Shown here piece after piece: positions 1-64,000 of a DNA stretch of 64,000 bases. Source of the DNA: Rhodoplanes sp. Z2-YC6860 (GTDB lineage: Bacteria; Pseudomonadota; Alphaproteobacteria; Rhizobiales; Xanthobacteraceae); the NCBI RefSeq assembly GCF_001579845.1, contig NZ_CP007440.1, positions 744,001 through 808,000 of the forward strand, given 5' to 3'. The position numbers and the translations under genes were made by a program. The notes beneath the pieces were generated by a model. That model was not told the DNA's origin. It was given only the letters and a program-made list of their open reading frames with translations, and made no database searches. Numbering within the stretch: position 1 is the first letter of the stretch; each line of letters opens with the position of its first letter.

Positions 1-218
1 TCGGCAAAGGCCGCGACCGTCTTGGCATCGTCCGGGTTGAAGAACGCACCGCGCGTGTCGCCAACCGTCGTGGCATGAGGGGGCGCTGCGCCTGCAGCGG
101 GATTCTGGTCCGGTGTTTTCTCTTGAGCGGCAGCTTCAGACGCGAGACCTGCGGCCGCCCCGGCTCCAGCCACCGCGCCAATCAAAAAGGCGCGGCGAGC
201 TTCATCATGGCTCGTCAT
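1..218 (-). CDS. Tat-exported gluconate 2-dehydrogenase subunit 3-like protein (partial)
   Basis: Only the first 72 or so residues lie in the window; the gene runs off the left edge. The start at 218 has a GGAG ribosome site ten bases upstream. The N-terminus reads MTSHDEARRAFLIGAVAGAG, a twin-arginine-type signal with a hydrophobic Ala/Gly stretch, then a low-complexity linker and GAFFNPDDAKTVAAFA. That last segment resembles the start of the gluconate 2-dehydrogenase gamma-subunit (subunit 3) family, small periplasmic partners of membrane-bound GMC-type sugar dehydrogenases. If so, the catalytic and cytochrome subunits should follow outside the window. The assignment rests on a short segment and is moderate; Tat export is the firmer part. 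Confidence 0.5.
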   Translation of the reverse strand, partial: MTSHDEARRAFLIGAVAGAGAAAGLASEAAAQEKTPDQNPAAGAAPPHATTVGDTRGAFFNPDDAKTVAAFA

Positions 219-341
219 GCGTTTCTCCCCAGCGGCATCGAATTTGTTGTGCGGACTGACGCCGCATTGGTGCCTGCTGAAGGGAATACTGACTCTTTGC
301 CACTCACGCGGCAAGGCGTGCCGCGGACGTGCGGTGCCGGG

Positions 342-1559
342 CTACTCCGCCGCGGGGCGCAGCTGTCGCAACGGCGACGGCGTCAACACCGGCGCATACG
401 CATCGAGGATTTCGCGGCGGTCGCGGCTGCGCGGCGGATAGATGCGGACGCGGTTGATGGTTTGCTTGGTTTTCTTGGCCTCTGCTCCGGCAATGGCAAG
501 ACGGCGGTCCCAGCCCTCGGTGTAGAGCGCCCCCCACGGTCCGAGATCGAGGCAGGTCACATAGTGTTCGATCCGCAGCGGGAGCATCTCAAGGCCGAGC
601 AGATCAGCCGCCGCGTTGTTGCCGGCCCATCGGCCCATCGGCCGGCCGTGCTGGCACGACATCACGGAGGCGTGCGTGCCGTCGATCAGAGCTGCAGCGA
701 TGTCGCCTGCCGCGAACACGCCGGCGACGCTCTTGACCCGCATGTATTCGTCGACCGGCAACCGGCCGAACCGGTCGCGCTCGACAGGCAGCATTGTCGC
801 GAGCGGGCTTGCATGCACGCCGGCGGTCCACACAAGGGTTTCCGTCGCGATGCGCTCGCCACCGGAAAGTGTGATGCCGCTGGCATCGACCGATTCGAGT
901 CTGACGCCGGTGCGCGTCTCGATTCCGAGATGACGCAACGCCTCTTCTATCACCGGCCGGGCCTCGTCTCCCATATTCGAGCCGATATGCGGGAGCGCAT
1001 CGGCAATAATGACGCGGCCGCTGCGGATGCCGGCTCGTGCCAGCTTCTCCGGCATTTCGCAGGCGGCTTCGATGCCGGTCAGTCCGGCGCCTGCGACCAC
1101 AATGGTGTCACGACCCGGTGAGGCAGGCCGACGTCCCAGGCCGGCGATGTGCTGGTTCAGCCGCTCGCCCTCCTGATAACTGTCGACGTTGAATGCGTGG
1201 CTCGCGAGGCCGGGAATGTTCGGCATGTTGAGCTGGCTGCCGGCGGCGAGCACGAGCCGATCGTAAGAGAGCATCCGGCCCGATCCAATGCGGACCACGC
1301 GAGCGCCGGCGTCGATCGCCGTGACCTCTCCGATTACGAGCTCGACCCCGATGGGTTCAAGGACATCAGCGAGCGCAACGCGCGTGTCGCTCAGGTCCTG
1401 CTCATACCCGCGCACGCGGATGAAGTTCCAGGGGTCACGGTTGACCAGCGTGATCTTGACGTCCGCAGACGCGTCTCCGGCCTCATCGAGACGTCGCGCC
1501 GCCGCAACAGCGGCCGCCAGTCCGGCAAACCCACCGCCGATGACAACGATCTGCTTCAT
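342..1559 (-). CDS. NAD(P)/FAD-dependent oxidoreductase, NDH-2-like
   Basis: About 405 residues. The start at 1559 (MKQIVVIGGGFAGLAAAVAA) is chosen over the longer frame because it begins at the Rossmann strand and has AAGGAG upstream. A first GxGxxG FAD-binding motif lies at residues 6-12, a second dinucleotide-binding motif (VVAGAGLTGIEAA) near the middle, and the FAD-contacting GVFAAGDIA near residue 275. This is the pyridine nucleotide-disulfide oxidoreductase fold, closest to type II NADH dehydrogenases, which pass electrons from NADH to quinone without pumping protons. The C-terminus (YVTCLDLGPWGALYTEGWDR) is typical of small soluble NDH-2-like homologues; no membrane helix is evident. 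It lies about 115 bases downstream of the marR-like gene on the same strand and may be co-transcribed. The electron acceptor is unknown. Confidence 0.8.
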   Translation of the reverse strand: MKQIVVIGGGFAGLAAAVAAARRLDEAGDASADVKITLVNRDPWNFIRVRGYEQDLSDTRVALADVLEPIGVELVIGEVTAIDAGARVVRIGSGRMLSYDRLVLAAGSQLNMPNIPGLASHAFNVDSYQEGERLNQHIAGLGRRPASPGRDTIVVAGAGLTGIEAACEMPEKLARAGIRSGRVIIADALPHIGSNMGDEARPVIEEALRHLGIETRTGVRLESVDASGITLSGGERIATETLVWTAGVHASPLATMLPVERDRFGRLPVDEYMRVKSVAGVFAAGDIAAALIDGTHASVMSCQHGRPMGRWAGNNAAADLLGLEMLPLRIEHYVTCLDLGPWGALYTEGWDRRLAIAGAEAKKTKQTINRVRIYPPRSRDRREILDAYAPVLTPSPLRQLRPAAE

Positions 1560-1675
1560 GATCTTCTCCTTATTCGGGATATGCCCGAACACATGACGAG
1601 ACAGACCGGAGAAGTATGACACGCGGCCGAAATTTTTCGACGATTTGCAGCGTATGGCTACCTTCTCCGATGCGA

Positions 1676-2143
1676 CTAGCCAGCCGCCGCGCTCTGCAGC
1701 GGCGCCCGGCTGAGCTCATTGCCGGCAGCAATGGCCTTCCGTAGCAGGCGTACAAGCTCCTTGGCTTCCTTGTCCGACAGGCCGCGCAGCATGATGCGCT
1801 GAGCGGCTTCGACCGCCGGCGTGCTGCCGTTCAGGGTTCGCCGTCCCGCAGCCGTGATCGTCAGCTCGCGGGCGCGCCGGTCCCGGCTGCTTTCCTGGCG
1901 CGTGATCAGTCCTTTGGCGACCAGGCGGTCGACCACACCGGTGATGGTGGTGCGGTCATAGGCGATCAGTCCCGCCAGGGTGACCTGATCGATGCCGGGG
2001 TTGGCGTCGACCCCGGCCAGCGCCACGTACTGGACAGGGGTGAGGTCGTATCCGGCCGCCTCGACCTCGGCCAGGAACACCGCCACCGCGATCTGCTGGA
2101 AGCGGCGCGCCAGATGGCCGGGCATTTCGTTGGTCGCGTTCAC
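1676..2143 (-). CDS. MarR-family transcriptional regulator, MobR-like
   Basis: 155 residues, full length for MarR. The winged-helix core is visible: a recognition-helix segment DQVTLAGLIAYDRTTITGVV followed by a wing with the family signature SSRDRRARELTITAAGR. The start at 2143 is preceded by AAGGAG. It is divergent from the mobA-like hydroxylase gene, and a palindrome sits in the 72-base gap. In Comamonas testosteroni the MarR-type protein MobR represses mobA and is relieved by 3-hydroxybenzoate. The same arrangement here supports a matching role, with autoregulation likely from the shared operator. The ligand is inferred from the neighbour gene, not from the protein itself. Confidence 0.85.
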   Translation of the reverse strand: MNATNEMPGHLARRFQQIAVAVFLAEVEAAGYDLTPVQYVALAGVDANPGIDQVTLAGLIAYDRTTITGVVDRLVAKGLITRQESSRDRRARELTITAAGRRTLNGSTPAVEAAQRIMLRGLSDKEAKELVRLLRKAIAAGNELSRAPLQSAAAG

Positions 2144-2171
2144 CGGAATTCTCCTTAGAGGCCTACTTGAC

Positions 2172-2196
2172 CAGCATACTGATAATCAGCATACTG
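2172..2196. promoter_or_regulatory. Palindromic operator for the MarR-type regulator
   Basis: A 25-base near-perfect dyad centred on 2184, with 10 of 12 base pairs complementary. The inner arms are CTGAT and ATCAG around a single A. Because of internal symmetry it also reads as two direct copies of CAGCATACTGA, at 2172 and 2187. It ends 20 bases before the hydroxylase start codon and starts 29 bases before the regulator start codon, where a bound dimer could block both promoters. No clear -35/-10 could be assigned. Confidence 0.75.
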
Positions 2197-2215
2197 AGCA
2201 ATAGGGAGAACGACC

Positions 2216-4183
2216 ATGCAATTTCATCTCAATGGATTCGTGCCAGGCGACCCCGAGATAGCCGACCCGGCAGAGCGATATCCCGCTTCCGGCGCACAAG
2301 GTTCTGTCCCGGCAGAGGTTGATGTCCTGATCGTGGGCTGCGGTCCCGCAGGACTGACGCTTGCGACGCAGCTTTCTGCGTTTCCCGACATCAAGACCTG
2401 CATCGTCGAGCAGAAACCGGGCCGCATGCTGCGCGGTCAGGCGGACGGCGTTGCCTGCCGCACCGTGGAGATGTTTCACGCCTTCGGCTTCAGCGAGCGG
2501 GTGCTGAAGGAGGCCTGCTGGATCAACGAGACGACGTTCTGGAAGCCGGATGAGAAGCAGCCCGCGAACGTGGTCCGCAATGGCTGGATCAAGGACGTGG
2601 AAGAAGGCCTCTCGGAATTCCCGCATGTGGTGCTGAACCAGGCGCGCGTGCATGACTTCTATCTCGACACCATGCGCCGGTCCGCCTCGAAGCTCGAGCC
2701 GCACTACGCGCGGCGTCTCGTCTCGGTTCAGCCGGCGAAGGCGGAAGGGCAGAACGAGCCGCCGCGGGCGACCGTCACGCTCGAGCGGCTTGATCCCGGC
2801 CACGAAGGGCAGACCGAAACCGTCAAGGCGCGTTACGTGGTCGGCTGCGACGGTGCGCGCAGCAACGTCCGCACTTCGATCGGGCGTGAACTTCATGGCG
2901 ATTCCGCGAATCACGCCTGGGGCGTGATGGACGTGCTCGCGGTCACCGACTTCCCGGACATCCGCTGCAAGTGCCTGATCCAATCCGCGCACGAAGGCAA
3001 CATTCTGATCATCCCGCGCGAAGGCGGTTATCTCGCCCGCTTCTACGTCGAACTCACCAAGCTCGATTCCGGCGAGCGAGTCTCGAGCCGCAACATCACT
3101 CTGGAAGAGCTCATCGCCAAGGCGCAGCGGATCATGCATCCGTACAAGCTCGACGCGAAGGAAGTCCCGTGGTGGTCGGTCTATGAGATCGGCCAGCGCC
3201 TGACCGACAAATTCGACGACGTGCCGGAACAGGAGACCGCGACGCGGCTGCCGAGCGTGTTCATCGCCGGTGATGCCTGCCACACCCACAGTCCGAAGGC
3301 CGGGCAAGGGATGAACGTCTCCATGCAGGATGCCTTCAATCTCGGATGGAAACTTATTTCCGTGCTGCAAGGCCGGTGTCCGCCCACTCTGCTGCACACC
3401 TACTCGGCCGAGCGGCGCGCCATCGCCAAAGAGCTGATCGACTTCGATCGCGAATGGTCGGACATGCTCGCTTCGACGCATGGCGAGGGCAGTGGGGCGG
3501 ACCCCGCCACGACGCAGAGCTATTTCATCAAGCACGGTCGCTACACGGCCGGCACTGCGACGCATTACGGCCCGTCGCTTCTCACGGGCAGCGACAGCCA
3601 CCAACATCTCGCCAAAGGATTCGTGGTCGGGACGCGCTTCCATTCCGCACCCGTCATGCGTCTTGCGGATGCCAAGCCGGTCCAACTCGGCCACGTCGGC
3701 AAAGCGGATGGGCGATTCCGGATTTACGCCTTTGCCGGGACCGACGATCCCACCGCGTCCGGCTCCGCCCTCCATCGCTTGTGCGATTTTCTGAAGAACA
3801 GCCCGGATTCGCCGGTTCGGAAATACACGCGCGACGATGAAGACATCGACGCGGTGATCGACGTTCGCGCGGTATTCCAGCAAGCTCATCGCAAGCTTGC
3901 CATTGAGGCGATGCCTGCGCTTCTTCTGCCGCAAAAGGGACGCTACGGGCTTCACGACTACGAGAAGATGTTCTGCGCAGACAGCCGTGATGGTCACGAT
4001 ATCTTCGACATGCGCGTCATCGATCGGAAGGCCGGCTGCATGGTCGTGGTTCGACCGGATCAGTATGTCGCGCAGGTCCTGCCGCTGGATGGGTTCAAGG
4101 AGCTTGCTTCGTATTTCGACGGCTTCATGCTGCCACAGGCAAAAGGCGGTGCGCGTCGCGCTGCCGAAAATGCGGCGGCCTGA
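2216..4183 (+). CDS. mobA: 3-hydroxybenzoate 4-monooxygenase (FAD aromatic hydroxylase)
   Basis: 655 residues. The enzyme class hydroxylates 3-hydroxybenzoate to protocatechuate using FAD, NADPH and O2 in the cytoplasm, feeding ring cleavage. The N-terminus MQFHLNGFVPGDPEIADPA and the FAD motif VDVLIVGCGPAGLTLATQLS resemble Comamonas MobA closely from memory. Further motifs are the DG motif VVGCDGARSNVRTSIG and the GD motif VFIAGDACHTHSPKAGQGMN. The C-terminal third ends with VVVRPDQYVAQVLPLDGF, the thioredoxin-like domain of the phenol-hydroxylase/MobA branch. The start has GGGAGAA upstream. It is divergent from the MarR regulator with a palindrome between, and convergent with the next glycosyltransferase 17 bases downstream. 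No ring-cleavage genes follow, so protocatechuate must be processed elsewhere. A phenol 2-monooxygenase is the main alternative. Confidence 0.83.
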   Translation: MQFHLNGFVPGDPEIADPAERYPASGAQGSVPAEVDVLIVGCGPAGLTLATQLSAFPDIKTCIVEQKPGRMLRGQADGVACRTVEMFHAFGFSERVLKEACWINETTFWKPDEKQPANVVRNGWIKDVEEGLSEFPHVVLNQARVHDFYLDTMRRSASKLEPHYARRLVSVQPAKAEGQNEPPRATVTLERLDPGHEGQTETVKARYVVGCDGARSNVRTSIGRELHGDSANHAWGVMDVLAVTDFPDIRCKCLIQSAHEGNILIIPREGGYLARFYVELTKLDSGERVSSRNITLEELIAKAQRIMHPYKLDAKEVPWWSVYEIGQRLTDKFDDVPEQETATRLPSVFIAGDACHTHSPKAGQGMNVSMQDAFNLGWKLISVLQGRCPPTLLHTYSAERRAIAKELIDFDREWSDMLASTHGEGSGADPATTQSYFIKHGRYTAGTATHYGPSLLTGSDSHQHLAKGFVVGTRFHSAPVMRLADAKPVQLGHVGKADGRFRIYAFAGTDDPTASGSALHRLCDFLKNSPDSPVRKYTRDDEDIDAVIDVRAVFQQAHRKLAIEAMPALLLPQKGRYGLHDYEKMFCADSRDGHDIFDMRVIDRKAGCMVVVRPDQYVAQVLPLDGFKELASYFDGFMLPQAKGGARRAAENAAA

Positions 4184-4200
4184 ACGAAAGCGGTTTGTGC

Positions 4201-5337
4201 CTAGGGGAGCGGGTCCAACGCGAGCGGCTTGGCTGGAAGCATGTCGCTCAGCAAAAGCGCCTCGAACCGGTCGGCATATTCCGGCCAGGAGATGCCCTGC
4301 TGATATCTGAGCGCCGCTTCGTGCTGCCGGCGCCAGAGTTCATCGTCTGTCAACAGCGCCACCGCGGCGTCCGCAAAGCGGTCGGGATCGGCGTGATGGT
4401 AGCCGGTCAATCCGTCGAGCACGCGCTCCGGTACGGCTGCGACCGGAGCCACGACGGCCGGCAGGCCAAGAGCCTGCGCTTCTGCAACGGATAAGCAGAA
4501 CGCCTCGACCTTGTGCCCCAGATACAACATCACGCGAGATCGCCGCATCACTTCGATCAGCTCGGTCCGAGTCGCGGAACGATGGATTTGGACGGATGCT
4601 TTGACAGCGGGTGACAGGCCGGCGGGCAACAGGTCTCCTTCCCATTTCTGCCAGGCGTCTTCGCCCGCCTGCAGTCCGTTGTTGCCGTAGACGTCGAGCA
4701 CCGCATCCGGAACACGTGGCAGAATGGCGCGGGCCCATATCTCGACCAGGGCTCTGAGGTTCCGCTGCGGATTGGACGCGAACAGGGCTCGCCGGGGCGG
4801 CGGCGTCTCCAAATAAGGCCTGCCGCGCACGTCCTCCGGCAGGCCAAGCGGGATCACAGCATGCGGATTGCGGCGCGGGAGGGTGGGAGAATAGAGCTTG
4901 ACCTGATGCAGGCTCATGAGGACCGGTATCGGCCGATAGAGCCACATGCGCCACCAGCCATGCTTGTAGTGCTTGAGATGGTTGGGCTGCCACAAAACCC
5001 AGAGGGCGCGCCGCTTCGGCCTGCGAACGAAATTCAAGAGGCGAGGATGTTGGACCGCGATGTAGAGGTCGCAGGTCGCGGGCGCCGGCGATTTCAGGCT
5101 GCGCCAGCTGACGCCTTGCCATTCCGTCGGCCCGTCGCAGTTCGTGAAGACCGTAACATTGTGACCGCGCCGAGCGAGTTCACGCGACAGCCGGATCACC
5201 GACGATTCGGTGCCGCCCAACGGACGGGTTTCCAGATACCAGCCGTCGTAATGAGACGTCGTGTCGGCAATCACGATATCCGCGCCGGCAAATGGACCGT
5301 TGCGAGAGGATTCGTCTGATGGCCGATGGCTGCTCAT
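4201..5337 (-). CDS. Glycosyltransferase, GT4/GT1 superfamily
   Basis: About 378 residues from the ATG at 5337; a GTG at 5358 would add seven residues and neither start has a strong ribosome site. The fold is GT-B: an N-terminal acceptor half with GGTESSVIRLSRELARRGHN, the usual glycine-rich helix, and a C-terminal nucleotide-sugar half with EAFCLSVAEAQALGLPAVVA, the EX7E-type element of family 4. No signal peptide, so it acts on the cytoplasmic side of the membrane. It is the first of a group of glycan genes to 16.5 kb. Donor and acceptor cannot be read from sequence. Confidence 0.8.
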   Translation of the reverse strand: MSSHRPSDESSRNGPFAGADIVIADTTSHYDGWYLETRPLGGTESSVIRLSRELARRGHNVTVFTNCDGPTEWQGVSWRSLKSPAPATCDLYIAVQHPRLLNFVRRPKRRALWVLWQPNHLKHYKHGWWRMWLYRPIPVLMSLHQVKLYSPTLPRRNPHAVIPLGLPEDVRGRPYLETPPPRRALFASNPQRNLRALVEIWARAILPRVPDAVLDVYGNNGLQAGEDAWQKWEGDLLPAGLSPAVKASVQIHRSATRTELIEVMRRSRVMLYLGHKVEAFCLSVAEAQALGLPAVVAPVAAVPERVLDGLTGYHHADPDRFADAAVALLTDDELWRRQHEAALRYQQGISWPEYADRFEALLLSDMLPAKPLALDPLP

Positions 5338-5809
5338 GAATTCTGCTTTGTCAGGCACGGTATTGTCCCGGCCACAATTTCTACTGCTGGAACTTTTGCA
5401 ATGTGGGCCGCGAGGTTCGAGGGAAATGCGTCCGGGGCTGGCTTTTTCGGCTCCAATTCACGTTGCTGGCCTGGCAAATTCCCTGTTCGTAAGACGATCG
5501 TGCCGGGAGAGCCTGCGACTGTGAGCCGATCAGTATCGAGCCGGTTCGATCTTAGACCCAATGTCGCCCGCATGTCGCCGCGCCGCGGCCGCACTCTATT
5601 CAACAATCCCATTTCGGAATACAATGTGCTTCGGATCGAACATTGAATGTTCGAGGGGGGCTGCGTTGTCGGACAGCATTTCTTTTTCAAATGTTCGCTT
5701 GACCGCGTCGATCTCCGTCTCGTGCGTCTTGGGCCAGCCCCTACGTCGCCATCGCGACAATGCGGCGAACACGAAGTGCGCGGTTGATTAATAATCCGGC
5801 GGGCTGTCG
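5338..5809. other. 472-base intergenic stretch without a convincing gene
   Basis: The gap between the two divergent glycosyltransferase genes is less GC-rich than its flanks. Several short frames cross it, but none has a recognisable domain, a ribosome site, or codon use like the neighbours. It should hold the promoters for both flanking genes. The only distinct structure seen is the perfect palindrome at 5636-5654, listed separately. Confidence 0.6.
5636..5654. promoter_or_regulatory. Perfect 19-base palindrome, possible operator
   Basis: TCGAACATTGAATGTTCGA is a perfect inverted repeat around a central G at 5645. A further copy of one arm, AATGTTCG, occurs at 5690-5697. The site lies about 155 bases upstream of the WaaG-like gene. 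It has GAAC and GTTC boxes seven bases apart, but the orientation differs from the direct-repeat alphaproteobacterial LexA box, so SOS control is not claimed. Confidence 0.45.
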
Positions 5810-6985
5810 ATGCGCATCGCGCTAGCTATTGCGACCCTGTTTCCCGGAGGAGGGCTGCAACGCGATTGCATCGAGGTGGCGAAGCTGATCCGAAGTCATG
5901 GGCATCAGGTCGTCATCTATACGAGCCGTGCGCATGAGCATTCGCTCGCCAACGACATTCCGATTTTTCTGTTGCAAAATGCAGCGCACACCAATCACGG
6001 CCGGCAGCGTCGTTTCGCAACCGATTTCCTCGAGGAAACTGCCGGGCGTTACGATCTTACAGTCGGTTTCGACAAGCTTATGGGTCTGGACGTCATCTAT
6101 TGTGCGGATGCTTCAATGGCCTATCGCGTGTTGAACGCGCCGCTGCTGCGCCTTCTTCCGCGATACCGCACTTACGTCGAGCTCGAGAGCGCTTCTTTCG
6201 CGCACGGACGGCAAACCAAGATCATCCTGCTGAGCCAGAATCAGAATTGGGAATATCAGACGGCGTGGCGTACTGAATCCGAGCGCATTCTCGTGATCCC
6301 TCCCACGTTGACACTGACGCGCCGACAGCCCGGGCACCGGACCAACGGCTCTCGGGAAGCACTGCGCTCTTCGCTCGGCCTGCTCGACAGCGATTGGGTC
6401 TGGCTAACGGTGGGCGTACAGCCGGAAACCAAAGGGACCGATCGCGCGATCAAGGCGTTGACGTATTTTCCGGACGCAACGCTCCTGATCGCAGGCTTGA
6501 GCGAAACGAGCCGCGCTTCGGCCAGCTTGGCGGCGCGCGCCAGACGGCTGGGGCTTTCCCATCGCGTCAAATGGCTTGGCCACCGCGAGGACATATCCGA
6601 TTTGATGGCAGCCTCCGATCTGCTGGTGCACCCGGCGCGTTACGACACCACCGGAACCGTGATTCTCGAGGCGGTGGTCAATGGGCTTCCGGTGATCACC
6701 ACGGCGGCCTGTGGCTATGCGCGCCATGTCGATTTTGCGGGTGCAGGGGTCGTGGTCCCGGAGCCCTTCGATTTCCGGCTGTTCCGTTCTGCCCTGGAAC
6801 AGGGGCGAAATCCTGCCGCGGCGCGGGCGTGGTCGGAAGCCGGGGCCCAGTATGGAAAAAACCCGACGCTTTATCAGGGGCGGACGCGGGCAGCAGAGGC
6901 GATCATTCGCATTGGCCATGAGAAGTCGGGCGGGGCGGATCAGCCAATAGCTGATCTCGGACCGGCGGATGCCGCCACAAGCTGA
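5810..6985 (+). CDS. WaaG-like lipopolysaccharide core glycosyltransferase (GT4)
   Basis: 391 residues, GT-B fold. Several segments match the E. coli WaaG/RfaG pattern: FPGGGLQRDCIEVAK at the N-terminus, TNHGRQRRF near residue 61, VGFDKLMGLDVIYCAD near residue 86, and the C-terminal ITTAACGYARHVDF. WaaG adds the first outer-core glucose to heptose in LPS on the cytoplasmic face of the inner membrane. Matches in both halves make this the best-defined sugar enzyme of the cluster. The sugar added may differ in this organism. The N-terminus includes the expected first strand (MRIALAIATLFPGGG), supporting the start. Confidence 0.78.
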   Translation: MRIALAIATLFPGGGLQRDCIEVAKLIRSHGHQVVIYTSRAHEHSLANDIPIFLLQNAAHTNHGRQRRFATDFLEETAGRYDLTVGFDKLMGLDVIYCADASMAYRVLNAPLLRLLPRYRTYVELESASFAHGRQTKIILLSQNQNWEYQTAWRTESERILVIPPTLTLTRRQPGHRTNGSREALRSSLGLLDSDWVWLTVGVQPETKGTDRAIKALTYFPDATLLIAGLSETSRASASLAARARRLGLSHRVKWLGHREDISDLMAASDLLVHPARYDTTGTVILEAVVNGLPVITTAACGYARHVDFAGAGVVVPEPFDFRLFRSALEQGRNPAAARAWSEAGAQYGKNPTLYQGRTRAAEAIIRIGHEKSGGADQPIADLGPADAATS

Positions 6986-7022
6986 CCGGTGCCGCGGCTC
7001 GCATGCGATCCGGCGGTGCGTT

Positions 7023-8087
7023 TCAACTCGCGGGCAGCGAGGCGGCGAGAATGCCGTTGCAAAACGCATTGTCCACATGATGCGTTTGCACATGCTCGCG
7101 GCCGGCTGACGCGATCTCCTTCAGTCGCTGGCGGTCGTGCAAGGCGCGCTCGATCGCGTCAGCGAGACCGTCGCCCTCGGGCGCGTAGTAGATGGCGTGC
7201 CGCCCATCTTCAAGCGGCCGATGGCGTCGGATCGTGGGGTAGTTGATGACAGGGACAGTCAGGCACTGAGGCGCCTCGTAGTGCCTGTAGCAGTCCCAGC
7301 CCCGGCCGGACGGCGACCACGCCAGCCAGGCCCGGGACATGCGACGCAGGTACTCTTCGTGGTTCAGCCGGTCCGTGGCGATGTCGATGCGAAAGCCTTT
7401 CTTCGCCAGCTTTTGCAGTTGCTCGATGCCGTCGCGCCGCAGCGTCGAATTCGATTCGACATTGCCTGCGAAAAACACATCCATCGATTTCGCGGCAAAA
7501 ATTCCATCGGAATCGCCAAGATCGATCCTGCCGATCTGGAGCGATATGGGATGAAGCTTCGTCAGCCGCGACTGCCACTTCGGGCTGCTCCGCAGACGCG
7601 CCGTCGGCAGGTCGTGATGCGCCGTACCGTGGAGGCTGACCCACGCATCGACCGGAAGCTCCCGCTTGAAATAGAGCTTGGCACGATCGAGCAGAAAAAA
7701 ATTGCTGCGATCAATGGTGAAGTCATCGTGCATGTCGACGGCAATCACGGGAGTTTCGAACTCGAAGTACCGCAGAGCCCCGACGCCGAAACCTCGAGAG
7801 AACGCCGACAGCGGTTGCAGGGGAGTGTGTGCGAGCGCGCGCAGCCAGCATCGCGGATGCCATGCCGAGCGGGCATGAGGATAGACGACGACAAGGTCAT
7901 ATCGGCCGCGCCTCACGTCGCCCACGGCCTGCATCAACCGCCGAGGGGTGCAATCCTGGTAGTCGGACGCATTGAGGTGTGAGGGCGGCCGGTGGCCCGT
8001 CCAAAGCAGCGTCGTCGTGTCGGGGTGGGATTGCCGAAAGTACGAATGGTCGCCGATTTCAAGGATTCTCGCACCCGTATAGTTCAT
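7023..8087 (-). CDS. CgeB-like glycosyltransferase, paralogue of the adjacent divergent gene
   Basis: About 354 residues from ATG 8087 (MNYTGARILEIGDHSYFRQS). The frame is open further upstream, but this start matches the N-terminus of the neighbour (DPRILEIGQVPRMHHAYP). The C-terminal half carries RMSRAWLAWSPSGRGWDCYR and YEAPQCLTVPVINY, the pattern of the group-1 CgeB-like glycosyltransferase domain. Shared blocks with the neighbour include LYFKRELP, MDVFFAGNVESNSTLRRDGI and RPLEDGRHAIYY. The two are head-to-head paralogues that probably arose by duplication and inversion. Substrates are unknown; context suggests surface glycan assembly. Confidence 0.75.
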   Translation of the reverse strand: MNYTGARILEIGDHSYFRQSHPDTTTLLWTGHRPPSHLNASDYQDCTPRRLMQAVGDVRRGRYDLVVVYPHARSAWHPRCWLRALAHTPLQPLSAFSRGFGVGALRYFEFETPVIAVDMHDDFTIDRSNFFLLDRAKLYFKRELPVDAWVSLHGTAHHDLPTARLRSSPKWQSRLTKLHPISLQIGRIDLGDSDGIFAAKSMDVFFAGNVESNSTLRRDGIEQLQKLAKKGFRIDIATDRLNHEEYLRRMSRAWLAWSPSGRGWDCYRHYEAPQCLTVPVINYPTIRRHRPLEDGRHAIYYAPEGDGLADAIERALHDRQRLKEIASAGREHVQTHHVDNAFCNGILAASLPAS

Positions 8088-8215
8088 GACCGGTCTCGAA
8101 TGGGTGCCGAGCGGGCGAACTTCCGAACCGCGACACGAGCGAGATATCTTACTGCAATCCCGCCGAACTGCCATAAAGTCATTCGACGGACATTCCTCGG
8201 GGCGGATGCAAAAGC

Positions 8216-9316
8216 TTGACCACCGGCAACTCTGATCCGCGCATCCTGGAAATCGGGCAAGTGCCACGGATGCACCACGCCTATCCGGCTACGACCGAGT
8301 TCTATTCGACTTATGTCATGGCCTCCGCGCACAACAAGCCTGCGGGGAGCACGCTGGTCTCGGCTGCCAGTCTCGCGCCATTGGCGAACCGCCTGCTCGA
8401 TCCCCGGCTGGATCTTGTCGTGGTGCATGCTTCGCCGCACGGTCTCGTAGAAGGAATGGTGCGGACGGTCTTCCGCCGCGCGACCCTGGGAGGGCACTGC
8501 CCGCTGTTCCGCGGCTTTGCGCAGCAGCTGCTTCGCCGGAAAACAGCTGCGCCGGTGGCTGTGATGGACCTCGAGGACTCGCCGTCGGTGCTCAGCTGCA
8601 ACTGGCATCTTCTGCGCCGGGCGACGCTCTACTTCAAGCGGGAGCTTCCCGCCGACCGCTGGCAGCTGCTGGCGACCGACGGCAAAGTCCCCACGCAACG
8701 CTTCCGGGCAAGCCAAGATTATCGATCGGCGTTAGCGCGCGTTCGTCCGCTGTCTCTGGGCCTGCCCGACCATATCCTGAGCGCAGGACCGTTCGAGCCG
8801 GCAAGAGAGCGCAAGGATATCGACGTGTTCTTTGCCGGAAAGCTGAACGGCTCGAGCACTGTTCGCGAACGCGGCATGCGAGAGCTCATGCCGTTGCGCG
8901 ACGCCGGATATCGAATTGAAATTTGCGAAGGCGGGCTGTCGACGGCTGACTATCTGGAGCGGTGCTCACGCGCCTGGCTGGTTTGGGCGCCACAGGGCTA
9001 CGGCTGGGACTGCTTTCGCTCCTACGAGGCTGCCTTTGCCGGATCGGTGCCGTTGATCAGCAGGCAGACCATCGAACGCCATCAGCCGCTCAACGATGGC
9101 GAACACGCCGTCTATTATGACCTTGAGCCAGGTGCGCTGGCCGGAGCGGTTCAGCGGACATTGGAGAACCGGGAGCGTCTGTTGGCGATGGCGCAAGCGG
9201 CCCGTCAACACGTGCTGCACCATCATGCGCCGGCAGCGCTGGCGCGTTACGTCGTGCAATCGACGCTCGCCGCGGCCGGACGGCCCGTGCCGGCAGAACG
9301 GATTGGCGAGGCATGA
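8216..9316 (+). CDS. CgeB-like glycosyltransferase
   Basis: 366 residues with a TTG start at 8216. The TTG is preferred because RILEIGQ just after it matches the paralogue; the first in-frame ATG would lose this. The C-terminal CgeB-like domain is clear: DVFFAGKLNGSSTVRERGMR, YLERCSRAWLVWAPQGYGWD, then YEAAFAGSVPLISR and EHAVYYDLEPGALAGAV. No membrane segment is visible. Its stop codon overlaps the start of the acyltransferase gene by four bases (ATGA), so the two are translationally coupled. That ties this sugar transferase to lipid acylation. Confidence 0.75.
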   Translation: MTTGNSDPRILEIGQVPRMHHAYPATTEFYSTYVMASAHNKPAGSTLVSAASLAPLANRLLDPRLDLVVVHASPHGLVEGMVRTVFRRATLGGHCPLFRGFAQQLLRRKTAAPVAVMDLEDSPSVLSCNWHLLRRATLYFKRELPADRWQLLATDGKVPTQRFRASQDYRSALARVRPLSLGLPDHILSAGPFEPARERKDIDVFFAGKLNGSSTVRERGMRELMPLRDAGYRIEICEGGLSTADYLERCSRAWLVWAPQGYGWDCFRSYEAAFAGSVPLISRQTIERHQPLNDGEHAVYYDLEPGALAGAVQRTLENRERLLAMAQAARQHVLHHHAPAALARYVVQSTLAAAGRPVPAERIGEA

Positions 9317-10539
9317 GATATTCGTGCCGGGCGCGATGGTTTGAACCGATCTACGACTACGCTGTTTTGCCGGATGGCATCGAGCGCCAGGGACCCCGCG
9401 GCCGCATCGAAATTCCTTTCAAGAGCATCGCCGAAATCACCGTGTACAAGGAGCGGCGGCTCGGCTCGTCCCGATCTTATTGGGCCTGCACGATTGCGAC
9501 TGCGACGGAGCAGCTCAGGCTGACATCCGGTCATCGTGCGAAAGGGCTGAGCGTCGAAGACCGCACCGAGAGCTATATCCCCTTCATCAAGGAATTCGAG
9601 CGGCGCGTGCTTGCCGCCAATCCTGGCATTCGCTTCATCGACGAAGAGTTTCGCGAAACCGTTGGGATCAAGGTCGCCGGCCGTCTGGCTCTTGGAATGC
9701 TCGCGCTGATGCGTTGTCTCACCCGAAGACAGGCCGCCTCCCTATGCGGGGCCATGACGCGTCAGGTGGGACCTTTGCTGCGCGGTCACCGTCACGCGCG
9801 CCGACAACTCGGCGCGGCGCTGCCCGACATGGATGGCCCCGATTCTCGAATCGTCCTGCACGGCATGTGGGACAATATCGGCCGGACGTTTGCCGAATAC
9901 GCCCACGCTCCGGAGTTGATGGCCTTTTCGACGGAGCGACCGACCGCGGGGCAAGTCGTCATGGACGGCATCACGGCTGACCGGCTTCGCCATCTCGGCG
10001 CGCAGAAGCAGGGCGCTTTGATGTTTGCCGCGCACCTTGGCAACTGGGAGATACCGGCGATGGCAGCGCAGGTGATCGGGCGGAACATCGCCCTGGCCTA
10101 CAAGCCGCAGCCGAGCCACCGGATGACGGATCGCATGGTTGCGATGCGTTCGCTCTTTGCCGGCCGTTTGATTGAAGCAGGGCCGGCGGCGCCGCGTGAA
10201 ATGCTCAAAGCGCTGCACGATGGCTGGCTGGTCGGCATGCTTGTCGATCAGCACTATGCGGCCGGCATCGATGTGTCCTTCTTCAAGCACACCTGCCGGG
10301 TCAATCCGATCCTTGCGCGCCTTGCTCGGATGCATGACGTCCCGGTGTATGGCGCGCGCGCGATCAGGCTTGCCGACCAGCGCCATCGATTTGAGATGGT
10401 TGGCCCGCTTGAATTCCCCAGAGACTCGAAGGGCAAGATCGATGTGCAGGGCGCCATGCAGACGGTGTTCGGCTTGATCGAATCATGGATCCGGGAGCAT
10501 CCCGAGCAGTGGATCTGGACACACAGGATCATCCGATAA
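9313..10539 (+). CDS. LpxL/HtrB-like lipid A acyltransferase with an extra N-terminal domain
   Basis: 408 residues, about 100 longer than a usual LpxL. Residues from about 110 form the lysophospholipid/lipid A late acyltransferase domain. It contains the catalytic HX4E motif in FAAHLGNWEIPAM and the downstream GWLVGMLVDQHYAAGIDVSF and EHPEQWIWTHRI. Residues 1-100 (IYDYAVLPDGIERQGPRGRI, then PFKSIAEITVYKERR and FIKEFERRVLAA) look like a small beta-rich domain ending in a helix, reminiscent of bacterial PH-like domains. I infer membrane binding for it. The family transfers acyl chains from acyl-ACP to lipid A at the inner membrane. Coupling to the preceding glycosyltransferase suggests a specialised acylated glycolipid. 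Confidence 0.8.
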   Translation: MRYSCRARWFEPIYDYAVLPDGIERQGPRGRIEIPFKSIAEITVYKERRLGSSRSYWACTIATATEQLRLTSGHRAKGLSVEDRTESYIPFIKEFERRVLAANPGIRFIDEEFRETVGIKVAGRLALGMLALMRCLTRRQAASLCGAMTRQVGPLLRGHRHARRQLGAALPDMDGPDSRIVLHGMWDNIGRTFAEYAHAPELMAFSTERPTAGQVVMDGITADRLRHLGAQKQGALMFAAHLGNWEIPAMAAQVIGRNIALAYKPQPSHRMTDRMVAMRSLFAGRLIEAGPAAPREMLKALHDGWLVGMLVDQHYAAGIDVSFFKHTCRVNPILARLARMHDVPVYGARAIRLADQRHRFEMVGPLEFPRDSKGKIDVQGAMQTVFGLIESWIREHPEQWIWTHRIIR

Positions 10540-10542
10540 GCG

Positions 10543-11937
10543 ATGGCGAAGCGTATCCTGTTCGATATTTCGACTTCGATGCGGTGGTCGGGCCCTCCGG
10601 TCGGCATCGTGCGTGTCGAGCGCGAGCTGGCCAGATGGGCCTCGCGGCACCATGCCAACTGCCGATTTGGTTTTTTCGACGCCGACAGCCAGGCCTATCG
10701 GCAGGTGCTTTCAGAGCATTTGCCGGCCATTCTCGATGACGCGGTCATGGTCGACACCACCGGGATGTCGGATGTTTCGCAGACGCGGCGGCGCCGGAGC
10801 GATCGGGTCCCGCGCTCTCTGCGCACGCCGTTTTTGTGGCTCACGCAGTTTCGACGGATGGCGCTGCGGAGTGCCGGCGGCTGGCTCCTGAAGGGCCGTT
10901 CGCCGGCGATCGAAGCCACGATTGCCCGGTTGCAATTGATGATTGCCGGAAAGAAATATCGCGGGATGCTGATGTCTCCGGGCGGCGGTCGGCGGTTGAT
11001 CGTATCGCTCGCTGCTTTGACCGGCGCCCTCATGCAACTCGATTCAGACGACGTGGTCCTGTTCGCCGGTTCGAACTGGGCGCACAGCAATGCTGGAGCG
11101 ATTGGGGACTGGCAGAAGCGTATCGGGGTCGGGCTGATCTCGCTTTGCCATGACATCATTCCATTGCTGCTGCCGGAATATTTCCGGCCCAACGACGTGG
11201 AGCTGTTGCGGCGGCATTTCGATCGCGTCTTTGCAATCGCGTCGCTGAACCTCGTCGCGTCCAAGGTCGTTGGGGCCGATATCCGGAAGTATTGTGCCGG
11301 TCGCGGAATTGCGGCGGGGCCGGTGATGCAAATTCCGTTCGGCTTCGATTTGCCAAAAGGCCACGCCGGTTCGCCGAACGCCCCGCCGAACTCCAGATAC
11401 ATCATGCTGGTCAGCACCATCGAGCCGCGCAAGGGGCACTGCCTGATCGAGGCGGTCTGGAACAGGCTTTTGCAGGAGCGCATTCCGCAGGAGCTCGACC
11501 TTTCGCTGCTGCTGATCGGCAGATCCGGCTGGCTGGTGGAGGATTTGATCGAGCGTCTGCGGGAAACAGACCGCGTCCTTCTCATGGAGGATGTCGACGA
11601 CGCGTCCCTGGGCCGTCTCTACGACCAGGCCAGTTTTTGTATCTACCCTTCGGAGTATGAGGGGTACGGGCTCCCGGTGGTCGAAGCGCTGGCGCGGGGC
11701 AAGCCGGTCCTGGCCTCGGATGTCGGCATCGTGCCTGAGCTGCGGTCGTCACTGTTGAAGCGGTTGCCGCCGCGGGATGAAGAAGCCTGGTATCAGGCGA
11801 TCCGGACATGGCTCTTGAATCTGGATAGCGTGCCGCGCGCCGACGGCACGTTCCGCCACCCGACTTGGGATGAGGCGGCCGCAGCCGTGTTCAAAACGAT
11901 CGACGAATTCATTTCGCTCGAAGCGCCGAACCGATGA
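10543..11937 (+). CDS. Glycosyltransferase family 4
   Basis: 464 residues, starting three bases after the acyltransferase stop. The N-terminus RILFDISTSMRWSGPPVGIV resembles large GT4 enzymes of polysaccharide clusters. Nucleotide-sugar half: SRYIMLVSTIEPRKGH, then YPSEYEGYGLPVVEALARGK with the EX7E motif and VLASDVGIVPEL. The first 230 residues are longer than in minimal GT4 enzymes and may hold acceptor specificity. Its last 29 bases overlap the end of the convergent GT2 gene. Confidence 0.82.
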   Translation: MAKRILFDISTSMRWSGPPVGIVRVERELARWASRHHANCRFGFFDADSQAYRQVLSEHLPAILDDAVMVDTTGMSDVSQTRRRRSDRVPRSLRTPFLWLTQFRRMALRSAGGWLLKGRSPAIEATIARLQLMIAGKKYRGMLMSPGGGRRLIVSLAALTGALMQLDSDDVVLFAGSNWAHSNAGAIGDWQKRIGVGLISLCHDIIPLLLPEYFRPNDVELLRRHFDRVFAIASLNLVASKVVGADIRKYCAGRGIAAGPVMQIPFGFDLPKGHAGSPNAPPNSRYIMLVSTIEPRKGHCLIEAVWNRLLQERIPQELDLSLLLIGRSGWLVEDLIERLRETDRVLLMEDVDDASLGRLYDQASFCIYPSEYEGYGLPVVEALARGKPVLASDVGIVPELRSSLLKRLPPRDEEAWYQAIRTWLLNLDSVPRADGTFRHPTWDEAAAAVFKTIDEFISLEAPNR

Positions 11938-12952
11938 GGGTCAATCCGCGCGCCGGGTGCAATTTGAGCAGCCAGTAAAGCGCCATGCTGCGAGCCGCAA
12001 AGGTTCGCTGGCTTTGCAGAACGTCCCTCAGCCAAAACTGAGCGGTCTTGCGTTCGGCATGATTGAGCTCCGTTCCAGCGAGGATGCCGAAATCCCCGAC
12101 CGGCACCGGATCGGCAACCGGTCGTGCCAGCAGCCGGTAAAGCTCCGCGGTGGCTCTGAGATCGTCCCGCTGACCAAGGGTGGCAAGATCAAGCGGCACC
12201 GGCAGGGTATCGACAAAATCAGTCTGGTGGTCCCGTCGAGCCTTGGCCGAAAGCCGGGCGAGGCGAGCTGCGAGCAGTTGCTTTCGGATGGCTGCTTCAT
12301 TGGACTGCGGCCGCACCGATCGATAACTCAGCAGAAATTCCGGCAGGTTCGCGAGCTCGGCGCGCTCGGAGATCCGAAGCCAAAGGTCGTAGTCTTCCGC
12401 GCCGTCCAGAGCCTGACGATAGCCGCCCAGACTTCGGAGGATGTCTCCTCGTATCGCCATCGAGGAGTGAACGAAGGGGTTCTGTTTCGGAAGGATTTCG
12501 CGCAGGCGCGATGGCAGCGTGTCAGGCTTCAGCTCACCGATGACTTCGTTTCGATGGCCGATCACGCGCGCCCAGCTGCCCGCTGCCGCAACGTCCGGAT
12601 GCGAGCCGAGGAAGTCCATCTGCATTTGCAGCCGATTGGGTGCCGCAACGTCGTCTCCGTCCATGCGGGCGATGATCGGACTGCGCGCCAGTGCGACCGC
12701 GCGATTGAGTGCTGCGGAAATTCCAAGGCGCGCTTGGCGCTCCAAGCGGATGCGGGAGTCGGAACGCGCCGCATCCTCAACGATACGGCAGGATCGATCC
12801 GTCGATCCGTCATCGACGACGATCAATTCAAAACCCGGAAACGACTGAGTGCCGATCGATTCCAGCGCTTGCGGAAGCCAAGACTCGCAATTGAACACCG
12901 GCATGACGACTGAGATTTTCGGGTCGCCGGTTGGCAATTGAAGCCTTCCCAA
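11909..12952 (-). CDS. Glycosyltransferase family 2
   Basis: 347 residues, GT-A fold. KISVVMPVFNCESWLPQAL is the nucleotide-binding start, LIVVDDGSTDRS follows, and ARMDGDDVAAPNRL holds the metal-binding DxD. The acceptor-side segments FVHSSMAIRG and GAEDYDLWLRI carry the usual His and ED motif. No membrane helix, so cytoplasmic. It starts one base before the stop region of the ABC transporter gene on the same strand, so the two are transcribed together. Confidence 0.88.
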   Translation of the reverse strand: MGRLQLPTGDPKISVVMPVFNCESWLPQALESIGTQSFPGFELIVVDDGSTDRSCRIVEDAARSDSRIRLERQARLGISAALNRAVALARSPIIARMDGDDVAAPNRLQMQMDFLGSHPDVAAAGSWARVIGHRNEVIGELKPDTLPSRLREILPKQNPFVHSSMAIRGDILRSLGGYRQALDGAEDYDLWLRISERAELANLPEFLLSYRSVRPQSNEAAIRKQLLAARLARLSAKARRDHQTDFVDTLPVPLDLATLGQRDDLRATAELYRLLARPVADPVPVGDFGILAGTELNHAERKTAQFWLRDVLQSQRTFAARSMALYWLLKLHPARGLTLIGSALRAK

Positions 12953-12953
12953 T

Positions 12954-14780
12954 CTACGAGTTGACGGTCAGCCGGGGTTCGGTCGGTATCGCCGCTGGGT
13001 CGTTACCGAACTGGGAATAATAGAAGTCGGCGTAGCGGGCGCCGGCCCGCAACAGGTTCTCGTGCTGACCCGATTCGACGATGCGTCCTCCCTCAACGAG
13101 GTGGATCATGTCCGCGTCCTTGATGGTGTTCAGCCGATGCGCGATGACCAGTGTCGTGCGGCCTTCGGCCAACCGGCGTATCGCGTTCTGGACGTGGGTT
13201 TCCGATTCGCCGTCGAGAGAAGCGGTGGGCTCGTCGAGCAGGATGATCGGCACATTCCGGATCATCGCTCGCGCCACGGCGATCCGTTGGCGCTGCCCGC
13301 CTGAAAGCTGCATCCCATGTTCGCCGACCTGTGTTTCATAGCCTGCCGGCAGCGCCATGATGAAATCGTGCGCGTGAGCTGCTTTCGCCGCGGCGACGAT
13401 ATCGTCTTCGCTGGCGCCGAGACGGCCCACCGCGATGTTCTGCCACACGGTGCCTCTGAACAGGAAAATATCCTGGCCCACATAGGCGATATTGCCGCGA
13501 ACCGAGGCCTGCGACAGCGCCGCTATGCTCTGCCCGTCGATGGTGATCTCTCCTTCATCCGGATTATAGAAACGAAGAAGAAGATTGAAGATCGTCGTCT
13601 TGCCTCCGCCGGATGGGCCAACGAGCGCCGTGATCTTTCCGGGCGCGGCTGCGAAAGACAGGCCGCCAAGAACTTCGATGCTCTCACGATAAGAGAACTT
13701 GACGTCGCGGAAGAGAATCCCGCCTTGAGCGACCTGAAGGTCAGGCTGGTGATCGTCGCGAACGCAATTCGGCAGGTCGAGGACCTTGTACAGCATCTCG
13801 ACTCCGACCAGAGCGCTGCCGAGATCGACGTTCAATCGCGCAAGCCGCTTCCCGGGCTCGTAGGCGAGCAGAAACGCCGCGACAAATGTGATGAATTGCC
13901 CGGGCGGCTGGCCGAGCACGATGACCTCATATCCCCCATAGAGCAGCATGAGACCGACCACGCAGCCGCCGAGCGTATCCATCATCGGCGTGGAGCGGTT
14001 CATGACCCGTGCGAGCTTGTTTCCGGCGCGCTCGAGGATGACCGTATCCTCGCCAAAGCGGCGGCGCATCTCGTCCTCGAGGTTGAGGGCTTTGACGACG
14101 CGCAGTCCCTGGATGGTTTCCTGCATCGATTCAGCGAGGCGGGCTGAGCCGGCAAATTCGGTCTGGGCGATGCTTCGGACACGTTTGACCAGATGGCGCA
14201 CGATCGCAACAGACGGTCCCATCAGCACCACGCCGACGAGTGACAGCCACGGCGCATGATAGATCATGACCGCAAGCAGGCCGGTCAACGTCATCAGATC
14301 GCGACCGAGCGTCGTGATCAGGATCCGGAGCGCTTCGCCGGCTGCGCCGCTGCCGTAGGCAACCCGCGCCGTGAACTCGGAGGAATGCCGGTCGCTGAAG
14401 TAGGATAAATCCTGTTGCAAAAGCTTGTCGAACATCCGGCGTTGGTTCTCGGCGTCGATCTGATTGTTGATCCTCGCGAGCACCACGGCCTGGCCGTAAG
14501 TCGAGATGCCTTTGATGGTGAAAATCACCATGATCGCAATGGCAATCGATGCGACGCCGGAAAAACTCCGATTGATATAGGCTTCATTGACGGCCGTTCC
14601 GACGATGTAGGCCGACGCAGCCGTGCATCCGGCCACCGACGCCATCCAGAACATCGCGAGAGCGTAGCTTCGCCAATGCCGGCGGCCGTAATCGTTGATC
14701 AGGCGCAAGCTCAGGCTGACCGGGCCGTGCGGATCGGCAAGCAATCGCTGTATTATGTTGTTCAGCATACGCGCGGACAC
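12954..14780 (-). CDS. MsbA-like ABC exporter, fused permease and ATPase
   Basis: 608 residues. The N-terminal half (to about 330) has about six membrane helices, for example SYALAMFWMASVAGCTAASA. The C-terminal half is an ABC ATPase: Walker A GPSGGGKTTIFNLL, signature LSGGQRQRIAVARAM, Walker B IILLDEPTASLD and the H-loop VIAHRLNTI. This half-transporter layout fits MsbA-type lipid flippases and lipid-linked glycan exporters. Position among glycosyltransferases and beside an LpxL-like enzyme suggests it flips or exports the cluster's glycolipid. The GTG at 14780 is the longest start; an ATG at 14768 is possible. Confidence 0.85.
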   Translation of the reverse strand: MSARMLNNIIQRLLADPHGPVSLSLRLINDYGRRHWRSYALAMFWMASVAGCTAASAYIVGTAVNEAYINRSFSGVASIAIAIMVIFTIKGISTYGQAVVLARINNQIDAENQRRMFDKLLQQDLSYFSDRHSSEFTARVAYGSGAAGEALRILITTLGRDLMTLTGLLAVMIYHAPWLSLVGVVLMGPSVAIVRHLVKRVRSIAQTEFAGSARLAESMQETIQGLRVVKALNLEDEMRRRFGEDTVILERAGNKLARVMNRSTPMMDTLGGCVVGLMLLYGGYEVIVLGQPPGQFITFVAAFLLAYEPGKRLARLNVDLGSALVGVEMLYKVLDLPNCVRDDHQPDLQVAQGGILFRDVKFSYRESIEVLGGLSFAAAPGKITALVGPSGGGKTTIFNLLLRFYNPDEGEITIDGQSIAALSQASVRGNIAYVGQDIFLFRGTVWQNIAVGRLGASEDDIVAAAKAAHAHDFIMALPAGYETQVGEHGMQLSGGQRQRIAVARAMIRNVPIILLDEPTASLDGESETHVQNAIRRLAEGRTTLVIAHRLNTIKDADMIHLVEGGRIVESGQHENLLRAGARYADFYYSQFGNDPAAIPTEPRLTVNS

Positions 14781-14886
14781 ACGGTGGGTGATGAGCCTTG
14801 TTGGAGTTGGGTATTTTCCATCATGCCAAATCGTCGCCGCCCGGTCGATGCCGGAGTGCCGTACCGGCGGGCCCTAAGCTCTGCGT

Positions 14887-15636
14887 TCAGGCGGCGGCGT
14901 TCAACTCCTCGACGATCTCGTTGTTAAGGATGGACTCCAGGTCGCGGCCCATGCGGACCAGGGTCTGGCCATCCATGACACGATGGTCGAAGTAGAACTG
15001 TATTGGCATTCTGCCATTGGGTTCGACAGGGCCATATTCAAAGCTTTGACTGACTGGCGTCACGGATTGGGTCGTGCGGTTGTATCGGGCGATGATCGGA
15101 TTCACCGAGAAGGTTCCAAAGTATTTCGACTTGAGACGGCCGGCCCCGCGAAGGGCAATCAGCCAGATCAGGCGTCGGATCGGCAGCGGGTATCGTGTAA
15201 TTCTGAGCAGCCGCCGATAGCTCCCCACCGTTTCGATAGGGAGCACCTTCGATCCTTCGAGCAGGCGATCGATCTCGCGAAGCGGCTTGTGTTCGGGAGC
15301 GGGAATCTGGTCGAAGAACACGGCCGGCTCGCCTTGCCATTCGCGTTCGATGACGACCGTCGCGACGGAATATGGGTGCTCATACAAGTGCGGCCAGGGA
15401 CATGAAATGTAAGCGCGCCGGAGCTGAGGCCATTTCCTGGAGTTCAGCGCGATCGCTTTGATCAGAATCGCGCTCCAGCTGATCAGCGGCTGGCTGTTGC
15501 GGCGCGCTTCCACCACGGACGACACCCGGATCGAGGCGGCGCCTCCGACGATGAAGGATCCCATTCCGAAATGCACGAGGTCGCGCATCCACAGGCGCGG
15601 CAGCGAGAGTCGGACATAGCGGGGAAACCAGCGCAT
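14887..15636 (-). CDS. Stand-alone 2-oxoacid dehydrogenase E2-core-like acyltransferase
   Basis: About 249 residues from ATG 15636, fourteen bases after the stop of the upstream gene. The C-terminus IQFYFDHRVMDGQTLVRMGR holds a DHRVMDG motif like the catalytic histidine motif of E2 dihydrolipoyl acyltransferases. GRLKSKYFGTFSVNPIIARY matches the preceding E2 segment. No lipoyl domain or E1-binding domain is present, and no E1/E3 genes are near. I infer a CoA-dependent acyltransferase of the CAT/E2 fold that modifies a sugar or lipid here, rather than a dehydrogenase component. The substrate is unknown. Confidence 0.6.
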   Translation of the reverse strand: MRWFPRYVRLSLPRLWMRDLVHFGMGSFIVGGAASIRVSSVVEARRNSQPLISWSAILIKAIALNSRKWPQLRRAYISCPWPHLYEHPYSVATVVIEREWQGEPAVFFDQIPAPEHKPLREIDRLLEGSKVLPIETVGSYRRLLRITRYPLPIRRLIWLIALRGAGRLKSKYFGTFSVNPIIARYNRTTQSVTPVSQSFEYGPVEPNGRMPIQFYFDHRVMDGQTLVRMGRDLESILNNEIVEELNAAA

Positions 15637-15650
15637 GCGGCGGATCGTTG

Positions 15651-16520
15651 CTATGATGAAAGATGCGGAGCCAGCATTTTCTTGATCATGTTGCGCTTCT
15701 CCGCGGCCACATCTGCAAAGCCCTCGCGTCGAGCCAAGCCCACTTCGTGGAGCCAAGTGTCGCACCATTGCACCTGGCCGGCGTCCGAATCGACGCCGGG
15801 CATGAACGGTTCAAAGCGGGTGTCCGTGAAATGCAATCGGGTCCGGTCGAGGTTTCTGAACAACACATTCCAATTGGCGCCACCGGTGTCCAGGCCATTG
15901 AACCAGTCCTGGCCGAAATCCAGGGGAAGGTCTTTCACGAAAGGGAAGCGAAACATCGCAAATCCCGCCCACAAAAACCAACGTTCCCCAACGTGCCGCA
16001 TGCAGCCATAGATCGGCTGAAGCTGCAGCTTGGAAAAGGGATCATCGGGCTTGGTGGGGTATATGTCGTGGTCAACAAAGCCGAAGGCCTCGGGCTGGAT
16101 CGGCTTTATGACATTGCGCCAGGTCCAATTCAAAGCCAGGCCGTGAATCCGGCTGGCATGCTCGCGCCTCAGCAGTGGGCTCTTCGGAAGGCGCACGTAA
16201 GGCGCATTCAGCCGTTGCGCGACGGACCTGATCTCGTCCGCAGAGGTCTGGTTCACGGACATGTCGGCCACGATGTAGACGACGTCCGGGACAAATCGGG
16301 CAAGGAGCCGCGCCTGGATGCTGATGGCCTCGGGGTCTTCGAATGCGATGGTGGCGATGAGCCGCCGGCCCTGCATCGAGGACGTATCCGTCAAGGGAAT
16401 ACGCGCCGGACGGCGGACGTAGCTCTCCCGCTGCATCCTGTAGCGCTGAGTCTTGACCCAGTGGCTGACGGGCCGGAGCCGTCGCCAGTCATGTGCTGTA
16501 TATTCGCCGAGCGGACGCAT
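15651..16520 (-). CDS. Putative GT-A-like glycosyltransferase, function unknown
   Basis: 289 residues. I do not recognise a named family. The middle holds RLIATIAFEDPEAISIQARL, a Rossmann-like start, then FGFVDHDIYPTKPDDPF, a DxD-like motif in the position expected for a GT-A metal site. Trp and Phe are frequent (ERWFLWAGFAMFRFPF, FGQDWFNGLDTGGANWN). No signal peptide or membrane segment. It is just upstream of the E2-like acyltransferase gene on the same strand and in the glycan cluster. A sugar transferase or sugar-modifying enzyme is the best inference. Confidence 0.55.
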   Translation of the reverse strand: MRPLGEYTAHDWRRLRPVSHWVKTQRYRMQRESYVRRPARIPLTDTSSMQGRRLIATIAFEDPEAISIQARLLARFVPDVVYIVADMSVNQTSADEIRSVAQRLNAPYVRLPKSPLLRREHASRIHGLALNWTWRNVIKPIQPEAFGFVDHDIYPTKPDDPFSKLQLQPIYGCMRHVGERWFLWAGFAMFRFPFVKDLPLDFGQDWFNGLDTGGANWNVLFRNLDRTRLHFTDTRFEPFMPGVDSDAGQVQWCDTWLHEVGLARREGFADVAAEKRNMIKKMLAPHLSS

Positions 16521-16641
16521 GCTCTATTTTATGTCCGCGAGGCAAAAAGAGGGAGTCGCAGCGCGACGATGACGATTCCGTTCTATCTGGCGAACAGCCC
16601 GCGCGGAAGCGCCAGCACTCGGTGAGGGTGAGGAGACTTGG

Positions 16642-17274
16642 TCAGTTTATGCTGCACAGCTGTGCAGGTTCTGCCGTATCTCCGCAAGAAGCTGGGCCCT
16701 CGCGGAAGCATTTGCATTCATGGTCGCTGATTTCCGGCTCGTCGAGCTGAAGCGGAACCCGACACGCCATCAGGGCCTTTCTGTCGCCGCTTCGATGCGT
16801 CAAGCCTCTCATGTGCCCGAACTCGTGGGCCCAAATCATCCCCGCCATCTTGGCGTTTGCAATGTCGGACACGATCATCGACTTGTGCTGGGCCGCGTCC
16901 TCTCCCGGGGCCGGGTCGAATGCACAGCCTTCGTGCATTTGCGAGACGCGGCAGAAATTGATCGGGAGGTCGACAACCTTGATGTCGAAATTCTCGCGAT
17001 GGACCGCGTCGCGGTCAGCGGCGTCTTCTATTTTTGATGGTGTCCTGGACGATTCGAACGCGCGGACGTGTCCCCGCCGCTTGAGCACCACATTGCATTT
17101 CTTCAGGACTTTCGAGGCTGCGGCCAGGATTTCGTCAACCTTGTCGTCGCTGAGGTGGATGCTCCTGTGATGCCCCACGGTCAATGGAATGGGGTCAGCC
17201 TCAACCGCAACGGCAGGCCCGGCCCACATCAGCAGGCCGAGCCACGCAGCCGCAACGGCGATTTTTGTTTTCAT
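16642..17274 (-). CDS. Secreted metzincin-like zinc protease
   Basis: 210 residues. The start at 17274 gives MKTKIAVAAAWLGLLMWAGP and a signal peptide cleaved near AVAVEA. The zinc site HEFGHMRGLTH near residue 160 fits HExxHxxGxxH of metzincins, with the third histidine present. About seven cysteines in the mature part suggest disulfides in the periplasm or outside. It is smaller than typical secreted metalloproteases and shows no propeptide or secretion domain. The substrate is unknown. It is not clearly part of the glycan cluster, from which it is separated by 120 bases. Confidence 0.7.
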   Translation of the reverse strand: MKTKIAVAAAWLGLLMWAGPAVAVEADPIPLTVGHHRSIHLSDDKVDEILAAASKVLKKCNVVLKRRGHVRAFESSRTPSKIEDAADRDAVHRENFDIKVVDLPINFCRVSQMHEGCAFDPAPGEDAAQHKSMIVSDIANAKMAGMIWAHEFGHMRGLTHRSGDRKALMACRVPLQLDEPEISDHECKCFREGPASCGDTAEPAQLCSIN

Positions 17275-17329
17275 CTCGCACCGACCCCGTTCAGGGTCAT
17301 GAACAAGCAACCGATATCGGAAAAATCCG

Positions 17330-17509
17330 TTACCGCTTGGCGCGAGCTTTCTTTTTCTTCTTACCCGCGAGCGCCTTGAGGCGCTTGTCGATAGCCTTGA
17401 TCTCGGCGGCAAGCTTGCGCTTCTTGCCCATGAGATCCTTCTTCATGGCGGCTTTCTGCTTCGCGCTCAGACCGCCTTTGGCCAAAAGCGACAGATCAAC
17501 TGTTCCCAT
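17330..17509 (-). CDS. Small Lys-rich basic protein
   Basis: 59 residues from ATG 17509, which has GAGGGG upstream; a longer frame to 17566 lacks a good site. After a short N-terminus (MGTVDLSLLAKGGLSAKQKA) the protein is a lysine- and alanine-rich predicted helix, ending in a poly-Lys/Arg tail. No domain is recognised. A nucleic-acid-binding role is possible from charge alone. It lies 55 bases upstream of the metzincin gene on the same strand. Confidence 0.55.
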   Translation of the reverse strand: MGTVDLSLLAKGGLSAKQKAAMKKDLMGKKRKLAAEIKAIDKRLKALAGKKKKKARAKR

Positions 17510-17760
17510 GTTCCCCTCGCTCCTTTCGGGTGCGATCCCGAACTTCAACTGTTGCACGAAAGTCAAAATATATCAATCAGACGAGGCGTGGCTGCCAGTC
17601 GCAATGGCGACCAATCCCGTAAAATCTGCAACAATCAGATCATTCGTCAGCAACTTAAATCGCTGGTCCGGTCCGGTGTACTGCCTCGGCCGGACGGGGT
17701 AAAATTGTCCGGACGTTGTCGCTAAGCCGATGACGGGGGAGCATTCTTTAGAGCGATACG

Positions 17761-20700
17761 ATGGACATCGGCCATTGGCTCAAAAATATCGGATTCGAAA
17801 AATACGAGACGATATTTGTCGAAAACGCCATCGATCACGATGTGCTGTTGGAGCTGACAGAGGCCGATCTCGAAAAGCTCGGAATGCCTCTGGGCGACCG
17901 CAAGCGCCTCCTTCGTGCGATTCGCGCGTTTGCCGAACCTCCGGATACCGGCCTCATAAGCGAAGGTGGCACGCTCCGGCGAAGTGGGCCCGGACGTGAG
18001 ATCGCTGCGGAGCGGCGCCATCTGACCGTGATGATCTGCGATCTGGTGAATTCGACAGCGCTGTCGGCCCGTCTCGATCCGGAAGACATGGGCGCCGTGA
18101 TGGATTCGTATCACGCGGCCTGCGCCCGCATCGTGCAGACGTATGAAGGCTTCCTGTCGGATTTCCGGGGCGACGGCATCTTCTGCTATTTCGGCTATCC
18201 CAGGGCTCACGAAGACGACGCCGAGCGAACGGTGCGCGCCGCGCTGGATATCGCAGCAGCCGTTCCCCGCATCGAGACGCCCGCCGGCGAAGCACTCGCG
18301 GTTCGGGTCGGCATTGCGACCGGCCTGGTCGTGGTCGGCGAGCTCGGCCGCGAAGGCGCGCTCTGGGACAATTACGTCATTGGCGATGCACCCAACATCG
18401 CGGCCCGCCTTCAAGGCCTGGCCGAGCCCGGCGGGGTCGTCGTTGCCAGCTCCACGCGCCGGCTGCTCGGCGGTCTGTTCCGGCTGCGCGACCTCGGCGA
18501 ACACAAGGTCAAAGGCATCGACGAGCCCATCGCAGCGTGGTCCGTTGAAGGCGTGTCGTCCTCGGAGAGCCGCTTCGAGGCGACCCACGTGACGCAGATG
18601 ACCGATCTGATCGGTCGCGACAAGGAGATGGACTTCCTGCTCGCTGCCCGGCAGCTGGCCTGGGATGGCGAAGGCCAGGTCGTGCTGATTTCAGGCGAAC
18701 CGGGCGTGGGCAAATCCCGAATCGCTGCGGCCCTTGCCGATCGGATCGCCGACGACCAGCACACCCGCTTGCGGTATCAATGTTCGCCTTATGACGCCAA
18801 CAGCGCGCTGCGCCCGTTGATCACGCAGATGGAGCGGGTGGCGGGATTTGGTTCGAACGACAGTCTCGACCAGCGCCTCGACAAGCTTGAAGCGGTGCTG
18901 GCTGGGTCGCCCGACGAAAATGTCGTGCCGCTGTTCGCCAAGCTGCTCTCCGTTCCTTACGAGCATCGCTATCCGTCGCTGACGCTGAGCCCGTCGCAGC
19001 AGCGGCGGCAGACTCTCGCGATCCTGCTCGATCAGCTTGAGAGCCTAGCGCGGCGGCAGCCAATCCTGCTGCTGTTCGAAGATATGCACTGGGCCGATGC
19101 CACTTCGCTCGAGCTGCTCGATCTGGCCATCGAACGGATTCGCAATCTGCCGATCCTCGCATTGCTGACGTTCCGGCCGCCGTTCGAGCCGCCATGGGGC
19201 GGTCTCGCCAACGTCAGGAGTCTTGTGATCGGCCGTCTCGGCCGCGACGACATCGAAAGCATGATCGCGGGCGTCGTCGGCGGCCGCGCGTTGCCTGCGG
19301 AAGTGACGAAGCAGATCGTCAACAAGACCGACGGCAACCCGCTGTTCGTCGAAGAGCTCACCAAGACGGTGCTGGAGTCCGGCATCCTCATCAAGGAAGA
19401 CGAGGGGTATCGGCTCGACGGCCCGCTGCCGCCGCTCGCGATCCCGGAAACGCTCCAGGATTCGTTGATGGCGCGTCTCGATCGCATGATGCCGGTGAAA
19501 GAGGTCAGCCAGATCGGCGCCGCGATCGGACGCGAATTTTCCTATGCCCTGGTGCATGCGCTGGTCGGTGTCGACGGAACCACCTTGCAGCACGCGTTGA
19601 GCCAGCTCGAGCAGGCGGAGCTTGTGTTCCGCCACGGCGAGCCGCCGGACGCGACCTATACGTTCAAGCACGCGCTGGTGCGGGACGCGGCCTATGAGAG
19701 CATGCTCAAGAGCCGGCGGCAGCAGTTGCACGGTCAGATCGCCCACGTGCTCGAAAACAAGTTCGGCGACTTCGTGGAGCGGCAGCCCGAGATCGTGGCG
19801 CACCACTTCACCGAAGGCGGGGTGCATGACGCCGCGATGGATTACTGGCTCAAGGCCGGCCGCCAGGCGCTCGACCGCTCGGCCAATGCCGAGGCCGTGA
19901 AGCACCTGCGCCGCGGCATCGAGCTTGCGCAATTGCAGGCGCAATCGGTCGATCGCGCACGCAAGGAGTTGGATTTTTATCTGGCTCTCGGTCCTGCTCT
20001 CGCCGCGACCGAGGGTTATGCCACGCCGCAAACGCTGAGCGTTTTCTCGCATGCCCGCAACCTGCTGGGCGATGGCGCCGATCCGGCCGAGCAGATGACC
20101 ATCCTGTGGGGCGTCTATCTCGCGCACCTGATGCGCGGAGAGAACATCGATGCGCTCGATGTCGCGCGCCAGTGCCTGGCCTTGGCGACAGCCCACAACC
20201 ATCCCGGCATGCTGGCGCTGGCCAACCGCTTCATGGGCCAGACGCTCTGGATGATGGGCGATTTCGTGGGCGCGCGCATTCATCTGGAGCGAACGCTGGA
20301 CCTGTGCGCGGCCAACCAGAACACGATCACGTCGTACCGGCGCTTCGGCGCCGACGACGAGGTCACGGCGCTGTCATCGCTGTCCCGTGCGCTCTGGATC
20401 CTCGGCTACCCGGATCGGGCGAGTTCGGCGGCGGAGCAGTCGCTGACGCGCGCGCGCAGCCTGGGCCTTGCATTCACCACCGCCTATGCGCTGGACGGCG
20501 AGGCGCTGCTGGGCGCCTTGGGTGCCGATCCCAAGCGAGCCACGGGTCACGCCAACGAGGCGATGGCGCACAGCATCGCCCACAGCCTGCCGGATTTCGA
20601 GCAGAGGGCGCGTTTCATGCAGGGCGCGCTTCTGACCCAAGGCGGCGATTCTCAACGCGGGCTGGAGCTGATACGCAGCGCTTTTGCGGCGATCGAAGGC

Positions 20701-21150
20701 ACCGACAAGAGCCGTACGACGCTCTATCTCGGCTACTCCGCTGCGGCTTTGGCCAAACTCGGGCAGACCAAGGCGGCGCTCGACATGCTTGGCGACGCGC
20801 TTCAAGCCGCGAACACCACCAATGAAAAGTTTTTCGCAGCCGAGCTGTACCGTCAGCGAGGCGAGATGCTGTTGGCGCAGGGCCGGGCCGGCGAGGCGGA
20901 GTCCGAGCTGCAGGCTGCCTTGACCATCGCGCGGAATCAGCAGGCCCGTTTGTGGGAGCTGCGCGCGGCCACGAGCCTCGGCAAGCATTGGCACGATGCC
21001 GGGAAGTCCTCCGAGGCCCGCGCGCTCCTGCAGCCGATTTACAGCTGGTTCAGCGAGGGGTTCGACACTGCGGATTTGAAGGCCGCAAAAGCGCTGCTGG
21101 ACGCGTTGGGACCCTCATCGGACACGCGGGCACAGAAGGCACGCATCTGA
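17761..21150 (+). CDS. SAM domain - class III nucleotide cyclase - AAA ATPase - TPR signalling protein
   Basis: 1129 residues with four parts. Residues 1-60 are a SAM domain (GHWLKNIGFEKYETIFVENA, ending GDRKRLLRAI). Residues about 80-270 are a class III adenylate/guanylate cyclase with the metal Asp in TVMICDLVNSTALS and the second in DFRGDGIFCYFG. From about 285 an ATPase module has Walker A SGEPGVGKSRIAA and Walker B LLLFEDMHWAD, like the ATPase of MalT/STAND-type regulators. The C-terminal 400 residues are TPR-like helical repeats. The product (cAMP or cGMP) and the signal are unknown. It is a monocistronic-looking gene converging on the NRPS gene. Confidence 0.87.
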   Translation: MDIGHWLKNIGFEKYETIFVENAIDHDVLLELTEADLEKLGMPLGDRKRLLRAIRAFAEPPDTGLISEGGTLRRSGPGREIAAERRHLTVMICDLVNSTALSARLDPEDMGAVMDSYHAACARIVQTYEGFLSDFRGDGIFCYFGYPRAHEDDAERTVRAALDIAAAVPRIETPAGEALAVRVGIATGLVVVGELGREGALWDNYVIGDAPNIAARLQGLAEPGGVVVASSTRRLLGGLFRLRDLGEHKVKGIDEPIAAWSVEGVSSSESRFEATHVTQMTDLIGRDKEMDFLLAARQLAWDGEGQVVLISGEPGVGKSRIAAALADRIADDQHTRLRYQCSPYDANSALRPLITQMERVAGFGSNDSLDQRLDKLEAVLAGSPDENVVPLFAKLLSVPYEHRYPSLTLSPSQQRRQTLAILLDQLESLARRQPILLLFEDMHWADATSLELLDLAIERIRNLPILALLTFRPPFEPPWGGLANVRSLVIGRLGRDDIESMIAGVVGGRALPAEVTKQIVNKTDGNPLFVEELTKTVLESGILIKEDEGYRLDGPLPPLAIPETLQDSLMARLDRMMPVKEVSQIGAAIGREFSYALVHALVGVDGTTLQHALSQLEQAELVFRHGEPPDATYTFKHALVRDAAYESMLKSRRQQLHGQIAHVLENKFGDFVERQPEIVAHHFTEGGVHDAAMDYWLKAGRQALDRSANAEAVKHLRRGIELAQLQAQSVDRARKELDFYLALGPALAATEGYATPQTLSVFSHARNLLGDGADPAEQMTILWGVYLAHLMRGENIDALDVARQCLALATAHNHPGMLALANRFMGQTLWMMGDFVGARIHLERTLDLCAANQNTITSYRRFGADDEVTALSSLSRALWILGYPDRASSAAEQSLTRARSLGLAFTTAYALDGEALLGALGADPKRATGHANEAMAHSIAHSLPDFEQRARFMQGALLTQGGDSQRGLELIRSAFAAIEGTDKSRTTLYLGYSAAALAKLGQTKAALDMLGDALQAANTTNEKFFAAELYRQRGEMLLAQGRAGEAESELQAALTIARNQQARLWELRAATSLGKHWHDAGKSSEARALLQPIYSWFSEGFDTADLKAAKALLDALGPSSDTRAQKARI

Positions 21151-21179
21151 GCGGCTCCTGAATCTTCGCCGCTGATCGC

Positions 21180-24100
21180 TCAGCAATCGCCAAGCCGGCC
21201 CAGCGGCGTTTCGGGGTCTGCAATCGCCCGTGTCAGGATCGCGGTGTAATCCTTCACCCATCGTGCGGCGGCTTTCGCTTCGAACAAGTCGCTCTTGAAG
21301 CTGCACGAGCCGACGATGCCGGCAGGCGATTCCTTGAGCATCACCGACAGCCAGGTCCGATCGATCGGCAAGGCGCGCTGTCCATCCGGATAAGCAAATG
21401 ATCGCACCGTGACGTTGGGCAGATTCAGCGGCTGGGAGGCGTTCTGCAGGACAAAAAACGCCTGGATGAGCGACGCCGGATCGAGTTCGCCATCCTTTGC
21501 AAGCTGCGCGGTCAGCACATCGAACGGAAGCTCCTGCCTGGCATAGGCGTCCACCACGGACTCGCGCACGCGACCGAGTGCGTCCGCGAACGACAGGTCT
21601 GGCCCCACGCGGGTGCGGGTCAGCGTGATGTTCATCAGCGGGCCGACGACGCGCTCCGTTCTCAGCTGGGAGCGATTCGCCATCGCGGTCGCGACGCAGA
21701 TGTCGTTGCGGCCGGTGCGGGCCAGCAGCAGCGACTTGAATCCCGTCAGCAGCGTCATGAACAAGGTGCAGCCATGGCTTTGGCTGAACGCGTTCAGCCG
21801 CGCGGCGAGATCGTTCGGTACCAGCAGCGGTTGGTGCACGACAGGCGAGCTCAGCAGCACTCCTTCGGTGTCGCCGTCGGTCGGGAATAGCGGCGAGGCT
21901 CCCTGCAGATGCTGCTTCCAGTAGCCCAGTTGTTCGGCCGCGGCGTCATGGGCGCACCACAGGCGCTGCCAGTGGGCGAATTCGGAAAACTGCAGCTCGG
22001 GCTTGGGCAACTGCGCCTGTCGGCCGGACGTCAGCGCCGCATAGACGGCCGAAACCTCTTCCATGAGAATTCCGATCGACCAACCGTCGACCACCACATG
22101 GTGCACGATCAGGATCAGCACGTGGTCATCGGGGGCGAGCCGCAACAGGCGCAGACGAATGAGCGGCGCACGGCTCACATCGAACGGCAGCCAGGCTTCC
22201 TCCTCGGCAATCAGCTCGGCCTTCTTGAGCAGCAGAGCCTTGCCGCGTTTCCCAGCCGCCGCCCGAGCGGCGAGATTTTTGACGGCGAACGGCAGTCTGG
22301 CGTCTGCGGCAGGCCCGATCTGCACGACCGGCCGGCCTTTCTTCCAGACGAATGCCGAGCGGAGCGAGTCGTGCCGGCGCGCGGCCTCCGCGAAAGCCTG
22401 TTCCAGAGCACGGGCGTTCAGCGGCCCCTGCAATCGAAAGGCAAATGGCAGGTTGAACTGCGGGAGCCCCGGAAGCGCGCGCTCTATTTTCAGCACTTGC
22501 TCCTGCATCAGCGACACCGGCTGAGGCCCCGTTCGATTGACGAGCGCGATCGCGGGCGCCGGCTTGGCCGTTTGTGCTTTTCGCGAGTCCTCGACCCGGA
22601 GGGCCAGCGCCGCAACGGTGGGCGCTTCGAAGAAGGCGCGGAGCGACAACGATACGCCGAATGAATCGGCAATCCGCGCTAGTGCGCGGCCCGCCAGCAA
22701 CGAATGCCCGCCCAGCTCGAAGAAGTTGTCGAAGGCCCCGATGGTCTTGACCTTGAGCAGGTCCGAAAGGATGCCGGCCAGCGTTTCTTCCGTGGCATTC
22801 CTTGGCGCCACGAAGTCGCCGCCCGCCATTTCAAGCTCGCCGCGGGTTCTTCGCAGAGCGGAGCGGTCGACTTTGCCGTGTGCAGTCAGCGGGATGCGAT
22901 CCAGATGGATGAAGCGCGCCGGGACCATGTACTCGGGAAGCCGGCCTTTGAGGAAATCGCGCAGGCTTTTGACGTCCGGTCGCGGGCCGTGAGCGACAAC
23001 ATGCGCAATGATCTGCGTGCCATCGCCGACCGCGTTGCGCGCCAGCACGACCGCGGCGTTGATCGCCGGAAGCTGTTCGAGAACGCGCTCGATCTCTTCG
23101 AGCTCGATGCGATAGCCGCGAATTTTCACCTGATGGTCGACGCGGCCGAGAAATTCCAGGGTGCCGTCGGCGCGCCAGCGCGCGAGGTCTCCGGTCCTGT
23201 ACAGGCGTGCATCGGGTTGTCGCGAGAACGGGTCGCGCAGGAAGCGCTGCTTCGTCTGCTCCGGATCGTTGAGATAGCCGCGGCCGACGCCGTCGCCGCC
23301 GACACACAGCTCGCCCGCAACACCGATCGGCATCGGCTGCAAATGCGCGTCCACGACGTAGAGCCGGGTGTTGGCGATCGCGCGGCCGATCGGCACCGTG
23401 GTGAGCGGGGCCGGCGCCGTGACGCGATACGTCGACACGGTGTCGGCGCATTCGGCCGGACCGTAGGCGTTGATCAGCGGCACGCCGGGGAAATGGCGGA
23501 GCCACTCGCGGCACAGATCGGGGGTGAGCGCCTCGCCGATGCAGGTGAGCGAGCGGAGGCGGCTGAGCGCGCGGTATGTGGGCTCGTCGGGCATGCGGTC
23601 GAGGATTGCGCGCAACAGCGACGGCACGATCTGCAGCACCGTCACGCCCTCGCGGTCGATCTCCCGCATCAGCAGCGCGGGATCCCGCACCACCTCGTTG
23701 GCGCAGACGTGCACGCGCGCTCCGACCATCGTGCCCGCGAGGAACTGCCAGACCGAAATGTCGAAGGTCTGCGGCGCCGTCTGTGCGATGACGTCGGATG
23801 CCGACAGCTCAAGTTCGGAAATCTTGGACAGCAGGTGGTTGCGCAGGCCCCGTTGCTCGACCATGGCGCCTTTGGGCACGCCGGTGGAGCCGGAGGTGTA
23901 GATCACATAGGCCAGGTCCGATGCAGACCCCCGCGCCGGAGATATGGGTTTGCGCGGCCTGGCCTCGATCAGCTTCGCGAGGCTCAGGATTTTTGGCCGT
24001 GACGCGAGCGGCTGCGCCGCGAGCGCTGTCTTCAGCAGCGATGAGCAACCGCGTCCCGCCAGGATCAACGGCGTGCGGCTGTGTTGAATGATCTGCGTCT

Positions 24101-27100
24101 GCCTCGCGGCCGGGAGCTTCGGATCGAGCGACAGGAATGCGCCGCCGGCGGTCTGCACCGCAATCATTGCAGCGAGAAGGTCGGCGCTGCGCTCGGCCAT
24201 CAGCACGACAACCACGTCGGGACCGACGCCCTCGGCGCTGAGCCGGGCGGCGATGGCCGAAACGCGCCGTGCCAGGGTTCGGTAATCGAGGCGGGCGCGC
24301 CCGGCCGATACCGCAATGGCCTCCGGCGTGCGCTCGGCCTGCTTGAAGAACCGTTCTGGCAGTGTGCTGCGCGCCGGAAGCGGCTTGTCGGTGTCGTTCC
24401 AATCGCTGATGACCCGCCGTCGTTCAGCGGCCGGAACGAGCGGTAGCTGGGAGATGTGCGCCTCGGGATTCGCAACGATGCCCTGCAGCAGGGTCTGCAA
24501 GTGCGTCGCGAGCCGCGTGATGGTGTCGGCGTCGAACAGTTCGGTGCCGTATTCGAGCCAACCGCTGAGACCGCCGTCGGCTTCCATCAGTTCAAGCAGC
24601 AGGTCGACCCTGGCGATACCCGGATCCACGTTGATCAGATGCGTCGATAGGCCCTGAAGCTCTGGCGTGATCGGCGGCGGATTTTGCATCAGGAACATCA
24701 CTTGAAACAGCGTGTTCCGGTCCGCACTGCGCGACACCTGGAGCGTCCGGAGAACCTCCTCGAACGGCACGTCCTGGTTCCGATAGGCGTCGAGCGTCAG
24801 TTGTCGCACGCGGCTCAAGACGTCGCCGAAGCTTGGATCGCCGGACAAATTTGTTCGCAGCACGATGGTGTTGGCGAACATTCCGAGCAGCGGCTCGAAC
24901 TGGACCTGGTTGCGGTTGGCGATCACCGATCCGACCGCGACGTCGTCATGCCGCGTATGCCGATGCAGCAGGCATTGGAATGCCGCGAGCAGCGTCATGA
25001 ACAGGGTCACGCGATGGTCCCGGCTCAAGGATTTCAACGCGCGCGACAGCTCAGGTGAAAATCTCAACGGGTGCCGGGCGCCACGTCCGGTTTGCGTGTC
25101 GGGCCGCGGCCGATCGGTTCGCAGCGGCAATGCGGTCACGCCTTCGAGCTGTGAACGCCAGTACGCCACTTGATCCGCGGCGGCGGGGGTCTCAAGCCAT
25201 GCCCGCTGCCATTCGACGAAATCACGGTACTGCGCGGCAAGCGCAGGCAGCGCGCTGGGAGAGTTCGTCAGATGCGCTTCATAAAGCGCCTCGATCTCCT
25301 TCCAGAACAGCCGCTGCGACCATCCGTCGTTGATCAGATGATGGAACTGGACCACCAGCGCATGGTCGTCCTCGTCGAGCTGAAGCAATTGAGCGCGCAA
25401 CAACGGCTGCGTTTCGATATCCAGCGGCTGGCGCAACAGCGCCAGCGCCCGTTGTTGCACGGCCGCGGCCCTTTTGCTCTTCGGGCACGGCCGCATGTCG
25501 AGCCGTTCGAGCCGTGGCTGGGCCGTACCGACGATTTGCAGCGGTTCGCCGGCGCGCTCGACAAACGTCGATCGGAGAACCTGGTGGCGCTCGCAAATCG
25601 AAGCGATGCTGGCTTCCAGCGCGCCGACATCGAGCCGGCCGGTCAGGCGAACCACCTCGAGAATGAGGTAGTTGTATCCGGTCGGATCGAGCCGGTGCAG
25701 AACATGCATGCGCTGTTGCGGGAACGACATACGGACGCCGCTTGCATCTGCCGGCGGGTCCTCCGGACTCAGTGGAATGCCGGAAGGGGCGGCTTCAGCC
25801 TGCTCGATGCGGGCCGCCAGCATCGCGGCCGTTGGCGCGTCGAACATGTCCTTGAACGAAAAGTCGACGCCGAACTGCCGCCGCAGGCGCGACCGCATCT
25901 GCGTCACGGTGATGGAATCAGCACCCAACGCGAAAACGTCCTGGTCGACGCCGACCCGATCGACTTCAAGCTGGTCAGCCCAGATTTCGGCGAGTTGCCG
26001 TTCGAGGAGTTTGGCCGGAGCGGGCGCGGTGCTCTCAGCTTTTGCCTCCGTTGTTGGTGTCGCGCCAAACAGCATGGCGCCCAAGCCCTCGCGCTTCACC
26101 TTCCCGGCGGCATTCTTGGGAATCGCGTCGACGAACCGGATCAGGCCGGGCACCTTGTAGCTCGCAAGCCGCTCGCTCGCGAACTTGCGAAGCGCTTGTT
26201 CGCTGATGCGGGCGTCCGGACCGAGCACGATGGCAGCGGCGACATCCTCGCCCAATCGCTCGTGGGGGACGCTGAACGCCACGGCTTCGATCACGTCGGG
26301 ATGCGCGAGAAACGCTGCCTCGACTTCAGCCGGTGCGACCTGCTGTCCGCCACGCTTGATGACGTCTTTGATGCGGCCAACGATGAAGAGATAGCCATCC
26401 CGGTCGAGGTAGCCGAGATCGCCGGTTCGGAACCAGCCATCGCGGAAGGCGGATTGCGTTGCCGCGATATCGTTGTCGTAGCCGCGCGTGATGGCGGGGC
26501 CGCGCAGCACGATTTCGCCGCGCTTGCCGGTCGCAAGCTTGCGGCCTTCGTCGTCGATGATCGCAATTTCGGCGCCGGCCGACTTGCCGACCGAGCCCGG
26601 CTTCCGCAATTCGAGCGTGTTGGCGGCGATCTGGGAGGCGGCTTCCGTCATGCCGTAGGTTTCGATCACCGGCACGCCGAACAGGCGCTCCAGATCGCGG
26701 AGCACCGTGACCGGCAAGGATGCGGAGGCGGATCGAACCACCCGCAACGAGCTTTTCAGAACGCGGAGCTTCCGGCGCACGGCTTCCGACAGCAGGGCGC
26801 GGTGGACCGAAGGGACGGCCGTGTACCAACTGGGACGAAATTCATCGAGCCAGCCGAAAAACGCAGCGGGATCGAATCCAGGCGTGCAGACCACGGTCGA
26901 GCCGGCGGCCAACGCGGTCAGAAGGCCCGAGATCAAGCCGTGCGCGTGAAACAGCGGCAACATGTTCAGCAGACGATCTTCGGGCCGAAGCCTCAAGGCC
27001 GCGCCGGCATTGTAGGCGGACGCGCAAACGCCGGCTTGCGTCAACGGCACGATCTTCGGCCGCGCTGTCGTGCCCGACGTCATCAGGACCAAAGCGTCGT

Positions 27101-27638
27101 GGCCTGCGCCGCACGCGGGGGCGCGGCTCGGCGCTCGCGGCGTGCCCGAACCGATGAGGTCGAACATCCACGGCGCCGCGCCGGGGCATGGCGAAAGATC
27201 GATGACGGGTATCCCGCTGCCCTGCGCGACCGTGCGGGCGGCCGAATTCATGTCCGCGCGTGTCAGCAGTGCCGCGACGTTGAAGTCGGCGAGATATCGC
27301 TGCAACTCATCGGCGGTGAGATTGGAATTCAGCGGCACGCAGCCCGCGGCGGTCGCGACCGAAACAAGAGCGACGGCAGTCGCGGCGCCGTTGGGCAACA
27401 CGACGGCCACGCGGTCGGTCGGCCCGATGCCAAGCTCGCGCAGCTCGCGAACCGCCTTGCTCACACGAAACCGCAGCTCGCCGTAGGTCAGCGGATCGCA
27501 GTTGGGTGACAGGATGGCGTTGCGATCCGGCGCCTCGGCGCCGTAATGGGCGAGCATATCGTCGAGGCACGAAAAGACCCGCGTCGCAGTCTTTTCGCCT
27601 GCGGATCGGATCGGTGGCGGGTTTGCGAGCAGCGACAA
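21180..27638 (-). CDS. Non-ribosomal peptide synthetase, A-T-C-A-T-C
   Basis: 2152 residues from a TTG start at 27638, since the A-domain begins soon after. Approximate layout: A1 20-525 (LVLMTSGTTARPKIVPLTQA), T1 550-620 (ALGADSITV), C1 640-1075 (FHHLINDGWS), A2 1095-1590 (VIYTSGSTGVPKGAM; NAYGPAECADTVSTYR), T2 1615-1685 (FELGGHSLLAGRA) and a terminal C2 from 1707 (VHHVVVDGWSIG). Both HHxxxDG motifs and both carrier serines are intact. A1 resembles oxalyl-CoA synthetase-type acyl ligases more than amino-acid A-domains. There is no thioesterase or reductase; C2 may release the product onto an external nucleophile. It lies 80 bases downstream of a flavoprotein gene on the same strand, probably one operon. 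The product is unknown. Confidence 0.93.
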   Translation of the reverse strand: MSLLANPPPIRSAGEKTATRVFSCLDDMLAHYGAEAPDRNAILSPNCDPLTYGELRFRVSKAVRELRELGIGPTDRVAVVLPNGAATAVALVSVATAAGCVPLNSNLTADELQRYLADFNVAALLTRADMNSAARTVAQGSGIPVIDLSPCPGAAPWMFDLIGSGTPRAPSRAPACGAGHDALVLMTSGTTARPKIVPLTQAGVCASAYNAGAALRLRPEDRLLNMLPLFHAHGLISGLLTALAAGSTVVCTPGFDPAAFFGWLDEFRPSWYTAVPSVHRALLSEAVRRKLRVLKSSLRVVRSASASLPVTVLRDLERLFGVPVIETYGMTEAASQIAANTLELRKPGSVGKSAGAEIAIIDDEGRKLATGKRGEIVLRGPAITRGYDNDIAATQSAFRDGWFRTGDLGYLDRDGYLFIVGRIKDVIKRGGQQVAPAEVEAAFLAHPDVIEAVAFSVPHERLGEDVAAAIVLGPDARISEQALRKFASERLASYKVPGLIRFVDAIPKNAAGKVKREGLGAMLFGATPTTEAKAESTAPAPAKLLERQLAEIWADQLEVDRVGVDQDVFALGADSITVTQMRSRLRRQFGVDFSFKDMFDAPTAAMLAARIEQAEAAPSGIPLSPEDPPADASGVRMSFPQQRMHVLHRLDPTGYNYLILEVVRLTGRLDVGALEASIASICERHQVLRSTFVERAGEPLQIVGTAQPRLERLDMRPCPKSKRAAAVQQRALALLRQPLDIETQPLLRAQLLQLDEDDHALVVQFHHLINDGWSQRLFWKEIEALYEAHLTNSPSALPALAAQYRDFVEWQRAWLETPAAADQVAYWRSQLEGVTALPLRTDRPRPDTQTGRGARHPLRFSPELSRALKSLSRDHRVTLFMTLLAAFQCLLHRHTRHDDVAVGSVIANRNQVQFEPLLGMFANTIVLRTNLSGDPSFGDVLSRVRQLTLDAYRNQDVPFEEVLRTLQVSRSADRNTLFQVMFLMQNPPPITPELQGLSTHLINVDPGIARVDLLLELMEADGGLSGWLEYGTELFDADTITRLATHLQTLLQGIVANPEAHISQLPLVPAAERRRVISDWNDTDKPLPARSTLPERFFKQAERTPEAIAVSAGRARLDYRTLARRVSAIAARLSAEGVGPDVVVVLMAERSADLLAAMIAVQTAGGAFLSLDPKLPAARQTQIIQHSRTPLILAGRGCSSLLKTALAAQPLASRPKILSLAKLIEARPRKPISPARGSASDLAYVIYTSGSTGVPKGAMVEQRGLRNHLLSKISELELSASDVIAQTAPQTFDISVWQFLAGTMVGARVHVCANEVVRDPALLMREIDREGVTVLQIVPSLLRAILDRMPDEPTYRALSRLRSLTCIGEALTPDLCREWLRHFPGVPLINAYGPAECADTVSTYRVTAPAPLTTVPIGRAIANTRLYVVDAHLQPMPIGVAGELCVGGDGVGRGYLNDPEQTKQRFLRDPFSRQPDARLYRTGDLARWRADGTLEFLGRVDHQVKIRGYRIELEEIERVLEQLPAINAAVVLARNAVGDGTQIIAHVVAHGPRPDVKSLRDFLKGRLPEYMVPARFIHLDRIPLTAHGKVDRSALRRTRGELEMAGGDFVAPRNATEETLAGILSDLLKVKTIGAFDNFFELGGHSLLAGRALARIADSFGVSLSLRAFFEAPTVAALALRVEDSRKAQTAKPAPAIALVNRTGPQPVSLMQEQVLKIERALPGLPQFNLPFAFRLQGPLNARALEQAFAEAARRHDSLRSAFVWKKGRPVVQIGPAADARLPFAVKNLAARAAAGKRGKALLLKKAELIAEEEAWLPFDVSRAPLIRLRLLRLAPDDHVLILIVHHVVVDGWSIGILMEEVSAVYAALTSGRQAQLPKPELQFSEFAHWQRLWCAHDAAAEQLGYWKQHLQGASPLFPTDGDTEGVLLSSPVVHQPLLVPNDLAARLNAFSQSHGCTLFMTLLTGFKSLLLARTGRNDICVATAMANRSQLRTERVVGPLMNITLTRTRVGPDLSFADALGRVRESVVDAYARQELPFDVLTAQLAKDGELDPASLIQAFFVLQNASQPLNLPNVTVRSFAYPDGQRALPIDRTWLSVMLKESPAGIVGSCSFKSDLFEAKAAARWVKDYTAILTRAIADPETPLGRLGDC

Positions 27639-27718
27639 TGAGGGCCCCCATTTTGGCCGATGTTAATTCATTGATTTGAAACGTCGTAGATTAAGTTCTG
27701 CGGAAGCAGTGTGAAAAG

Positions 27719-29281
27719 TCATGAAACGAGCCGTTTTCGCCTTGGTGGCTTAGCACCGGCCGCGACTCCAATATCGGCAAGCGCGTCGCCATCGAGGCCG
27801 CTGATCCAATCATACTTGCTTTCGAGCGTCGCCAGTTCAGGCACTTTGTAGGCCGCGAGATCCTCGTAGTGTCGTGCGGCGTCCTCCAGGAAAAGGTCTC
27901 GCACCAGGCCGTTGACCAGGCGCGGCACGCCATACTTCATTCCCGGAATCGCAGCGCCGGTCAGGCCAAGGCTCGGCATCGCGCCGTATGTGAAGTTGTG
28001 CAATCGGCGAAGGAACGGAGCAGCCCCTGGCGTCCGCTCGGTGAATTCGAAAGCGTTGCCGAGATACGGGTAGCTTCCGAGCTCGTCGTTTTCCTCCCCG
28101 GTGGGCGGCGTGAACCGGTCGCGCCAGAGCGCGATCTGATCAACGATCGGCGCAAGCTCGGGCCTGCTCGAAAGGTCCGTCTCGGTGCCGGTGGCGAAGA
28201 TGATGAAATCGAATTTGAAGCTGCCAGTTTCGGTTTCCACAGACACGGCGCGCCCCGTGTCGCGAACGGACCGCCAGCCGCAGTTCGGGTGCCAGTGAAA
28301 ATTTGTGAACTCAAGGCATCGCCAATAGGCGTGCTGCGGCGGCGGCTGCGGCGGCTCGAGCATGTGGCGCATGAAGCGCCAACGCTCCAGGTCGCTCAAC
28401 TCGCCAAAGTGAGCCAGGATGCCGGCAAAGTGTCCCCAAAGCAGCGGGTTGATCCGCGGGATTTCGGCGCGGCGAAAGCACAGGTCGACGCGGGCGGCGC
28501 CGGCTTCGAGCGCCATGGCGGCATTGTCAAACGCTGCGGCGCCAACGCCCAGAACGCCGATGCGCTTTCCCTTCAGCCGCCGGAAGTCGATGTTGTCGGC
28601 CGAATGGGCGTAACGGGTTGCAGGCACGTAGGCGACGAGGTTTTGCGGCGGCCGCCATGTTGCGTTTCCCTCGATGCCGGTCGATAGCACGATCTTCCGC
28701 GCGTGAACGCGTTCGACCCGCTGGCCGTGTCGGAGATGGGCGAGCAGAAGATCGCCCGAGGGCCCGATCGCCGTGACTTCGACTTCGTTTTCGACCGGCA
28801 GATCGAGAACATCGCGAAACCAATTGAGATACTCACGCCAGGCTGTCCGGGGGAACGTCTGGATGCTCTTCCAGGCGTCGCGGCCAAATCGCGCCTCGTA
28901 CCAGGCGCGGGCCGTCAAGCTCGGAATCCCGAGCTCCATGCCCGTGACCTCCTTGGGAGTCCGCAACATTGCCATGCGGGCAAACTTGAGCCACGGCCCC
29001 TCCAGCCCGCGCGGGTTTCGGTCCACAATCCTGATGTTGGTGATCTGCTCGCGTTTGAGGTGGAAGGCGATCGCGAGCCCGCCCTGTCCGCCGCCGACGA
29101 TCAGGACATCGAGGACACGGGCGCCGTCTTGGAAGCGCGGCACCGTCCACTCCCGCGACGGAAAGCCGAGATAGCTCAGCTCGCGCCGTACGCGGGCGGA
29201 AAGGCGCGCAATTTGCTTTGTATTTGCATCATGACGACGCCGCAGACCACGGGCACGTTTTGCCATTGGCTTCGCTTCCAT
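27719..29281 (-). CDS. FAD/NAD(P)-binding monooxygenase-like flavoprotein
   Basis: About 520 residues from ATG 29281 (515 from 29266); the frame upstream to 29626 lacks conserved sequence. The FAD motif is LDVLIVGGGQGGLAIAFHLK near residue 60, a second nucleotide-binding motif is RIGVLGVGAAAFDNAAMALE, and the FATGTE motif is FIIFATGTETDLSSRPELA. This is the flavin-monooxygenase-like family that hydroxylates small molecules with NADPH and O2. Directly upstream of the NRPS gene, it is a likely tailoring enzyme or precursor oxidase for that product. It could equally be an unrelated oxidase. It is not a close SidA-type ornithine N-hydroxylase as far as I can judge. Confidence 0.8.
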   Translation of the reverse strand: MEAKPMAKRARGLRRRHDANTKQIARLSARVRRELSYLGFPSREWTVPRFQDGARVLDVLIVGGGQGGLAIAFHLKREQITNIRIVDRNPRGLEGPWLKFARMAMLRTPKEVTGMELGIPSLTARAWYEARFGRDAWKSIQTFPRTAWREYLNWFRDVLDLPVENEVEVTAIGPSGDLLLAHLRHGQRVERVHARKIVLSTGIEGNATWRPPQNLVAYVPATRYAHSADNIDFRRLKGKRIGVLGVGAAAFDNAAMALEAGAARVDLCFRRAEIPRINPLLWGHFAGILAHFGELSDLERWRFMRHMLEPPQPPPQHAYWRCLEFTNFHWHPNCGWRSVRDTGRAVSVETETGSFKFDFIIFATGTETDLSSRPELAPIVDQIALWRDRFTPPTGEENDELGSYPYLGNAFEFTERTPGAAPFLRRLHNFTYGAMPSLGLTGAAIPGMKYGVPRLVNGLVRDLFLEDAARHYEDLAAYKVPELATLESKYDWISGLDGDALADIGVAAGAKPPRRKRLVS

Positions 29282-29541
29282 CAATGGTACGTAAAATGCA
29301 TTGCTTTTACCAAAATGACTTTCGAATAGGCACACAGGGTTGCACTGTCGAACAGCGCCGACAAGCTGATGTGCTTGGGCTCGGCAGTTGGGGCGATCAG
29401 ACGCATATCTCACGAGCGCTGGCACACTTCCCGCAACTCGCAAAGTGAGATAGTGATTTCGCCGCAATGCACCGCGGAAGAGAGAACTCGACCGCTGCTG
29501 GAATACGAATACGAGCGTCCGCGCTGCGTGACGCGGGAGAA

Positions 29542-30522
29542 ATGATGGGACTTCCTCGCCGCCGACTACTGCAATTGGCAGCGGGCGCTGCAGCGTCGCT
29601 GACAATACCTCGCACAGCCTCAGCACAATCCTATCCCAGCCGAACGGTGCGGATTCTCGTCGGCTTTCCGGCGGGTGGGACCACCGATATTGCGGCGCGC
29701 CTCGTCGCCCAGGCGCTGTCGGAACGATTGGGCCAGCAGTTCATCGTCGAGAACCGCCCCGGAGCCAGCACCAATATCGCGACCGAGGCCGTCGTCAGGT
29801 CGCAACCGGACGGCTACACGCTGCTCGCGGCGAGCACCTCGAACACTGTCAACGCGTCGCTCGATCTCAAGCTCAATTTCAATTTCATGCGCGACATCGT
29901 GATGGTCGCCGGCATGGTCAGGTCGCCGTTGGTGCTCGAGGTGCATCCATCGGTTCCGGTCCAAACCGTCAGCGAATTGATCGCCTACGCCAAGGCCGAT
30001 CCGGGCGCTCTCAGCATGGCGTCGTTTGGCACCGGCACCAGCTCTCATGTGACCGGAGAATTGTTCAAGATGATGAGCGGCGTGGACATGCCACATGTGC
30101 CGTATCGCGGCTCGGCGCCGCTGGTCACCGATCTCATCGCGGGCCAGGTGCACTGTGCATTCGACAATCTCCCGGCATCGATCGAACAGATTCGGGCCGG
30201 CAGGCTGCGGGCGCTGGCGGTGTCGACCGCCACGCGGGACGCGGCGCTTCCGAACATTCCGACGGTCGGCGAAACCCTTCCGTCGTTCGAAGCGAGCGCC
30301 TGGATTGCGCTCGGCGCGCCGAGAGGCACGCCGCCGGATATCGTCGAAACTCTCAATCGCGAGATCAATGCCGCGCTGTCCGATCCGAGGTTGCAGGAAA
30401 GGGCGGCGGCGCTCGGTGCCACCGTGCTGCGAGGTTCGCCGGCCGACTTCGCCAAGCTGATCGCCGATGAGACCGAGAAGTGGGCGAAGGTGATCAAGTT
30501 CGCAGGCATCAAGGCCGAGTGA
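29542..30522 (+). CDS. Bug/TctC-family substrate-binding protein
   Basis: About 326 residues. The start at 29542 (MMGLPRRRLLQLAAGAAASL) has GGGAGAA upstream and gives a Tat-like signal peptide. After cleavage near ASAQS the family start YPSRTVRILVGFPAGGTTDI follows, then QFIVENRPGASTN and DGYTLLAAS. These are periplasmic binding proteins of tripartite tricarboxylate transporters, which bind small carboxylates. No TctA/TctB membrane genes are near, so it is an orphan receptor. The Tat-like rather than Sec signal is somewhat unusual for the family. Confidence 0.88.
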   Translation: MMGLPRRRLLQLAAGAAASLTIPRTASAQSYPSRTVRILVGFPAGGTTDIAARLVAQALSERLGQQFIVENRPGASTNIATEAVVRSQPDGYTLLAASTSNTVNASLDLKLNFNFMRDIVMVAGMVRSPLVLEVHPSVPVQTVSELIAYAKADPGALSMASFGTGTSSHVTGELFKMMSGVDMPHVPYRGSAPLVTDLIAGQVHCAFDNLPASIEQIRAGRLRALAVSTATRDAALPNIPTVGETLPSFEASAWIALGAPRGTPPDIVETLNREINAALSDPRLQERAAALGATVLRGSPADFAKLIADETEKWAKVIKFAGIKAE

Positions 30523-30631
30523 CTCGATCATCGGCATCGCCGCCGCGCCGATACTGCGGACCGAACTTGTCGCGATAGCCGAGAGGGCCACGCTCCCGCC
30601 AATTCAAAGGCTTTTGCCCAGGCCGGCGGGC

Positions 30632-31585
30632 TCACTTGACGCTGATATGGGCCTTCTCGACGACGCTGCTCCAGCGTTCGGTGTCCGCATTGATGAAGCT
30701 GGCGAACTGTTGCGGCGTATTCGGCGCCGCCACGTCGTAGCCCGCGGCGTGGAGCTGGTCCTTCAGCGCCGGATCGGCGATGCCGCGCCGGATCGCTGCG
30801 TTGAGCTTACCCGTGATGGTGGCCGGCGTGCCGGCCGGCGCGACGATGCCGTTCCAGCCGATCACCTCGAAGCCGTCGAGGCCTTGCGACGCAATGGTCG
30901 GCAGACTGGGCACGAGGGATGTCGTCTTGAGTGTCGCAACGCCAAGCCCGCGCACGGTGCCGCCGGTGATCTGCGCCTGCGCGGTCGTCGCGATCGAGAA
31001 CATCATCTGCACATTGCCGGCGATCACGGCGTTCAGCGCCGAATTGGCCTCACGGTACGGCACGTGGACGATGTTGACGCCGGCCATGGCCTTGAACAGT
31101 TCGCCGCCGAGATGCGGCGGCGTACCGATTCCGGATGACGCATAGTTCAGCTGACCGGGCTTGGACTTGGCCAGTGCGATCAGCTCCTGGACGGATTTCG
31201 CCGGCACCGACGGATGCACCACCAGCACGAAGGGCGACGTGCTCATCTGCCCGACCGCGACGAAATCCTTGCGCAGGTCGTATTGCGAGGTCTTCAGCGC
31301 GGCGTTGATGGTGTAGGAGGCGGTGGCGAGCAGCAGGTTGTAGCCGTCGGGCGGCGCCGTCGCGATGGTCTGGGCGGCGATCGCTCCGCCCGCACCGGTG
31401 CGGGGCTCGATCACGATCTGCTGGCCAAGCTCCTTGGCCAGCATCGGCGCGTAGATGCGCGCGACCACATCCGGTCCCGGTCCGACCACCACGCGAATGA
31501 CGCGGGTAGGATAGTCTTCAGCAAAAGCCGCCCCGCCGAAGGCGAGCAGCACCGCCGTGATACCAACCATCGACTTGCACATCAT
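30632..31585 (-). CDS. Bug/TctC-family substrate-binding protein
   Basis: About 317 residues from ATG 31585, preceded by GAGGTG; a GTG at 31594 is also open. A Sec signal peptide ends near AAFAED, then YPTRVIRVVVGPGPDVVARI and IEPRTGAGGAIAAQTI give the family fold. The usual PGG/S loop after the first strand reads VGPGPDV here, slightly different from the commoner FPAGG. It is followed on the same strand by no membrane component. Upstream lie two SMP-30-like genes on the same strand with short gaps, so the three probably form an operon. A sugar acid or lactone-derived acid is a reasonable ligand guess. Confidence 0.87.
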   Translation of the reverse strand: MMCKSMVGITAVLLAFGGAAFAEDYPTRVIRVVVGPGPDVVARIYAPMLAKELGQQIVIEPRTGAGGAIAAQTIATAPPDGYNLLLATASYTINAALKTSQYDLRKDFVAVGQMSTSPFVLVVHPSVPAKSVQELIALAKSKPGQLNYASSGIGTPPHLGGELFKAMAGVNIVHVPYREANSALNAVIAGNVQMMFSIATTAQAQITGGTVRGLGVATLKTTSLVPSLPTIASQGLDGFEVIGWNGIVAPAGTPATITGKLNAAIRRGIADPALKDQLHAAGYDVAAPNTPQQFASFINADTERWSSVVEKAHISVK

Positions 31586-31609
31586 GCGACGCACCTCGTC
31601 GTTCGAGCA

Positions 31610-32497
31610 TCAGGACGTCATCACGGCGCGCAACAGCTGGCCGCCGCCCGTGCTGACGTAGATCATGTCGAGCGCGGCGCCAGCCACGCAGCACTTGTTC
31701 GGCAGATCGGCCGGGATTGCATGTGTCTCGATCAGAGCGCCGCTCGGCGCGAAGCGATGGACGAGGGGGCCCGGGCCGCTCCTTTGCCAGCCGCCGACCG
31801 CGATGAGGTCGCCGTTGCGATCGAGGCACATGCCTTCGATGCCGCGATGTGGCCCGCGATGGTCACTGCCGAAGGTGTGCAGCACGATCGGATGATCCAG
31901 TGTGCCGTCGTCGCGGATCGGATAGGCGCGCAGCTCGCGCCGTTCGGCGGGCGAGGGCCCGCCGTCCGCGACATAAAGTGTCTTCTGATCCGGCGACAAC
32001 AGCACCGCGCGCGGATTGACGGTGTCGAACGTCATCCGCTCCGCGACCCAGGCGCGCCGGTCGTTGCGGTAAAGCCTCAGCACCGAGCAGTGATCGAGAA
32101 ACGGAAAGATCGCAGGCCCGAACGGAATGATCGGATGGCGCGGATCGGTGAAGTAGATGCGGTTGTTGCGGTCGATCACCAGATCGCTGGGCTGGTTGTG
32201 ATACTTGCCGTCGAGCAGCGCATCGACCGCGACCGTGCGGCCGTCCGGCGTGAACTGCACGAGACGTCGGCCGCCCTCCTGCGCGCCAAAAATCTCGCCG
32301 CCCGGCCCGAGCGCCAAACCGTTGACGCGGTTGGCGTAGCGGCGGAATTCGGTGACCTCCTTGTTGCGGTGGTCGACCCACAGCAAACGGCCCTCATCGA
32401 TCACGCTCAGCAGCACCCGGCCGCCATTCGGGTCCCAAATGACGCCGCCAGCCGGGCCTTCAAACGGTCCCGCAACGAGCTCGAATTTCCATGCCAT
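31610..32497 (-). CDS. SMP-30/gluconolactonase-like protein
   Basis: 295 residues, six-bladed propeller of the SMP-30/gluconolactonase/LRE family, which hydrolyses sugar lactones or related esters with a metal ion. Visible elements are FEGPAGGVIWDPNGGRVLLS, NGLALGPGGEIFGAQ, NQPSDLVIDRNNRIYFTDPR and AVLLSPDQKTLYVADGG. The ribosome site AGGAGCG overlaps the stop codon of the upstream paralogue, so the two are co-translated. No signal peptide. The catalytic range cannot be named further. Confidence 0.85.
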   Translation of the reverse strand: MAWKFELVAGPFEGPAGGVIWDPNGGRVLLSVIDEGRLLWVDHRNKEVTEFRRYANRVNGLALGPGGEIFGAQEGGRRLVQFTPDGRTVAVDALLDGKYHNQPSDLVIDRNNRIYFTDPRHPIIPFGPAIFPFLDHCSVLRLYRNDRRAWVAERMTFDTVNPRAVLLSPDQKTLYVADGGPSPAERRELRAYPIRDDGTLDHPIVLHTFGSDHRGPHRGIEGMCLDRNGDLIAVGGWQRSGPGPLVHRFAPSGALIETHAIPADLPNKCCVAGAALDMIYVSTGGGQLLRAVMTS

Positions 32498-32506
32498 CGC
32501 TCGCTC

Positions 32507-33400
32507 CTACCAGACCGGGACGCCGGGGATTTGCAGCCGGGTTCGGAACACGGCGTGATAGGTTGTCATGTAGAGCGAGCGCCAATCGTCATCGCCCCAG
32601 GCGATGTTGGTGGTGTGCCCGCCCGGAATGAGAAGACGTCCGAGCAGCTTGCCGCGCGGGTCCATGACGTGCACGCCGCCCGGGCCGGTGCAATAAACGT
32701 TGCCCTCCTGGTCGCACTTCATCCCGTCGGCGACGCCGGCCTCGCTGCCGGTGAGCTGATGAAACAGCCGGCCGTTGCCGACGCTGCCATCGGGCAAAAC
32801 GTCAAAGGCGCGGATGTGCGCCATCCTGGTGTCGTTGACGTAGAGAATCTTTTCATCAGGGCTGAAGCACAGGCCGTTCGGATAGACGGTGTCCGGCACG
32901 GTGAGCTCGACCTTGCCCTGCGGTGTCAGCCGGTACACCGCCTGGATGTCGAGATGGCGCTGCATGTCTTCGCCGACCATGCCGGGGATCACCAGCCCGC
33001 CGGCGGAGTCGGTCCAATAGACCGAGCCGTCGGAGCGCACGACGATGTCGTTCGGGCTGTTGAATTTCTTGTCCTGCCAGTGCGACGAGATGGTGGTGAA
33101 AGCGCCGTCCGGCTCGATGCGCCAGATCGTGCGCTTCGACCAGCCGGCAATGACCAGCCGGCCCTGCCGGTCGAACGTCATGCCGTTGGCATGGCTCGAC
33201 GGATGGACGAGCACCGATTTTCCGACACCTGGAATCCACTGATAGATCGTATCGCCGATGATATCGACCCACAGGAACCGCCCTTTGCGGTGGTCCCACA
33301 CCGGGCCTTCGCCGAAATAGGTGCCGTCGGCGATCTGATCGAAGGGCGGATCGGAGCCGACGATACGGTCGAAGCCAGCCGCGACGCGGTCGATGTCCAT
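32507..33400 (-). CDS. SMP-30/gluconolactonase-like protein
   Basis: 297 residues, paralogue of the next gene. Family elements are TYFGEGPVWDHRKGRFLWVD (first metal ligand Glu), HANGMTFDRQGRLVIAG, FNSPNDIVVRSDGSVYWTD (the Asn ligand) and YPNGLCFSPDEKILYVNDTR (the Asp ligand). All expected metal-binding positions are present. It likely hydrolyses an aldonolactone in the cytoplasm. It is the first gene of the apparent SMP-30/SMP-30/Bug operon. Confidence 0.88.
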   Translation of the reverse strand: MDIDRVAAGFDRIVGSDPPFDQIADGTYFGEGPVWDHRKGRFLWVDIIGDTIYQWIPGVGKSVLVHPSSHANGMTFDRQGRLVIAGWSKRTIWRIEPDGAFTTISSHWQDKKFNSPNDIVVRSDGSVYWTDSAGGLVIPGMVGEDMQRHLDIQAVYRLTPQGKVELTVPDTVYPNGLCFSPDEKILYVNDTRMAHIRAFDVLPDGSVGNGRLFHQLTGSEAGVADGMKCDQEGNVYCTGPGGVHVMDPRGKLLGRLLIPGGHTTNIAWGDDDWRSLYMTTYHAVFRTRLQIPGVPVW

Positions 33401-33587
33401 GGCGCTGATTCACTCCCGCTTTCGACGACCGTCTTCGCGATCTGTCCGGCACCACCGGCCGAGTCGAACGATGCTAGCAACTGGATCGGGTTCGGACGAC
33501 AGTCAAATGGTCAATTCAGGATGATCGGTTTTGCCAGGGCCGGGCCGCCGACCTTGATTAGCACGGCACGAATCTGTTCATTGCGGT

Positions 33588-34130
33588 ATGCCGCAGTTGA
33601 GCCCCCATCCCGACTTCTCCTCCAGAGCCGTGGCTCAGATCGAGGTGCAGATTGCGCAGCCGTGTGTGGACAGCCTGCTGCTGTCGTACATCGTGACCGG
33701 CAAGATCGGCGACATCCGGATGCCGCCGGTCTCCACGGCGGAACGCAGCGACGAACTCTGGCGTCACACCTGCTTCGAGTTGTTTGTCAGGGAATCGTCG
33801 GGATCGGATTATTACGAATTCAACTTCGCGCCCTCGAGGAAGTGGGCGGCTTATCGATTCAATAGCTATCGGAGCGGCATGTCTGTGGCGACCGAGATCG
33901 ACGAAGCGCCGATCAATGTGAGCACGGGCCCGGATCGCTACAGGTTACAGGCCACGCTGCCCATCCATCGGTTGTCGCGAAAGGCTCCATGGCATCTGGG
34001 CCTGTCTGCGGTGATCGAGGACAATGCAGGACAAATGTCATACTGGGCTCTGGCGCATCCGCCCGGAAAGCCCGATTTTCATCACATGGACTGCTTTGGC
34101 CATGAGTTTTCGCCTGCGGTGTCGGCATGA
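33588..34130 (+). CDS. DOMON-like domain protein
   Basis: 180 residues, no signal peptide. LWRHTCFELFVRESSGSDYY, then EFNFAPSRKWAAYRFNSYR and HLGLSAVIEDNAGQMSYWAL, fit the DOMON-like beta-sandwich group that databases connect with cell-wall sugar genes. DOMON folds bind heme or sugars. The stop overlaps the namZ start by four bases (ATGA), so the two are coupled. I infer a sugar- or muropeptide-binding helper for the adjacent hydrolase. Confidence 0.72.
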   Translation: MPQLSPHPDFSSRAVAQIEVQIAQPCVDSLLLSYIVTGKIGDIRMPPVSTAERSDELWRHTCFELFVRESSGSDYYEFNFAPSRKWAAYRFNSYRSGMSVATEIDEAPINVSTGPDRYRLQATLPIHRLSRKAPWHLGLSAVIEDNAGQMSYWALAHPPGKPDFHHMDCFGHEFSPAVSA

Positions 34131-35329
34131 AATTCGGAATCGATAGACTCATCGCGGAGCCGGCGCTGCGCGCACCATTGGCCGGCAGGCGCGTGGCGCT
34201 GCTCGCGCATCCGGCGTCCGTCACTGAAAACCTGACGCATTCGCTCGACGCGCTCGCCGCGTGTGGCGATCTGAAGCTCAGCGCGGCTTTCGGACCGCAG
34301 CACGGTCTGCGCGGCGACAAGCAGGACAACATGGTCGAGTCGCCGGACTTCGAAGATCCGGTGCATCACATTCCGGTCTTCAGTCTCTACGGCGAGGTGC
34401 GCAAGCCGACCGACAAGATGATGGGATCGTTCGACGTGATCCTCATCGACCTGCAGGACCTGGGCTGCCGCATCTATACGTTCATCACGACGCTTCTCTA
34501 TGTCCTCGAAGCGGCGGCGCGCCATCGCAAGTCGGTCTGGGTGCTGGATCGGCCGAATCCGGCTGGCCGTCCCATCGAAGGGCTTAAGCTTCGCAGCGGC
34601 TGGGAGAGCTTTGTCGGTGCGGGCCCGATGCCGATGCGTCACGGGCTGACGCTGGGCGAGCTTGGCCTGTGGTTCGTCGAGACCTTCAAGCTCGACGTCG
34701 AATATCGCGTGATCGAGATGCAAGGCTGGCAGCCGGACGCCGCGCCCGGTTTCGGCTGGCCGCTCGGCGAGCGCATCTGGATCAATCCGAGCCCCAACGC
34801 GCCGAATCTGTCGATGGCGCGGGCCTATGCGGGCACGGTGATGCTCGAAGGCACGACGCTGTCGGAGGGCCGCGGCACGACGCGGCCGCTCGAACTGTTC
34901 GGCGCGCCGGATATCGATGCGCGAGCGGTGATGAAGAAGATGGTGGAGCTCGCGCCGCGCTGGCTGGAAGGCTGCCGGTTGCGCGAGTGCTGGTTCGAGC
35001 CGACGTTCCACAAGCATGTCGGCAAGCTTTGCCACGGCGTTCAGATTCATCCGGAAGGGCCCGGCTATGATCACGGCATCTTCAAGCCGTGGCGCATCCA
35101 GGCGCTCGCCTTCAAGGCGATCCGGGCGTTGTATCCGCAATATCCACTATGGCGCGACTTCGCCTATGAATACGAGCACGGCAAGCTCGCCATCGACGTG
35201 ATCAATGGCGGCCTGCTGCTGCGTGAGTGGGTCGACGATCCTTCAGCGAGTCCGCACGACCTCGATGCGCTCACGCTGCCGGACGAGCAGGCGTGGTCGA
35301 GCGAGCGGAAGCCTCATTTGCGCTATTGA
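34127..35329 (+). CDS. namZ: Exo-beta-N-acetylmuramidase NamZ-like (DUF1343, GH171)
   Basis: 400 residues. The DUF1343 signatures are all visible: AAFGPQHGLRGDKQDNM near residue 50, IPVFSLYGEVRKPTDKM, VILIDLQDLGCRIYTFITTL near residue 105, and LDRPNPAGRPIEG. DUF1343 was shown in Bacillus and Tannerella relatives to be an exo-N-acetylmuramidase that removes terminal MurNAc from wall fragments. Here there is no signal peptide, so it would act in the cytoplasm on imported muropeptide glycans, or be exported by another route. Its end overlaps the convergent nagA by seven bases. Confidence 0.85.
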   Translation: MKFGIDRLIAEPALRAPLAGRRVALLAHPASVTENLTHSLDALAACGDLKLSAAFGPQHGLRGDKQDNMVESPDFEDPVHHIPVFSLYGEVRKPTDKMMGSFDVILIDLQDLGCRIYTFITTLLYVLEAAARHRKSVWVLDRPNPAGRPIEGLKLRSGWESFVGAGPMPMRHGLTLGELGLWFVETFKLDVEYRVIEMQGWQPDAAPGFGWPLGERIWINPSPNAPNLSMARAYAGTVMLEGTTLSEGRGTTRPLELFGAPDIDARAVMKKMVELAPRWLEGCRLRECWFEPTFHKHVGKLCHGVQIHPEGPGYDHGIFKPWRIQALAFKAIRALYPQYPLWRDFAYEYEHGKLAIDVINGGLLLREWVDDPSASPHDLDALTLPDEQAWSSERKPHLRY

Positions 35330-36504
35330 ACGTCTTCCCGCTGACCGTCGACCCAGGTCGCAATGACTTTGAGTTCCGCGTTCAACGCGACCAGATCGGC
35401 GCGTGCGCCTGCCGTCAGCGTGCCGCGCTCACGATCGAGGCCGAGAAACCGCGCGGGCGTCAGCGAGGCGGCGCGCAGCGCATCCTCCAGCGGAAGCTCC
35501 GCGAGCTTCACTGCGTTGCGCACCGCCGAGGCCATATCCAGGTGCGCGCCGGCGAGTGTTCCGCCCGCGGTGGCGAGCCGTCCTTTGACAAGCGTGACCG
35601 TCTGGCCCAGCAGACTAAAGCGCTGCAGCGACGAGCCCACGCTTGGCATGGCGTCTGTCACGAGAGCGATGCCGTCGCGCTTCGCCGCGAAGGCGAGCCG
35701 GACGGAGATCGGATCGACATGGATGCCGTCCACGATCAGCCCGGCGGTCAGCCGCTCCTCGGTGAGCGCGGTGCCGATGATGCCCGGCGACCGTCCGCTG
35801 AACGGCGGCATGGCATTGAACAGATGCGTGACGCCGCTCGCGCCATCGGCCACCGCGCGCATGACCACGTCCGCAGGCGCTTCGCTATGGCCGATCGAAA
35901 CGCGGACGCCGTTTGTGGTCAGGGTCTGAACGAATCCGGCCGGCACACATTCCGGTGCCAGCGTCACCAACGATGTCCCGGCGCCGGAAAGCTCGCACAG
36001 CTGTTCGACATCGCCATCGCGCGGTTCCGCGATCCGGTCGGGCGGATGCACGCCGGGGCGTTTGGGACTGATGAAGGGGCCTTCGATGTGCAGACCCAGG
36101 ATGCCATCATGGCCCGCGATCGATCGCGCAGCCGCGATCGCGTCAGCCATCCGTTCGCGCGTGTCGGTGATCAGTGTCGGAAGACATCCGGTGGTGCCGA
36201 AGCGGCGATGCGCGCGCGCGATGGCGCGCATGCCGTCCGCGGTCGGTTGATCGTTGAGGAGCACGCCGCCGCCGCCATTGACCTGCAGATCGATGAACCC
36301 TGGAGCAACGATGGTGCCGGCGGGCAGATTCTGTTGCGGCCAGTCGCCCGGAACTTCACCTGAGCGCCGAACGCCTGCGACGAGCCCGTCCCGGATCAGC
36401 ACCGCGGCATCGTCGTGCCATCGCGTGCCGTCAAAAATCCGGCGGGCGAGCAGGGCGTGCTGCGGAGGCGTTCCAGGATGATTCGGGTCCAGGCTCATCG
36501 ACAT
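35323..36504 (-). CDS. nagA: N-acetylglucosamine-6-phosphate deacetylase
   Basis: 393 residues. It converts GlcNAc-6-phosphate to glucosamine-6-phosphate and acetate in the cytoplasm. Motifs: PGFIDLQVNGGGGVLLND near residue 55, LHIEGPFISPKRPGVHPP with the metal-binding Glu, THLFNAMPPFSGRSPGI and the catalytic Asp in LVTDAMPSVGS. The start at 36504 is followed by a second in-frame ATG two codons later. It diverges from the murA-like gene, with a small palindrome directly upstream. It performs the step after MurQ in MurNAc use. Confidence 0.92.
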   Translation of the reverse strand: MSMSLDPNHPGTPPQHALLARRIFDGTRWHDDAAVLIRDGLVAGVRRSGEVPGDWPQQNLPAGTIVAPGFIDLQVNGGGGVLLNDQPTADGMRAIARAHRRFGTTGCLPTLITDTRERMADAIAAARSIAGHDGILGLHIEGPFISPKRPGVHPPDRIAEPRDGDVEQLCELSGAGTSLVTLAPECVPAGFVQTLTTNGVRVSIGHSEAPADVVMRAVADGASGVTHLFNAMPPFSGRSPGIIGTALTEERLTAGLIVDGIHVDPISVRLAFAAKRDGIALVTDAMPSVGSSLQRFSLLGQTVTLVKGRLATAGGTLAGAHLDMASAVRNAVKLAELPLEDALRAASLTPARFLGLDRERGTLTAGARADLVALNAELKVIATWVDGQREDVQ

Positions 36505-36509
36505 TCATT

Positions 36510-36524
36510 GCCAGTTGCACTGGC
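36510..36524. promoter_or_regulatory. Perfect palindrome in the nagA/murA divergent promoter region
   Basis: GCCAGTTGCACTGGC is a perfect six-base inverted repeat around TGC, five bases upstream of the nagA start. It may be a repressor operator, or a hairpin in the nagA leader that covers the ribosome site. No regulator gene lies in the locus. Confidence 0.4.
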
Positions 36525-36645
36525 GGTGCGACGAATCCAATTTAAGTTAAGGGGCGCGGAAGTCCCAGCGGAATGATCGCACGTGATGCCGTAAAATGCG
36601 GCGCGCTATTCCGAGAATCGGACGCGCGCGACCAAGGTGAGAAAA

Positions 36646-37908
36646 ATGGACCGGATGATCATCCGAGGCGGCAGCCGCATCGAAGGCTCGGTCCAGGTTT
36701 GCGGCGCCAAGAACGCGGCGCTGCCGCAGATCGCGGCCGCCTTGCTCAGTGCCGAGCGGCTGGAATTGGGCAATGTGCCCGAGGTTTCCGACATCGACAC
36801 CATGCTGCTGTTGATGCGGGAGCTTGGCGTCGCGGCGAACCGGGCGCCGGGGCATCGACTGGTGCTCGACGCGGGCGGCGCCCGCAACACCCAGGCACCC
36901 TATGACATCGTGCGCAAGATGCGCGCCAGCATTCTGGTGCTGGCCCCGTTGCTCGCCCGCTTCGGCTCGGCGCGCGTCTCGCAGCCCGGCGGCTGCGCCA
37001 TCGGCGCGCGGCCGATCGACCTGCATCTGAAGGCGTTGGAGGCGCTGGGCGCTCAGGTCGACATGGAGGCCGGTTACATCCACGCGCGAACCAGCGGCGA
37101 CGGCTTGCGCGGCGGCCGCATCGTGCTGTCGTCGCCGTCCGTGGGCGCGAGCGAGACCGCCTTGATGGCGGCGGTGCTGGCGCGTGGCGAAAGCGAAATC
37201 CTGAACGCCGGCCGCGACCCGGAAATCTCCGATCTCGCGGCTTGCCTCGTCGCGATGGGAGCGCGCATCGAAGGCGCGGGCACCCATCGGATGCTGGTGC
37301 AGGGCGTGCAGGCGCTGCATCAGGCGCGTCACGATCTGATCACCGACCGCATCGAGGCGGGCAGCTATGCCATCGCTGCCGCGATCACCGGCGGTCATCT
37401 CGAGATTCTGGGCGCTCATCTCGAGCATCTCGGGTCGGTCGGCGCCGCGCTGGAAAGCGCTGGCGTGCAGATCTGGCCGACCGACCGCGGCCTGATGGTG
37501 GTTCGCTCCGGACCGCTGCAGGCCATCGACATCTCGACCGAGCCCTATCCCGGATTTCCCACCGACCTGCAGGCGCAGTTCATGGCGCTGATGACGATTG
37601 CGCGGGGCGCTTCGGTCATCCGCGAAACCGTGTTCGAAAGCCGCTTCATGCATGTGCCCGAGCTGGGGCGGCTCGGCGCAAATATTTCGCTGCAAGGCTC
37701 GACCGCGCTGGTGCGTGGCGTCGACGGGCTGCGCGCTGCCGAGGTGATGGCGACGGATCTGCGCGCTTCGGTGTGTCTCGTTCTAGCGGCATTGGCCGCG
37801 GAAGGCGAGACCACGGTGCATCGCATCTACCATCTCGACCGCGGCTACGAACTCCTCGATCGCAAGCTCGTGCAATGTGGCGCCAACATCCAGCGGGTCG
37901 CCGGATGA
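36646..37908 (+). CDS. murA: UDP-N-acetylglucosamine 1-carboxyvinyltransferase (MurA homologue)
   Basis: 420 residues from ATG 36646, preceded by AAGGTGAG. MurA transfers enolpyruvate from PEP to UDP-GlcNAc, the first committed step of peptidoglycan synthesis and the fosfomycin target. Catalytic elements are intact: GAKNAALPQIAAALL with the Lys-Asn pair, QPGGCAIGARPIDLH with the catalytic Cys and Arg, FPTDLQAQFMALM with the active-site Asp, DLRASVCLVLAAL and the terminal IYHLDRGYELLDRKL. It overlaps the downstream kinase by four bases (ATGA), placing it in a salvage operon rather than with division genes. It may be a second MurA; whether another copy exists is not visible here. Confidence 0.9.
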   Translation: MDRMIIRGGSRIEGSVQVCGAKNAALPQIAAALLSAERLELGNVPEVSDIDTMLLLMRELGVAANRAPGHRLVLDAGGARNTQAPYDIVRKMRASILVLAPLLARFGSARVSQPGGCAIGARPIDLHLKALEALGAQVDMEAGYIHARTSGDGLRGGRIVLSSPSVGASETALMAAVLARGESEILNAGRDPEISDLAACLVAMGARIEGAGTHRMLVQGVQALHQARHDLITDRIEAGSYAIAAAITGGHLEILGAHLEHLGSVGAALESAGVQIWPTDRGLMVVRSGPLQAIDISTEPYPGFPTDLQAQFMALMTIARGASVIRETVFESRFMHVPELGRLGANISLQGSTALVRGVDGLRAAEVMATDLRASVCLVLAALAAEGETTVHRIYHLDRGYELLDRKLVQCGANIQRVAG

Positions 37909-38795
37909 CAGCCGCTGCCCAAACCGGTCCGCTGTTTGTCGGCGTTGACGGTGGAGGCACCGGCTGCCGCGCTCGCATCGAGGATGCGGACGGCAGCCTG
38001 CTCGGCACCGGTATCGCGGGTCCGGCCGCGTTGCGTCTCGGCATCGACCGCGCGCTGGCCGAAGTGGAGAAGGCCTGCCGTGCCGCGGCCGATGAAGCCG
38101 GGCTGACGTTTGAAGTTCTGAAGTCGGCCCATGCGGCCGCGGGGCTTGCCGGCGTCGGACGCAAGGGCGCTCTCGAGGAGCTGAACCAGCGGCCGCATCC
38201 GTTCCGTTCTATCGTCTACGTCAATGACGCGACAGTCGCCTGCATCGGCGCGCATGGCGCGCGCGACGGCGGTATTGTCATCGTCGGCACCGGCAGCGTC
38301 GGCTACGCGGTGATCGGCGAGCGCGAGGTGAGAGTTGGGGGCTATGGCTTTCCGATTTCGGACGAGGGCAGCGGCGCCGATCTCGGATTGCATGCGATCC
38401 GCCTGGCGCTTCGCGCTTACGACGAACGCGCGCTCGGCAGCAGCCTCACCCGCGACGTGATGGCCCGCTTCCACAACGATCCGTTCGATGCGGTGGCCTG
38501 GATGGATCGTGCAAGCGCCACCGACTACGCGACGTTTGCACCGCTGGTGATGCGGCACGCCGATAACGGCGATCCTGTCGCGCGGCGAGTCGTTCGTGAC
38601 GCGGGCGAGCAGATCGACGAACTGGTTCGGAGGTTGCTCGAATCCGGTGCGCCCCGGATCGCGCTGCTCGGCGGCCTCGCGTCGTCGATGCAGCCTTGGC
38701 TGTCGCCCGACGTGCAGCGGCGGCTGGTGCCGGTCGAGGGCGACGCGGTGGACGGCGCTTTGCACCTCGCCCGGCGTAACAGCGGGAAAGGGTGA
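37905..38795 (+). CDS. N-acetylglucosamine/N-acetylmuramic acid kinase (BadF/BcrA-type ATPase family)
   Basis: 296 residues from the ATG overlapping the murA stop. The ASKHA phosphate-binding loop LFVGVDGGGTGCRARIEDAD starts the protein. The second phosphate loop is GGIVIVGTGSVGYAVIG, and GYGFPISDEGSGADLG is the segment typical of amino-sugar kinases in this family. The enzyme phosphorylates GlcNAc or MurNAc at O6 with ATP in the cytoplasm. With NamZ upstream and MurQ downstream, MurNAc is a likely substrate, as for the MurK/NagK group. Substrate choice between the two sugars cannot be read off. Confidence 0.85.
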   Translation: MTAAAQTGPLFVGVDGGGTGCRARIEDADGSLLGTGIAGPAALRLGIDRALAEVEKACRAAADEAGLTFEVLKSAHAAAGLAGVGRKGALEELNQRPHPFRSIVYVNDATVACIGAHGARDGGIVIVGTGSVGYAVIGEREVRVGGYGFPISDEGSGADLGLHAIRLALRAYDERALGSSLTRDVMARFHNDPFDAVAWMDRASATDYATFAPLVMRHADNGDPVARRVVRDAGEQIDELVRRLLESGAPRIALLGGLASSMQPWLSPDVQRRLVPVEGDAVDGALHLARRNSGKG

Positions 38796-38802
38796 CCAGT
38801 CC

Positions 38803-39696
38803 ATGGCGACCGAGCACATCAGTCCGCGCTATGTCGATCTCGACTCTTGGTCTACGGCCGAAATGGTCGCGGCGATGTACGAGGGCCAGCTCGCGGCAGC
38901 AGCAGTGGTTCGTGCTGCGCTTCCGTCAATCGGTGCTGCCGTCGATGACGCCGTGCCGGCCCTGCAGCGTGGCGGCCGGATCGTCTATGTCGGTGCCGGC
39001 ACCTCGGGACGGATCGGCGTCCAGGACGGCACCGAGCTGACTCCCACCTACGATTGGCCTGCCGAGCGGCTGGTCTTCGCCATGGCCGGCGGCATGGAGG
39101 CGCTCATCAAGAGCGCGGAGGGCGCCGAGGACAACGAGACCGCGGGCGCACAGGCCATGGCCGACGCGAAGATCGGCGGAAACGACGTGGTCATCGGCAT
39201 CGCGGCGAGCGGCACGACACCATTTACGATCGGCGCCCTGCGCGCAGCCACTGCGGCGGGCGCGGTGACGATTGCGGTGGCCAACAATCCCGGCGCGCCT
39301 CTCTTTGAAGTGGCGCGCCATCGCGTGCTGGCCGACACCGGCGGCGAAGTGGTCGCCGGGTCCACCCGCATGAACGCCGGCACTGCGCAGAAGATCTTGC
39401 TGAACCTGATCTCGACGGCGCTGATGGTGAAGCTCGGCCGGGTCTACCGCGGGCTGATGGTCGACATGCGTGCCCGCAACGCGAAGCTGCGCCGCCGCGC
39501 AGCGGCGATTGTGATGGAGATTGTCGGTTGTACGAAGGCTGAAGCCGCGCGGTGCCTCGAGCAGACCGATGGCGACTTGAAGACGGCCATTCTGGTCGGG
39601 CTGGGATTGAACCGCGGCGATGCCTCGCGGTTGCTGCAGCAGCATAACGGCAATCTCCGATCCGCCATCAATGCGAAAACCGGCAACAATGGCTGA
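38803..39696 (+). CDS. murQ: N-acetylmuramic acid 6-phosphate etherase
   Basis: 297 residues from ATG 38803; a longer open frame upstream overlaps the kinase and is not used. MurQ splits the D-lactyl ether of MurNAc-6-phosphate, giving GlcNAc-6-phosphate and lactate. The SIS fold is seen in IVYVGAGTSGRIGVQDGTEL and IGIAASGTTPFTIGAL. The family signature is GGEVVAGSTRMNAGTAQKIL, and the acid Glu lies in SAEGAEDNETAGA. The C-terminal helical tail (EAARCLEQTDGDLKTAILVG) is also typical. It lies seven bases after the kinase. Confidence 0.94.
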   Translation: MATEHISPRYVDLDSWSTAEMVAAMYEGQLAAAAVVRAALPSIGAAVDDAVPALQRGGRIVYVGAGTSGRIGVQDGTELTPTYDWPAERLVFAMAGGMEALIKSAEGAEDNETAGAQAMADAKIGGNDVVIGIAASGTTPFTIGALRAATAAGAVTIAVANNPGAPLFEVARHRVLADTGGEVVAGSTRMNAGTAQKILLNLISTALMVKLGRVYRGLMVDMRARNAKLRRRAAAIVMEIVGCTKAEAARCLEQTDGDLKTAILVGLGLNRGDASRLLQQHNGNLRSAINAKTGNNG

Positions 39697-40714
39697 GACG
39701 CATTTTGAAAGCGCGATGGCGCGCGAGATCGCCGAAATTCCGGCAGTCGCCGGACGCCTGCTGGCGCAAACCGATGTGTTGGCCGCGATCGTCGAGCGGA
39801 TCGAGCAGCTCAAGCCTCGTGTCGTGGTGTTTTGCGGCCGCGGCAGCTCGGGCTATGTCGGCATCTATCTGCGCTATCTGTTCGAGGCGCGACTGGGGAT
39901 GCTTGCGTCTGTATCCGCGCCTTCGGTCGTGACGGCTTACGAGAGACCGCCAGACATGCGCGGTGTGCTGTTCGTCGTGATTTCGCAATCGGGTCGCAGT
40001 CCCGACCTCGTGACGGCAACGCAAGTGGCGCGCAACGTCGGTGCGTTGACGCTTGCGATCGTCAACGACGAGCAGTCGCCCGCGGCGGCGGCCGCCGAAC
40101 TCGTCCTGCCGATCGGCGCCGGACGCGAACATGCCGTGGCCGCCACCAAGACGGTCGTTTCGTCGATGATCGCGGGGGCTTGCCTTGTGGCCAAGCTGGC
40201 CCGCGACGATGAATTGACAGCGAGTCTGCGACGGATGCCGTCTCGGCTGTCGCTAGCACTCGAGTGCGATTGGTCGGCTTGGGCTGATGCGGTTGCTGGC
40301 GCGGCAGCCACCTTCGTGGTGGGCCGGGGTTATGCGTTGGGCTGCGTTCGCGAGATCGCGCTGAAGGTCTCTGAAACTTTGCGCATTCCGGCGATCGGCC
40401 ACAGCGCCGCGGAGTTGCGGCATGGTCCTTGGGCGTCGATTTCGTCTTCAACGCCGGTGCTGGTGCTGCGTCAGGATGATCGGACCGCGGCCGCCGTTGA
40501 CGGCGTGCTCCAGGATCTGGGCGACACAAAAGCCCCGGCGTTTGCGGCTGGAGGCCCGGCGGGCACGCTGCCTTGGATCGGCGACGGTAATCCTGCCTGC
40601 GACCCGATTCTGATGCTGGTGCCAGCGTATCGCGCGATTGAGCGGGCTGCGCGCAAACGGGGTTTCGATCCTGACAACCCGCCGAATTTGAGCAAGGTCA
40701 CGCGTACGTTGTGA
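39689..40714 (+). CDS. SIS-domain glucosamine-6-phosphate deaminase (NagB-II/AgaS type)
   Basis: 341 residues from ATG 39689, overlapping murQ by eight bases. Two SIS domains: FCGRGSSGYVGIYLRYLFE and VISQSGRSPDLVTATQVAR in the first, with AVAATKTVVSSM linking, and FVVGRGYALGCVREIALKVS in the second. This is the isomerase half of GlmS without the glutaminase domain, the layout of NagB-II deaminases. It would turn glucosamine-6-phosphate into fructose-6-phosphate and ammonia, closing the salvage route after NagA. An aldose-ketose isomerase of the same fold is possible. Confidence 0.85.
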   Translation: MAETHFESAMAREIAEIPAVAGRLLAQTDVLAAIVERIEQLKPRVVVFCGRGSSGYVGIYLRYLFEARLGMLASVSAPSVVTAYERPPDMRGVLFVVISQSGRSPDLVTATQVARNVGALTLAIVNDEQSPAAAAAELVLPIGAGREHAVAATKTVVSSMIAGACLVAKLARDDELTASLRRMPSRLSLALECDWSAWADAVAGAAATFVVGRGYALGCVREIALKVSETLRIPAIGHSAAELRHGPWASISSSTPVLVLRQDDRTAAAVDGVLQDLGDTKAPAFAAGGPAGTLPWIGDGNPACDPILMLVPAYRAIERAARKRGFDPDNPPNLSKVTRTL

Positions 40715-40736
40715 GGCCGCGGGCGCGATCTCGAAT

Positions 40737-40767
40737 TGAAACCGGCGCGTTGGACGCGCCGGTTTCA
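40737..40767. terminator. Strong bidirectional hairpin terminator
   Basis: A 14-base perfect stem with a three-base loop (TGG) between two convergent genes. One arm is TGAAACCGGCGCGT. The plus side is followed by a short T-rich run (AGTCTTAGTTAGT). It probably ends both the salvage operon and the Gly/Tyr-rich protein gene. Confidence 0.8.
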
Positions 40768-40774
40768 GTCTTAG

Positions 40775-41074
40775 TTAGTAGCAAACGCGACGGACAATGG
40801 GTCGGCCCCATGGGTTATACCCGACCACCTGACGCGGGCAGCCGTAATAACCGCCGCCGCCATAGTAGCCGTACGGGCCATAACCGTAGCCGTAGCGTGG
40901 AGCGGTTGCTGCGGCGAACGCGCCGAGCGCAAGACCGCCGACAACGGCAGGTCCAACCCATCCGCCGCGATGGCCCCATCGCGCTTCCGCGGAGGATGTT
41001 CCGGCGAGCGTCGCGCCTGCCAGAGTGGTGGCCGCAAGGGCGGCCATGCCAATTTTCTTCAACGTCGGGTGCAT
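40775..41074 (-). CDS. Small secreted Gly/Tyr-rich protein
   Basis: 99 residues from ATG 41074, with GAGGAG upstream. The signal peptide (MHPTLKKIGMAALAATTLAG) ends near AEARW. A second hydrophobic stretch VGPAVVGGLALGAFAAA follows, then a Gly/Tyr-rich segment around YGYGYGPYGYYGGGGYYG and a short end with Cys residues. This pattern is common in small Hyphomicrobiales envelope proteins of unknown function. Possibly a membrane-inserted surface protein. Confidence 0.75.
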   Translation of the reverse strand: MHPTLKKIGMAALAATTLAGATLAGTSSAEARWGHRGGWVGPAVVGGLALGAFAAATAPRYGYGYGPYGYYGGGGYYGCPRQVVGYNPWGRPIVRRVCY

Positions 41075-41350
41075 GATCACTCCTCTTTCTTTTCGCGTAT
41101 CCGCCACCCGTAATATGAAAGCGCGGACGCGCGTTCGCGTTCCCCAAGCTGCTGCTGAATCGGATGAACATGCATTCAGAGGGGAACGCGGGACATTGAG
41201 ATATGCGGCAACCCGCGCGCGTTCCGGTGCATCAAAATACACAGGCGGCTCGCGTGGCGAGACCGGCCCTCGCCTCGACGCCACATTATCGTCGGGATCA
41301 AAAGGCATGGATGGCTTGATCCCAACATTGAATGAGAGGACCACCAGCCG

Positions 41351-42271
41351 ATGCGTGTGGCCACCCTATGCGTCGCTGCCTGCTGGGTCACAAGCGCAAG
41401 CGTCAGCTCATCCGAGCCAAGGCCTCCTGTCGAACCTGCGGGCATGGCTTCGACGACAGCGTTGCCTCAAGGGTCGGAAGCGCAATCCGCTCCATCGTCC
41501 GGGAGTGATGCGTCTGCTGACACCGGTTCTCATTCGCCCGCCCAGCCAAAAAACGTGGCGCCCTCGAAGGCCGAGCTTTGTGCGACCGCGGTGCTGGTCG
41601 CACAGGCCAACAACCTGCCGGCTTCGTTTTTCACTCGGCTGATCCGGCAGGAAAGTGGTTTCAATCCGCGCGTCATAAGCTCGGCCGGAGCCCAGGGAAT
41701 TGCCCAGTTCATGCCGGGGACCGCCTCGTCTCGCGGGCTCGCAGATCCGTTCGAACCGACGGGCGCCTTGGCGGCTTCAGCCAAATATCTGGCGGAGCTC
41801 GTCGATCAATTCGGCAATCTGGGCCTCGCGGCTGCGGCTTACAACGCAGGGCCGAAGCGCGTTCAGGACTGGATCGCAAAGCGAACGAGATTGCCTGCCG
41901 AGACCCGGAACTACGTCTACAGCATCACCGGACAGTTGATCCAGGCGTGGACGGTGAGCCGCTCGCAAGCGGAGCAAATCCAGTTGGCGTCGGCCGACGG
42001 CTGTGCGGCTGTCGCGCCCGCGCTGCTTGCTCAGAACGACGGGCCGCCGGTCTCACAAAGTCCGGAAGCGACGGTTCGCTCCCGTGACCAGCGGACGAAA
42101 GCGGCTGCGTCGGAGCGTCACGGCTTGCCGAGGCCCAGTCATTTCATCGTCGGGCGGCCCGTGGCCGCAGCCATCAAGGCTGCCGAGGCGAAGGTGCTGG
42201 CAAAAGCCAAATGGCAGTCCGGAACGAGGCATGCGCGCCACGGCGTTGTTCGTGTGGCTTCTCTTCGCTAG
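41351..42271 (+). CDS. Lytic transglycosylase, SLT domain
   Basis: 306 residues. The N-terminus has a short hydrophobic stretch (MRVATLCVAACWVTSASVSS), probably a signal peptide, followed by a Ser/Pro-rich linker to about residue 70. The SLT domain follows: FFTRLIRQESGFNPRVISS with the catalytic Glu, AGAQGIAQFMPGTA, and LGLAAAAYNAGPKRVQDWI. The enzyme cuts the MurNAc-GlcNAc bond, forming anhydroMurNAc ends, in the periplasm. The C-terminal 90 residues are basic and low in structure. GAGAGGA lies about 13 bases upstream of the start. The stop codon touches the repeat element that follows. Confidence 0.87.
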   Translation: MRVATLCVAACWVTSASVSSSEPRPPVEPAGMASTTALPQGSEAQSAPSSGSDASADTGSHSPAQPKNVAPSKAELCATAVLVAQANNLPASFFTRLIRQESGFNPRVISSAGAQGIAQFMPGTASSRGLADPFEPTGALAASAKYLAELVDQFGNLGLAAAAYNAGPKRVQDWIAKRTRLPAETRNYVYSITGQLIQAWTVSRSQAEQIQLASADGCAAVAPALLAQNDGPPVSQSPEATVRSRDQRTKAAASERHGLPRPSHFIVGRPVAAAIKAAEAKVLAKAKWQSGTRHARHGVVRVASLR

Positions 42272-42370
42272 GGCACGATCCCGAAAAGTGTGAAGCGGTT
42301 TTCGGATAAGATCATGCCCAAATAACAGTAAGGAGCGACGGCTCTGATGCAACGAAGTTGAATCAGAGCC
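42271..42370. repeat. Intergenic palindromic repeat of Hyphomicrobiales type
   Basis: Two inverted-repeat units in tandem. Unit one runs 42271-42319: GGGCACGATCCCGAAAAG at the left end pairs with TTTTCGGATAAGATCATGCC at the right, with a four-base insertion in one arm. Unit two, 42341-42369, is a 13-base stem with one mismatch and a GAA loop (left arm GCTCTGATGCAAC). The CCGAAAAG...CGGTTTTCGG...GATCATGC pattern recurs between genes in Bradyrhizobium-like genomes; this is from memory. It sits directly after the transglycosylase stop. Confidence 0.75.
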
Positions 42371-42422
42371 TAGCAGGTGCCAGCGTGCTGCCGTTTTGCA
42401 CCGAAGATTGGATGTGAACTCG

Positions 42423-42626
42423 ATGACCGCCGACTCGAAGGCCTGCCCGGATTGCGAGACGCCCATGACCGTGATGGCTTCGATGCCGTCGCTCCAGCGT
42501 CAAGGATCGTGGAGCTTCTTTCTCTGCCCGCAGTGCGGCAAGGTAGAGCGGGAGCGTTTCGAGCGGCAGAGCGATGTCGCAGAAGGCGATGCTGAGCCCG
42601 GGCAGCTTGAAGCGGAAATCAAATGA
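42423..42626 (+). CDS. Small zinc-ribbon protein
   Basis: 67 residues from ATG 42423. Two CxxC pairs, ACPDCETPM and FLCPQCGKV, sit about 30 residues apart with Trp and aromatic residues between (QRQGSWSFFLCPQCGKVERE). This fits a zinc ribbon that could bind nucleic acid or protein. The C-terminal part is acidic. The stop codon lies inside the hairpin at 42618-42650. No specific family is recognised. Confidence 0.65.
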   Translation: MTADSKACPDCETPMTVMASMPSLQRQGSWSFFLCPQCGKVERERFERQSDVAEGDAEPGQLEAEIK

Positions 42627-42650
42627 CTTGAGCATCCCAAGTCATTTGAT
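42618..42650. terminator. Hairpin overlapping a stop codon
   Basis: ATCAAATGACTTG pairs perfectly with CAAGTCATTTGAT across a seven-base loop. It lies between convergent genes, so it can serve both. No strong T-run follows on the plus side. The zinc-ribbon stop (42624-42626) is in the left arm. Confidence 0.65.
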
Positions 42651-42674
42651 CCGAAATCATCATTCTCGTTTCGA

Positions 42675-45600
42675 CTACGCGACGACGAAGTCGCCCGTAT
42701 GGACCGTGGCGCCGTTCTGCAGCTTGATGACTGCGTCGGTGGCCGAATGGTAGCCGGCAGTGCCGGCGTTGATCACGAGGTAGGTGCCCGCGTCGGTGCC
42801 GCCGTTGATCGTGACTTCGGCGGCCCCATTGGCAAGGAGCGTCACGCTATCCAAAACGTTGCCTAGGTCGGTGGCCAAGTTTCCGGTACCGGCCGTGCTC
42901 GTGGCGTTGAGACTGGTCGGCAATTGCGTGACTCCGAAGTGGTCGGTGCCCGATGTGAAGTCGGTGATCGTATCGAACGCGGAAGCGAGCGAGTCTGCCA
43001 GCGTTTTGAAAATGAAAGTGTCGGCGCCCGCTCCGCCGGTCAGCGTGTCTGCGCCAGCGCCGGCGGTGATGGTATCGGCGCCCGAGCCGGTGATGATTGT
43101 GCTGTTTCCAGACGTGGCAGTGACAGTGAGATTGCCAGTGTCGGCCGAGGCGGTGAGGTTGCCGCCTCCCAGCGTGATAGAGGCGGCCGCGCTGCCCCCG
43201 AGTGTGAGGGTATGACCGCTGGTCAGCGCCTGAGCGTTGATGGTGTTCGTCCCTGAGCCTGTCGTGATGGAGAGGCTGGCGACGTCGTCGGTGGTGACAT
43301 TCAGGTCGCCGGTGCCGTCATCGGTCAGGTTGGCTGTCAGGTGGGTGACGGTGAAGTTGTCGCCGCCGTGCAGGGTGAGGGAGTTGGTGGCCAATAGCGC
43401 CGATGCGTTGACCGAGACGGCGTCCCGGGTGGCGCCGGCCGTGCCGGTGATGGTGGTGGCACCGGAGCCGGTGGTGATCGAGATGGCGTCGGTGGTGTCG
43501 GTGTCGGCGTTGGCGGTGACGACGGTGAGCGAGCCAGTGCCGTCGTCGGTGAGAGTGCCCTGCAGGCCGGTGACGCTGAAGTCGTCGCCGCCGTGCAGCG
43601 CGAGCGTGCTGGCGGCCAGCAACGCCGCGGCGTTGATCGAGACGGTGTCCCGGGTGGCGCCTGCGGTGCCGGTGATGGTGGTGGCGCCGGAGCCGGTGGT
43701 GATCGCAATCGCGTCGGTGGTGTCGGTATCGGCGTTGGCGGTGACCACGGTGAGAGCGCCGGTGCCATCGTCGGTGAGGGTGCCCTGCAGGCCGGTGACA
43801 CTGAAGTCATCGCCGCCGTGCAGCGCCAGCGTGCTGGCGGCCAGCAAACTGGCGGCGTTGATCGAGACGGTGTCCCGGGTGGCGCCGGCGGTGCCGGTGA
43901 TGGTGGTGGCACCGGAGCCGGTGGTGATCGAGATGGTGTTGTCGGCGGTGTTGTCCGCCGTGGTCACGTTGAGCGTGCCCGACAGGCTCGTTGCCGTCAG
44001 ATCGCCCTGCAGTTGAGTGACGATGAGATTTGCCGTCCCGCTCAAGGTCAGCAGCAAGTTGTTGGCGAGCAGCGCCGCATTGATGGGCACGCCAACGGTG
44101 CCGTCCGCGACGATCGCGGATGCGCCAGCGACCGAAATCTCACCTCCACCTTGAATCGTCCCATCGAGCTTCAAGGTGGTGCCGGTTTGAAGGGTCACGG
44201 CGGTGCCGGTGTCGATCGTGACCGCATCCGTGCTGCCGTTGAGCGTCGTCGTGGTGCTGTTGCCGGTGACGTTGATTTGACCGGAGCCGGTCAGTTCGCC
44301 GCCAGCGATCGTCACGTTGGTCAAGTTCAGGGTTGCGTTAGCATCGACCTGAATATGACCTCCGGCGTCGTTCAGGGTCTCATTCGACAGCAGCAGCACC
44401 GTGCCGTTCCCGGTGACCTGAAGCGTTCCGTCACTCGAGAAGGTGCCGACATCGTGGATGCTGTTGGATGCGCCGCTCGTGACCTTGATCAGGCTATGGT
44501 TGATGAGATTGCCTGAATCGATCGTCGAATTCTGCAATTCCAGGACGGACGACATCGGCAGCGTCGGGGCGTCGATCCGAATAAGCCCCGAATTGGTGAC
44601 GGCCGTGGACATGAGCGTGATCGAGCCATCGATCACCTCCATCGTTCCGGTGTTGCTCACGTTTGCGGAAATGAACGTGATCGAACCGCCGGCCGCCTCG
44701 ATCGTTCCGGCGTTGAGGACAAGCTGGCCTGGATGCGCATTATTGCCGACGGAGAAGCTCGCGCCGCTATCGACCTTGATCGTGCCGCCGTTGTTCGACA
44801 GCGGATTTGCATCGGCGGCGTTGATTCCGAAACTGCTCGCGGCAACCTCGAGCGTGACACCGTTGTCCAGCCGCAGACTGTTAAGAGAAACGGGTGTTGA
44901 ACTCGTGACGTAAACAGTCCCGCCAGGAGTGGAGGAGACGGGGATCACCGCGTCTTCGGTCGGCAGCGGTACGAAGCTGGTGCTCCATTTCGAAGGGTCT
45001 TCCCAATTCCCGATACCGCCGTGCCACTCGACCTTACCGGTCGGATCCTGATCCAGCGTCAGCGGCAGGGAGACGACGTCGGAATTGCGCAATCCGCCCA
45101 GCCCGAGCACCGTCACGTAGACGTCCAGATGTGTCTCGGTGACACCCGAGGCGGGCGTGATCACCGTGATACCGGCCGAAAGGTCGGCCGCGGTAAACGT
45201 CAGGGTCGTGCCGGTTCGCAGCGTGGTTTCGGTTCCGACTCTGAAGCTGTATCCGGCTGGAATGTTGGAAACCGTGACCGATACAAATGTCTCGTACGTC
45301 GGGTTGGCGACGTGGGGTATGATGTTTTGCGAAAAATTCACCTCGCCGATCTGGAATCTGCTGATCGGCAGGACGGTGACAGTGGGCAGACCCGTAATGG
45401 GAAGCGGCGGTGCCCCCGCGTCCCCGGCTTTCGCCTCGACGTGATAGATGAAGGGCGGGGGAACGGGGCCGCTCTGCGGTCCGATATTGAGGAGGGCGGT
45501 GAATACGGGCAACTGGTTGAACTCGATAGAGCCGCCAGACCCCAAGCCGCCAGCCGTGCGCTGAAACAGCTGGAAGAACGGATCCTGCGACCCTCGAGAA

Positions 45601-46295
45601 TAGATGTCGAAGGCCGACTTGTATGCGCTCTGAAAGTCGAGCATTTGCGCTCGGGTGTTGGCGACAACTTCGATGCTGAAGCCCGAGCCGCGCGGGTGCA
45701 GCACAAGCGTGTGACCCGGATCGTCGACGATGAAGACCTGTGGGTTTTGACCCTTGGTGACGACTTCAAACGTGCCGTGCTGCAGATCCTTGACCGTCAC
45801 GTCGTCGAAATCGAAGATGACGATCTCTTCGCTCGCGGCGTTGGCCTCTTCCACGAGGCACAGGATGAACAGTGCGGCGAGACCGCTCGCCAGCGCAGCG
45901 ACGCCCGTTCCGCGGATAGCGGCCGAGGGGGTTTCGACCTCCAGCTGGCCTTCGCGAACCTTGCGGCCGGGAAGGAAGCCGACTTCGCCCCGGATTACCC
46001 GCACCGACGACCGGCCCGGGGCGGTTTCGGCCGGGTCGAAGGCGTCTATGGCGATAGAGGAATTCGATCCTAGATTGAACGTCGTGCCATCAACAAAAAG
46101 GATGGCCGTTGAGCCATCCTCGGCGGTTTTGATGATGTCCCCTTCGCAGACAAAGCTGCCCGTGGCGCCAGGCCACGCCAAACCGCCCCGGATCAGCTCG
46201 ACGCGTCCGGCAACGACCTGAAGTTTGCCCACCGGTTTGTCCTGCGGATCGGAAAACTGACCCCCGACAACCAGCCCGCCCTGCGTTACAGACAC
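42675..46295 (-). CDS. Giant FecR-domain/RTX repeat protein, probable type I secretion substrate
   Basis: 1206 residues. Residues about 25-135 are a FecR-like domain (KLQVVAGRVELIRGGLAWPG, FVDGTTFNLGSNSSIAIDAF, VETPSAAIRGTGVAAL). A hydrophobic segment, VAALASGLAALFILCLVEEA, comes right after. The central part is Gly/Thr/Ser-rich beta-helix-like sequence (for example GTIEAAGGSITFISANVS). Three 75-residue repeats follow (LALHGGDDFSVTGLQGTLTD). Near the end is an RTX-type calcium motif, DTITAGAGADTLTGGAGADT, and a non-cleaved C-terminal tail. The lack of an N-terminal signal peptide with RTX motifs near the C-terminus suggests type I secretion. No T1SS genes are in the window. A surface adhesin is likely. 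Confidence 0.8.
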   Translation of the reverse strand: MSVTQGGLVVGGQFSDPQDKPVGKLQVVAGRVELIRGGLAWPGATGSFVCEGDIIKTAEDGSTAILFVDGTTFNLGSNSSIAIDAFDPAETAPGRSSVRVIRGEVGFLPGRKVREGQLEVETPSAAIRGTGVAALASGLAALFILCLVEEANAASEEIVIFDFDDVTVKDLQHGTFEVVTKGQNPQVFIVDDPGHTLVLHPRGSGFSIEVVANTRAQMLDFQSAYKSAFDIYSRGSQDPFFQLFQRTAGGLGSGGSIEFNQLPVFTALLNIGPQSGPVPPPFIYHVEAKAGDAGAPPLPITGLPTVTVLPISRFQIGEVNFSQNIIPHVANPTYETFVSVTVSNIPAGYSFRVGTETTLRTGTTLTFTAADLSAGITVITPASGVTETHLDVYVTVLGLGGLRNSDVVSLPLTLDQDPTGKVEWHGGIGNWEDPSKWSTSFVPLPTEDAVIPVSSTPGGTVYVTSSTPVSLNSLRLDNGVTLEVAASSFGINAADANPLSNNGGTIKVDSGASFSVGNNAHPGQLVLNAGTIEAAGGSITFISANVSNTGTMEVIDGSITLMSTAVTNSGLIRIDAPTLPMSSVLELQNSTIDSGNLINHSLIKVTSGASNSIHDVGTFSSDGTLQVTGNGTVLLLSNETLNDAGGHIQVDANATLNLTNVTIAGGELTGSGQINVTGNSTTTTLNGSTDAVTIDTGTAVTLQTGTTLKLDGTIQGGGEISVAGASAIVADGTVGVPINAALLANNLLLTLSGTANLIVTQLQGDLTATSLSGTLNVTTADNTADNTISITTGSGATTITGTAGATRDTVSINAASLLAASTLALHGGDDFSVTGLQGTLTDDGTGALTVVTANADTDTTDAIAITTGSGATTITGTAGATRDTVSINAAALLAASTLALHGGDDFSVTGLQGTLTDDGTGSLTVVTANADTDTTDAISITTGSGATTITGTAGATRDAVSVNASALLATNSLTLHGGDNFTVTHLTANLTDDGTGDLNVTTDDVASLSITTGSGTNTINAQALTSGHTLTLGGSAAASITLGGGNLTASADTGNLTVTATSGNSTIITGSGADTITAGAGADTLTGGAGADTFIFKTLADSLASAFDTITDFTSGTDHFGVTQLPTSLNATSTAGTGNLATDLGNVLDSVTLLANGAAEVTINGGTDAGTYLVINAGTAGYHSATDAVIKLQNGATVHTGDFVVA
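43360..43940 (-). repeat. Tandem 225-base repeats inside the FecR/RTX gene
   Basis: Two nearly identical 225-base units and a third diverged one encode the 75-residue repeats. For example, GTGCTGGCGGCCAGC starts at 43606 and again at 43831, exactly 225 bases apart. The similarity at DNA level suggests recent duplication, so copy number may vary between strains. Confidence 0.85.
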
Positions 46296-46359
46296 CGATC
46301 TTCTCGATTAATTCTGATGACTAACAGTATCGATTTTCTTTTTGATCTGTAATCGGAAA

Positions 46360-46374
46360 GGGGTAAAATACCCC
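46360..46374. promoter_or_regulatory. Short palindrome between the two divergent FecR genes
   Basis: GGGGTAAAATACCCC is a six-base inverted repeat around AAA, 65 bases before the giant gene start and 42 before the FecR-TPR start. The 120-base gap is AT-richer than its flanks. It may be a shared operator; no regulator is known. Confidence 0.4.
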
Positions 46375-46415
46375 CGTACTCCCTTTTAAGCTTACCGCGC
46401 ACGGCGCGAAAAATC

Positions 46416-47771
46416 ATGTTTTTATTTTGGCGGCCTTGGTCAGTCATTTTATTGGCCTTATGGCTTGGTCTGGCATACGGCGGATGGACAGTGGATCGGG
46501 CGTTGGCTCAGCAAGGGGCCGGCGACGGTTCGATCGGAAAGGTTATCGCGGTCAGCGGCTCGGTCACGATCGAGCGCACCGCCGCGGTGCCCGTCCAGGT
46601 CAGTGTCGCCGGGCGTAGGGGCGACGCTCAGATCGGCGATGTGGTGTACGAGGGCGACATCGTCACAACTGCAAGCGACGGCACCATCGGCATCCGGTTT
46701 CTCGACGGTACGTCTTTCAACCTGTCGAAAAACGCTCGAATCGAGCTGAACGATTTCGTCTACAAGCCGAAAGCAGCCGGCAACTCGACGCTGCTCACCT
46801 TGCAAAAGGGCACGCTCACCTTCATTGCCGGTACGGTTGCCAGAATCGGCGACATGAAGGTCGAAACGCCTGTCGCCACTATGGGCATTCGCGGCACGGC
46901 GCCTCGCGTGGAAATCCTCGATGACGGCACCGTCAAGTTCTCGACGCTGATCGAGGAGTACAAAAAGGAACAGCCAGGCGTCGGCACCCTGTCCAGGGTG
47001 TCGCAGCGGACCGACCTCCTTGAGGTCATGGACCTCTGCAACAATCGCGATCCGGCGGTTAGTCAGCGTCGGATCGCAGCATGCAAGACGTTGGCGGATG
47101 AGCACGTCGACAGGGCCGAGGCGCGCGCGCTGCTTTACAACAACATGGGCACGGCTCGTGTCGTGAGCGGCGACTACGCGCGTGCGATCGAGGATTACAC
47201 TACATCCATCAACCAGGATGGACGCTCGGCGAAGACTTTCAACAATCGCGGCATTGCCTTTGAAAAGAGCGGCGATACGCGTCGTGCGCTTGCGGACTTT
47301 TCCGAGGCGCTCAACATAGCACCGGACTATGTGCCGGCATTGGCGAACCGCTCCAAACTTTACGAAGGCATGGGCGACGTGTCGCGTGCCGTTGCCGATC
47401 TCAGCCGGGCTATCGAGCTTCAACCGGACTCGGCCGCATTCTGGAATCAGCGCTGCTGGCTCCGGGCGGTCAGTTCGTCCGTCCAGGATGCGCTCAGCGA
47501 CTGCAATGAAGCGCTTCGCCGGGGACCGCCGACGGCGGCCCGATACGACTCGCGCGGGCTAGTTTATCTGAAGCTTGGCAATGCGTCGCAATCCGTTGCG
47601 GATTACGATTCGGCTTTGCGGATCGATCCGCGATCGGCCAGCGCCCTTTACGGACGGGGTCTTGCGAAACGCAGGTTGGGTGATCGGACGGCCGGCGACA
47701 CCGACGTTGCGGCTGCGCTCCGTATCGACGGCAGCATCGCTAATCAATTCGTCCGCTTTGGCCTGCAGTAG
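46416..47771 (+). CDS. FecR-domain and TPR protein
   Basis: 451 residues. A signal peptide or anchor (MFLFWRPWSVILLALWLGLA) ends near residue 30. The FecR-like domain follows, from KVIAVSGSVTIERTAAVPV to METPVATMGIRGTAP. From about residue 225 there are five or more TPRs (YNNMGTARVVSGDYARAIED, FNNRGIAFEKSGDTRRALAD). The FecR domain resembles that of the divergent giant protein (FLDGTSFNLSKNARIELNDF against FVDGTTFNLGSNSSIAIDAF). No FecI sigma factor or TonB receptor is close, so classical iron signalling is not indicated. It may work with the giant protein at the envelope. Confidence 0.8.
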   Translation: MFLFWRPWSVILLALWLGLAYGGWTVDRALAQQGAGDGSIGKVIAVSGSVTIERTAAVPVQVSVAGRRGDAQIGDVVYEGDIVTTASDGTIGIRFLDGTSFNLSKNARIELNDFVYKPKAAGNSTLLTLQKGTLTFIAGTVARIGDMKVETPVATMGIRGTAPRVEILDDGTVKFSTLIEEYKKEQPGVGTLSRVSQRTDLLEVMDLCNNRDPAVSQRRIAACKTLADEHVDRAEARALLYNNMGTARVVSGDYARAIEDYTTSINQDGRSAKTFNNRGIAFEKSGDTRRALADFSEALNIAPDYVPALANRSKLYEGMGDVSRAVADLSRAIELQPDSAAFWNQRCWLRAVSSSVQDALSDCNEALRRGPPTAARYDSRGLVYLKLGNASQSVADYDSALRIDPRSASALYGRGLAKRRLGDRTAGDTDVAAALRIDGSIANQFVRFGLQ

Positions 47772-47796
47772 GCGCGCACTTCTTCGATCGCGTGGC

Positions 47797-48714
47797 TTAG
47801 GATTTGGGCCGATTGGAGAGGGGCTTCCACTCTCTCGCGCGCTTCTGCGCGTCATCGAGCTCCGCTTTGGTCACGCCTGGCGATATGGCGTCCAGCTGCT
47901 TCGCTGCTTTCGTATCGCCGCGAGACGCGGCCAGGCTCAACCAGAAAAGCGCCTGTTGGACGTCCCGGGTGACGCCCCGGCCGTCGAAATACTGAACGCC
48001 GAGGCTGGACTGGGCGAGGACATAGCCCTGGTCCGCTGCGGCACGATACCATTTGATCGCTTCTGCATCGTCGTGGGCGACACCGCGCCCGCTCGCGTAG
48101 AGGATCGCAAGATTGTATTGCGCGAGCACGTGTCCCTGCTTGGCCGCGGCGATCACCCACTGGGCGGCCTCTTTTTCATCTAAAGGAGCGCCTCGGCCTT
48201 TCGCGTAATGGAGCGCCAGGCTGTATTGCGCGCCCGCATGGCCGGCATCCGCGGCGGCTTGATACCATTTGACCGCAGTCGAATCGTTTCTTGGGACACC
48301 CTCGCCGCTGGCGTACATCGATCCGAGTTTGAACTCCGCCTCGGTATAATTTTGCGCTGCCGCACGTTCAATCAATGCGGCTCCTTCGGTGGCGTTTCGC
48401 TCCACCCCTTGGCCGTTCAGATACAGCGTCCCGAGATTGAACTGGGCGCGGGCGTTGCCCTGACCTGCCGCCCGCTTGAACCATTGCGCCGCATCCGAAT
48501 AGCTCTGATTGACCCCAAGACCATCGGCGTAGAGGCCGCCAAGCGCGATTTGAGCCGCGGCGTCGCCTTTATCAGCCAAAGGCTTCCAACGTTGCAGCGC
48601 AGCGGCGTAGTCGCCGCGGTCGTAGGCGACGGCACCGTCCTCAAATTCGCCAGCCGCCGCGCCGCTGAGGTATGTAAACACCACAAGCGCAGCGACGCTC
48701 ATGAGCCGCCGCAT
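47797..48714 (-). CDS. Secreted Sel1-repeat protein
   Basis: 305 residues with a signal peptide ending near AAAGE and a GGAGGAG ribosome site. About six Sel1-like repeats of 36 residues are visible, for example AQFNLGTLYLNGQGVERNAT and AQYNLAILYASGRGVAHDDA. These form a helical solenoid for protein-protein contacts in the periplasm. No enzyme domain. It converges on the FecR-TPR gene, 25 bases away. Confidence 0.88.
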   Translation of the reverse strand: MRRLMSVAALVVFTYLSGAAAGEFEDGAVAYDRGDYAAALQRWKPLADKGDAAAQIALGGLYADGLGVNQSYSDAAQWFKRAAGQGNARAQFNLGTLYLNGQGVERNATEGAALIERAAAQNYTEAEFKLGSMYASGEGVPRNDSTAVKWYQAAADAGHAGAQYSLALHYAKGRGAPLDEKEAAQWVIAAAKQGHVLAQYNLAILYASGRGVAHDDAEAIKWYRAAADQGYVLAQSSLGVQYFDGRGVTRDVQQALFWLSLAASRGDTKAAKQLDAISPGVTKAELDDAQKRAREWKPLSNRPKS

Positions 48715-48897
48715 AGACTCCTCCCACCAAGTTCCACCTCATTCATAAGAATTTCACATGTCGCGGCAATGAAAAATGCACCGGCGGCGACGACGCCGAC
48801 AGGACATCGTCTCGGCATGTGCGCGCTCCCGCCGATGGAAACCTTCACATCGCTGGCTTGTTGATTTCCCGTCATTGCCAGAAAGGCGGCAGCGAAA

Positions 48898-49926
48898 ATG
48901 CGTCGGTTGGCTTTATTGGCGTGTTTGGTTTGTTGGTGTGGGCCGTCGTTCGCTGCGGCGGCCTTCGACGCTCAGAGCGTCACCGACGCCCAACTGCGCG
49001 ACGGTGCCGCGCGGCTCAAACCGGAGCTTCTGACCAAGGCGCAGATCCTTTTGTCCCGCGCGCATTACTCGCCGGGCGAGATCGATGGGAAACCCGGTCC
49101 AAATTTTTCCAAGGCGCTCGCGGCTTTTGCTGGCGATCGCGGTCTTCAGAGCAACGAGCGGCTGACTGACGAGGTCTGGCGGGAGCTTGCCAATTTCTCA
49201 ACCGATCCGGCTCTGATCGAATACACGATCACGGAGGCCGACGTTCGTGGTCCTTTCCTCGCGAAGATTCCGGCGCGGATGGAGGACATGAAGCGTCTGC
49301 CGGCGCTGTCCTACGTCAGCCCGCGCGAGCGGCTCGCCGAGAAATTCCACGTGAGCGAGGCGCTGCTTGGTGCGCTCAATCCGGGAAAGAAGCTCGACAA
49401 TGCCGGCGAGCCCATCATGGTGCCGAACGTGGCGCAGGTGAAGCTCGGCAAGATCGTACGGATCGAAGTGAACAAGACCGATCAGACGTTGCGAGCCTTC
49501 GGCCCGGACGAAAAGCTTGTTGCCTTCTATCCGGTGACGGCGGGCAGCAGCGAAAAGCCGGCCCCGCGCGGTCGGCTCAAGGTCACGACGGTGCAGAAGA
49601 ATCCGACTTACCATTACGATCCGAAGTACAAGTTCAAGGGCGTGCAAACCAACAGGCCCTTTACGATCCAGGCCGGGCCCAACAACCCGGTCGGCGCTGT
49701 TTGGATCGGGGTATCCGGAGAGGGGTATGGTCTGCACGGCACGCCGGAGCCCTCCAAGATCGGGAAGACGGAATCGCATGGCTGCATTCGTTTGACCAAC
49801 TGGGATGCGCTCGAGTTGGCCGATGCCGTCGGCAAAGGCGTCCCGGTCGACTTCGTTGGTGATGAGCAGGAGCGCCGCATCGCCCGGGCTCAGGCACAAC
49901 GTCCCAACGCGCGGAAGAAGCGTTAG
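48898..49926 (+). CDS. Periplasmic L,D-transpeptidase (YkuD)
   Basis: 342 residues with a signal peptide (MRRLALLACLVCWCGPSFAA). Residues 30-90 form a peptidoglycan-binding-like segment (AQILLSRAHYSPGEIDGKPG). A LysM-like stretch follows (LAEKFHVSEALLGALNPGKK). The YkuD domain ends with the catalytic HxxxSHGC[IV]R motif: GLHGTPEPSKIGKTESHGCI, then RLTNWDALELAD. These enzymes make 3-3 crosslinks or attach proteins to the wall. A short basic tail follows the domain. Confidence 0.92.
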   Translation: MRRLALLACLVCWCGPSFAAAAFDAQSVTDAQLRDGAARLKPELLTKAQILLSRAHYSPGEIDGKPGPNFSKALAAFAGDRGLQSNERLTDEVWRELANFSTDPALIEYTITEADVRGPFLAKIPARMEDMKRLPALSYVSPRERLAEKFHVSEALLGALNPGKKLDNAGEPIMVPNVAQVKLGKIVRIEVNKTDQTLRAFGPDEKLVAFYPVTAGSSEKPAPRGRLKVTTVQKNPTYHYDPKYKFKGVQTNRPFTIQAGPNNPVGAVWIGVSGEGYGLHGTPEPSKIGKTESHGCIRLTNWDALELADAVGKGVPVDFVGDEQERRIARAQAQRPNARKKR

Positions 49927-50014
49927 CCACAATCCCCATTGCGGCGACGCCGACCGGTCTTCGATCATGGGCTTGTGCTAGAGTCGAGGGACGGTCCATG
50001 CGATTTGCCGCCCC

Positions 50015-52036
50015 ATGCAACTGCAGAGATTCTTAGAGCGACCCAGTCTAAGAAGTTCGCTGTTCGCCCTGGCTATTGCCTGCACCATCCCGATTGCATT
50101 GGTGGCGGGCGGCCTCGTCTGGTTCTTCACCGCGAAAGAATTCGACCAGAACGAGCGTGACCTCTCGGACCGTGCGGCGCTGACGCTCACGGCGGTCGAA
50201 CTCAAGATTCAGAATGTCATCGAAGACCTCCAGGTCCTCGCGGAGTCTCCCGACGTTGCGGCTGGCGATTTCCGGGCGTTCGGCGCGCACATGCGTGCCG
50301 CCAATCGCTGGATTGGCGGTTATGGCCTTGTGCTGGTCGATCGCAGCGGACAGCTGCTGATCAGCACGCGCCGCGCGCCGGGCGAGACGCTTCCCAGGCG
50401 CGGCAACCTGGACACGCAGGAGAAGGTCTTTGTCACCGGCCAGCCGCAAATCTCGGGACTGATCGCGGCCGCGGAGTCGAACAATTTCATTATCTCGATC
50501 GAGGTGCCGGTCCGCGTGAACAACGAAGTCCGCTATGTGCTGGCTGCAGGGCTCCCGCCTGAGTATTTCGCCGACCTGATGAGAAAGCTGGTGCCGCCCG
50601 AATGGATCGGCAGCATCGTCGATCAACGGGGGATGCTGATATCGCGTGTGCCGGAAATGGGGGTGGTCGGGCAGCCGATCGTTCCGGTGCTGCTGGAGCA
50701 GGTCGGCAAAACCTCCGGCCGCTGGATCCCGATCGAGTCGCGCAGCGGCGGCGAAGCTTACAGCTCGTTCCTGCGGTCGCAGCAGCTCGGCTGGACGGTC
50801 TTTGTGGCGATGCCGCGCGAGCTGTTGAGCGCAGGGATGCGGCAAAGCGTGGTGATCCTGACCGCGCTGGTGCTGGCGGCGCTGGCCATCAGCCTCTTCC
50901 TCGCGCGTCAGCTGTCGCGCTGGATCATGCGGTCATTGGAAGCCCTGCAGCTCAATGTCGTGACGTTGGGGCAGGGTGGACACCTCCGCCCGAGTGCCAA
51001 GAGCGGATTGCGTGAGGTCGCTCACATGGAGGGCGTGCTGGCCGGCGTCAGCGAGAACATCGCGTCTGCCCGCGAGCGGGTCGAGCGGGAGAGGATTCTG
51101 CTGAAGGCAACCGTGCAGGCGATGCCGGTCGGCGTCCTGATCGTGGGCCCCGACGGCGGCGTGCTGCTGGCCAACCGCAAGGCGCTCGCCATCTGGAGCG
51201 CGGATCGTGTCGAGACATTCAAGGACTTCACCAATGTGACGCGGCTGCGTCTCGACGGCAGCCGCTATCCGCCTGCCGAATGGCCCGTGACGCGTGCGCT
51301 GCGCCACGGTGCTGTGACCGAAGACGAAGAGGTCATCCACGTCACACGCGATGGCCGCAGCATTCGCGTTTCCACCAGCGCGGCGCCGGTCTACGACGAC
51401 GCTGGCACTTTGATTGCCGCGGTCGCAGCATTTTTCGACCTCACCGAGCTGCGCAATGCCATCCAGCAGCAGAAGCTGCTGCTCGACGAGATCAACCATC
51501 GGGTCAAGAACACGCTGGCGACGGTCCAATCGATTGCCACGCTCACGCGTTCGGGCTCGAGCACGGTCGAAGCCTATGTCGAAAGCTTCCAGCAGCGGAT
51601 TTTCGCGCTGGCCCGCGCCTACGATCTCCTGACCGACAACAAATGGCAGGGGACGGACCTTCGCGCCATCGTCGGCGCCACGCTGGCGCCGTATGGCCGT
51701 GCCGACCAGGTGTCGATCGAAGGTCCGCCCGTGCACCTTCCGCCGAAACCGACCCTGGCGCTCGCCGCAGCGCTCCAGGAGCTCGCGACGAATGCTGCGA
51801 AGTATGGTTCACTCTCGGTACAACAAGGCAGGCTCGATGTGTTCTGGAGCTATGAGAATCAGAAGCTCGATCTGACCTGGACCGAGTCGGAGGGGCCGGC
51901 CGTGACGCCGCCGACCCGTCGGGGCTTCGGATCCCGGCTGATCGAAGAGGTCCTGGCGCGAGAAGCGGGCTGGACCTCCGAGATCAAATATCGGCCGAGC
52001 GGGCTCTGCTGCCATCTGGCCGTCCAGCTGACATGA
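50015..52036 (+). CDS. HWE/HisKA_2-type sensor histidine kinase with periplasmic sensor domain
   Basis: 673 residues. TM1 is around ACTIPIALVAGGLVWFFTAK, followed by a Cache-like periplasmic domain (residues about 45-280). TM2 is VVILTALVLAALAISLFLAR, then a HAMP-like linker and a PAS domain (MPVGVLIVGPDGGVLLANRK). The phosphoacceptor His is in LLDEINHRVKNTLATVQSIA. The kinase core is of the HWE family, with LDLTWTESEGP carrying the WxE motif. Directly downstream lies a single-domain response regulator, so they form a pair. The sensed signal is unknown. Confidence 0.87.
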   Translation: MQLQRFLERPSLRSSLFALAIACTIPIALVAGGLVWFFTAKEFDQNERDLSDRAALTLTAVELKIQNVIEDLQVLAESPDVAAGDFRAFGAHMRAANRWIGGYGLVLVDRSGQLLISTRRAPGETLPRRGNLDTQEKVFVTGQPQISGLIAAAESNNFIISIEVPVRVNNEVRYVLAAGLPPEYFADLMRKLVPPEWIGSIVDQRGMLISRVPEMGVVGQPIVPVLLEQVGKTSGRWIPIESRSGGEAYSSFLRSQQLGWTVFVAMPRELLSAGMRQSVVILTALVLAALAISLFLARQLSRWIMRSLEALQLNVVTLGQGGHLRPSAKSGLREVAHMEGVLAGVSENIASARERVERERILLKATVQAMPVGVLIVGPDGGVLLANRKALAIWSADRVETFKDFTNVTRLRLDGSRYPPAEWPVTRALRHGAVTEDEEVIHVTRDGRSIRVSTSAAPVYDDAGTLIAAVAAFFDLTELRNAIQQQKLLLDEINHRVKNTLATVQSIATLTRSGSSTVEAYVESFQQRIFALARAYDLLTDNKWQGTDLRAIVGATLAPYGRADQVSIEGPPVHLPPKPTLALAAALQELATNAAKYGSLSVQQGRLDVFWSYENQKLDLTWTESEGPAVTPPTRRGFGSRLIEEVLAREAGWTSEIKYRPSGLCCHLAVQLT

Positions 52037-52067
52037 TGTGTCGCCACCCTGTGGATTCCAATTGGCG

Positions 52068-52451
52068 ATGAGCATGGGATCAGCTTTGCGCACGATCGTG
52101 GTTGAGGATGAGCCGCTCGTTCGGCTGATGACCGAAGAGATTCTAGCCTCCGTCGGATGCGAGATCGCTGCGGCGGCGTCGACTTTGGACGAGGCGCTCG
52201 GTCACATCGCGGCCGCGGAATTCGATCTTGCCGTTCTTGATATCAATCTGGCCGGAACCGAGGTCTATCCTGCAGCGGAGCGTCTGCGCGGCAAGGGCAC
52301 GCCGATCATCTTCGTCACAGGCTACGGCCGCCGCGGCGTCCGGGACGTGTGGCATGAATTTCCGATATTGCAGAAGCCTTTCAGCCTGCGCGATATCGAG
52401 CAGGCGATTGCCGCGTCGGGCGCCCGCCGCCGTATTGATGGAGCCCAATGA
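52068..52451 (+). CDS. Single-domain response regulator
   Basis: 127 residues from ATG 52068; 52074 is a second option. The receiver fold has TIVVEDEPLVRLMTEEIL with the acidic pair, the phosphoacceptor Asp in LAVLDINLAGTEVYP, the Thr in IIFVTGYGRRGV and the Lys in ILQKPFSLRDI. No output domain, as in other HWE partners that control through protein contacts. The stop overlaps the next gene by four bases (ATGA). Confidence 0.88.
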   Translation: MSMGSALRTIVVEDEPLVRLMTEEILASVGCEIAAAASTLDEALGHIAAAEFDLAVLDINLAGTEVYPAAERLRGKGTPIIFVTGYGRRGVRDVWHEFPILQKPFSLRDIEQAIAASGARRRIDGAQ

Positions 52452-53173
52452 TGCATGGTTGGCGCGCCCGCTTGGGCTTTCTCATTCCGCCGGGAAATCC
52501 GACCATCGAAAGCGAGATGCCCGAAATGGCGCCGCCCGGGGTTTCGGTGCATTTCTCCCGCATGGTCGCGCCCGGAGAGGGCGGCACCCACGCCGGGCAG
52601 GAGGAGCGCAACCGCTCGCAGATCCAGCACATCGACCAAAGCGCCGACCTCCTCGTCAAGGTGAAGCCCAGCGTCATGATGCTGGCGCACACCGCCAGCA
52701 GTTACACGCTTGGCGTCCGCGCGGAGGCGGAGCTGATCAAACGGCTCGAGGCAAAGTATCAGGTCCAATTCGCGACGGCGTTCGGCAGTGTGGTCGCGGC
52801 GCTCAAGACGCTCGGCGTGAACCGGATCGCGCTCGGCGCCCCTTACGCGAAAGAGATCATGCTCCAGGGCAAGACGCTACTGGAGGAGCACGGCTTTGCG
52901 GTCGTCAGCCATGGCGTGCTTGAAAACGTGACTAATATCTTCGACGAGACGCCGGAGCGCGCCTATGGACTCGGGCGCTCGGTGAACACGCCGCAGGTCG
53001 AGGCGGTGTTTCTCAGCGGGCTCGGCATGCCGACGATCCCGATCCTGGAGACGCTCGAACAGGATCTCGGCAAGCCGGTGATTTCGGCCGCCTCCGCCAT
53101 GATGTGGAATGCGTTGCAACTCGCCGGCGTGCGCAACCACGTGCCCGGTTATGGGCGGCTGCTGGCCGGTTAA
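52448..53173 (+). CDS. Asp/Glu racemase-superfamily protein lacking catalytic cysteines
   Basis: 241 residues of the maleate isomerase/arylmalonate decarboxylase/Asp-Glu racemase fold: LGFLIPPGNPTIESEMPEMA at the start, MMLAHTASSYTLGVRAEAEL, and VEAVFLSGLGMPTIPILETL. In the enzymes, the latter two segments carry the two catalytic Cys. Here the positions read Ala/Ser and Gly, and the protein has no cysteine at all. It may use another chemistry, or be a ligand-binding protein. Translational coupling to the response regulator links it to the two-component unit. Confidence 0.75.
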   Translation: MMHGWRARLGFLIPPGNPTIESEMPEMAPPGVSVHFSRMVAPGEGGTHAGQEERNRSQIQHIDQSADLLVKVKPSVMMLAHTASSYTLGVRAEAELIKRLEAKYQVQFATAFGSVVAALKTLGVNRIALGAPYAKEIMLQGKTLLEEHGFAVVSHGVLENVTNIFDETPERAYGLGRSVNTPQVEAVFLSGLGMPTIPILETLEQDLGKPVISAASAMMWNALQLAGVRNHVPGYGRLLAG

Positions 53174-53994
53174 TGCGACATCAGTACCGGCACGGTCATG
53201 CTGTCCAGCATGCCCCTTGTGGCGCCGCCGAGAAGGAACTCGCGCAACCGCGAATGCCCATAGCCGCCCATGACGATGAGATCGGCCCCGCTGTCGGCGG
53301 CCCGCGACAGCAGCACGTTTGCAATGTCGTTGCCGGGGGCGACGATCGGCTTGAGCTCGACCTTGAATCCGTGACGCGCCAGATGATCGGCAATCTGCGC
53401 GCCGCGAATGGTGCTGCGCTGCTCTTTCGCCTCGACCGTGACGATATCGATCGTGCCGGCCCGCCCGAGCAAAGGCATCGCATCGCCCAGCGCGCGTGAC
53501 GCGTTCTTGCTGCCGTCCCAGCACAGCATGACGCGATCGAGCTTGAGGCCGGTTTTCTGGATGTAGGGCACCACCAGGACCGGGCGTCCGGATTCGAGCA
53601 GGGCGGCTTCGATGATCAGGCTTTCCGGCAGGTCGTTCTCGCGTTGCTCTTGTGCGACGACGGACAGATCGTAGTGGCGCGCGGCCTCGGCAAAGAGCTG
53701 CGCGACCTCGGCGGTGAAGTCGGTCACCACACTCGAGTCGGATTGGATGCCGGCGCGGCGGGCGCGTTCGTCGAAGGATCGCTTGGCTTTTTCCGCCTCG
53801 GCCTGGCGTTCGTCGGTATAGGCGTCGAAGGTTGTGGCCGAGATGCCGTCCAACGTATCGGCGATCGGCAGTTTGCAAGCCGCCGCCACGGCGGACAGAT
53901 GCGCATCGAACATCTCGGCGGCCGAAATGGCGAAGTCGCCGGCAAAGTCGTTCGGTTTTCCGACCGTGAGATTGACCAGAATATCTTTGATCAT
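53170..53994 (-). CDS. Tandem-domain universal stress protein
   Basis: 274 residues from ATG 53994 (MIKDILVNLTVGKPNDFAGD); the longer upstream frame is antisense to the next gene. Two UspA-like domains are present. The second has the ATP-binding loop LIVMGGYGHSRLREFLLGGA, and the first a degenerate version. Such proteins are often induced in starvation or oxygen limitation. It converges on the racemase-like gene, overlapping by four bases, and lies beside an NDH-2 gene. Confidence 0.88.
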   Translation of the reverse strand: MIKDILVNLTVGKPNDFAGDFAISAAEMFDAHLSAVAAACKLPIADTLDGISATTFDAYTDERQAEAEKAKRSFDERARRAGIQSDSSVVTDFTAEVAQLFAEAARHYDLSVVAQEQRENDLPESLIIEAALLESGRPVLVVPYIQKTGLKLDRVMLCWDGSKNASRALGDAMPLLGRAGTIDIVTVEAKEQRSTIRGAQIADHLARHGFKVELKPIVAPGNDIANVLLSRAADSGADLIVMGGYGHSRLREFLLGGATRGMLDSMTVPVLMSH

Positions 53995-54032
53995 GGCATC
54001 GCCTCGATTTGGTCGCCCAACAGAATGACTAG

Positions 54033-55373
54033 CTAACTTGCTTTCGATTGCAACCCGTGGCGCTGATCTTGGTGCTGATCTTGGCGCTGCTCGCCGGGAC
54101 GTGGAGCCGGCCCCGTGATCAGGCGGCTGCCCCGTTCGAAGGTGAGGTAACTCCAAGCCCAGTTCAGCGCGACGACGAAGCGGTTGCGGAAGCCGATCAG
54201 GTAGTAGATGTGCGCCACGGTCCAAAGGAGCCACGCCGGCAAGCCCGACACCTTCAGCTTGCCGAACTGCGCCACCGCGCGCGAGCGTCCGATGGTGGCG
54301 AGCGAGCCATAATCGCGATAGCGGAAGGCTGGAACGGTCCGGCCGCCCTGCCGCGCGATCAGCGCTTGGGCGACGTACTGGCCCTGCTGCTTCGCGACCG
54401 GCGCGACACCCGGCAGCGGCGCGCCGTCCTCGTCGATCACCGCTGCAGTGTCGCCGATCACGAACACTTCGGGATGTCCGGGCACCGAAAGATCGCCGCG
54501 GACCCTGACGCGCCCGGCGCGGTCGGTTTCCGCGCCGAGCCAGCGGCCCGCCGGTGAAGCCATCACTCCGGCCGCCCAGATGATGGTGCGGGTCGGGATG
54601 AACGTGCCGCCCAGGCGAACGCCGTCGTCGCTGCAATCGGTGACCGCCGAGCCGAGACGCACCTCGACGCCGAGCTGCTCCAGCGAGCGGCGCGCCGCAG
54701 CCGACAGCGTCTCGTCGAACGGCGTGAGCACGCGGTCCGCGGCCTCGACCAGGATGATGCGGGCGGACCGCGGATCGATCGACCGGAAGTCGGAGGCGAG
54801 CGCGCGCTTGGCTAGCTCCGCAATCGCGCCGGCCATCTCGACGCCCGTGGGGCCTCCGCCGATCACCACGAAGGTCAGCAGCCGTGCGCGCTCGTCGGCG
54901 TCGGCCTCGGTCTCGGCGCGCTCGAAGGCTAGCAGGATGCGCCGCCGCACGGCCGTCGCGTCATCGAGCGTCTTGAGGCCCGGCGCCACGGCCGCCCAGT
55001 CGTCGTGGCCGAAATAGGCGTGCCGCGCACCGGTTGCGATCACCATATGATCGTAAGCCACGCGGCGGTCGTCGGTGATCACCTCCTTGCGGGCGAGATC
55101 GACGCCCGACACCTCGCCGAGCATGACTTTTAGATTGCGCTGGTCGTTGAGAACGTGGCGGATCGGGGCCGCGATATCGGCGGGCGACAACCCTGCGGTG
55201 GCGACCTGATAGAGCAGCGGCTGGAACAGATGATGGTTGGTACGGTCGATCAGCGTGATGTCGAACGGCGCCTTGGCGAGAGCTTTGGCGGCTGACAGCC
55301 CGCCGAAGCCGCCGCCGACGATCACCACGCGGGGCTTGCGGGCAGCGTCAACTCCATCACGGACGTCGCTCAT
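54033..55373 (-). CDS. ndh: Type II NADH dehydrogenase
   Basis: 446 residues from ATG 55373, with GGAGCTTGCC directly upstream. PRVVIVGGGFGGLSAAKAL is the FAD site and VVIGGGPTGVEMAGAIAELA the NADH site. FVIGDTAAVIDEDGAPLPGV contacts FAD, and GVAPVAKQQGQYVAQALIAR is the quinone-side segment. The C-terminus (LLWTVAHIYYLIGFRNRFVV) is the hydrophobic stretch that holds NDH-2 on the inner membrane. It oxidises NADH to reduce quinone without proton pumping. It is close to a universal stress gene on the same strand, 38 bases away. Confidence 0.9.
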   Translation of the reverse strand: MSDVRDGVDAARKPRVVIVGGGFGGLSAAKALAKAPFDITLIDRTNHHLFQPLLYQVATAGLSPADIAAPIRHVLNDQRNLKVMLGEVSGVDLARKEVITDDRRVAYDHMVIATGARHAYFGHDDWAAVAPGLKTLDDATAVRRRILLAFERAETEADADERARLLTFVVIGGGPTGVEMAGAIAELAKRALASDFRSIDPRSARIILVEAADRVLTPFDETLSAAARRSLEQLGVEVRLGSAVTDCSDDGVRLGGTFIPTRTIIWAAGVMASPAGRWLGAETDRAGRVRVRGDLSVPGHPEVFVIGDTAAVIDEDGAPLPGVAPVAKQQGQYVAQALIARQGGRTVPAFRYRDYGSLATIGRSRAVAQFGKLKVSGLPAWLLWTVAHIYYLIGFRNRFVVALNWAWSYLTFERGSRLITGPAPRPGEQRQDQHQDQRHGLQSKAS

Positions 55374-55474
55374 GGCAAGCTCCATGCCATTCCGGGGCGA
55401 CGCATGAAACTGCGTCACCTCCCAAGATATGGGCATGCTTCCTCGGAAGCGCCATCGTCCATTTGGATGCCGGT

Positions 55475-58400
55475 TCAGAACAAACTGTATTGCTGCGGTG
55501 GCCGTCGTTTTGGCTGAGCCGGTCCGTGCTGTGTCGTCAGTTCGGCCGCGAGCCCCTTCAGGAAGCGCGATGGCGGCAGTGCGCGGCGGGCGCCGCGCCA
55601 GAATCGCTCAGCCGCGCGGCTGAGGAACAGCCGATCTTTCGCGCGCGTCATGGCCACATAGAACAGGCGGCGTTCTTCGGGGTCGATATCCTGGCTTTCT
55701 TCCCACGAGAACGGCGTAAGCCCGTCCTCCATGCCGACCACGAACACCACGGCGAATTCCAATCCCTTGGCCGCATGCATGGTCAGGAGCGAAACACGGT
55801 CGGCGCGCGGGTCGCGGAAGTCGGCTTCGGTGGCGAGCGCGATCTGCTCGCGCAGGTGTGTTTCGTCGCCTGCGACGTTTTCCAATGCCGCAAGCGCCGT
55901 TATCCAGCCTTTTGCTTCCGCGACAGCCGCGATGTCGGTTTCCAAGGCGCGCTCCGCCGCCATCGCGATGCGCGCCGGAAGCTCCAGATCGGCAAGCGCT
56001 TCACGATGTTCGGTCAGCGCCGCGAGGATGGCTTCGACGCCTGCATGTCCGGCCAATGGCTGCGGCGAGCTTTTCTTGAACGGGATGCCGGCGCGGTCAA
56101 AGGCGGTCCGCAACGCCGCCGACTGCGCGTCGGTGCGGTAGAGCACGGAGAAATCGGCGAAGCTCAGCGTGTTCCGGCCAGCCTTGCCGCGATGGGCCGT
56201 CAGCAGATCGTGGCCGCCCATCAGCGTCTCGATGGTCTCGGCAACGAAGCCGGCCTCGTCGTCTTCGCTCGCGGCCGCATGCAGCGCGATCGGCTCCTGC
56301 ATCGGCCGGATGATGCCTTCGACCGGCATGCCGACCACCGCGCTCGATGCTGTCACGATGGTTCCGGTCGAGCGATAGTTGCGGTTGAGCCGCAGCGTGC
56401 GGGCGCCGGGGAAATCCGTCGCGAAGCGCGTAAAGCAAGTCGAGTCGGCGCCACGGAAGCCGTAGATCGCCTGGTTCCGATCGCCAATCACGCAGAGATT
56501 GCCGTTCGGCCCGGCGAGCAGCCGCAGCAGGCGGTATTGCTGCTCGTCGACATCCTGGAATTCGTCGGCGAGGACATGCGCGAAGCGTGCCCGCCATGAT
56601 TGGGCGATGGCTTCATCGCGCTCCAGCAACTCCACGGTCAGGGCGACCAGGTCGTCGAAATCGACCCAGTTGTTCTCACGTCCCAATCGCCGCAGCGCTG
56701 CCAGTGCTTCCCGCTCGATGCCGTCTCCGGCAGCGCCAGTCCGCTTCAGCACGGAAATGGAACGGAGCAATTGCCCGGCGCGCGTTGCGCTGATCTGCAT
56801 CGCATCGGCCAACGCGGCTTTGCGTTCTGCCTCGTCGGCAATGCGGAAGCCCGGAGCAAGCCCGAGTGCATCGCTATGGGCGCGCAAGATGGTGAGCCCG
56901 AGCGAATGGAAGCTGTGTACCGCGATGTCTTGCGCGCGACGCCCCAGCAAAGTTGCAAGCCGCGCCCGCAACTCCTCGGTCGCCCGGCGCGTAAAGGTGA
57001 TGGCAAGGCACGCCGCCGCCGGCACGCCGCGCTCCACGACCAGATGCGCGATGCGGTGCGTGAGCATTCGCGTTTTGCCGGAGCCAGGGCCGGCTGTCAC
57101 GACCACGGGCCCTTCGATCGCCTCGGCCGCCAGAGCCTGATCGGCGTCGAGGCCGCCCAAAAGCCCGCTGCGTCCGGACGGAGCCGCCGCGAGCGGCGCG
57201 TCAATCGGCGCGACGTCGATCTCGATCTCCTTGGCCTGCGGCTTCGCGGTGCGCGCTTTCCGATGCACCGGCCCATCGAACAGCAGACCGCCGCGCGTGA
57301 AGCCCGCGACTTCGTTGTCTTCGAACAAGCGGATCACGCCATATTCGCCGTCGTAACCGGCCTGCCGGATCACAGCCCCTTTGCGCAGCCGCTCGACCGC
57401 CTCGCCGATCAGCGGATCGGCCTTTGAAATATCCTCAACCGGCACCTCGCCAAGCACCGACAACTCGGGGCCGAGCGCTGCGGTGACGCGGTCATAAGCG
57501 GTGCCGACGGATTTCGAGCCGACGCCGCTCGCCATGATCTCGGAGATGATCTCCGGCAACGGCACCAGGCTCGACACCTCGCCGGCGGTGGCCGGCGGTT
57601 TCGTCTCCGCCTCGCTGCGGTCGGCCAGCATCTCGACTCTGTGCGCGACGCCCACGGTGACGCCTTTGCCGCACACCGGACAGCGGCCGTCGAGTGCAAG
57701 CGTCTCCTTCGGATCGAGCCGCACGCCGCAGGTGCGGTGGCCGTCCATATGATATTTGCCCTCTTCGGGAAAGAACTCGACCGTGCCGCCATAGCCGTCG
57801 CCGGTTTCGAGCGCGTGTCGAATTGCGAAATAGTCCGGCTCGCAAGTGAACTGCGTCGCTTCGCGGCCGAGTTTGCCCGGCGAATGCGCATCCGAGTTCG
57901 ACGTCAGCCGGTAGCGGTCGAGGAACGAGATGCGCCAGTTCATCGCCGGATCGGACGACAGGCCGGTCTCGACCGCAAAGATGTGATCCGTGAGATCGCC
58001 GTAGCACTCCGCGATCGTATCGAAGCCCGACTGCGAGCCGAGCGCCGAGAACCACGGCGTCCAGATGTGCGCGGGCACGAGATAGCAGTGCGGCCCGGAC
58101 TGCAGCGCGATTTCCAACAGATTGCGCGAATCCAGGCCCAGGATCGGACGGCCGTCGGAGGCGATATTGCCAACGCGGGCGAGGCTTGCAGCGAGGCGAT
58201 CGGCGGTCTCGAAATCTGGCGCATAGATCAGGTGATGCACCTTCCGGGTCTTCTCGCCCTTCTTGTAGATCGTGGAGATCTCGGTCGAGAGCATGAAGCG
58301 CACCGGACGCCGGCAGGCGGGCGGCAGCGTCTTCCACAATTCGCTTTCGATGTCCGGCCGCAACCGAAACAGCCCGCGGCCATCCGGCACCAGCTTGTCC

Positions 58401-58558
58401 TTGATCTCGGCAAGCCATTGCGGGTGCACGCAGTCGCCGGTGCCGACCACGCCGATGCCCTTGCGCGCCGCCCACCAGGCCAGGTGCTCGAGATCGAGGT
58501 CCCGGCTGGTGGCGCGGGAATGCTTCGAGTGGACGTGGAGATCGGCGTGGAATGTCAT
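55475..58558 (-). CDS. Endonuclease Q-like PHP nuclease fused to UvrD/PcrA-type helicase
   Basis: About 1027 residues from ATG 58558 (MTFHADLHVHSKHSRATSRD). The N-terminal 400 residues match endonuclease Q (TIGR00375, PHP family): GIGVVGTGDCVHPQWL, STEISTIYKKGEKTRKVHHL, PAHIWTPWFSALGSQSGFD, SNSDAHSPGKLGREA, FFPEEGKYHMDGHRTCGV and CPVCGKG. All PHP metal ligands are present. From about 480 a superfamily 1 helicase follows: VVTAGPGSGKTRML, ADEFQDVDEQQYRLL, GDRNQAIYGFRGAD, LTMHAAKGLEFAVVF and FYVAMTRAKDRLFLS. EndoQ cuts DNA 5' of deaminated bases; the fused helicase may unwind from the nick. Confidence 0.88.
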   Translation of the reverse strand: MTFHADLHVHSKHSRATSRDLDLEHLAWWAARKGIGVVGTGDCVHPQWLAEIKDKLVPDGRGLFRLRPDIESELWKTLPPACRRPVRFMLSTEISTIYKKGEKTRKVHHLIYAPDFETADRLAASLARVGNIASDGRPILGLDSRNLLEIALQSGPHCYLVPAHIWTPWFSALGSQSGFDTIAECYGDLTDHIFAVETGLSSDPAMNWRISFLDRYRLTSNSDAHSPGKLGREATQFTCEPDYFAIRHALETGDGYGGTVEFFPEEGKYHMDGHRTCGVRLDPKETLALDGRCPVCGKGVTVGVAHRVEMLADRSEAETKPPATAGEVSSLVPLPEIISEIMASGVGSKSVGTAYDRVTAALGPELSVLGEVPVEDISKADPLIGEAVERLRKGAVIRQAGYDGEYGVIRLFEDNEVAGFTRGGLLFDGPVHRKARTAKPQAKEIEIDVAPIDAPLAAAPSGRSGLLGGLDADQALAAEAIEGPVVVTAGPGSGKTRMLTHRIAHLVVERGVPAAACLAITFTRRATEELRARLATLLGRRAQDIAVHSFHSLGLTILRAHSDALGLAPGFRIADEAERKAALADAMQISATRAGQLLRSISVLKRTGAAGDGIEREALAALRRLGRENNWVDFDDLVALTVELLERDEAIAQSWRARFAHVLADEFQDVDEQQYRLLRLLAGPNGNLCVIGDRNQAIYGFRGADSTCFTRFATDFPGARTLRLNRNYRSTGTIVTASSAVVGMPVEGIIRPMQEPIALHAAASEDDEAGFVAETIETLMGGHDLLTAHRGKAGRNTLSFADFSVLYRTDAQSAALRTAFDRAGIPFKKSSPQPLAGHAGVEAILAALTEHREALADLELPARIAMAAERALETDIAAVAEAKGWITALAALENVAGDETHLREQIALATEADFRDPRADRVSLLTMHAAKGLEFAVVFVVGMEDGLTPFSWEESQDIDPEERRLFYVAMTRAKDRLFLSRAAERFWRGARRALPPSRFLKGLAAELTTQHGPAQPKRRPPQQYSLF

Positions 58559-58660
58559 GGTGGCGCAGGTCCAGCGGGACTCGACGGCACCAAGCCTCAA
58601 ACCCGGGAGCGGCAATTCAAGGGGCGCTGGACAGTTTTCGACAAGATAAGAGAGTTTTGC

Positions 58661-60193
58661 TCAGCTCATTTTCTTGCGCGCGCGGGCCAGCGTTTCGGCA
58701 GGCGTTCCCGAGGCATCGACGATGGACCAATTCACATCGCCCAGCGCGAACTCCTCCTGCTGCCGCGCCACGGCGGCATTGGCATCGGAGGCGTCCGGGC
58801 CGCGGCCGCCGATCCGTTTGATGCGCGTGTCGATATCGGCGGTGAGGTAGAAGCCCTGAAACGCAACGCCTGCGTCGCGGGCGACGATCTCGATCGCTTC
58901 GCGTTCGTTCTCCTTCGCAAACACGGCGTCAGCGATCACCGAATGGCCGGCGCGCGCAATGCGCGCCGCCTTGTCGTACAGCACCGCGTAGACTCGTTCT
59001 GACACCTCGGCCCGATAGGCGTCAGGCGACAGCCTTTCGGTTTCGCTTTTGCCGAACAGTGTCTTTCTTTCGACATCGGAGCGCAGCACCAGCGCGCCCG
59101 GCACAGGCCCAATGAAGGGTGCAAGGTCCTTCGCAAGCACTGATTTGCCGGTGCCGGACAGGCCGCCAGTCGCGATGACCTTCGGCGCCGGCGGCGTCAG
59201 CAGTTCGAGCGCCAGTCGGAAATATTTTGCGGCCGCCTGCGCAATGGCATCGCGCTGGTCGTCTGCGGCCCGTTCCAATCGTGCCGCCGTCACCATGGCG
59301 CGAATCGACGCTCGCAACGACAGGAACAGCGGCAACGCTGCGAGCCCGTCACAGTCCTCGATCCGCCGCGACGCCTCGAAATAGCCGTTCAGCACCGTGT
59401 TGGCAGCGCCGCCGAGGTCGCGTTCGACAAGGTCCATCAGCAGGAAGGCGAGGTCGTAAAGCACATCGCCCGAAGCGATGACGGGATCGAACTCGATGGC
59501 ATCGAACGCCACCGGCTCGTTGTCCACCAGCGCGATGTTGCCGAGATGCAGATCGCCATGGCAGCGACGGATCAACCCGAGTTTTCCGCGTTCGATCAGC
59601 AGCGGACGCACGCGATCAAGAGCCGCGCGCGAGCGGCGGTCAAGTTCTTCGAGCTGCGCGTTCGGGAAGATGGTCGCGTGCCGGCGGAATCCATTCGTAT
59701 TCTGATCGATGTAATTTTCGAGCGCCGCAAGCCACGGTGCGCCGTCGACCGCCTCAGCGCGTCGATGCATAGCAGCCACCATGCGGGCGAGCTTTTCCGG
59801 CAGGCCGTGACGCAGCTCGCCGCGCTCGGCAATATGATCGAGCGTCTGCGCTTCGTCGAAGCGTGTCATCTCGACCGCCCACTCGACGGGCTCGCCCGCG
59901 CCATCGAGCTTGAGCCCGCCTTGGGCCTCGCGGGTGATCGGCACGATGCGGTGGTAGAGTTCGGGCGCGAAGCGCTGATTGACCTCGAGCTCGGCCGCAC
60001 AGGCGGCCTTGCGCTTCTGCAACGTCGAATAGTCGAGAAACGGAAAGCGCACCGCGCGCTTGACCTTGTAGGCGCGGTCGCCTGCGAGAAACACCGATGC
60101 CGCGTGGGTGTCGAAGCGCGTCACTTTCTTGCCGGCATGCGTCGCCGGATCGGCGAGCAGCGCAAACACGGCATTTTGCTGATGGTCGGTCAT
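58661..60193 (-). CDS. Aminoglycoside phosphotransferase-like domain fused to P-loop kinase
   Basis: 510 residues. The N-terminal 330 residues are APH-like, with the catalytic loop RCHGDLHLGNIALVDNEPVA and metal Asp in AFDAIEFDP. The C-terminal part has a Walker A VIATGGLSGTGKSVLAKDL and resembles gluconate/shikimate-type P-loop kinases. This two-domain architecture is widespread in Proteobacteria as an uncharacterised family. Substrates are unknown, and antibiotic resistance should not be assumed. It lies about 100 bases upstream of the EndoQ-helicase gene on the same strand. Confidence 0.85.
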   Translation of the reverse strand: MTDHQQNAVFALLADPATHAGKKVTRFDTHAASVFLAGDRAYKVKRAVRFPFLDYSTLQKRKAACAAELEVNQRFAPELYHRIVPITREAQGGLKLDGAGEPVEWAVEMTRFDEAQTLDHIAERGELRHGLPEKLARMVAAMHRRAEAVDGAPWLAALENYIDQNTNGFRRHATIFPNAQLEELDRRSRAALDRVRPLLIERGKLGLIRRCHGDLHLGNIALVDNEPVAFDAIEFDPVIASGDVLYDLAFLLMDLVERDLGGAANTVLNGYFEASRRIEDCDGLAALPLFLSLRASIRAMVTAARLERAADDQRDAIAQAAAKYFRLALELLTPPAPKVIATGGLSGTGKSVLAKDLAPFIGPVPGALVLRSDVERKTLFGKSETERLSPDAYRAEVSERVYAVLYDKAARIARAGHSVIADAVFAKENEREAIEIVARDAGVAFQGFYLTADIDTRIKRIGGRGPDASDANAAVARQQEEFALGDVNWSIVDASGTPAETLARARKKMS

Positions 60194-60278
60194 GGACTTT
60201 GACAGCGGACTCGCGTCGACAACGCCTCACCCTGAAACCGGTTCAACGCGGCCGCCTTGATCGCGATCAAGGCGGCAA

Positions 60279-60788
60279 CTAGCGGCGGGCGGGCCGAATT
60301 TGTCGCATCAGCGACCGAAACCATCTCGTAATCGACTGGAACTGGTGCGTCACGGCCTGCCAGGCCGGCATCGCCTTGAACCAGCCAAGCCAGCCGGTCA
60401 CGAAATCATGCGCCTTCGCGAACAGCGGGATCGTCATCAGCTTGGGCTGGCCGATTTGGTAAATGCGTTCCACGATCGCGATCTTCAAAAGCTCGGCGCC
60501 GGCAATCACGATCACGCCGTGGATGAAGTGGCCTTCCGCGATCAGATAAAAGCCCACGGGCTTCGCAGGCTCCAGCACGGCGACCGGCACGATGAATAGG
60601 GCCAGCGTGGTGTAGGGCCCGAGCCGCCCGATCGCCTGCGTGAGCTTGTCGAACAGGCCAAGCCGGGCAAGGGCCCGCGAGATCGGCCGGATGAACGACA
60701 GGAACAGCGCATCCACAAAGAAATAGAGCGCCGCCGCAACCATCACGAACGGTGCAAGGATCGTCCTGATGGGCGATTTGGAGCGCAT
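60279..60788 (-). CDS. Small inner-membrane protein, unknown function
   Basis: 169 residues from ATG 60788; the frame extends upstream but without conserved sequence. Two or more helices are apparent: TILAPFVMVAAALYFFVDAL near the start and TTLALFIVPVAVLEPAKPVG, then GHFIHGVIVIAGAELLKIAI. The C-terminus is amphipathic and basic. I recognise no family by name. No strong ribosome site. Confidence 0.65.
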   Translation of the reverse strand: MRSKSPIRTILAPFVMVAAALYFFVDALFLSFIRPISRALARLGLFDKLTQAIGRLGPYTTLALFIVPVAVLEPAKPVGFYLIAEGHFIHGVIVIAGAELLKIAIVERIYQIGQPKLMTIPLFAKAHDFVTGWLGWFKAMPAWQAVTHQFQSITRWFRSLMRQIRPARR

Positions 60789-60958
60789 GTGGACCACGTT
60801 ACCCCCGAATGGCGCACAATATTCGGCGACAGCGTCGTCACCGCTCGATGCTTTCGCAACTATGTTGCCACAGCTTGCAAACAAGGGCGGAGATGAAATC
60901 GTCTCTACCGCACAGGAAGGCGGCCGAATACGGCAGGGATTTTGCAGGGGCGGGCCTC

Positions 60959-62074
60959 ATGCGTGCTTCAGTTTTCAGATTATCCATGTCCCATCCTGGG
61001 GACGTCTCTGCGCTGGAACAGTTGTTCTCCAGAGGCCTCCTCGCGCCGGCCGACATCGTTGCAATCATCGGCAAAACCGAAGGCAACGGCGGGGTGAATG
61101 ACTTTACGCGCGGCTATTTCACCCAAAGCCTGATGGGTCTGCTGGGGCGCAAGCTTGGCCAGGAGCCGGAGAAGTTGATCGAGCGCATTCCGTGCGTGCT
61201 GTCCGGCGGCACCGAAGGCGTTCTCAGCCCGCACTATGTGGTGCTGGCGCGAAGTGGCGCGCCGCCCGCAACGCCTCATGCAACGCCGGCACTGGCGATC
61301 GGCACCGCGGTCAGCTTAGCCCTGCCGGCTGAGCATGTCGGGCGCAACGCTCACGTGCGGAGTGTCGCCGATGCCGTGAAAGCCGCGATGGCCGGGGCCC
61401 ACATCACCGACCCGCGCGACGTGCACTTCGTCCAGGTCAAATGCCCGTGCATCACCTCGGCGCGCGCCGAAGCCGCCAAGGCGCGCGGGCAGACCGTTGT
61501 GACGACCGATCCGAACCGTTCGATGGCGTTGGCGCGCGCTGCGGGCGCGTTCGGCGTGGCGCTCGCGCTTGGCGAAGCCGATGCGGTGGACGAGAGCGCG
61601 ATGCTGCGCGACTTCGGTGTGCTCTCCAATTGCGCCAGCATTTCTTCGGGCGTCGAGGTCGAGGCCAACGAAGTGATCGTGCTCGGCAACAGTCGCTTCT
61701 GGTCGGGCGATCTCGTCATTGCGCACCGGCCGATGACGGATGCGCTCGACATCGGCGGCGTGGTCCAGATGCTCAGTGACCTGGGCATCGAGGCGAAACC
61801 GCAAGTGAGCGCGCGCGATCTTGCCCGCCTTCGCGCCGTATTCGTCAAATGCGAGCCCGATCGTCGCGGCGCGATCCGCGGCCATCGCCATACCATGCTG
61901 GACGACACCGACATCAATGCGCAACGCCATGTGCGCGGCGCGCTCGGTGGTCTGGTCGCCGGCGTGATCGGCGACGGGCGGATTTTCGTCTCGGGCGGCG
62001 CCGAGCATCAAGGCCCCGACGGCGGCGGGCTGATCGCGGCGATTGCCGAGCGCGCACCGGCGGAGGTCCGTTGA
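60959..62074 (+). CDS. Ring-opening amidohydrolase (cyanuric acid hydrolase/barbiturase family)
   Basis: 371 residues from ATG 60959, the usual family length. The three-fold Ser/Lys architecture is visible: GKTEGNGGVNDFTRGYFTQS and CVLSGGTEGVLSPHYVV (first unit), VQVKCPCITSARAEAA and NCASISSGVEVEANE (second), KCEPDRRGAIRGHRHTM and VSGGAEHQGPDGGGLIA (third). Known members open the ring of cyanuric acid or barbituric acid. Which substrate applies cannot be told from sequence alone. It overlaps the FAD monooxygenase by one base (TGATG). Confidence 0.88.
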   Translation: MRASVFRLSMSHPGDVSALEQLFSRGLLAPADIVAIIGKTEGNGGVNDFTRGYFTQSLMGLLGRKLGQEPEKLIERIPCVLSGGTEGVLSPHYVVLARSGAPPATPHATPALAIGTAVSLALPAEHVGRNAHVRSVADAVKAAMAGAHITDPRDVHFVQVKCPCITSARAEAAKARGQTVVTTDPNRSMALARAAGAFGVALALGEADAVDESAMLRDFGVLSNCASISSGVEVEANEVIVLGNSRFWSGDLVIAHRPMTDALDIGGVVQMLSDLGIEAKPQVSARDLARLRAVFVKCEPDRRGAIRGHRHTMLDDTDINAQRHVRGALGGLVAGVIGDGRIFVSGGAEHQGPDGGGLIAAIAERAPAEVR

Positions 62075-63276
62075 TGCGCATCGTCATCGTCGGGGCGGGC
62101 GTCGCCGGCTGCATCATGGCGCGCACGCTGTCGCGGCTTTCCGGCGCCGAGGTGATCTGCCTGGAGCGTGTCGCGCAGGGCGACCACGCCGAGTCGGGCA
62201 CCGGGCTGAACATCGGGCCGAATGCCCGAATGGCGCTGCAAGCTCACGATCCTGAGCTGACGGACGCGATCACCGCCGCGGGGCTGCCGTGGCGCACCTG
62301 GCGTATTTCCCTCACGGATGGCTCGGTGCTGTTCGATCTGCCGCTGTCGCAGGTGGCTTTTAACGACGGCTGGCGAATCCGCTGGTCGGAGCTTTATCGC
62401 GTGCTGCGCGAGGCCGCAGCGCCCGCGGTGCTCTACGATTGCGCCATCACCAGCATCGTTCGCGACGGCAATACCACATCGATCGCGTGGCGGCAGGGCG
62501 GCATAGAGCGCCGCATCGAGAAGGTCGATTTCCTGATCGCGACCGACGGCCGCTATTCGGAGGTGCGCCGTGCTCTTGCCGGAGAAGCTGTCAGCCGCAT
62601 GGTTGGCGTCGCGATCTCCCGCGTGCTCGTTCCCAATTCCAGCAACAGCCTGATCGACGACTATGAGCAATGGTTCAACGGTCCGAACCGGCTGCTGGCC
62701 TTTCGCGTGCCGCCCGATCACGTCTATGTGGCGACGGCGTTTCCGATCCCGGCCGATCAGCCGATTCCTGAAAGTCTCAAGCAGCCCGAAGCATTGCGCG
62801 CGGCCTTCACGCCGCGCAGCGGCGCCTTGAGTGCCCAGGGCGGTTGGCTCGTCGACACGATCTGCGCCAACGTCGCCGACATGCACTGGGCGCGGATGCA
62901 GGAGCACGACGTGCTCTACACCGATCCGGATGCGTCCGTGCTTTATCTCGGCGACGCCGCCCACGGCATGGTGCCGACACTCGGGCAGGGCGCCACCCAG
63001 GCCATCGAGGACGCAGCTGTCGCCGCTGATCTGATCGCCCGCGAATGGACCGCCGGCCGTCGCGATCCGCGAGCCTGGCTCGAGGAAATCGACGCACTCC
63101 GACGCGAGCGGATGCTGTTCACCGTGGAGTTTTCGCGCGAAGCCACCGACACCATGCTGGAGGGCGCCGATCCGGTGGCAGGAACTTTGCATAAAAATCA
63201 GCCGGACTTCATGGCGAAGCTCCGGCGGCTCTACCAGGAGGTGCCCGGCTTGCCCGCCATGGCGACAAAAAGCTGA
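62074..63276 (+). CDS. FAD-dependent aromatic-ring-type monooxygenase
   Basis: 400 residues. MRIVIVGAGVAGCIMARTLS is the FAD Rossmann motif, IATDGRYSEVRRALAG the DG motif, and YLGDAAHGMVPTLGQGATQA the GD motif, so it belongs to the group A flavoprotein hydroxylases (salicylate/p-hydroxybenzoate type). In front of the amidohydrolase it may oxidise a nitrogen heterocycle to a ring that the amidohydrolase opens; that is inference. CGGAGG lies before the start, inside the previous gene. It is 25 bases from the next gene. Confidence 0.87.
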   Translation: MRIVIVGAGVAGCIMARTLSRLSGAEVICLERVAQGDHAESGTGLNIGPNARMALQAHDPELTDAITAAGLPWRTWRISLTDGSVLFDLPLSQVAFNDGWRIRWSELYRVLREAAAPAVLYDCAITSIVRDGNTTSIAWRQGGIERRIEKVDFLIATDGRYSEVRRALAGEAVSRMVGVAISRVLVPNSSNSLIDDYEQWFNGPNRLLAFRVPPDHVYVATAFPIPADQPIPESLKQPEALRAAFTPRSGALSAQGGWLVDTICANVADMHWARMQEHDVLYTDPDASVLYLGDAAHGMVPTLGQGATQAIEDAAVAADLIAREWTAGRRDPRAWLEEIDALRRERMLFTVEFSREATDTMLEGADPVAGTLHKNQPDFMAKLRRLYQEVPGLPAMATKS

Positions 63277-63301
63277 GTTCTTCCAAAGGAGAAGCAAGGA
63301 C

Positions 63302-64000
63302 ATGCGACGCCGCCATTTTCTCTCGATGATCGGCTCAGCCGCGCTGGCTTTCACGGCCACGCAGCCCGCTTTTGCGGCCGACAAGGTCACGGTCGGCGTG
63401 TTTCCGATCTCGTCGTCGCTGCCTTACTTCGTCGCGATCGAGAAGGGCTACTTCAAGGAGCTCAACATCGAGCCCGAGACCGTCAGGCTCATGGGCGGCC
63501 CGCCGAATGTCGCCGCCCTGATGACCAATCAGATTGACGCCGCGGCCGTGCTGGTCACGCTCGAAGGCCTCAATGCGAATGTGAAGAAGCCCGGCGTCGC
63601 GATGTACATCGCCATGCACAGCCAGACCGCGACCTACATCATGGAGCAGTTCGTGGTGCGCGAGGGCCTTGCCGACAAGGTCAAGACGCTCGCCGACTTC
63701 AAGGGCCTCAAGCTGATGTCGGCGCCGGGACCGGCGAACCTCAACACCGCGAAAGGTATCCTCGCCAAGGTCGGCCTGAAGGAGGGCGATTACACCATCG
63801 ATCAGCTCGACATGGGCCAGCACGTCAACGCCATGAAGGCCGGCACATTTGACGGGGGCTACACGCTCGAGCCGAGCGCGACCATCATGCACAAGATGGG
63901 CGTTGCGAAGACCGTGGAAGCCGGCGTGATCGGCAAGTATATCCTCGGCAGCCCGCAGGCCGACGCGTTCGCGGCAGGCTGCGCGCTCTCCACCGAGTTC
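63302..64000 (+). CDS. ABC transporter substrate-binding protein, NitT/TauT/THI5 type (partial)
   Basis: The first 233 residues; the gene runs past the window end. AAAGGAG is upstream of ATG 63302. A Tat-like signal peptide (MRRRHFLSMIGSAALAFTAT) ends near AFAAD, then VGVFPISSSLPYFVAIEKGY and MGGPPNVAALMTNQIDAAAV, typical of SsuA/THI5-like binding proteins. These bind sulfonates, nitrate or pyrimidine-like ligands. Given the amidohydrolase before it, a heterocyclic amide is likely. The permease and ATPase should follow beyond the edge. Confidence 0.85.
   Translation, partial: MRRRHFLSMIGSAALAFTATQPAFAADKVTVGVFPISSSLPYFVAIEKGYFKELNIEPETVRLMGGPPNVAALMTNQIDAAAVLVTLEGLNANVKKPGVAMYIAMHSQTATYIMEQFVVREGLADKVKTLADFKGLKLMSAPGPANLNTAKGILAKVGLKEGDYTIDQLDMGQHVNAMKAGTFDGGYTLEPSATIMHKMGVAKTVEAGVIGKYILGSPQADAFAAGCALSTEF

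Follow-up and report, generated by a model that had tools for sequence, protein, structure and literature searches.

A second MurA tied to an amino-sugar kinase in a putative MurNAc salvage locus of Rhodoplanes sp. Z2-YC6860

The window, a stretch of 64,000 nucleotides, carries a second UDP-GlcNAc enolpyruvyl transferase, MurA-2 (36646-37908, plus strand). As judged by sequence comparison, MurA-2 is a member of an old MurA subfamily that goes together with a single kind of amino-sugar kinase; the genes of its clade lie directly before that kinase gene in every case examined. In wall synthesis, MurA performs the committed step; it is also the target of fosfomycin. We favor, at a probability of roughly 0.55, the reading that this locus keeps a dedicated MurA that helps return salvaged GlcNAc to UDP-MurNAc, offsetting the drain on MurNAc by the kinase and MurQ. 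The recurrence of the pairing in several families of the class suggests that wall rebuilding has been wired into salvage. In the open-licence PMC papers, in so far as they were available as excerpts, we found no account of a murA inside a murQ operon.

Organization of the locus

The seven gene families named in the sequence-only reading are all present, each found at its coordinates by profile or family matches, of which that for the DOMON-like protein is weak. murA-2 shares an ATGA overlap with the gene for a BadF/BadG-type kinase, predicted to act on GlcNAc and/or MurNAc (37905-38795); murQ, for MurNAc-6P etherase (38803-39696), follows, overlapping by 8 bases the gene for a NagB-II-type SIS protein, a putative glucosamine-6P deaminase (39689-40714). 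These four plus-strand genes form a single tight unit, 36646-40714. A DOMON/CBM9-like ORF (33588-34130) and a NamZ-family gene (34127-35329), both on the plus strand and again joined by an ATGA overlap, form a separate pair. nagA, for GlcNAc-6P deacetylase (35323-36504; TIGR00221, 308 bits, cut-off 225.65), lies on the minus strand, overlapping the convergent namZ by 7 bases and separated from the divergent murA-2 by 141 bases. By strand and spacing, the seven genes are predicted to make up two or three transcription units, and a single seven-gene operon is ruled out by the orientation of nagA. Thus, the earlier picture of genes packed together with murA leading a catabolic operon holds for murA-kinase-murQ-nagB-II, and not for nagA or the DOMON-namZ pair; the overlaps it listed can all be read in the sequence.

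The 141 bases between nagA and murA-2 (36505-36645) contain an inverted repeat, GCCAGT-TGC-ACTGGC. As a shared operator it was not conserved across the 17 stretches before murA or the kinase gene that were compared among relatives. A sigma-70 scan found 1 match, versus 1.1 in shuffles, and a terminator scan found 2, versus 5.0. A lytic transglycosylase (41351-42271) was considered as a member of the locus and set aside, having no match in the relatives' fetched loci. By eye, two proteins encoded 2-4 kb upstream of the locus resemble binding proteins of tricarboxylate transporters; an NCBIfam scan of one of them gave no match.

The assignments vary in strength. MurQ scores 360 bits against NF003915 (cut-off 168), 290 bits against TIGR00274, just below the cut-off of 302, and 244 bits against 4s12. 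The best model for the kinase is the GlcNAc kinase NagK_SO3507 (260 bits, below the cut-off of 370); among solved relatives, it scores 149 bits against a probable GlcNAc kinase (1zc6) and 81 bits against a MurNAc/GlcNAc kinase (8zo3). The NagB-II-type protein reaches 236 bits against NagB_SO3506, under the cut-off of 430.

NamZ has both of its Pfam domains (NamZ_N, 240 bits; NamZ_C, 142 bits), with GPQHG in place of PEHG. We take the Glu of this motif to be the proposed catalytic residue. Gln stands there in 5/5 compared sequences of the protein's own subfamily, versus Glu in 8/8 compared relatives, namely 2/2 with solved structures and the 6/6 plasmid relatives fetched of 29 matching records. 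The NamZ of this locus may be inactive. In the alignment, by eye, its conserved start, MKFGIDRL, has no hydrophobic leader and no signal peptide is visible. Nor is a signal peptide evident by eye in the DOMON/CBM9-like protein, whose match to CBM9_2 is weak (E 1e-4, under the gathering score) and whose structure model is of low confidence (pLDDT 46.7); a similar ORF lies beside namZ in three related loci (L047, L103, and L104). Of the genes flanking the locus, none was recognised as encoding a sugar or peptide importer, in line with the sequence-only reading. That reading also had NamZ freeing MurNAc at the head of a complete route. The first step is insecure, given the motif and the lack of a visible signal peptide, and the complete route is not established, with NamZ doubtful, a kinase best matched, below cut-off, by a GlcNAc kinase model, and no importer recognised in the locus.

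A MurA clade that travels with its kinase

A genome search for a second murA, as had been suggested, found one: the 8.19-Mb genome has two over the cut-off, MurA-2 and an ordinary copy at C1:7303297-7304574, adjoining DUF2948 and UPF0262. This rules out the case of a sole murA, under which a salvage link could have been incidental. Relatives were sampled from near ones up to the phylum level, and the operon-type set comprises 19 genomes of 8 families, this one included; 18 of the 19 hold another murA over the cut-off. The housekeeping MurAs share the equivalog family and the catalytic residues with MurA-2. However, they are only about 51-57% identical to the operon type in the same genomes, span 426-432 rather than 415-421 aligned residues, fall outside the operon-type clade, and, in this genome, have a different gene setting. 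MurA-2 itself is 52-54% identical to its housekeeping counterpart, which, with its separate clade, rules out a recent duplication of that gene.

MurA-2 is a full-length MurA that scores 532 bits against the equivalog model TIGR01072, far above the cut-off of 392.7, and by sequence keeps the active site and most of the UDP-GlcNAc pocket. K22, N23, R91, C115, R120, D305, R331, and R397 (E. coli numbering), which we take to be catalytic or substrate residues, are conserved in 25/25 operon-type MurAs; the KN, Cys, Asp, and Arg pointed out earlier are among them (K22, N23, C115, D305, and R397). E. coli K160 and V161, presumably in the UDP-binding loop, are replaced by S/G and P, respectively, and binding could differ in the operon type. 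One can envision a changed job for MurA-2, in which the enolpyruvyl group is placed onto another acceptor; these two replacements would fit, as would the clade's long stem, at 0.45 changes per column. We regard this as improbable, since the other UDP-GlcNAc and PEP positions checked are mostly kept, the score to the equivalog model is high, and K160 is also absent from 13 of the 33 other MurAs.

Among the genomes sampled, all 18 (this one included) whose MurA is at least 65% identical have murA directly before the same kind of kinase gene; so does one at 60%, and three others, at 60-61%, do not. The kinase gene adjoins the operon-type murA in 19/19 genomes, where the aligned ends lie -2 to 32 nt apart. 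It does so as well in 6/6 fetched rhizobial plasmid records, out of 16 that match at 60-80% identity; a plasmid of Rhizobium tropici CIAT 899 carries murA-kinase-murQ. Recurrence across further genera and families means that the arrangement is not due to chance. The 25 sampled operon-type MurAs form one clade (support 100/100), apart from the 33 others. MurQ is encoded near murA-kinase wherever the contig is long enough, although its kind varies, with a distant kind in Rhizobiaceae loci. Among the pairs tested by distance correlation in 18 genomes, MurA and the kinase were the tightest (r 0.955, versus 0.839 for MurA-MurQ and 0.65 for MurA-housekeeping MurA), and the presence of murA requires 7 changes on the MurQ tree versus 4 on the kinase tree.

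murA is missing from some otherwise similar loci of near relatives (L044, L047, and seven rows of the group g24), and one corresponding locus (G063) has neither murA nor the kinase gene. The murA match of Chelatococcus sp. CO-6 is split into two pieces with no CDS listed, so murA seems dispensable there. Such loci without murA are what one would expect of an incidental neighbor with no link to salvage. That explanation is very unlikely in the face of 19 genomes of 8 families, a single clade, coinheritance with the kinase, and dN/dS values for the operon-type murA of 0.037-0.175 (9 pairs), which indicate purifying selection. In these respects, the link between MurA and salvage goes further than the sequence-only reading had it.

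The closeness of the pair raises a different idea, in which MurA-2 regulates the kinase as its partner: with PEP and either UDP-GlcNAc or UDP-MurNAc bound, it would report on the precursor pool, and catalysis might be secondary; in effect, MurNAc would be burnt solely when wall precursors are plentiful. Besides the distance correlation and the invariable adjacency, this idea draws on the constancy of the kinase where MurQ is of a distant kind and on the kinase branch being long relative to that of MurQ after two of three losses of murA (ratios, 2.28 and 2.12, versus 0.43-1.28 on nine longer tips that retain murA). However, the third loss (L047) gave 0.85. Among branches with murA, two short inner ones gave 1.87 and 3.62, and the g24 tips ranged from 0.43 to 4.04; the rate signal is therefore weak. 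Full conservation of the catalytic residues also exceeds what a sensor would need. We therefore consider a regulatory role unlikely. Rather unlikely, too, is a two-protein device of the MurA subfamily and a MurNAc/GlcNAc kinase that would at once make precursor, sense the pool, and gate the kinase between burning and rebuilding.

Two routes for MurNAc and the proposed role of MurA-2

In the favored reading, a dedicated MurA for salvage, feeders such as NamZ or AnmK would supply MurNAc, which the kinase and MurQ would convert to GlcNAc-6P; NagA and then NagB-II would carry this through GlcN-6P to Fru-6P. Part of the GlcN-6P would pass via GlmM/GlmU, from general pathway knowledge, to UDP-GlcNAc, and MurA-2 would make the UDP-MurNAc precursor from it. 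The kinase and MurQ would also pull MurNAc from the AmgK/MurU shunt that this genome seems to encode, where a TsaE-APH fusion (AmgK-like) adjoins a MurU-like gene. MurNAc thus probably has a MurA-independent road as well, a point absent from the first reading. Since the shunt would lose MurNAc in this way, a MurA encoded together with the kinase and MurQ would maintain the UDP-MurNAc supply during MurNAc breakdown. That part of the salvaged GlcNAc pool returns to UDP-MurNAc had already been proposed; linkage, clade, and distances that track the kinase make it the best-fitting idea, and the role itself is one we infer.

The MurU-like matches all fall below the curated cut-off, and the same threshold also gave control matches in, for example, Sulfolobus and Methanosarcina; they are therefore weak evidence except in this genome, where the neighbors lend support. 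AnmK (>200 bits) is encoded within about 3-10 kb of the operon-type murA in 10/19 genomes, and this genome gave no AnmK match. Competition between MurQ and the shunt for AnmK-made MurNAc-6P consequently fails as an explanation here.

Gram-positive bacteria carry MurA1 and MurA2 paralogues and so likewise have two MurAs per cell. To our knowledge, these have no tie to a sugar kinase and MurQ; our tree was built without Gram-positive MurAs. Another comparable system is the murTKQ operon of Tannerella forsythia, which, as described in excerpts of PMC10465942, also joins a MurNAc kinase to MurQ. Deletion of murK there sends MurNAc solely to wall synthesis (PMC10465942, excerpts), which implies that a kinase of this sort is able to divert MurNAc from that use. 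The difference is that MurA is part of the unit here, while T. forsythia is described as having no MurNAc-making genes (PMC10465942, excerpts). Of the E. coli-type route (AnmK-MurQ-NagA), this genome has MurQ and NagA and lacks AnmK. It also has an AmgK-like/MurU-like pair, as in the shunt of Pseudomonas and Caulobacter; Caulobacter crescentus is without MurQ (PMC13046382, excerpts). For neither route do the excerpts of PMC13046382 describe a dedicated MurA in a MurQ unit.

If a MurA clade is tied to the kinase and MurQ across several families and rhizobial megaplasmids, salvage and new synthesis would be coupled by gene order, and perhaps also by protein contact. The operon-type MurA could then serve as a marker of bacteria in which the MurQ route operates alongside the AmgK/MurU shunt, and it would allow a clean test of why both MurNAc routes are kept.

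A second fosfomycin target, also suggested earlier, finds backing solely in the conserved Cys (25/25), which predicts a sensitive enzyme. One might imagine that MurA-2 adds MurA capacity, and so fosfomycin tolerance, at the place where the kinase and MurQ remove MurA-independent recycling. More of an enzyme that keeps the Cys would be more target, and MurNAc recycling makes both Agrobacterium and Caulobacter less sensitive to fosfomycin (PMC9790009 and PMC13046382, excerpts). Yet a sugar kinase, rather than a drug-related gene, is the partner that stays constant. One related locus (L106) does encode a protein with a beta-lactamase fold, but folds of this type also serve in wall turnover; gene dosage is a doubtful explanation that we give little weight.

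The L106 locus also carries an RpiR-type regulator with SBP_bac_5 and Opp-type ABC genes; L114 and L117 have ABC genes, and the Rhizobium oryzihabitans locus has a MurR/RpiR regulator with a sugar ABC importer. According to excerpts of PMC9790009, YejBEF-YepA is a peptide-type ABC importer for muropeptides that acts in peptidoglycan recycling in Rhizobiales. The SBP_bac_5/Opp-type importer of L106 resembles it in importer type and sits inside the murA-kinase-murQ locus itself.

Gene order around murA and a second copy in the genome

The locus at 33588-40714 comprises seven genes on mixed strands. A DOMON/CBM9-like gene and a NamZ-family gene, joined by an ATGA overlap, lie on the plus strand; nagA, on the minus strand, points away from murA, with 141 bases between them. 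The window murA (36646-37908, MurA-2), a BadF-type kinase gene, murQ, and a gene for a NagB-II-type SIS protein follow on the plus strand, with an ATGA overlap at murA/kinase, a gap of 7 bases between kinase and murQ, and an 8-base overlap at murQ/nagB-II. Given the divergent nagA and this tight spacing, the unit led by MurA is murA-kinase-murQ-nagB-II. The sequence-only reading, in which MurA leads the catabolic operon, fits these four genes but not nagA, which lies outside the unit on the opposite strand.

That reading had also proposed looking for a second murA, and one was found. In the source genome (a single contig of 8,193,889 bases), two genes exceed the TIGR01072 cut-off: the copy in the window, at 531 bits, and one at 7303297-7304574, at 544 bits; a third match, at 63 bits, falls far below it. 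The other copy adjoins DUF2948 and UPF0262, and the murA-DUF2948 order is found in Ruegeria pomeroyi as well.

Distribution and catalytic state of the operon-type MurA

MurQ (E <= 1e-40) was present in 37 of 296 family-sample genomes, at 39 places, all of which were inspected in whatever stretch of contig was available, 5 to 19 kb. At four of these (the window, L041, L042, and L043), murA lies between nagA and the kinase gene. Among the matches listed, sorted by E-value, a search with the window MurA gave relatives at 75% or above in the same 4 of 296 genomes, the next-best standing at 57% or below. The order (397 genomes) and class (385) samples added 14 genomes at 65% or above, plus G324 at 60%; all 15 loci were fetched. 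The operon type was thereby defined as 19 genomes from 12 genera and 8 families, in samples that overlap, are sparse beyond the family, vary in genome completeness, and carry E-values per genome. The kinase is the gene directly after murA in 19 of 19, and MurQ matches at the locus in 18; in the remaining one, L115, the contig stops past the kinase. In the phylum sample, with 398 genomes and E <= 1e-152, there were six operon-type genomes, all previously found, and a single f78 family match, at 58%.

Many other class-sample MurAs are at 53-61% to the window MurA. Three at 60-61% were examined individually, L118 with wide flanks and L100 and L101 with 1.5 kb flanks; none had an adjoining kinase match, and they fall outside the operon clade. 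Among named plasmids, 16 records, all Rhizobium or Allorhizobium, matched at 60-80%, and the kinase adjoins murA in all six fetched. One operon-type copy, L110, is at 96% to an R. tropici plasmid copy; from such near-identical copies, f24 appears to be Rhizobiaceae. The L063 MurQ is identical to that of a named Bradyrhizobiaceae locus (L017), and from named relatives we infer that the sampled class is Alphaproteobacteria. The entire seven-gene order of the window recurs in G385 and G349. L045 has neither murA nor kinase between nagA and murQ, and AnmK lies directly behind nagB-II. On a Chelatococcus sp. CO-6 plasmid, a murA match split in two, with no CDS listed, adjoins an annotated kinase gene.

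The sequence-only reading of an intact active site is borne out: in the alignment, the checked positions, including Cys115, which we take to be catalytic, are retained in 25 of 25 operon-type sequences (the 19 genomes and six plasmid records). These differ from E. coli-type residues at K160 (S/G) and V161 (P); K160 is retained in 20 of 33 other MurAs. Their dN/dS was 0.037-0.175, lowest or second lowest among compared genes in every one of nine pairs; for housekeeping MurA it was 0.014-0.120 (six pairs). Another murA over the cut-off is present in 18 of the 19 genomes, the exception, G382, being an assembly 84% complete.

A tree was built from 59 MurAs: the 25 operon-type sequences, 33 more from the class sample or named alphaproteobacterial plasmids, and E. 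coli. In it, the operon type forms a single clade (support 100/100, stem 0.45). Nearest to it are f78 MurAs and L118 (92/87 and 91/92), not the housekeeping MurAs of the same genomes; three other f78 MurAs place outside the clade. One f24 genome has a third, very divergent MurA (L166), which scores 483 bits against the model and is at 36% to the window MurA. Among matches listed for genus g24, 17 of 26 genomes have one, a distant MurA (E ~1e-70 to 1e-74), and nine carry a pair, of which the better match stands at ~1e-123 to 1e-128; among these better copies, three group with housekeeping MurAs.

The MurA-kinase pairing across genomes

Pairwise distances of MurA correlate at 0.955 with those of the kinase (18 genomes), at 0.839 with MurQ (17), and at 0.65 with housekeeping MurA (18); none of 2000 permutations reached any of these values. 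The window locus is at 84% to G385 and G349, which belong to another family, and at 75-76% to the same-family genomes G079 and G030, whereas for housekeeping MurA the order is reversed (71% versus 78-80%). The block has therefore probably moved sideways. In the kinase tree, 26 murA-linked kinases, including Chelatococcus, and nine murA-less ones form one clade of 35, on which murA presence needs four changes, most readily explained by a single gain and three losses. The MurQ tree needs seven, partly because Rhizobiaceae loci and Chelatococcus carry other kinds of MurQ. Two of the three lineages that lost murA then show a kinase branch that is long compared with that of MurQ, although this ratio is noisy on short branches.

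The kinase and MurQ would pull MurNAc into GlcNAc-6P, the steps from kinase through NagB-II being assigned by family membership. In T. forsythia lacking murK, MurNAc goes solely to wall synthesis (PMC10465942). MurA-2, if produced along with the kinase and MurQ, would send salvaged GlcNAc back to UDP-MurNAc, and this return flow would offset the drain. In the boldest of the readings, MurA-2 and the kinase may be a regulatory pair.

Recycling genes in and around the loci

MurNAc in the source genome probably has two routes: a TsaE-APH fusion (AmgK-like) precedes genes for a MurU-like protein and for a PD-(D/E)XK nuclease. MurU-like matches occur in 22 of 22 genomes (19 operon type and three murA-less), every one under the curated cut-off, and in 6 of 14 control genomes, some archaeal, and thus are little proof for genomes other than the source.

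A genome search found no AnmK match in the source genome. AnmK exceeds 200 bits in 16 of the 22; 2 of 18 matches (24-26 bits) were set aside as fragments. In 10 of 19 genomes it shares a contig with the operon-type murA, ~3 to 10 kb off; it is elsewhere in G079 and G518, and on a separate contig in G382 and G897. In the fetched stretches, NamZ loci occur at the window, L103, L104, and L047, whose genomes are without genuine AnmK; AnmK is present in 16 of the remaining 18. NamZ and AnmK may therefore be alternative feeders, the cases being few and related.

At L106, an RpiR-type regulator is divergent from murA-kinase-murQ, which is followed by genes for SBP_bac_5, permease (one recognised by profile scan, the other by eye), and ATPase components; a beta-lactamase-family protein comes next, and AnmK lies at the edge. 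ABC genes occur at L114 and L117 too; the single ORF scanned at L116 had no family match. A sugar ABC importer and MurR/RpiR regulator adjoin the unit in R. oryzihabitans, and the Chelatococcus locus (L156) has a GntR regulator and dipeptide-type ABC importer.

The window NamZ (34127-35329) has no visible signal peptide, and its subfamily has GPQHG (5 of 5) versus PEHG in 8 of 8 compared relatives; from sequence, it may be cytoplasmic, and its chemistry may be altered. An SLT lytic transglycosylase gene (41351-42271) lies downstream of the murA-led unit, with none among matches listed for the fetched loci. By eye, 29467-30522 and 30632-31594 encode proteins resembling tripartite tricarboxylate transporter binding proteins, adjoined by two SMP-30/gluconolactonase genes (31610-33400), and 42675-46295 (minus strand) a large, internally repetitive protein whose C-terminal part looks calcium-binding.
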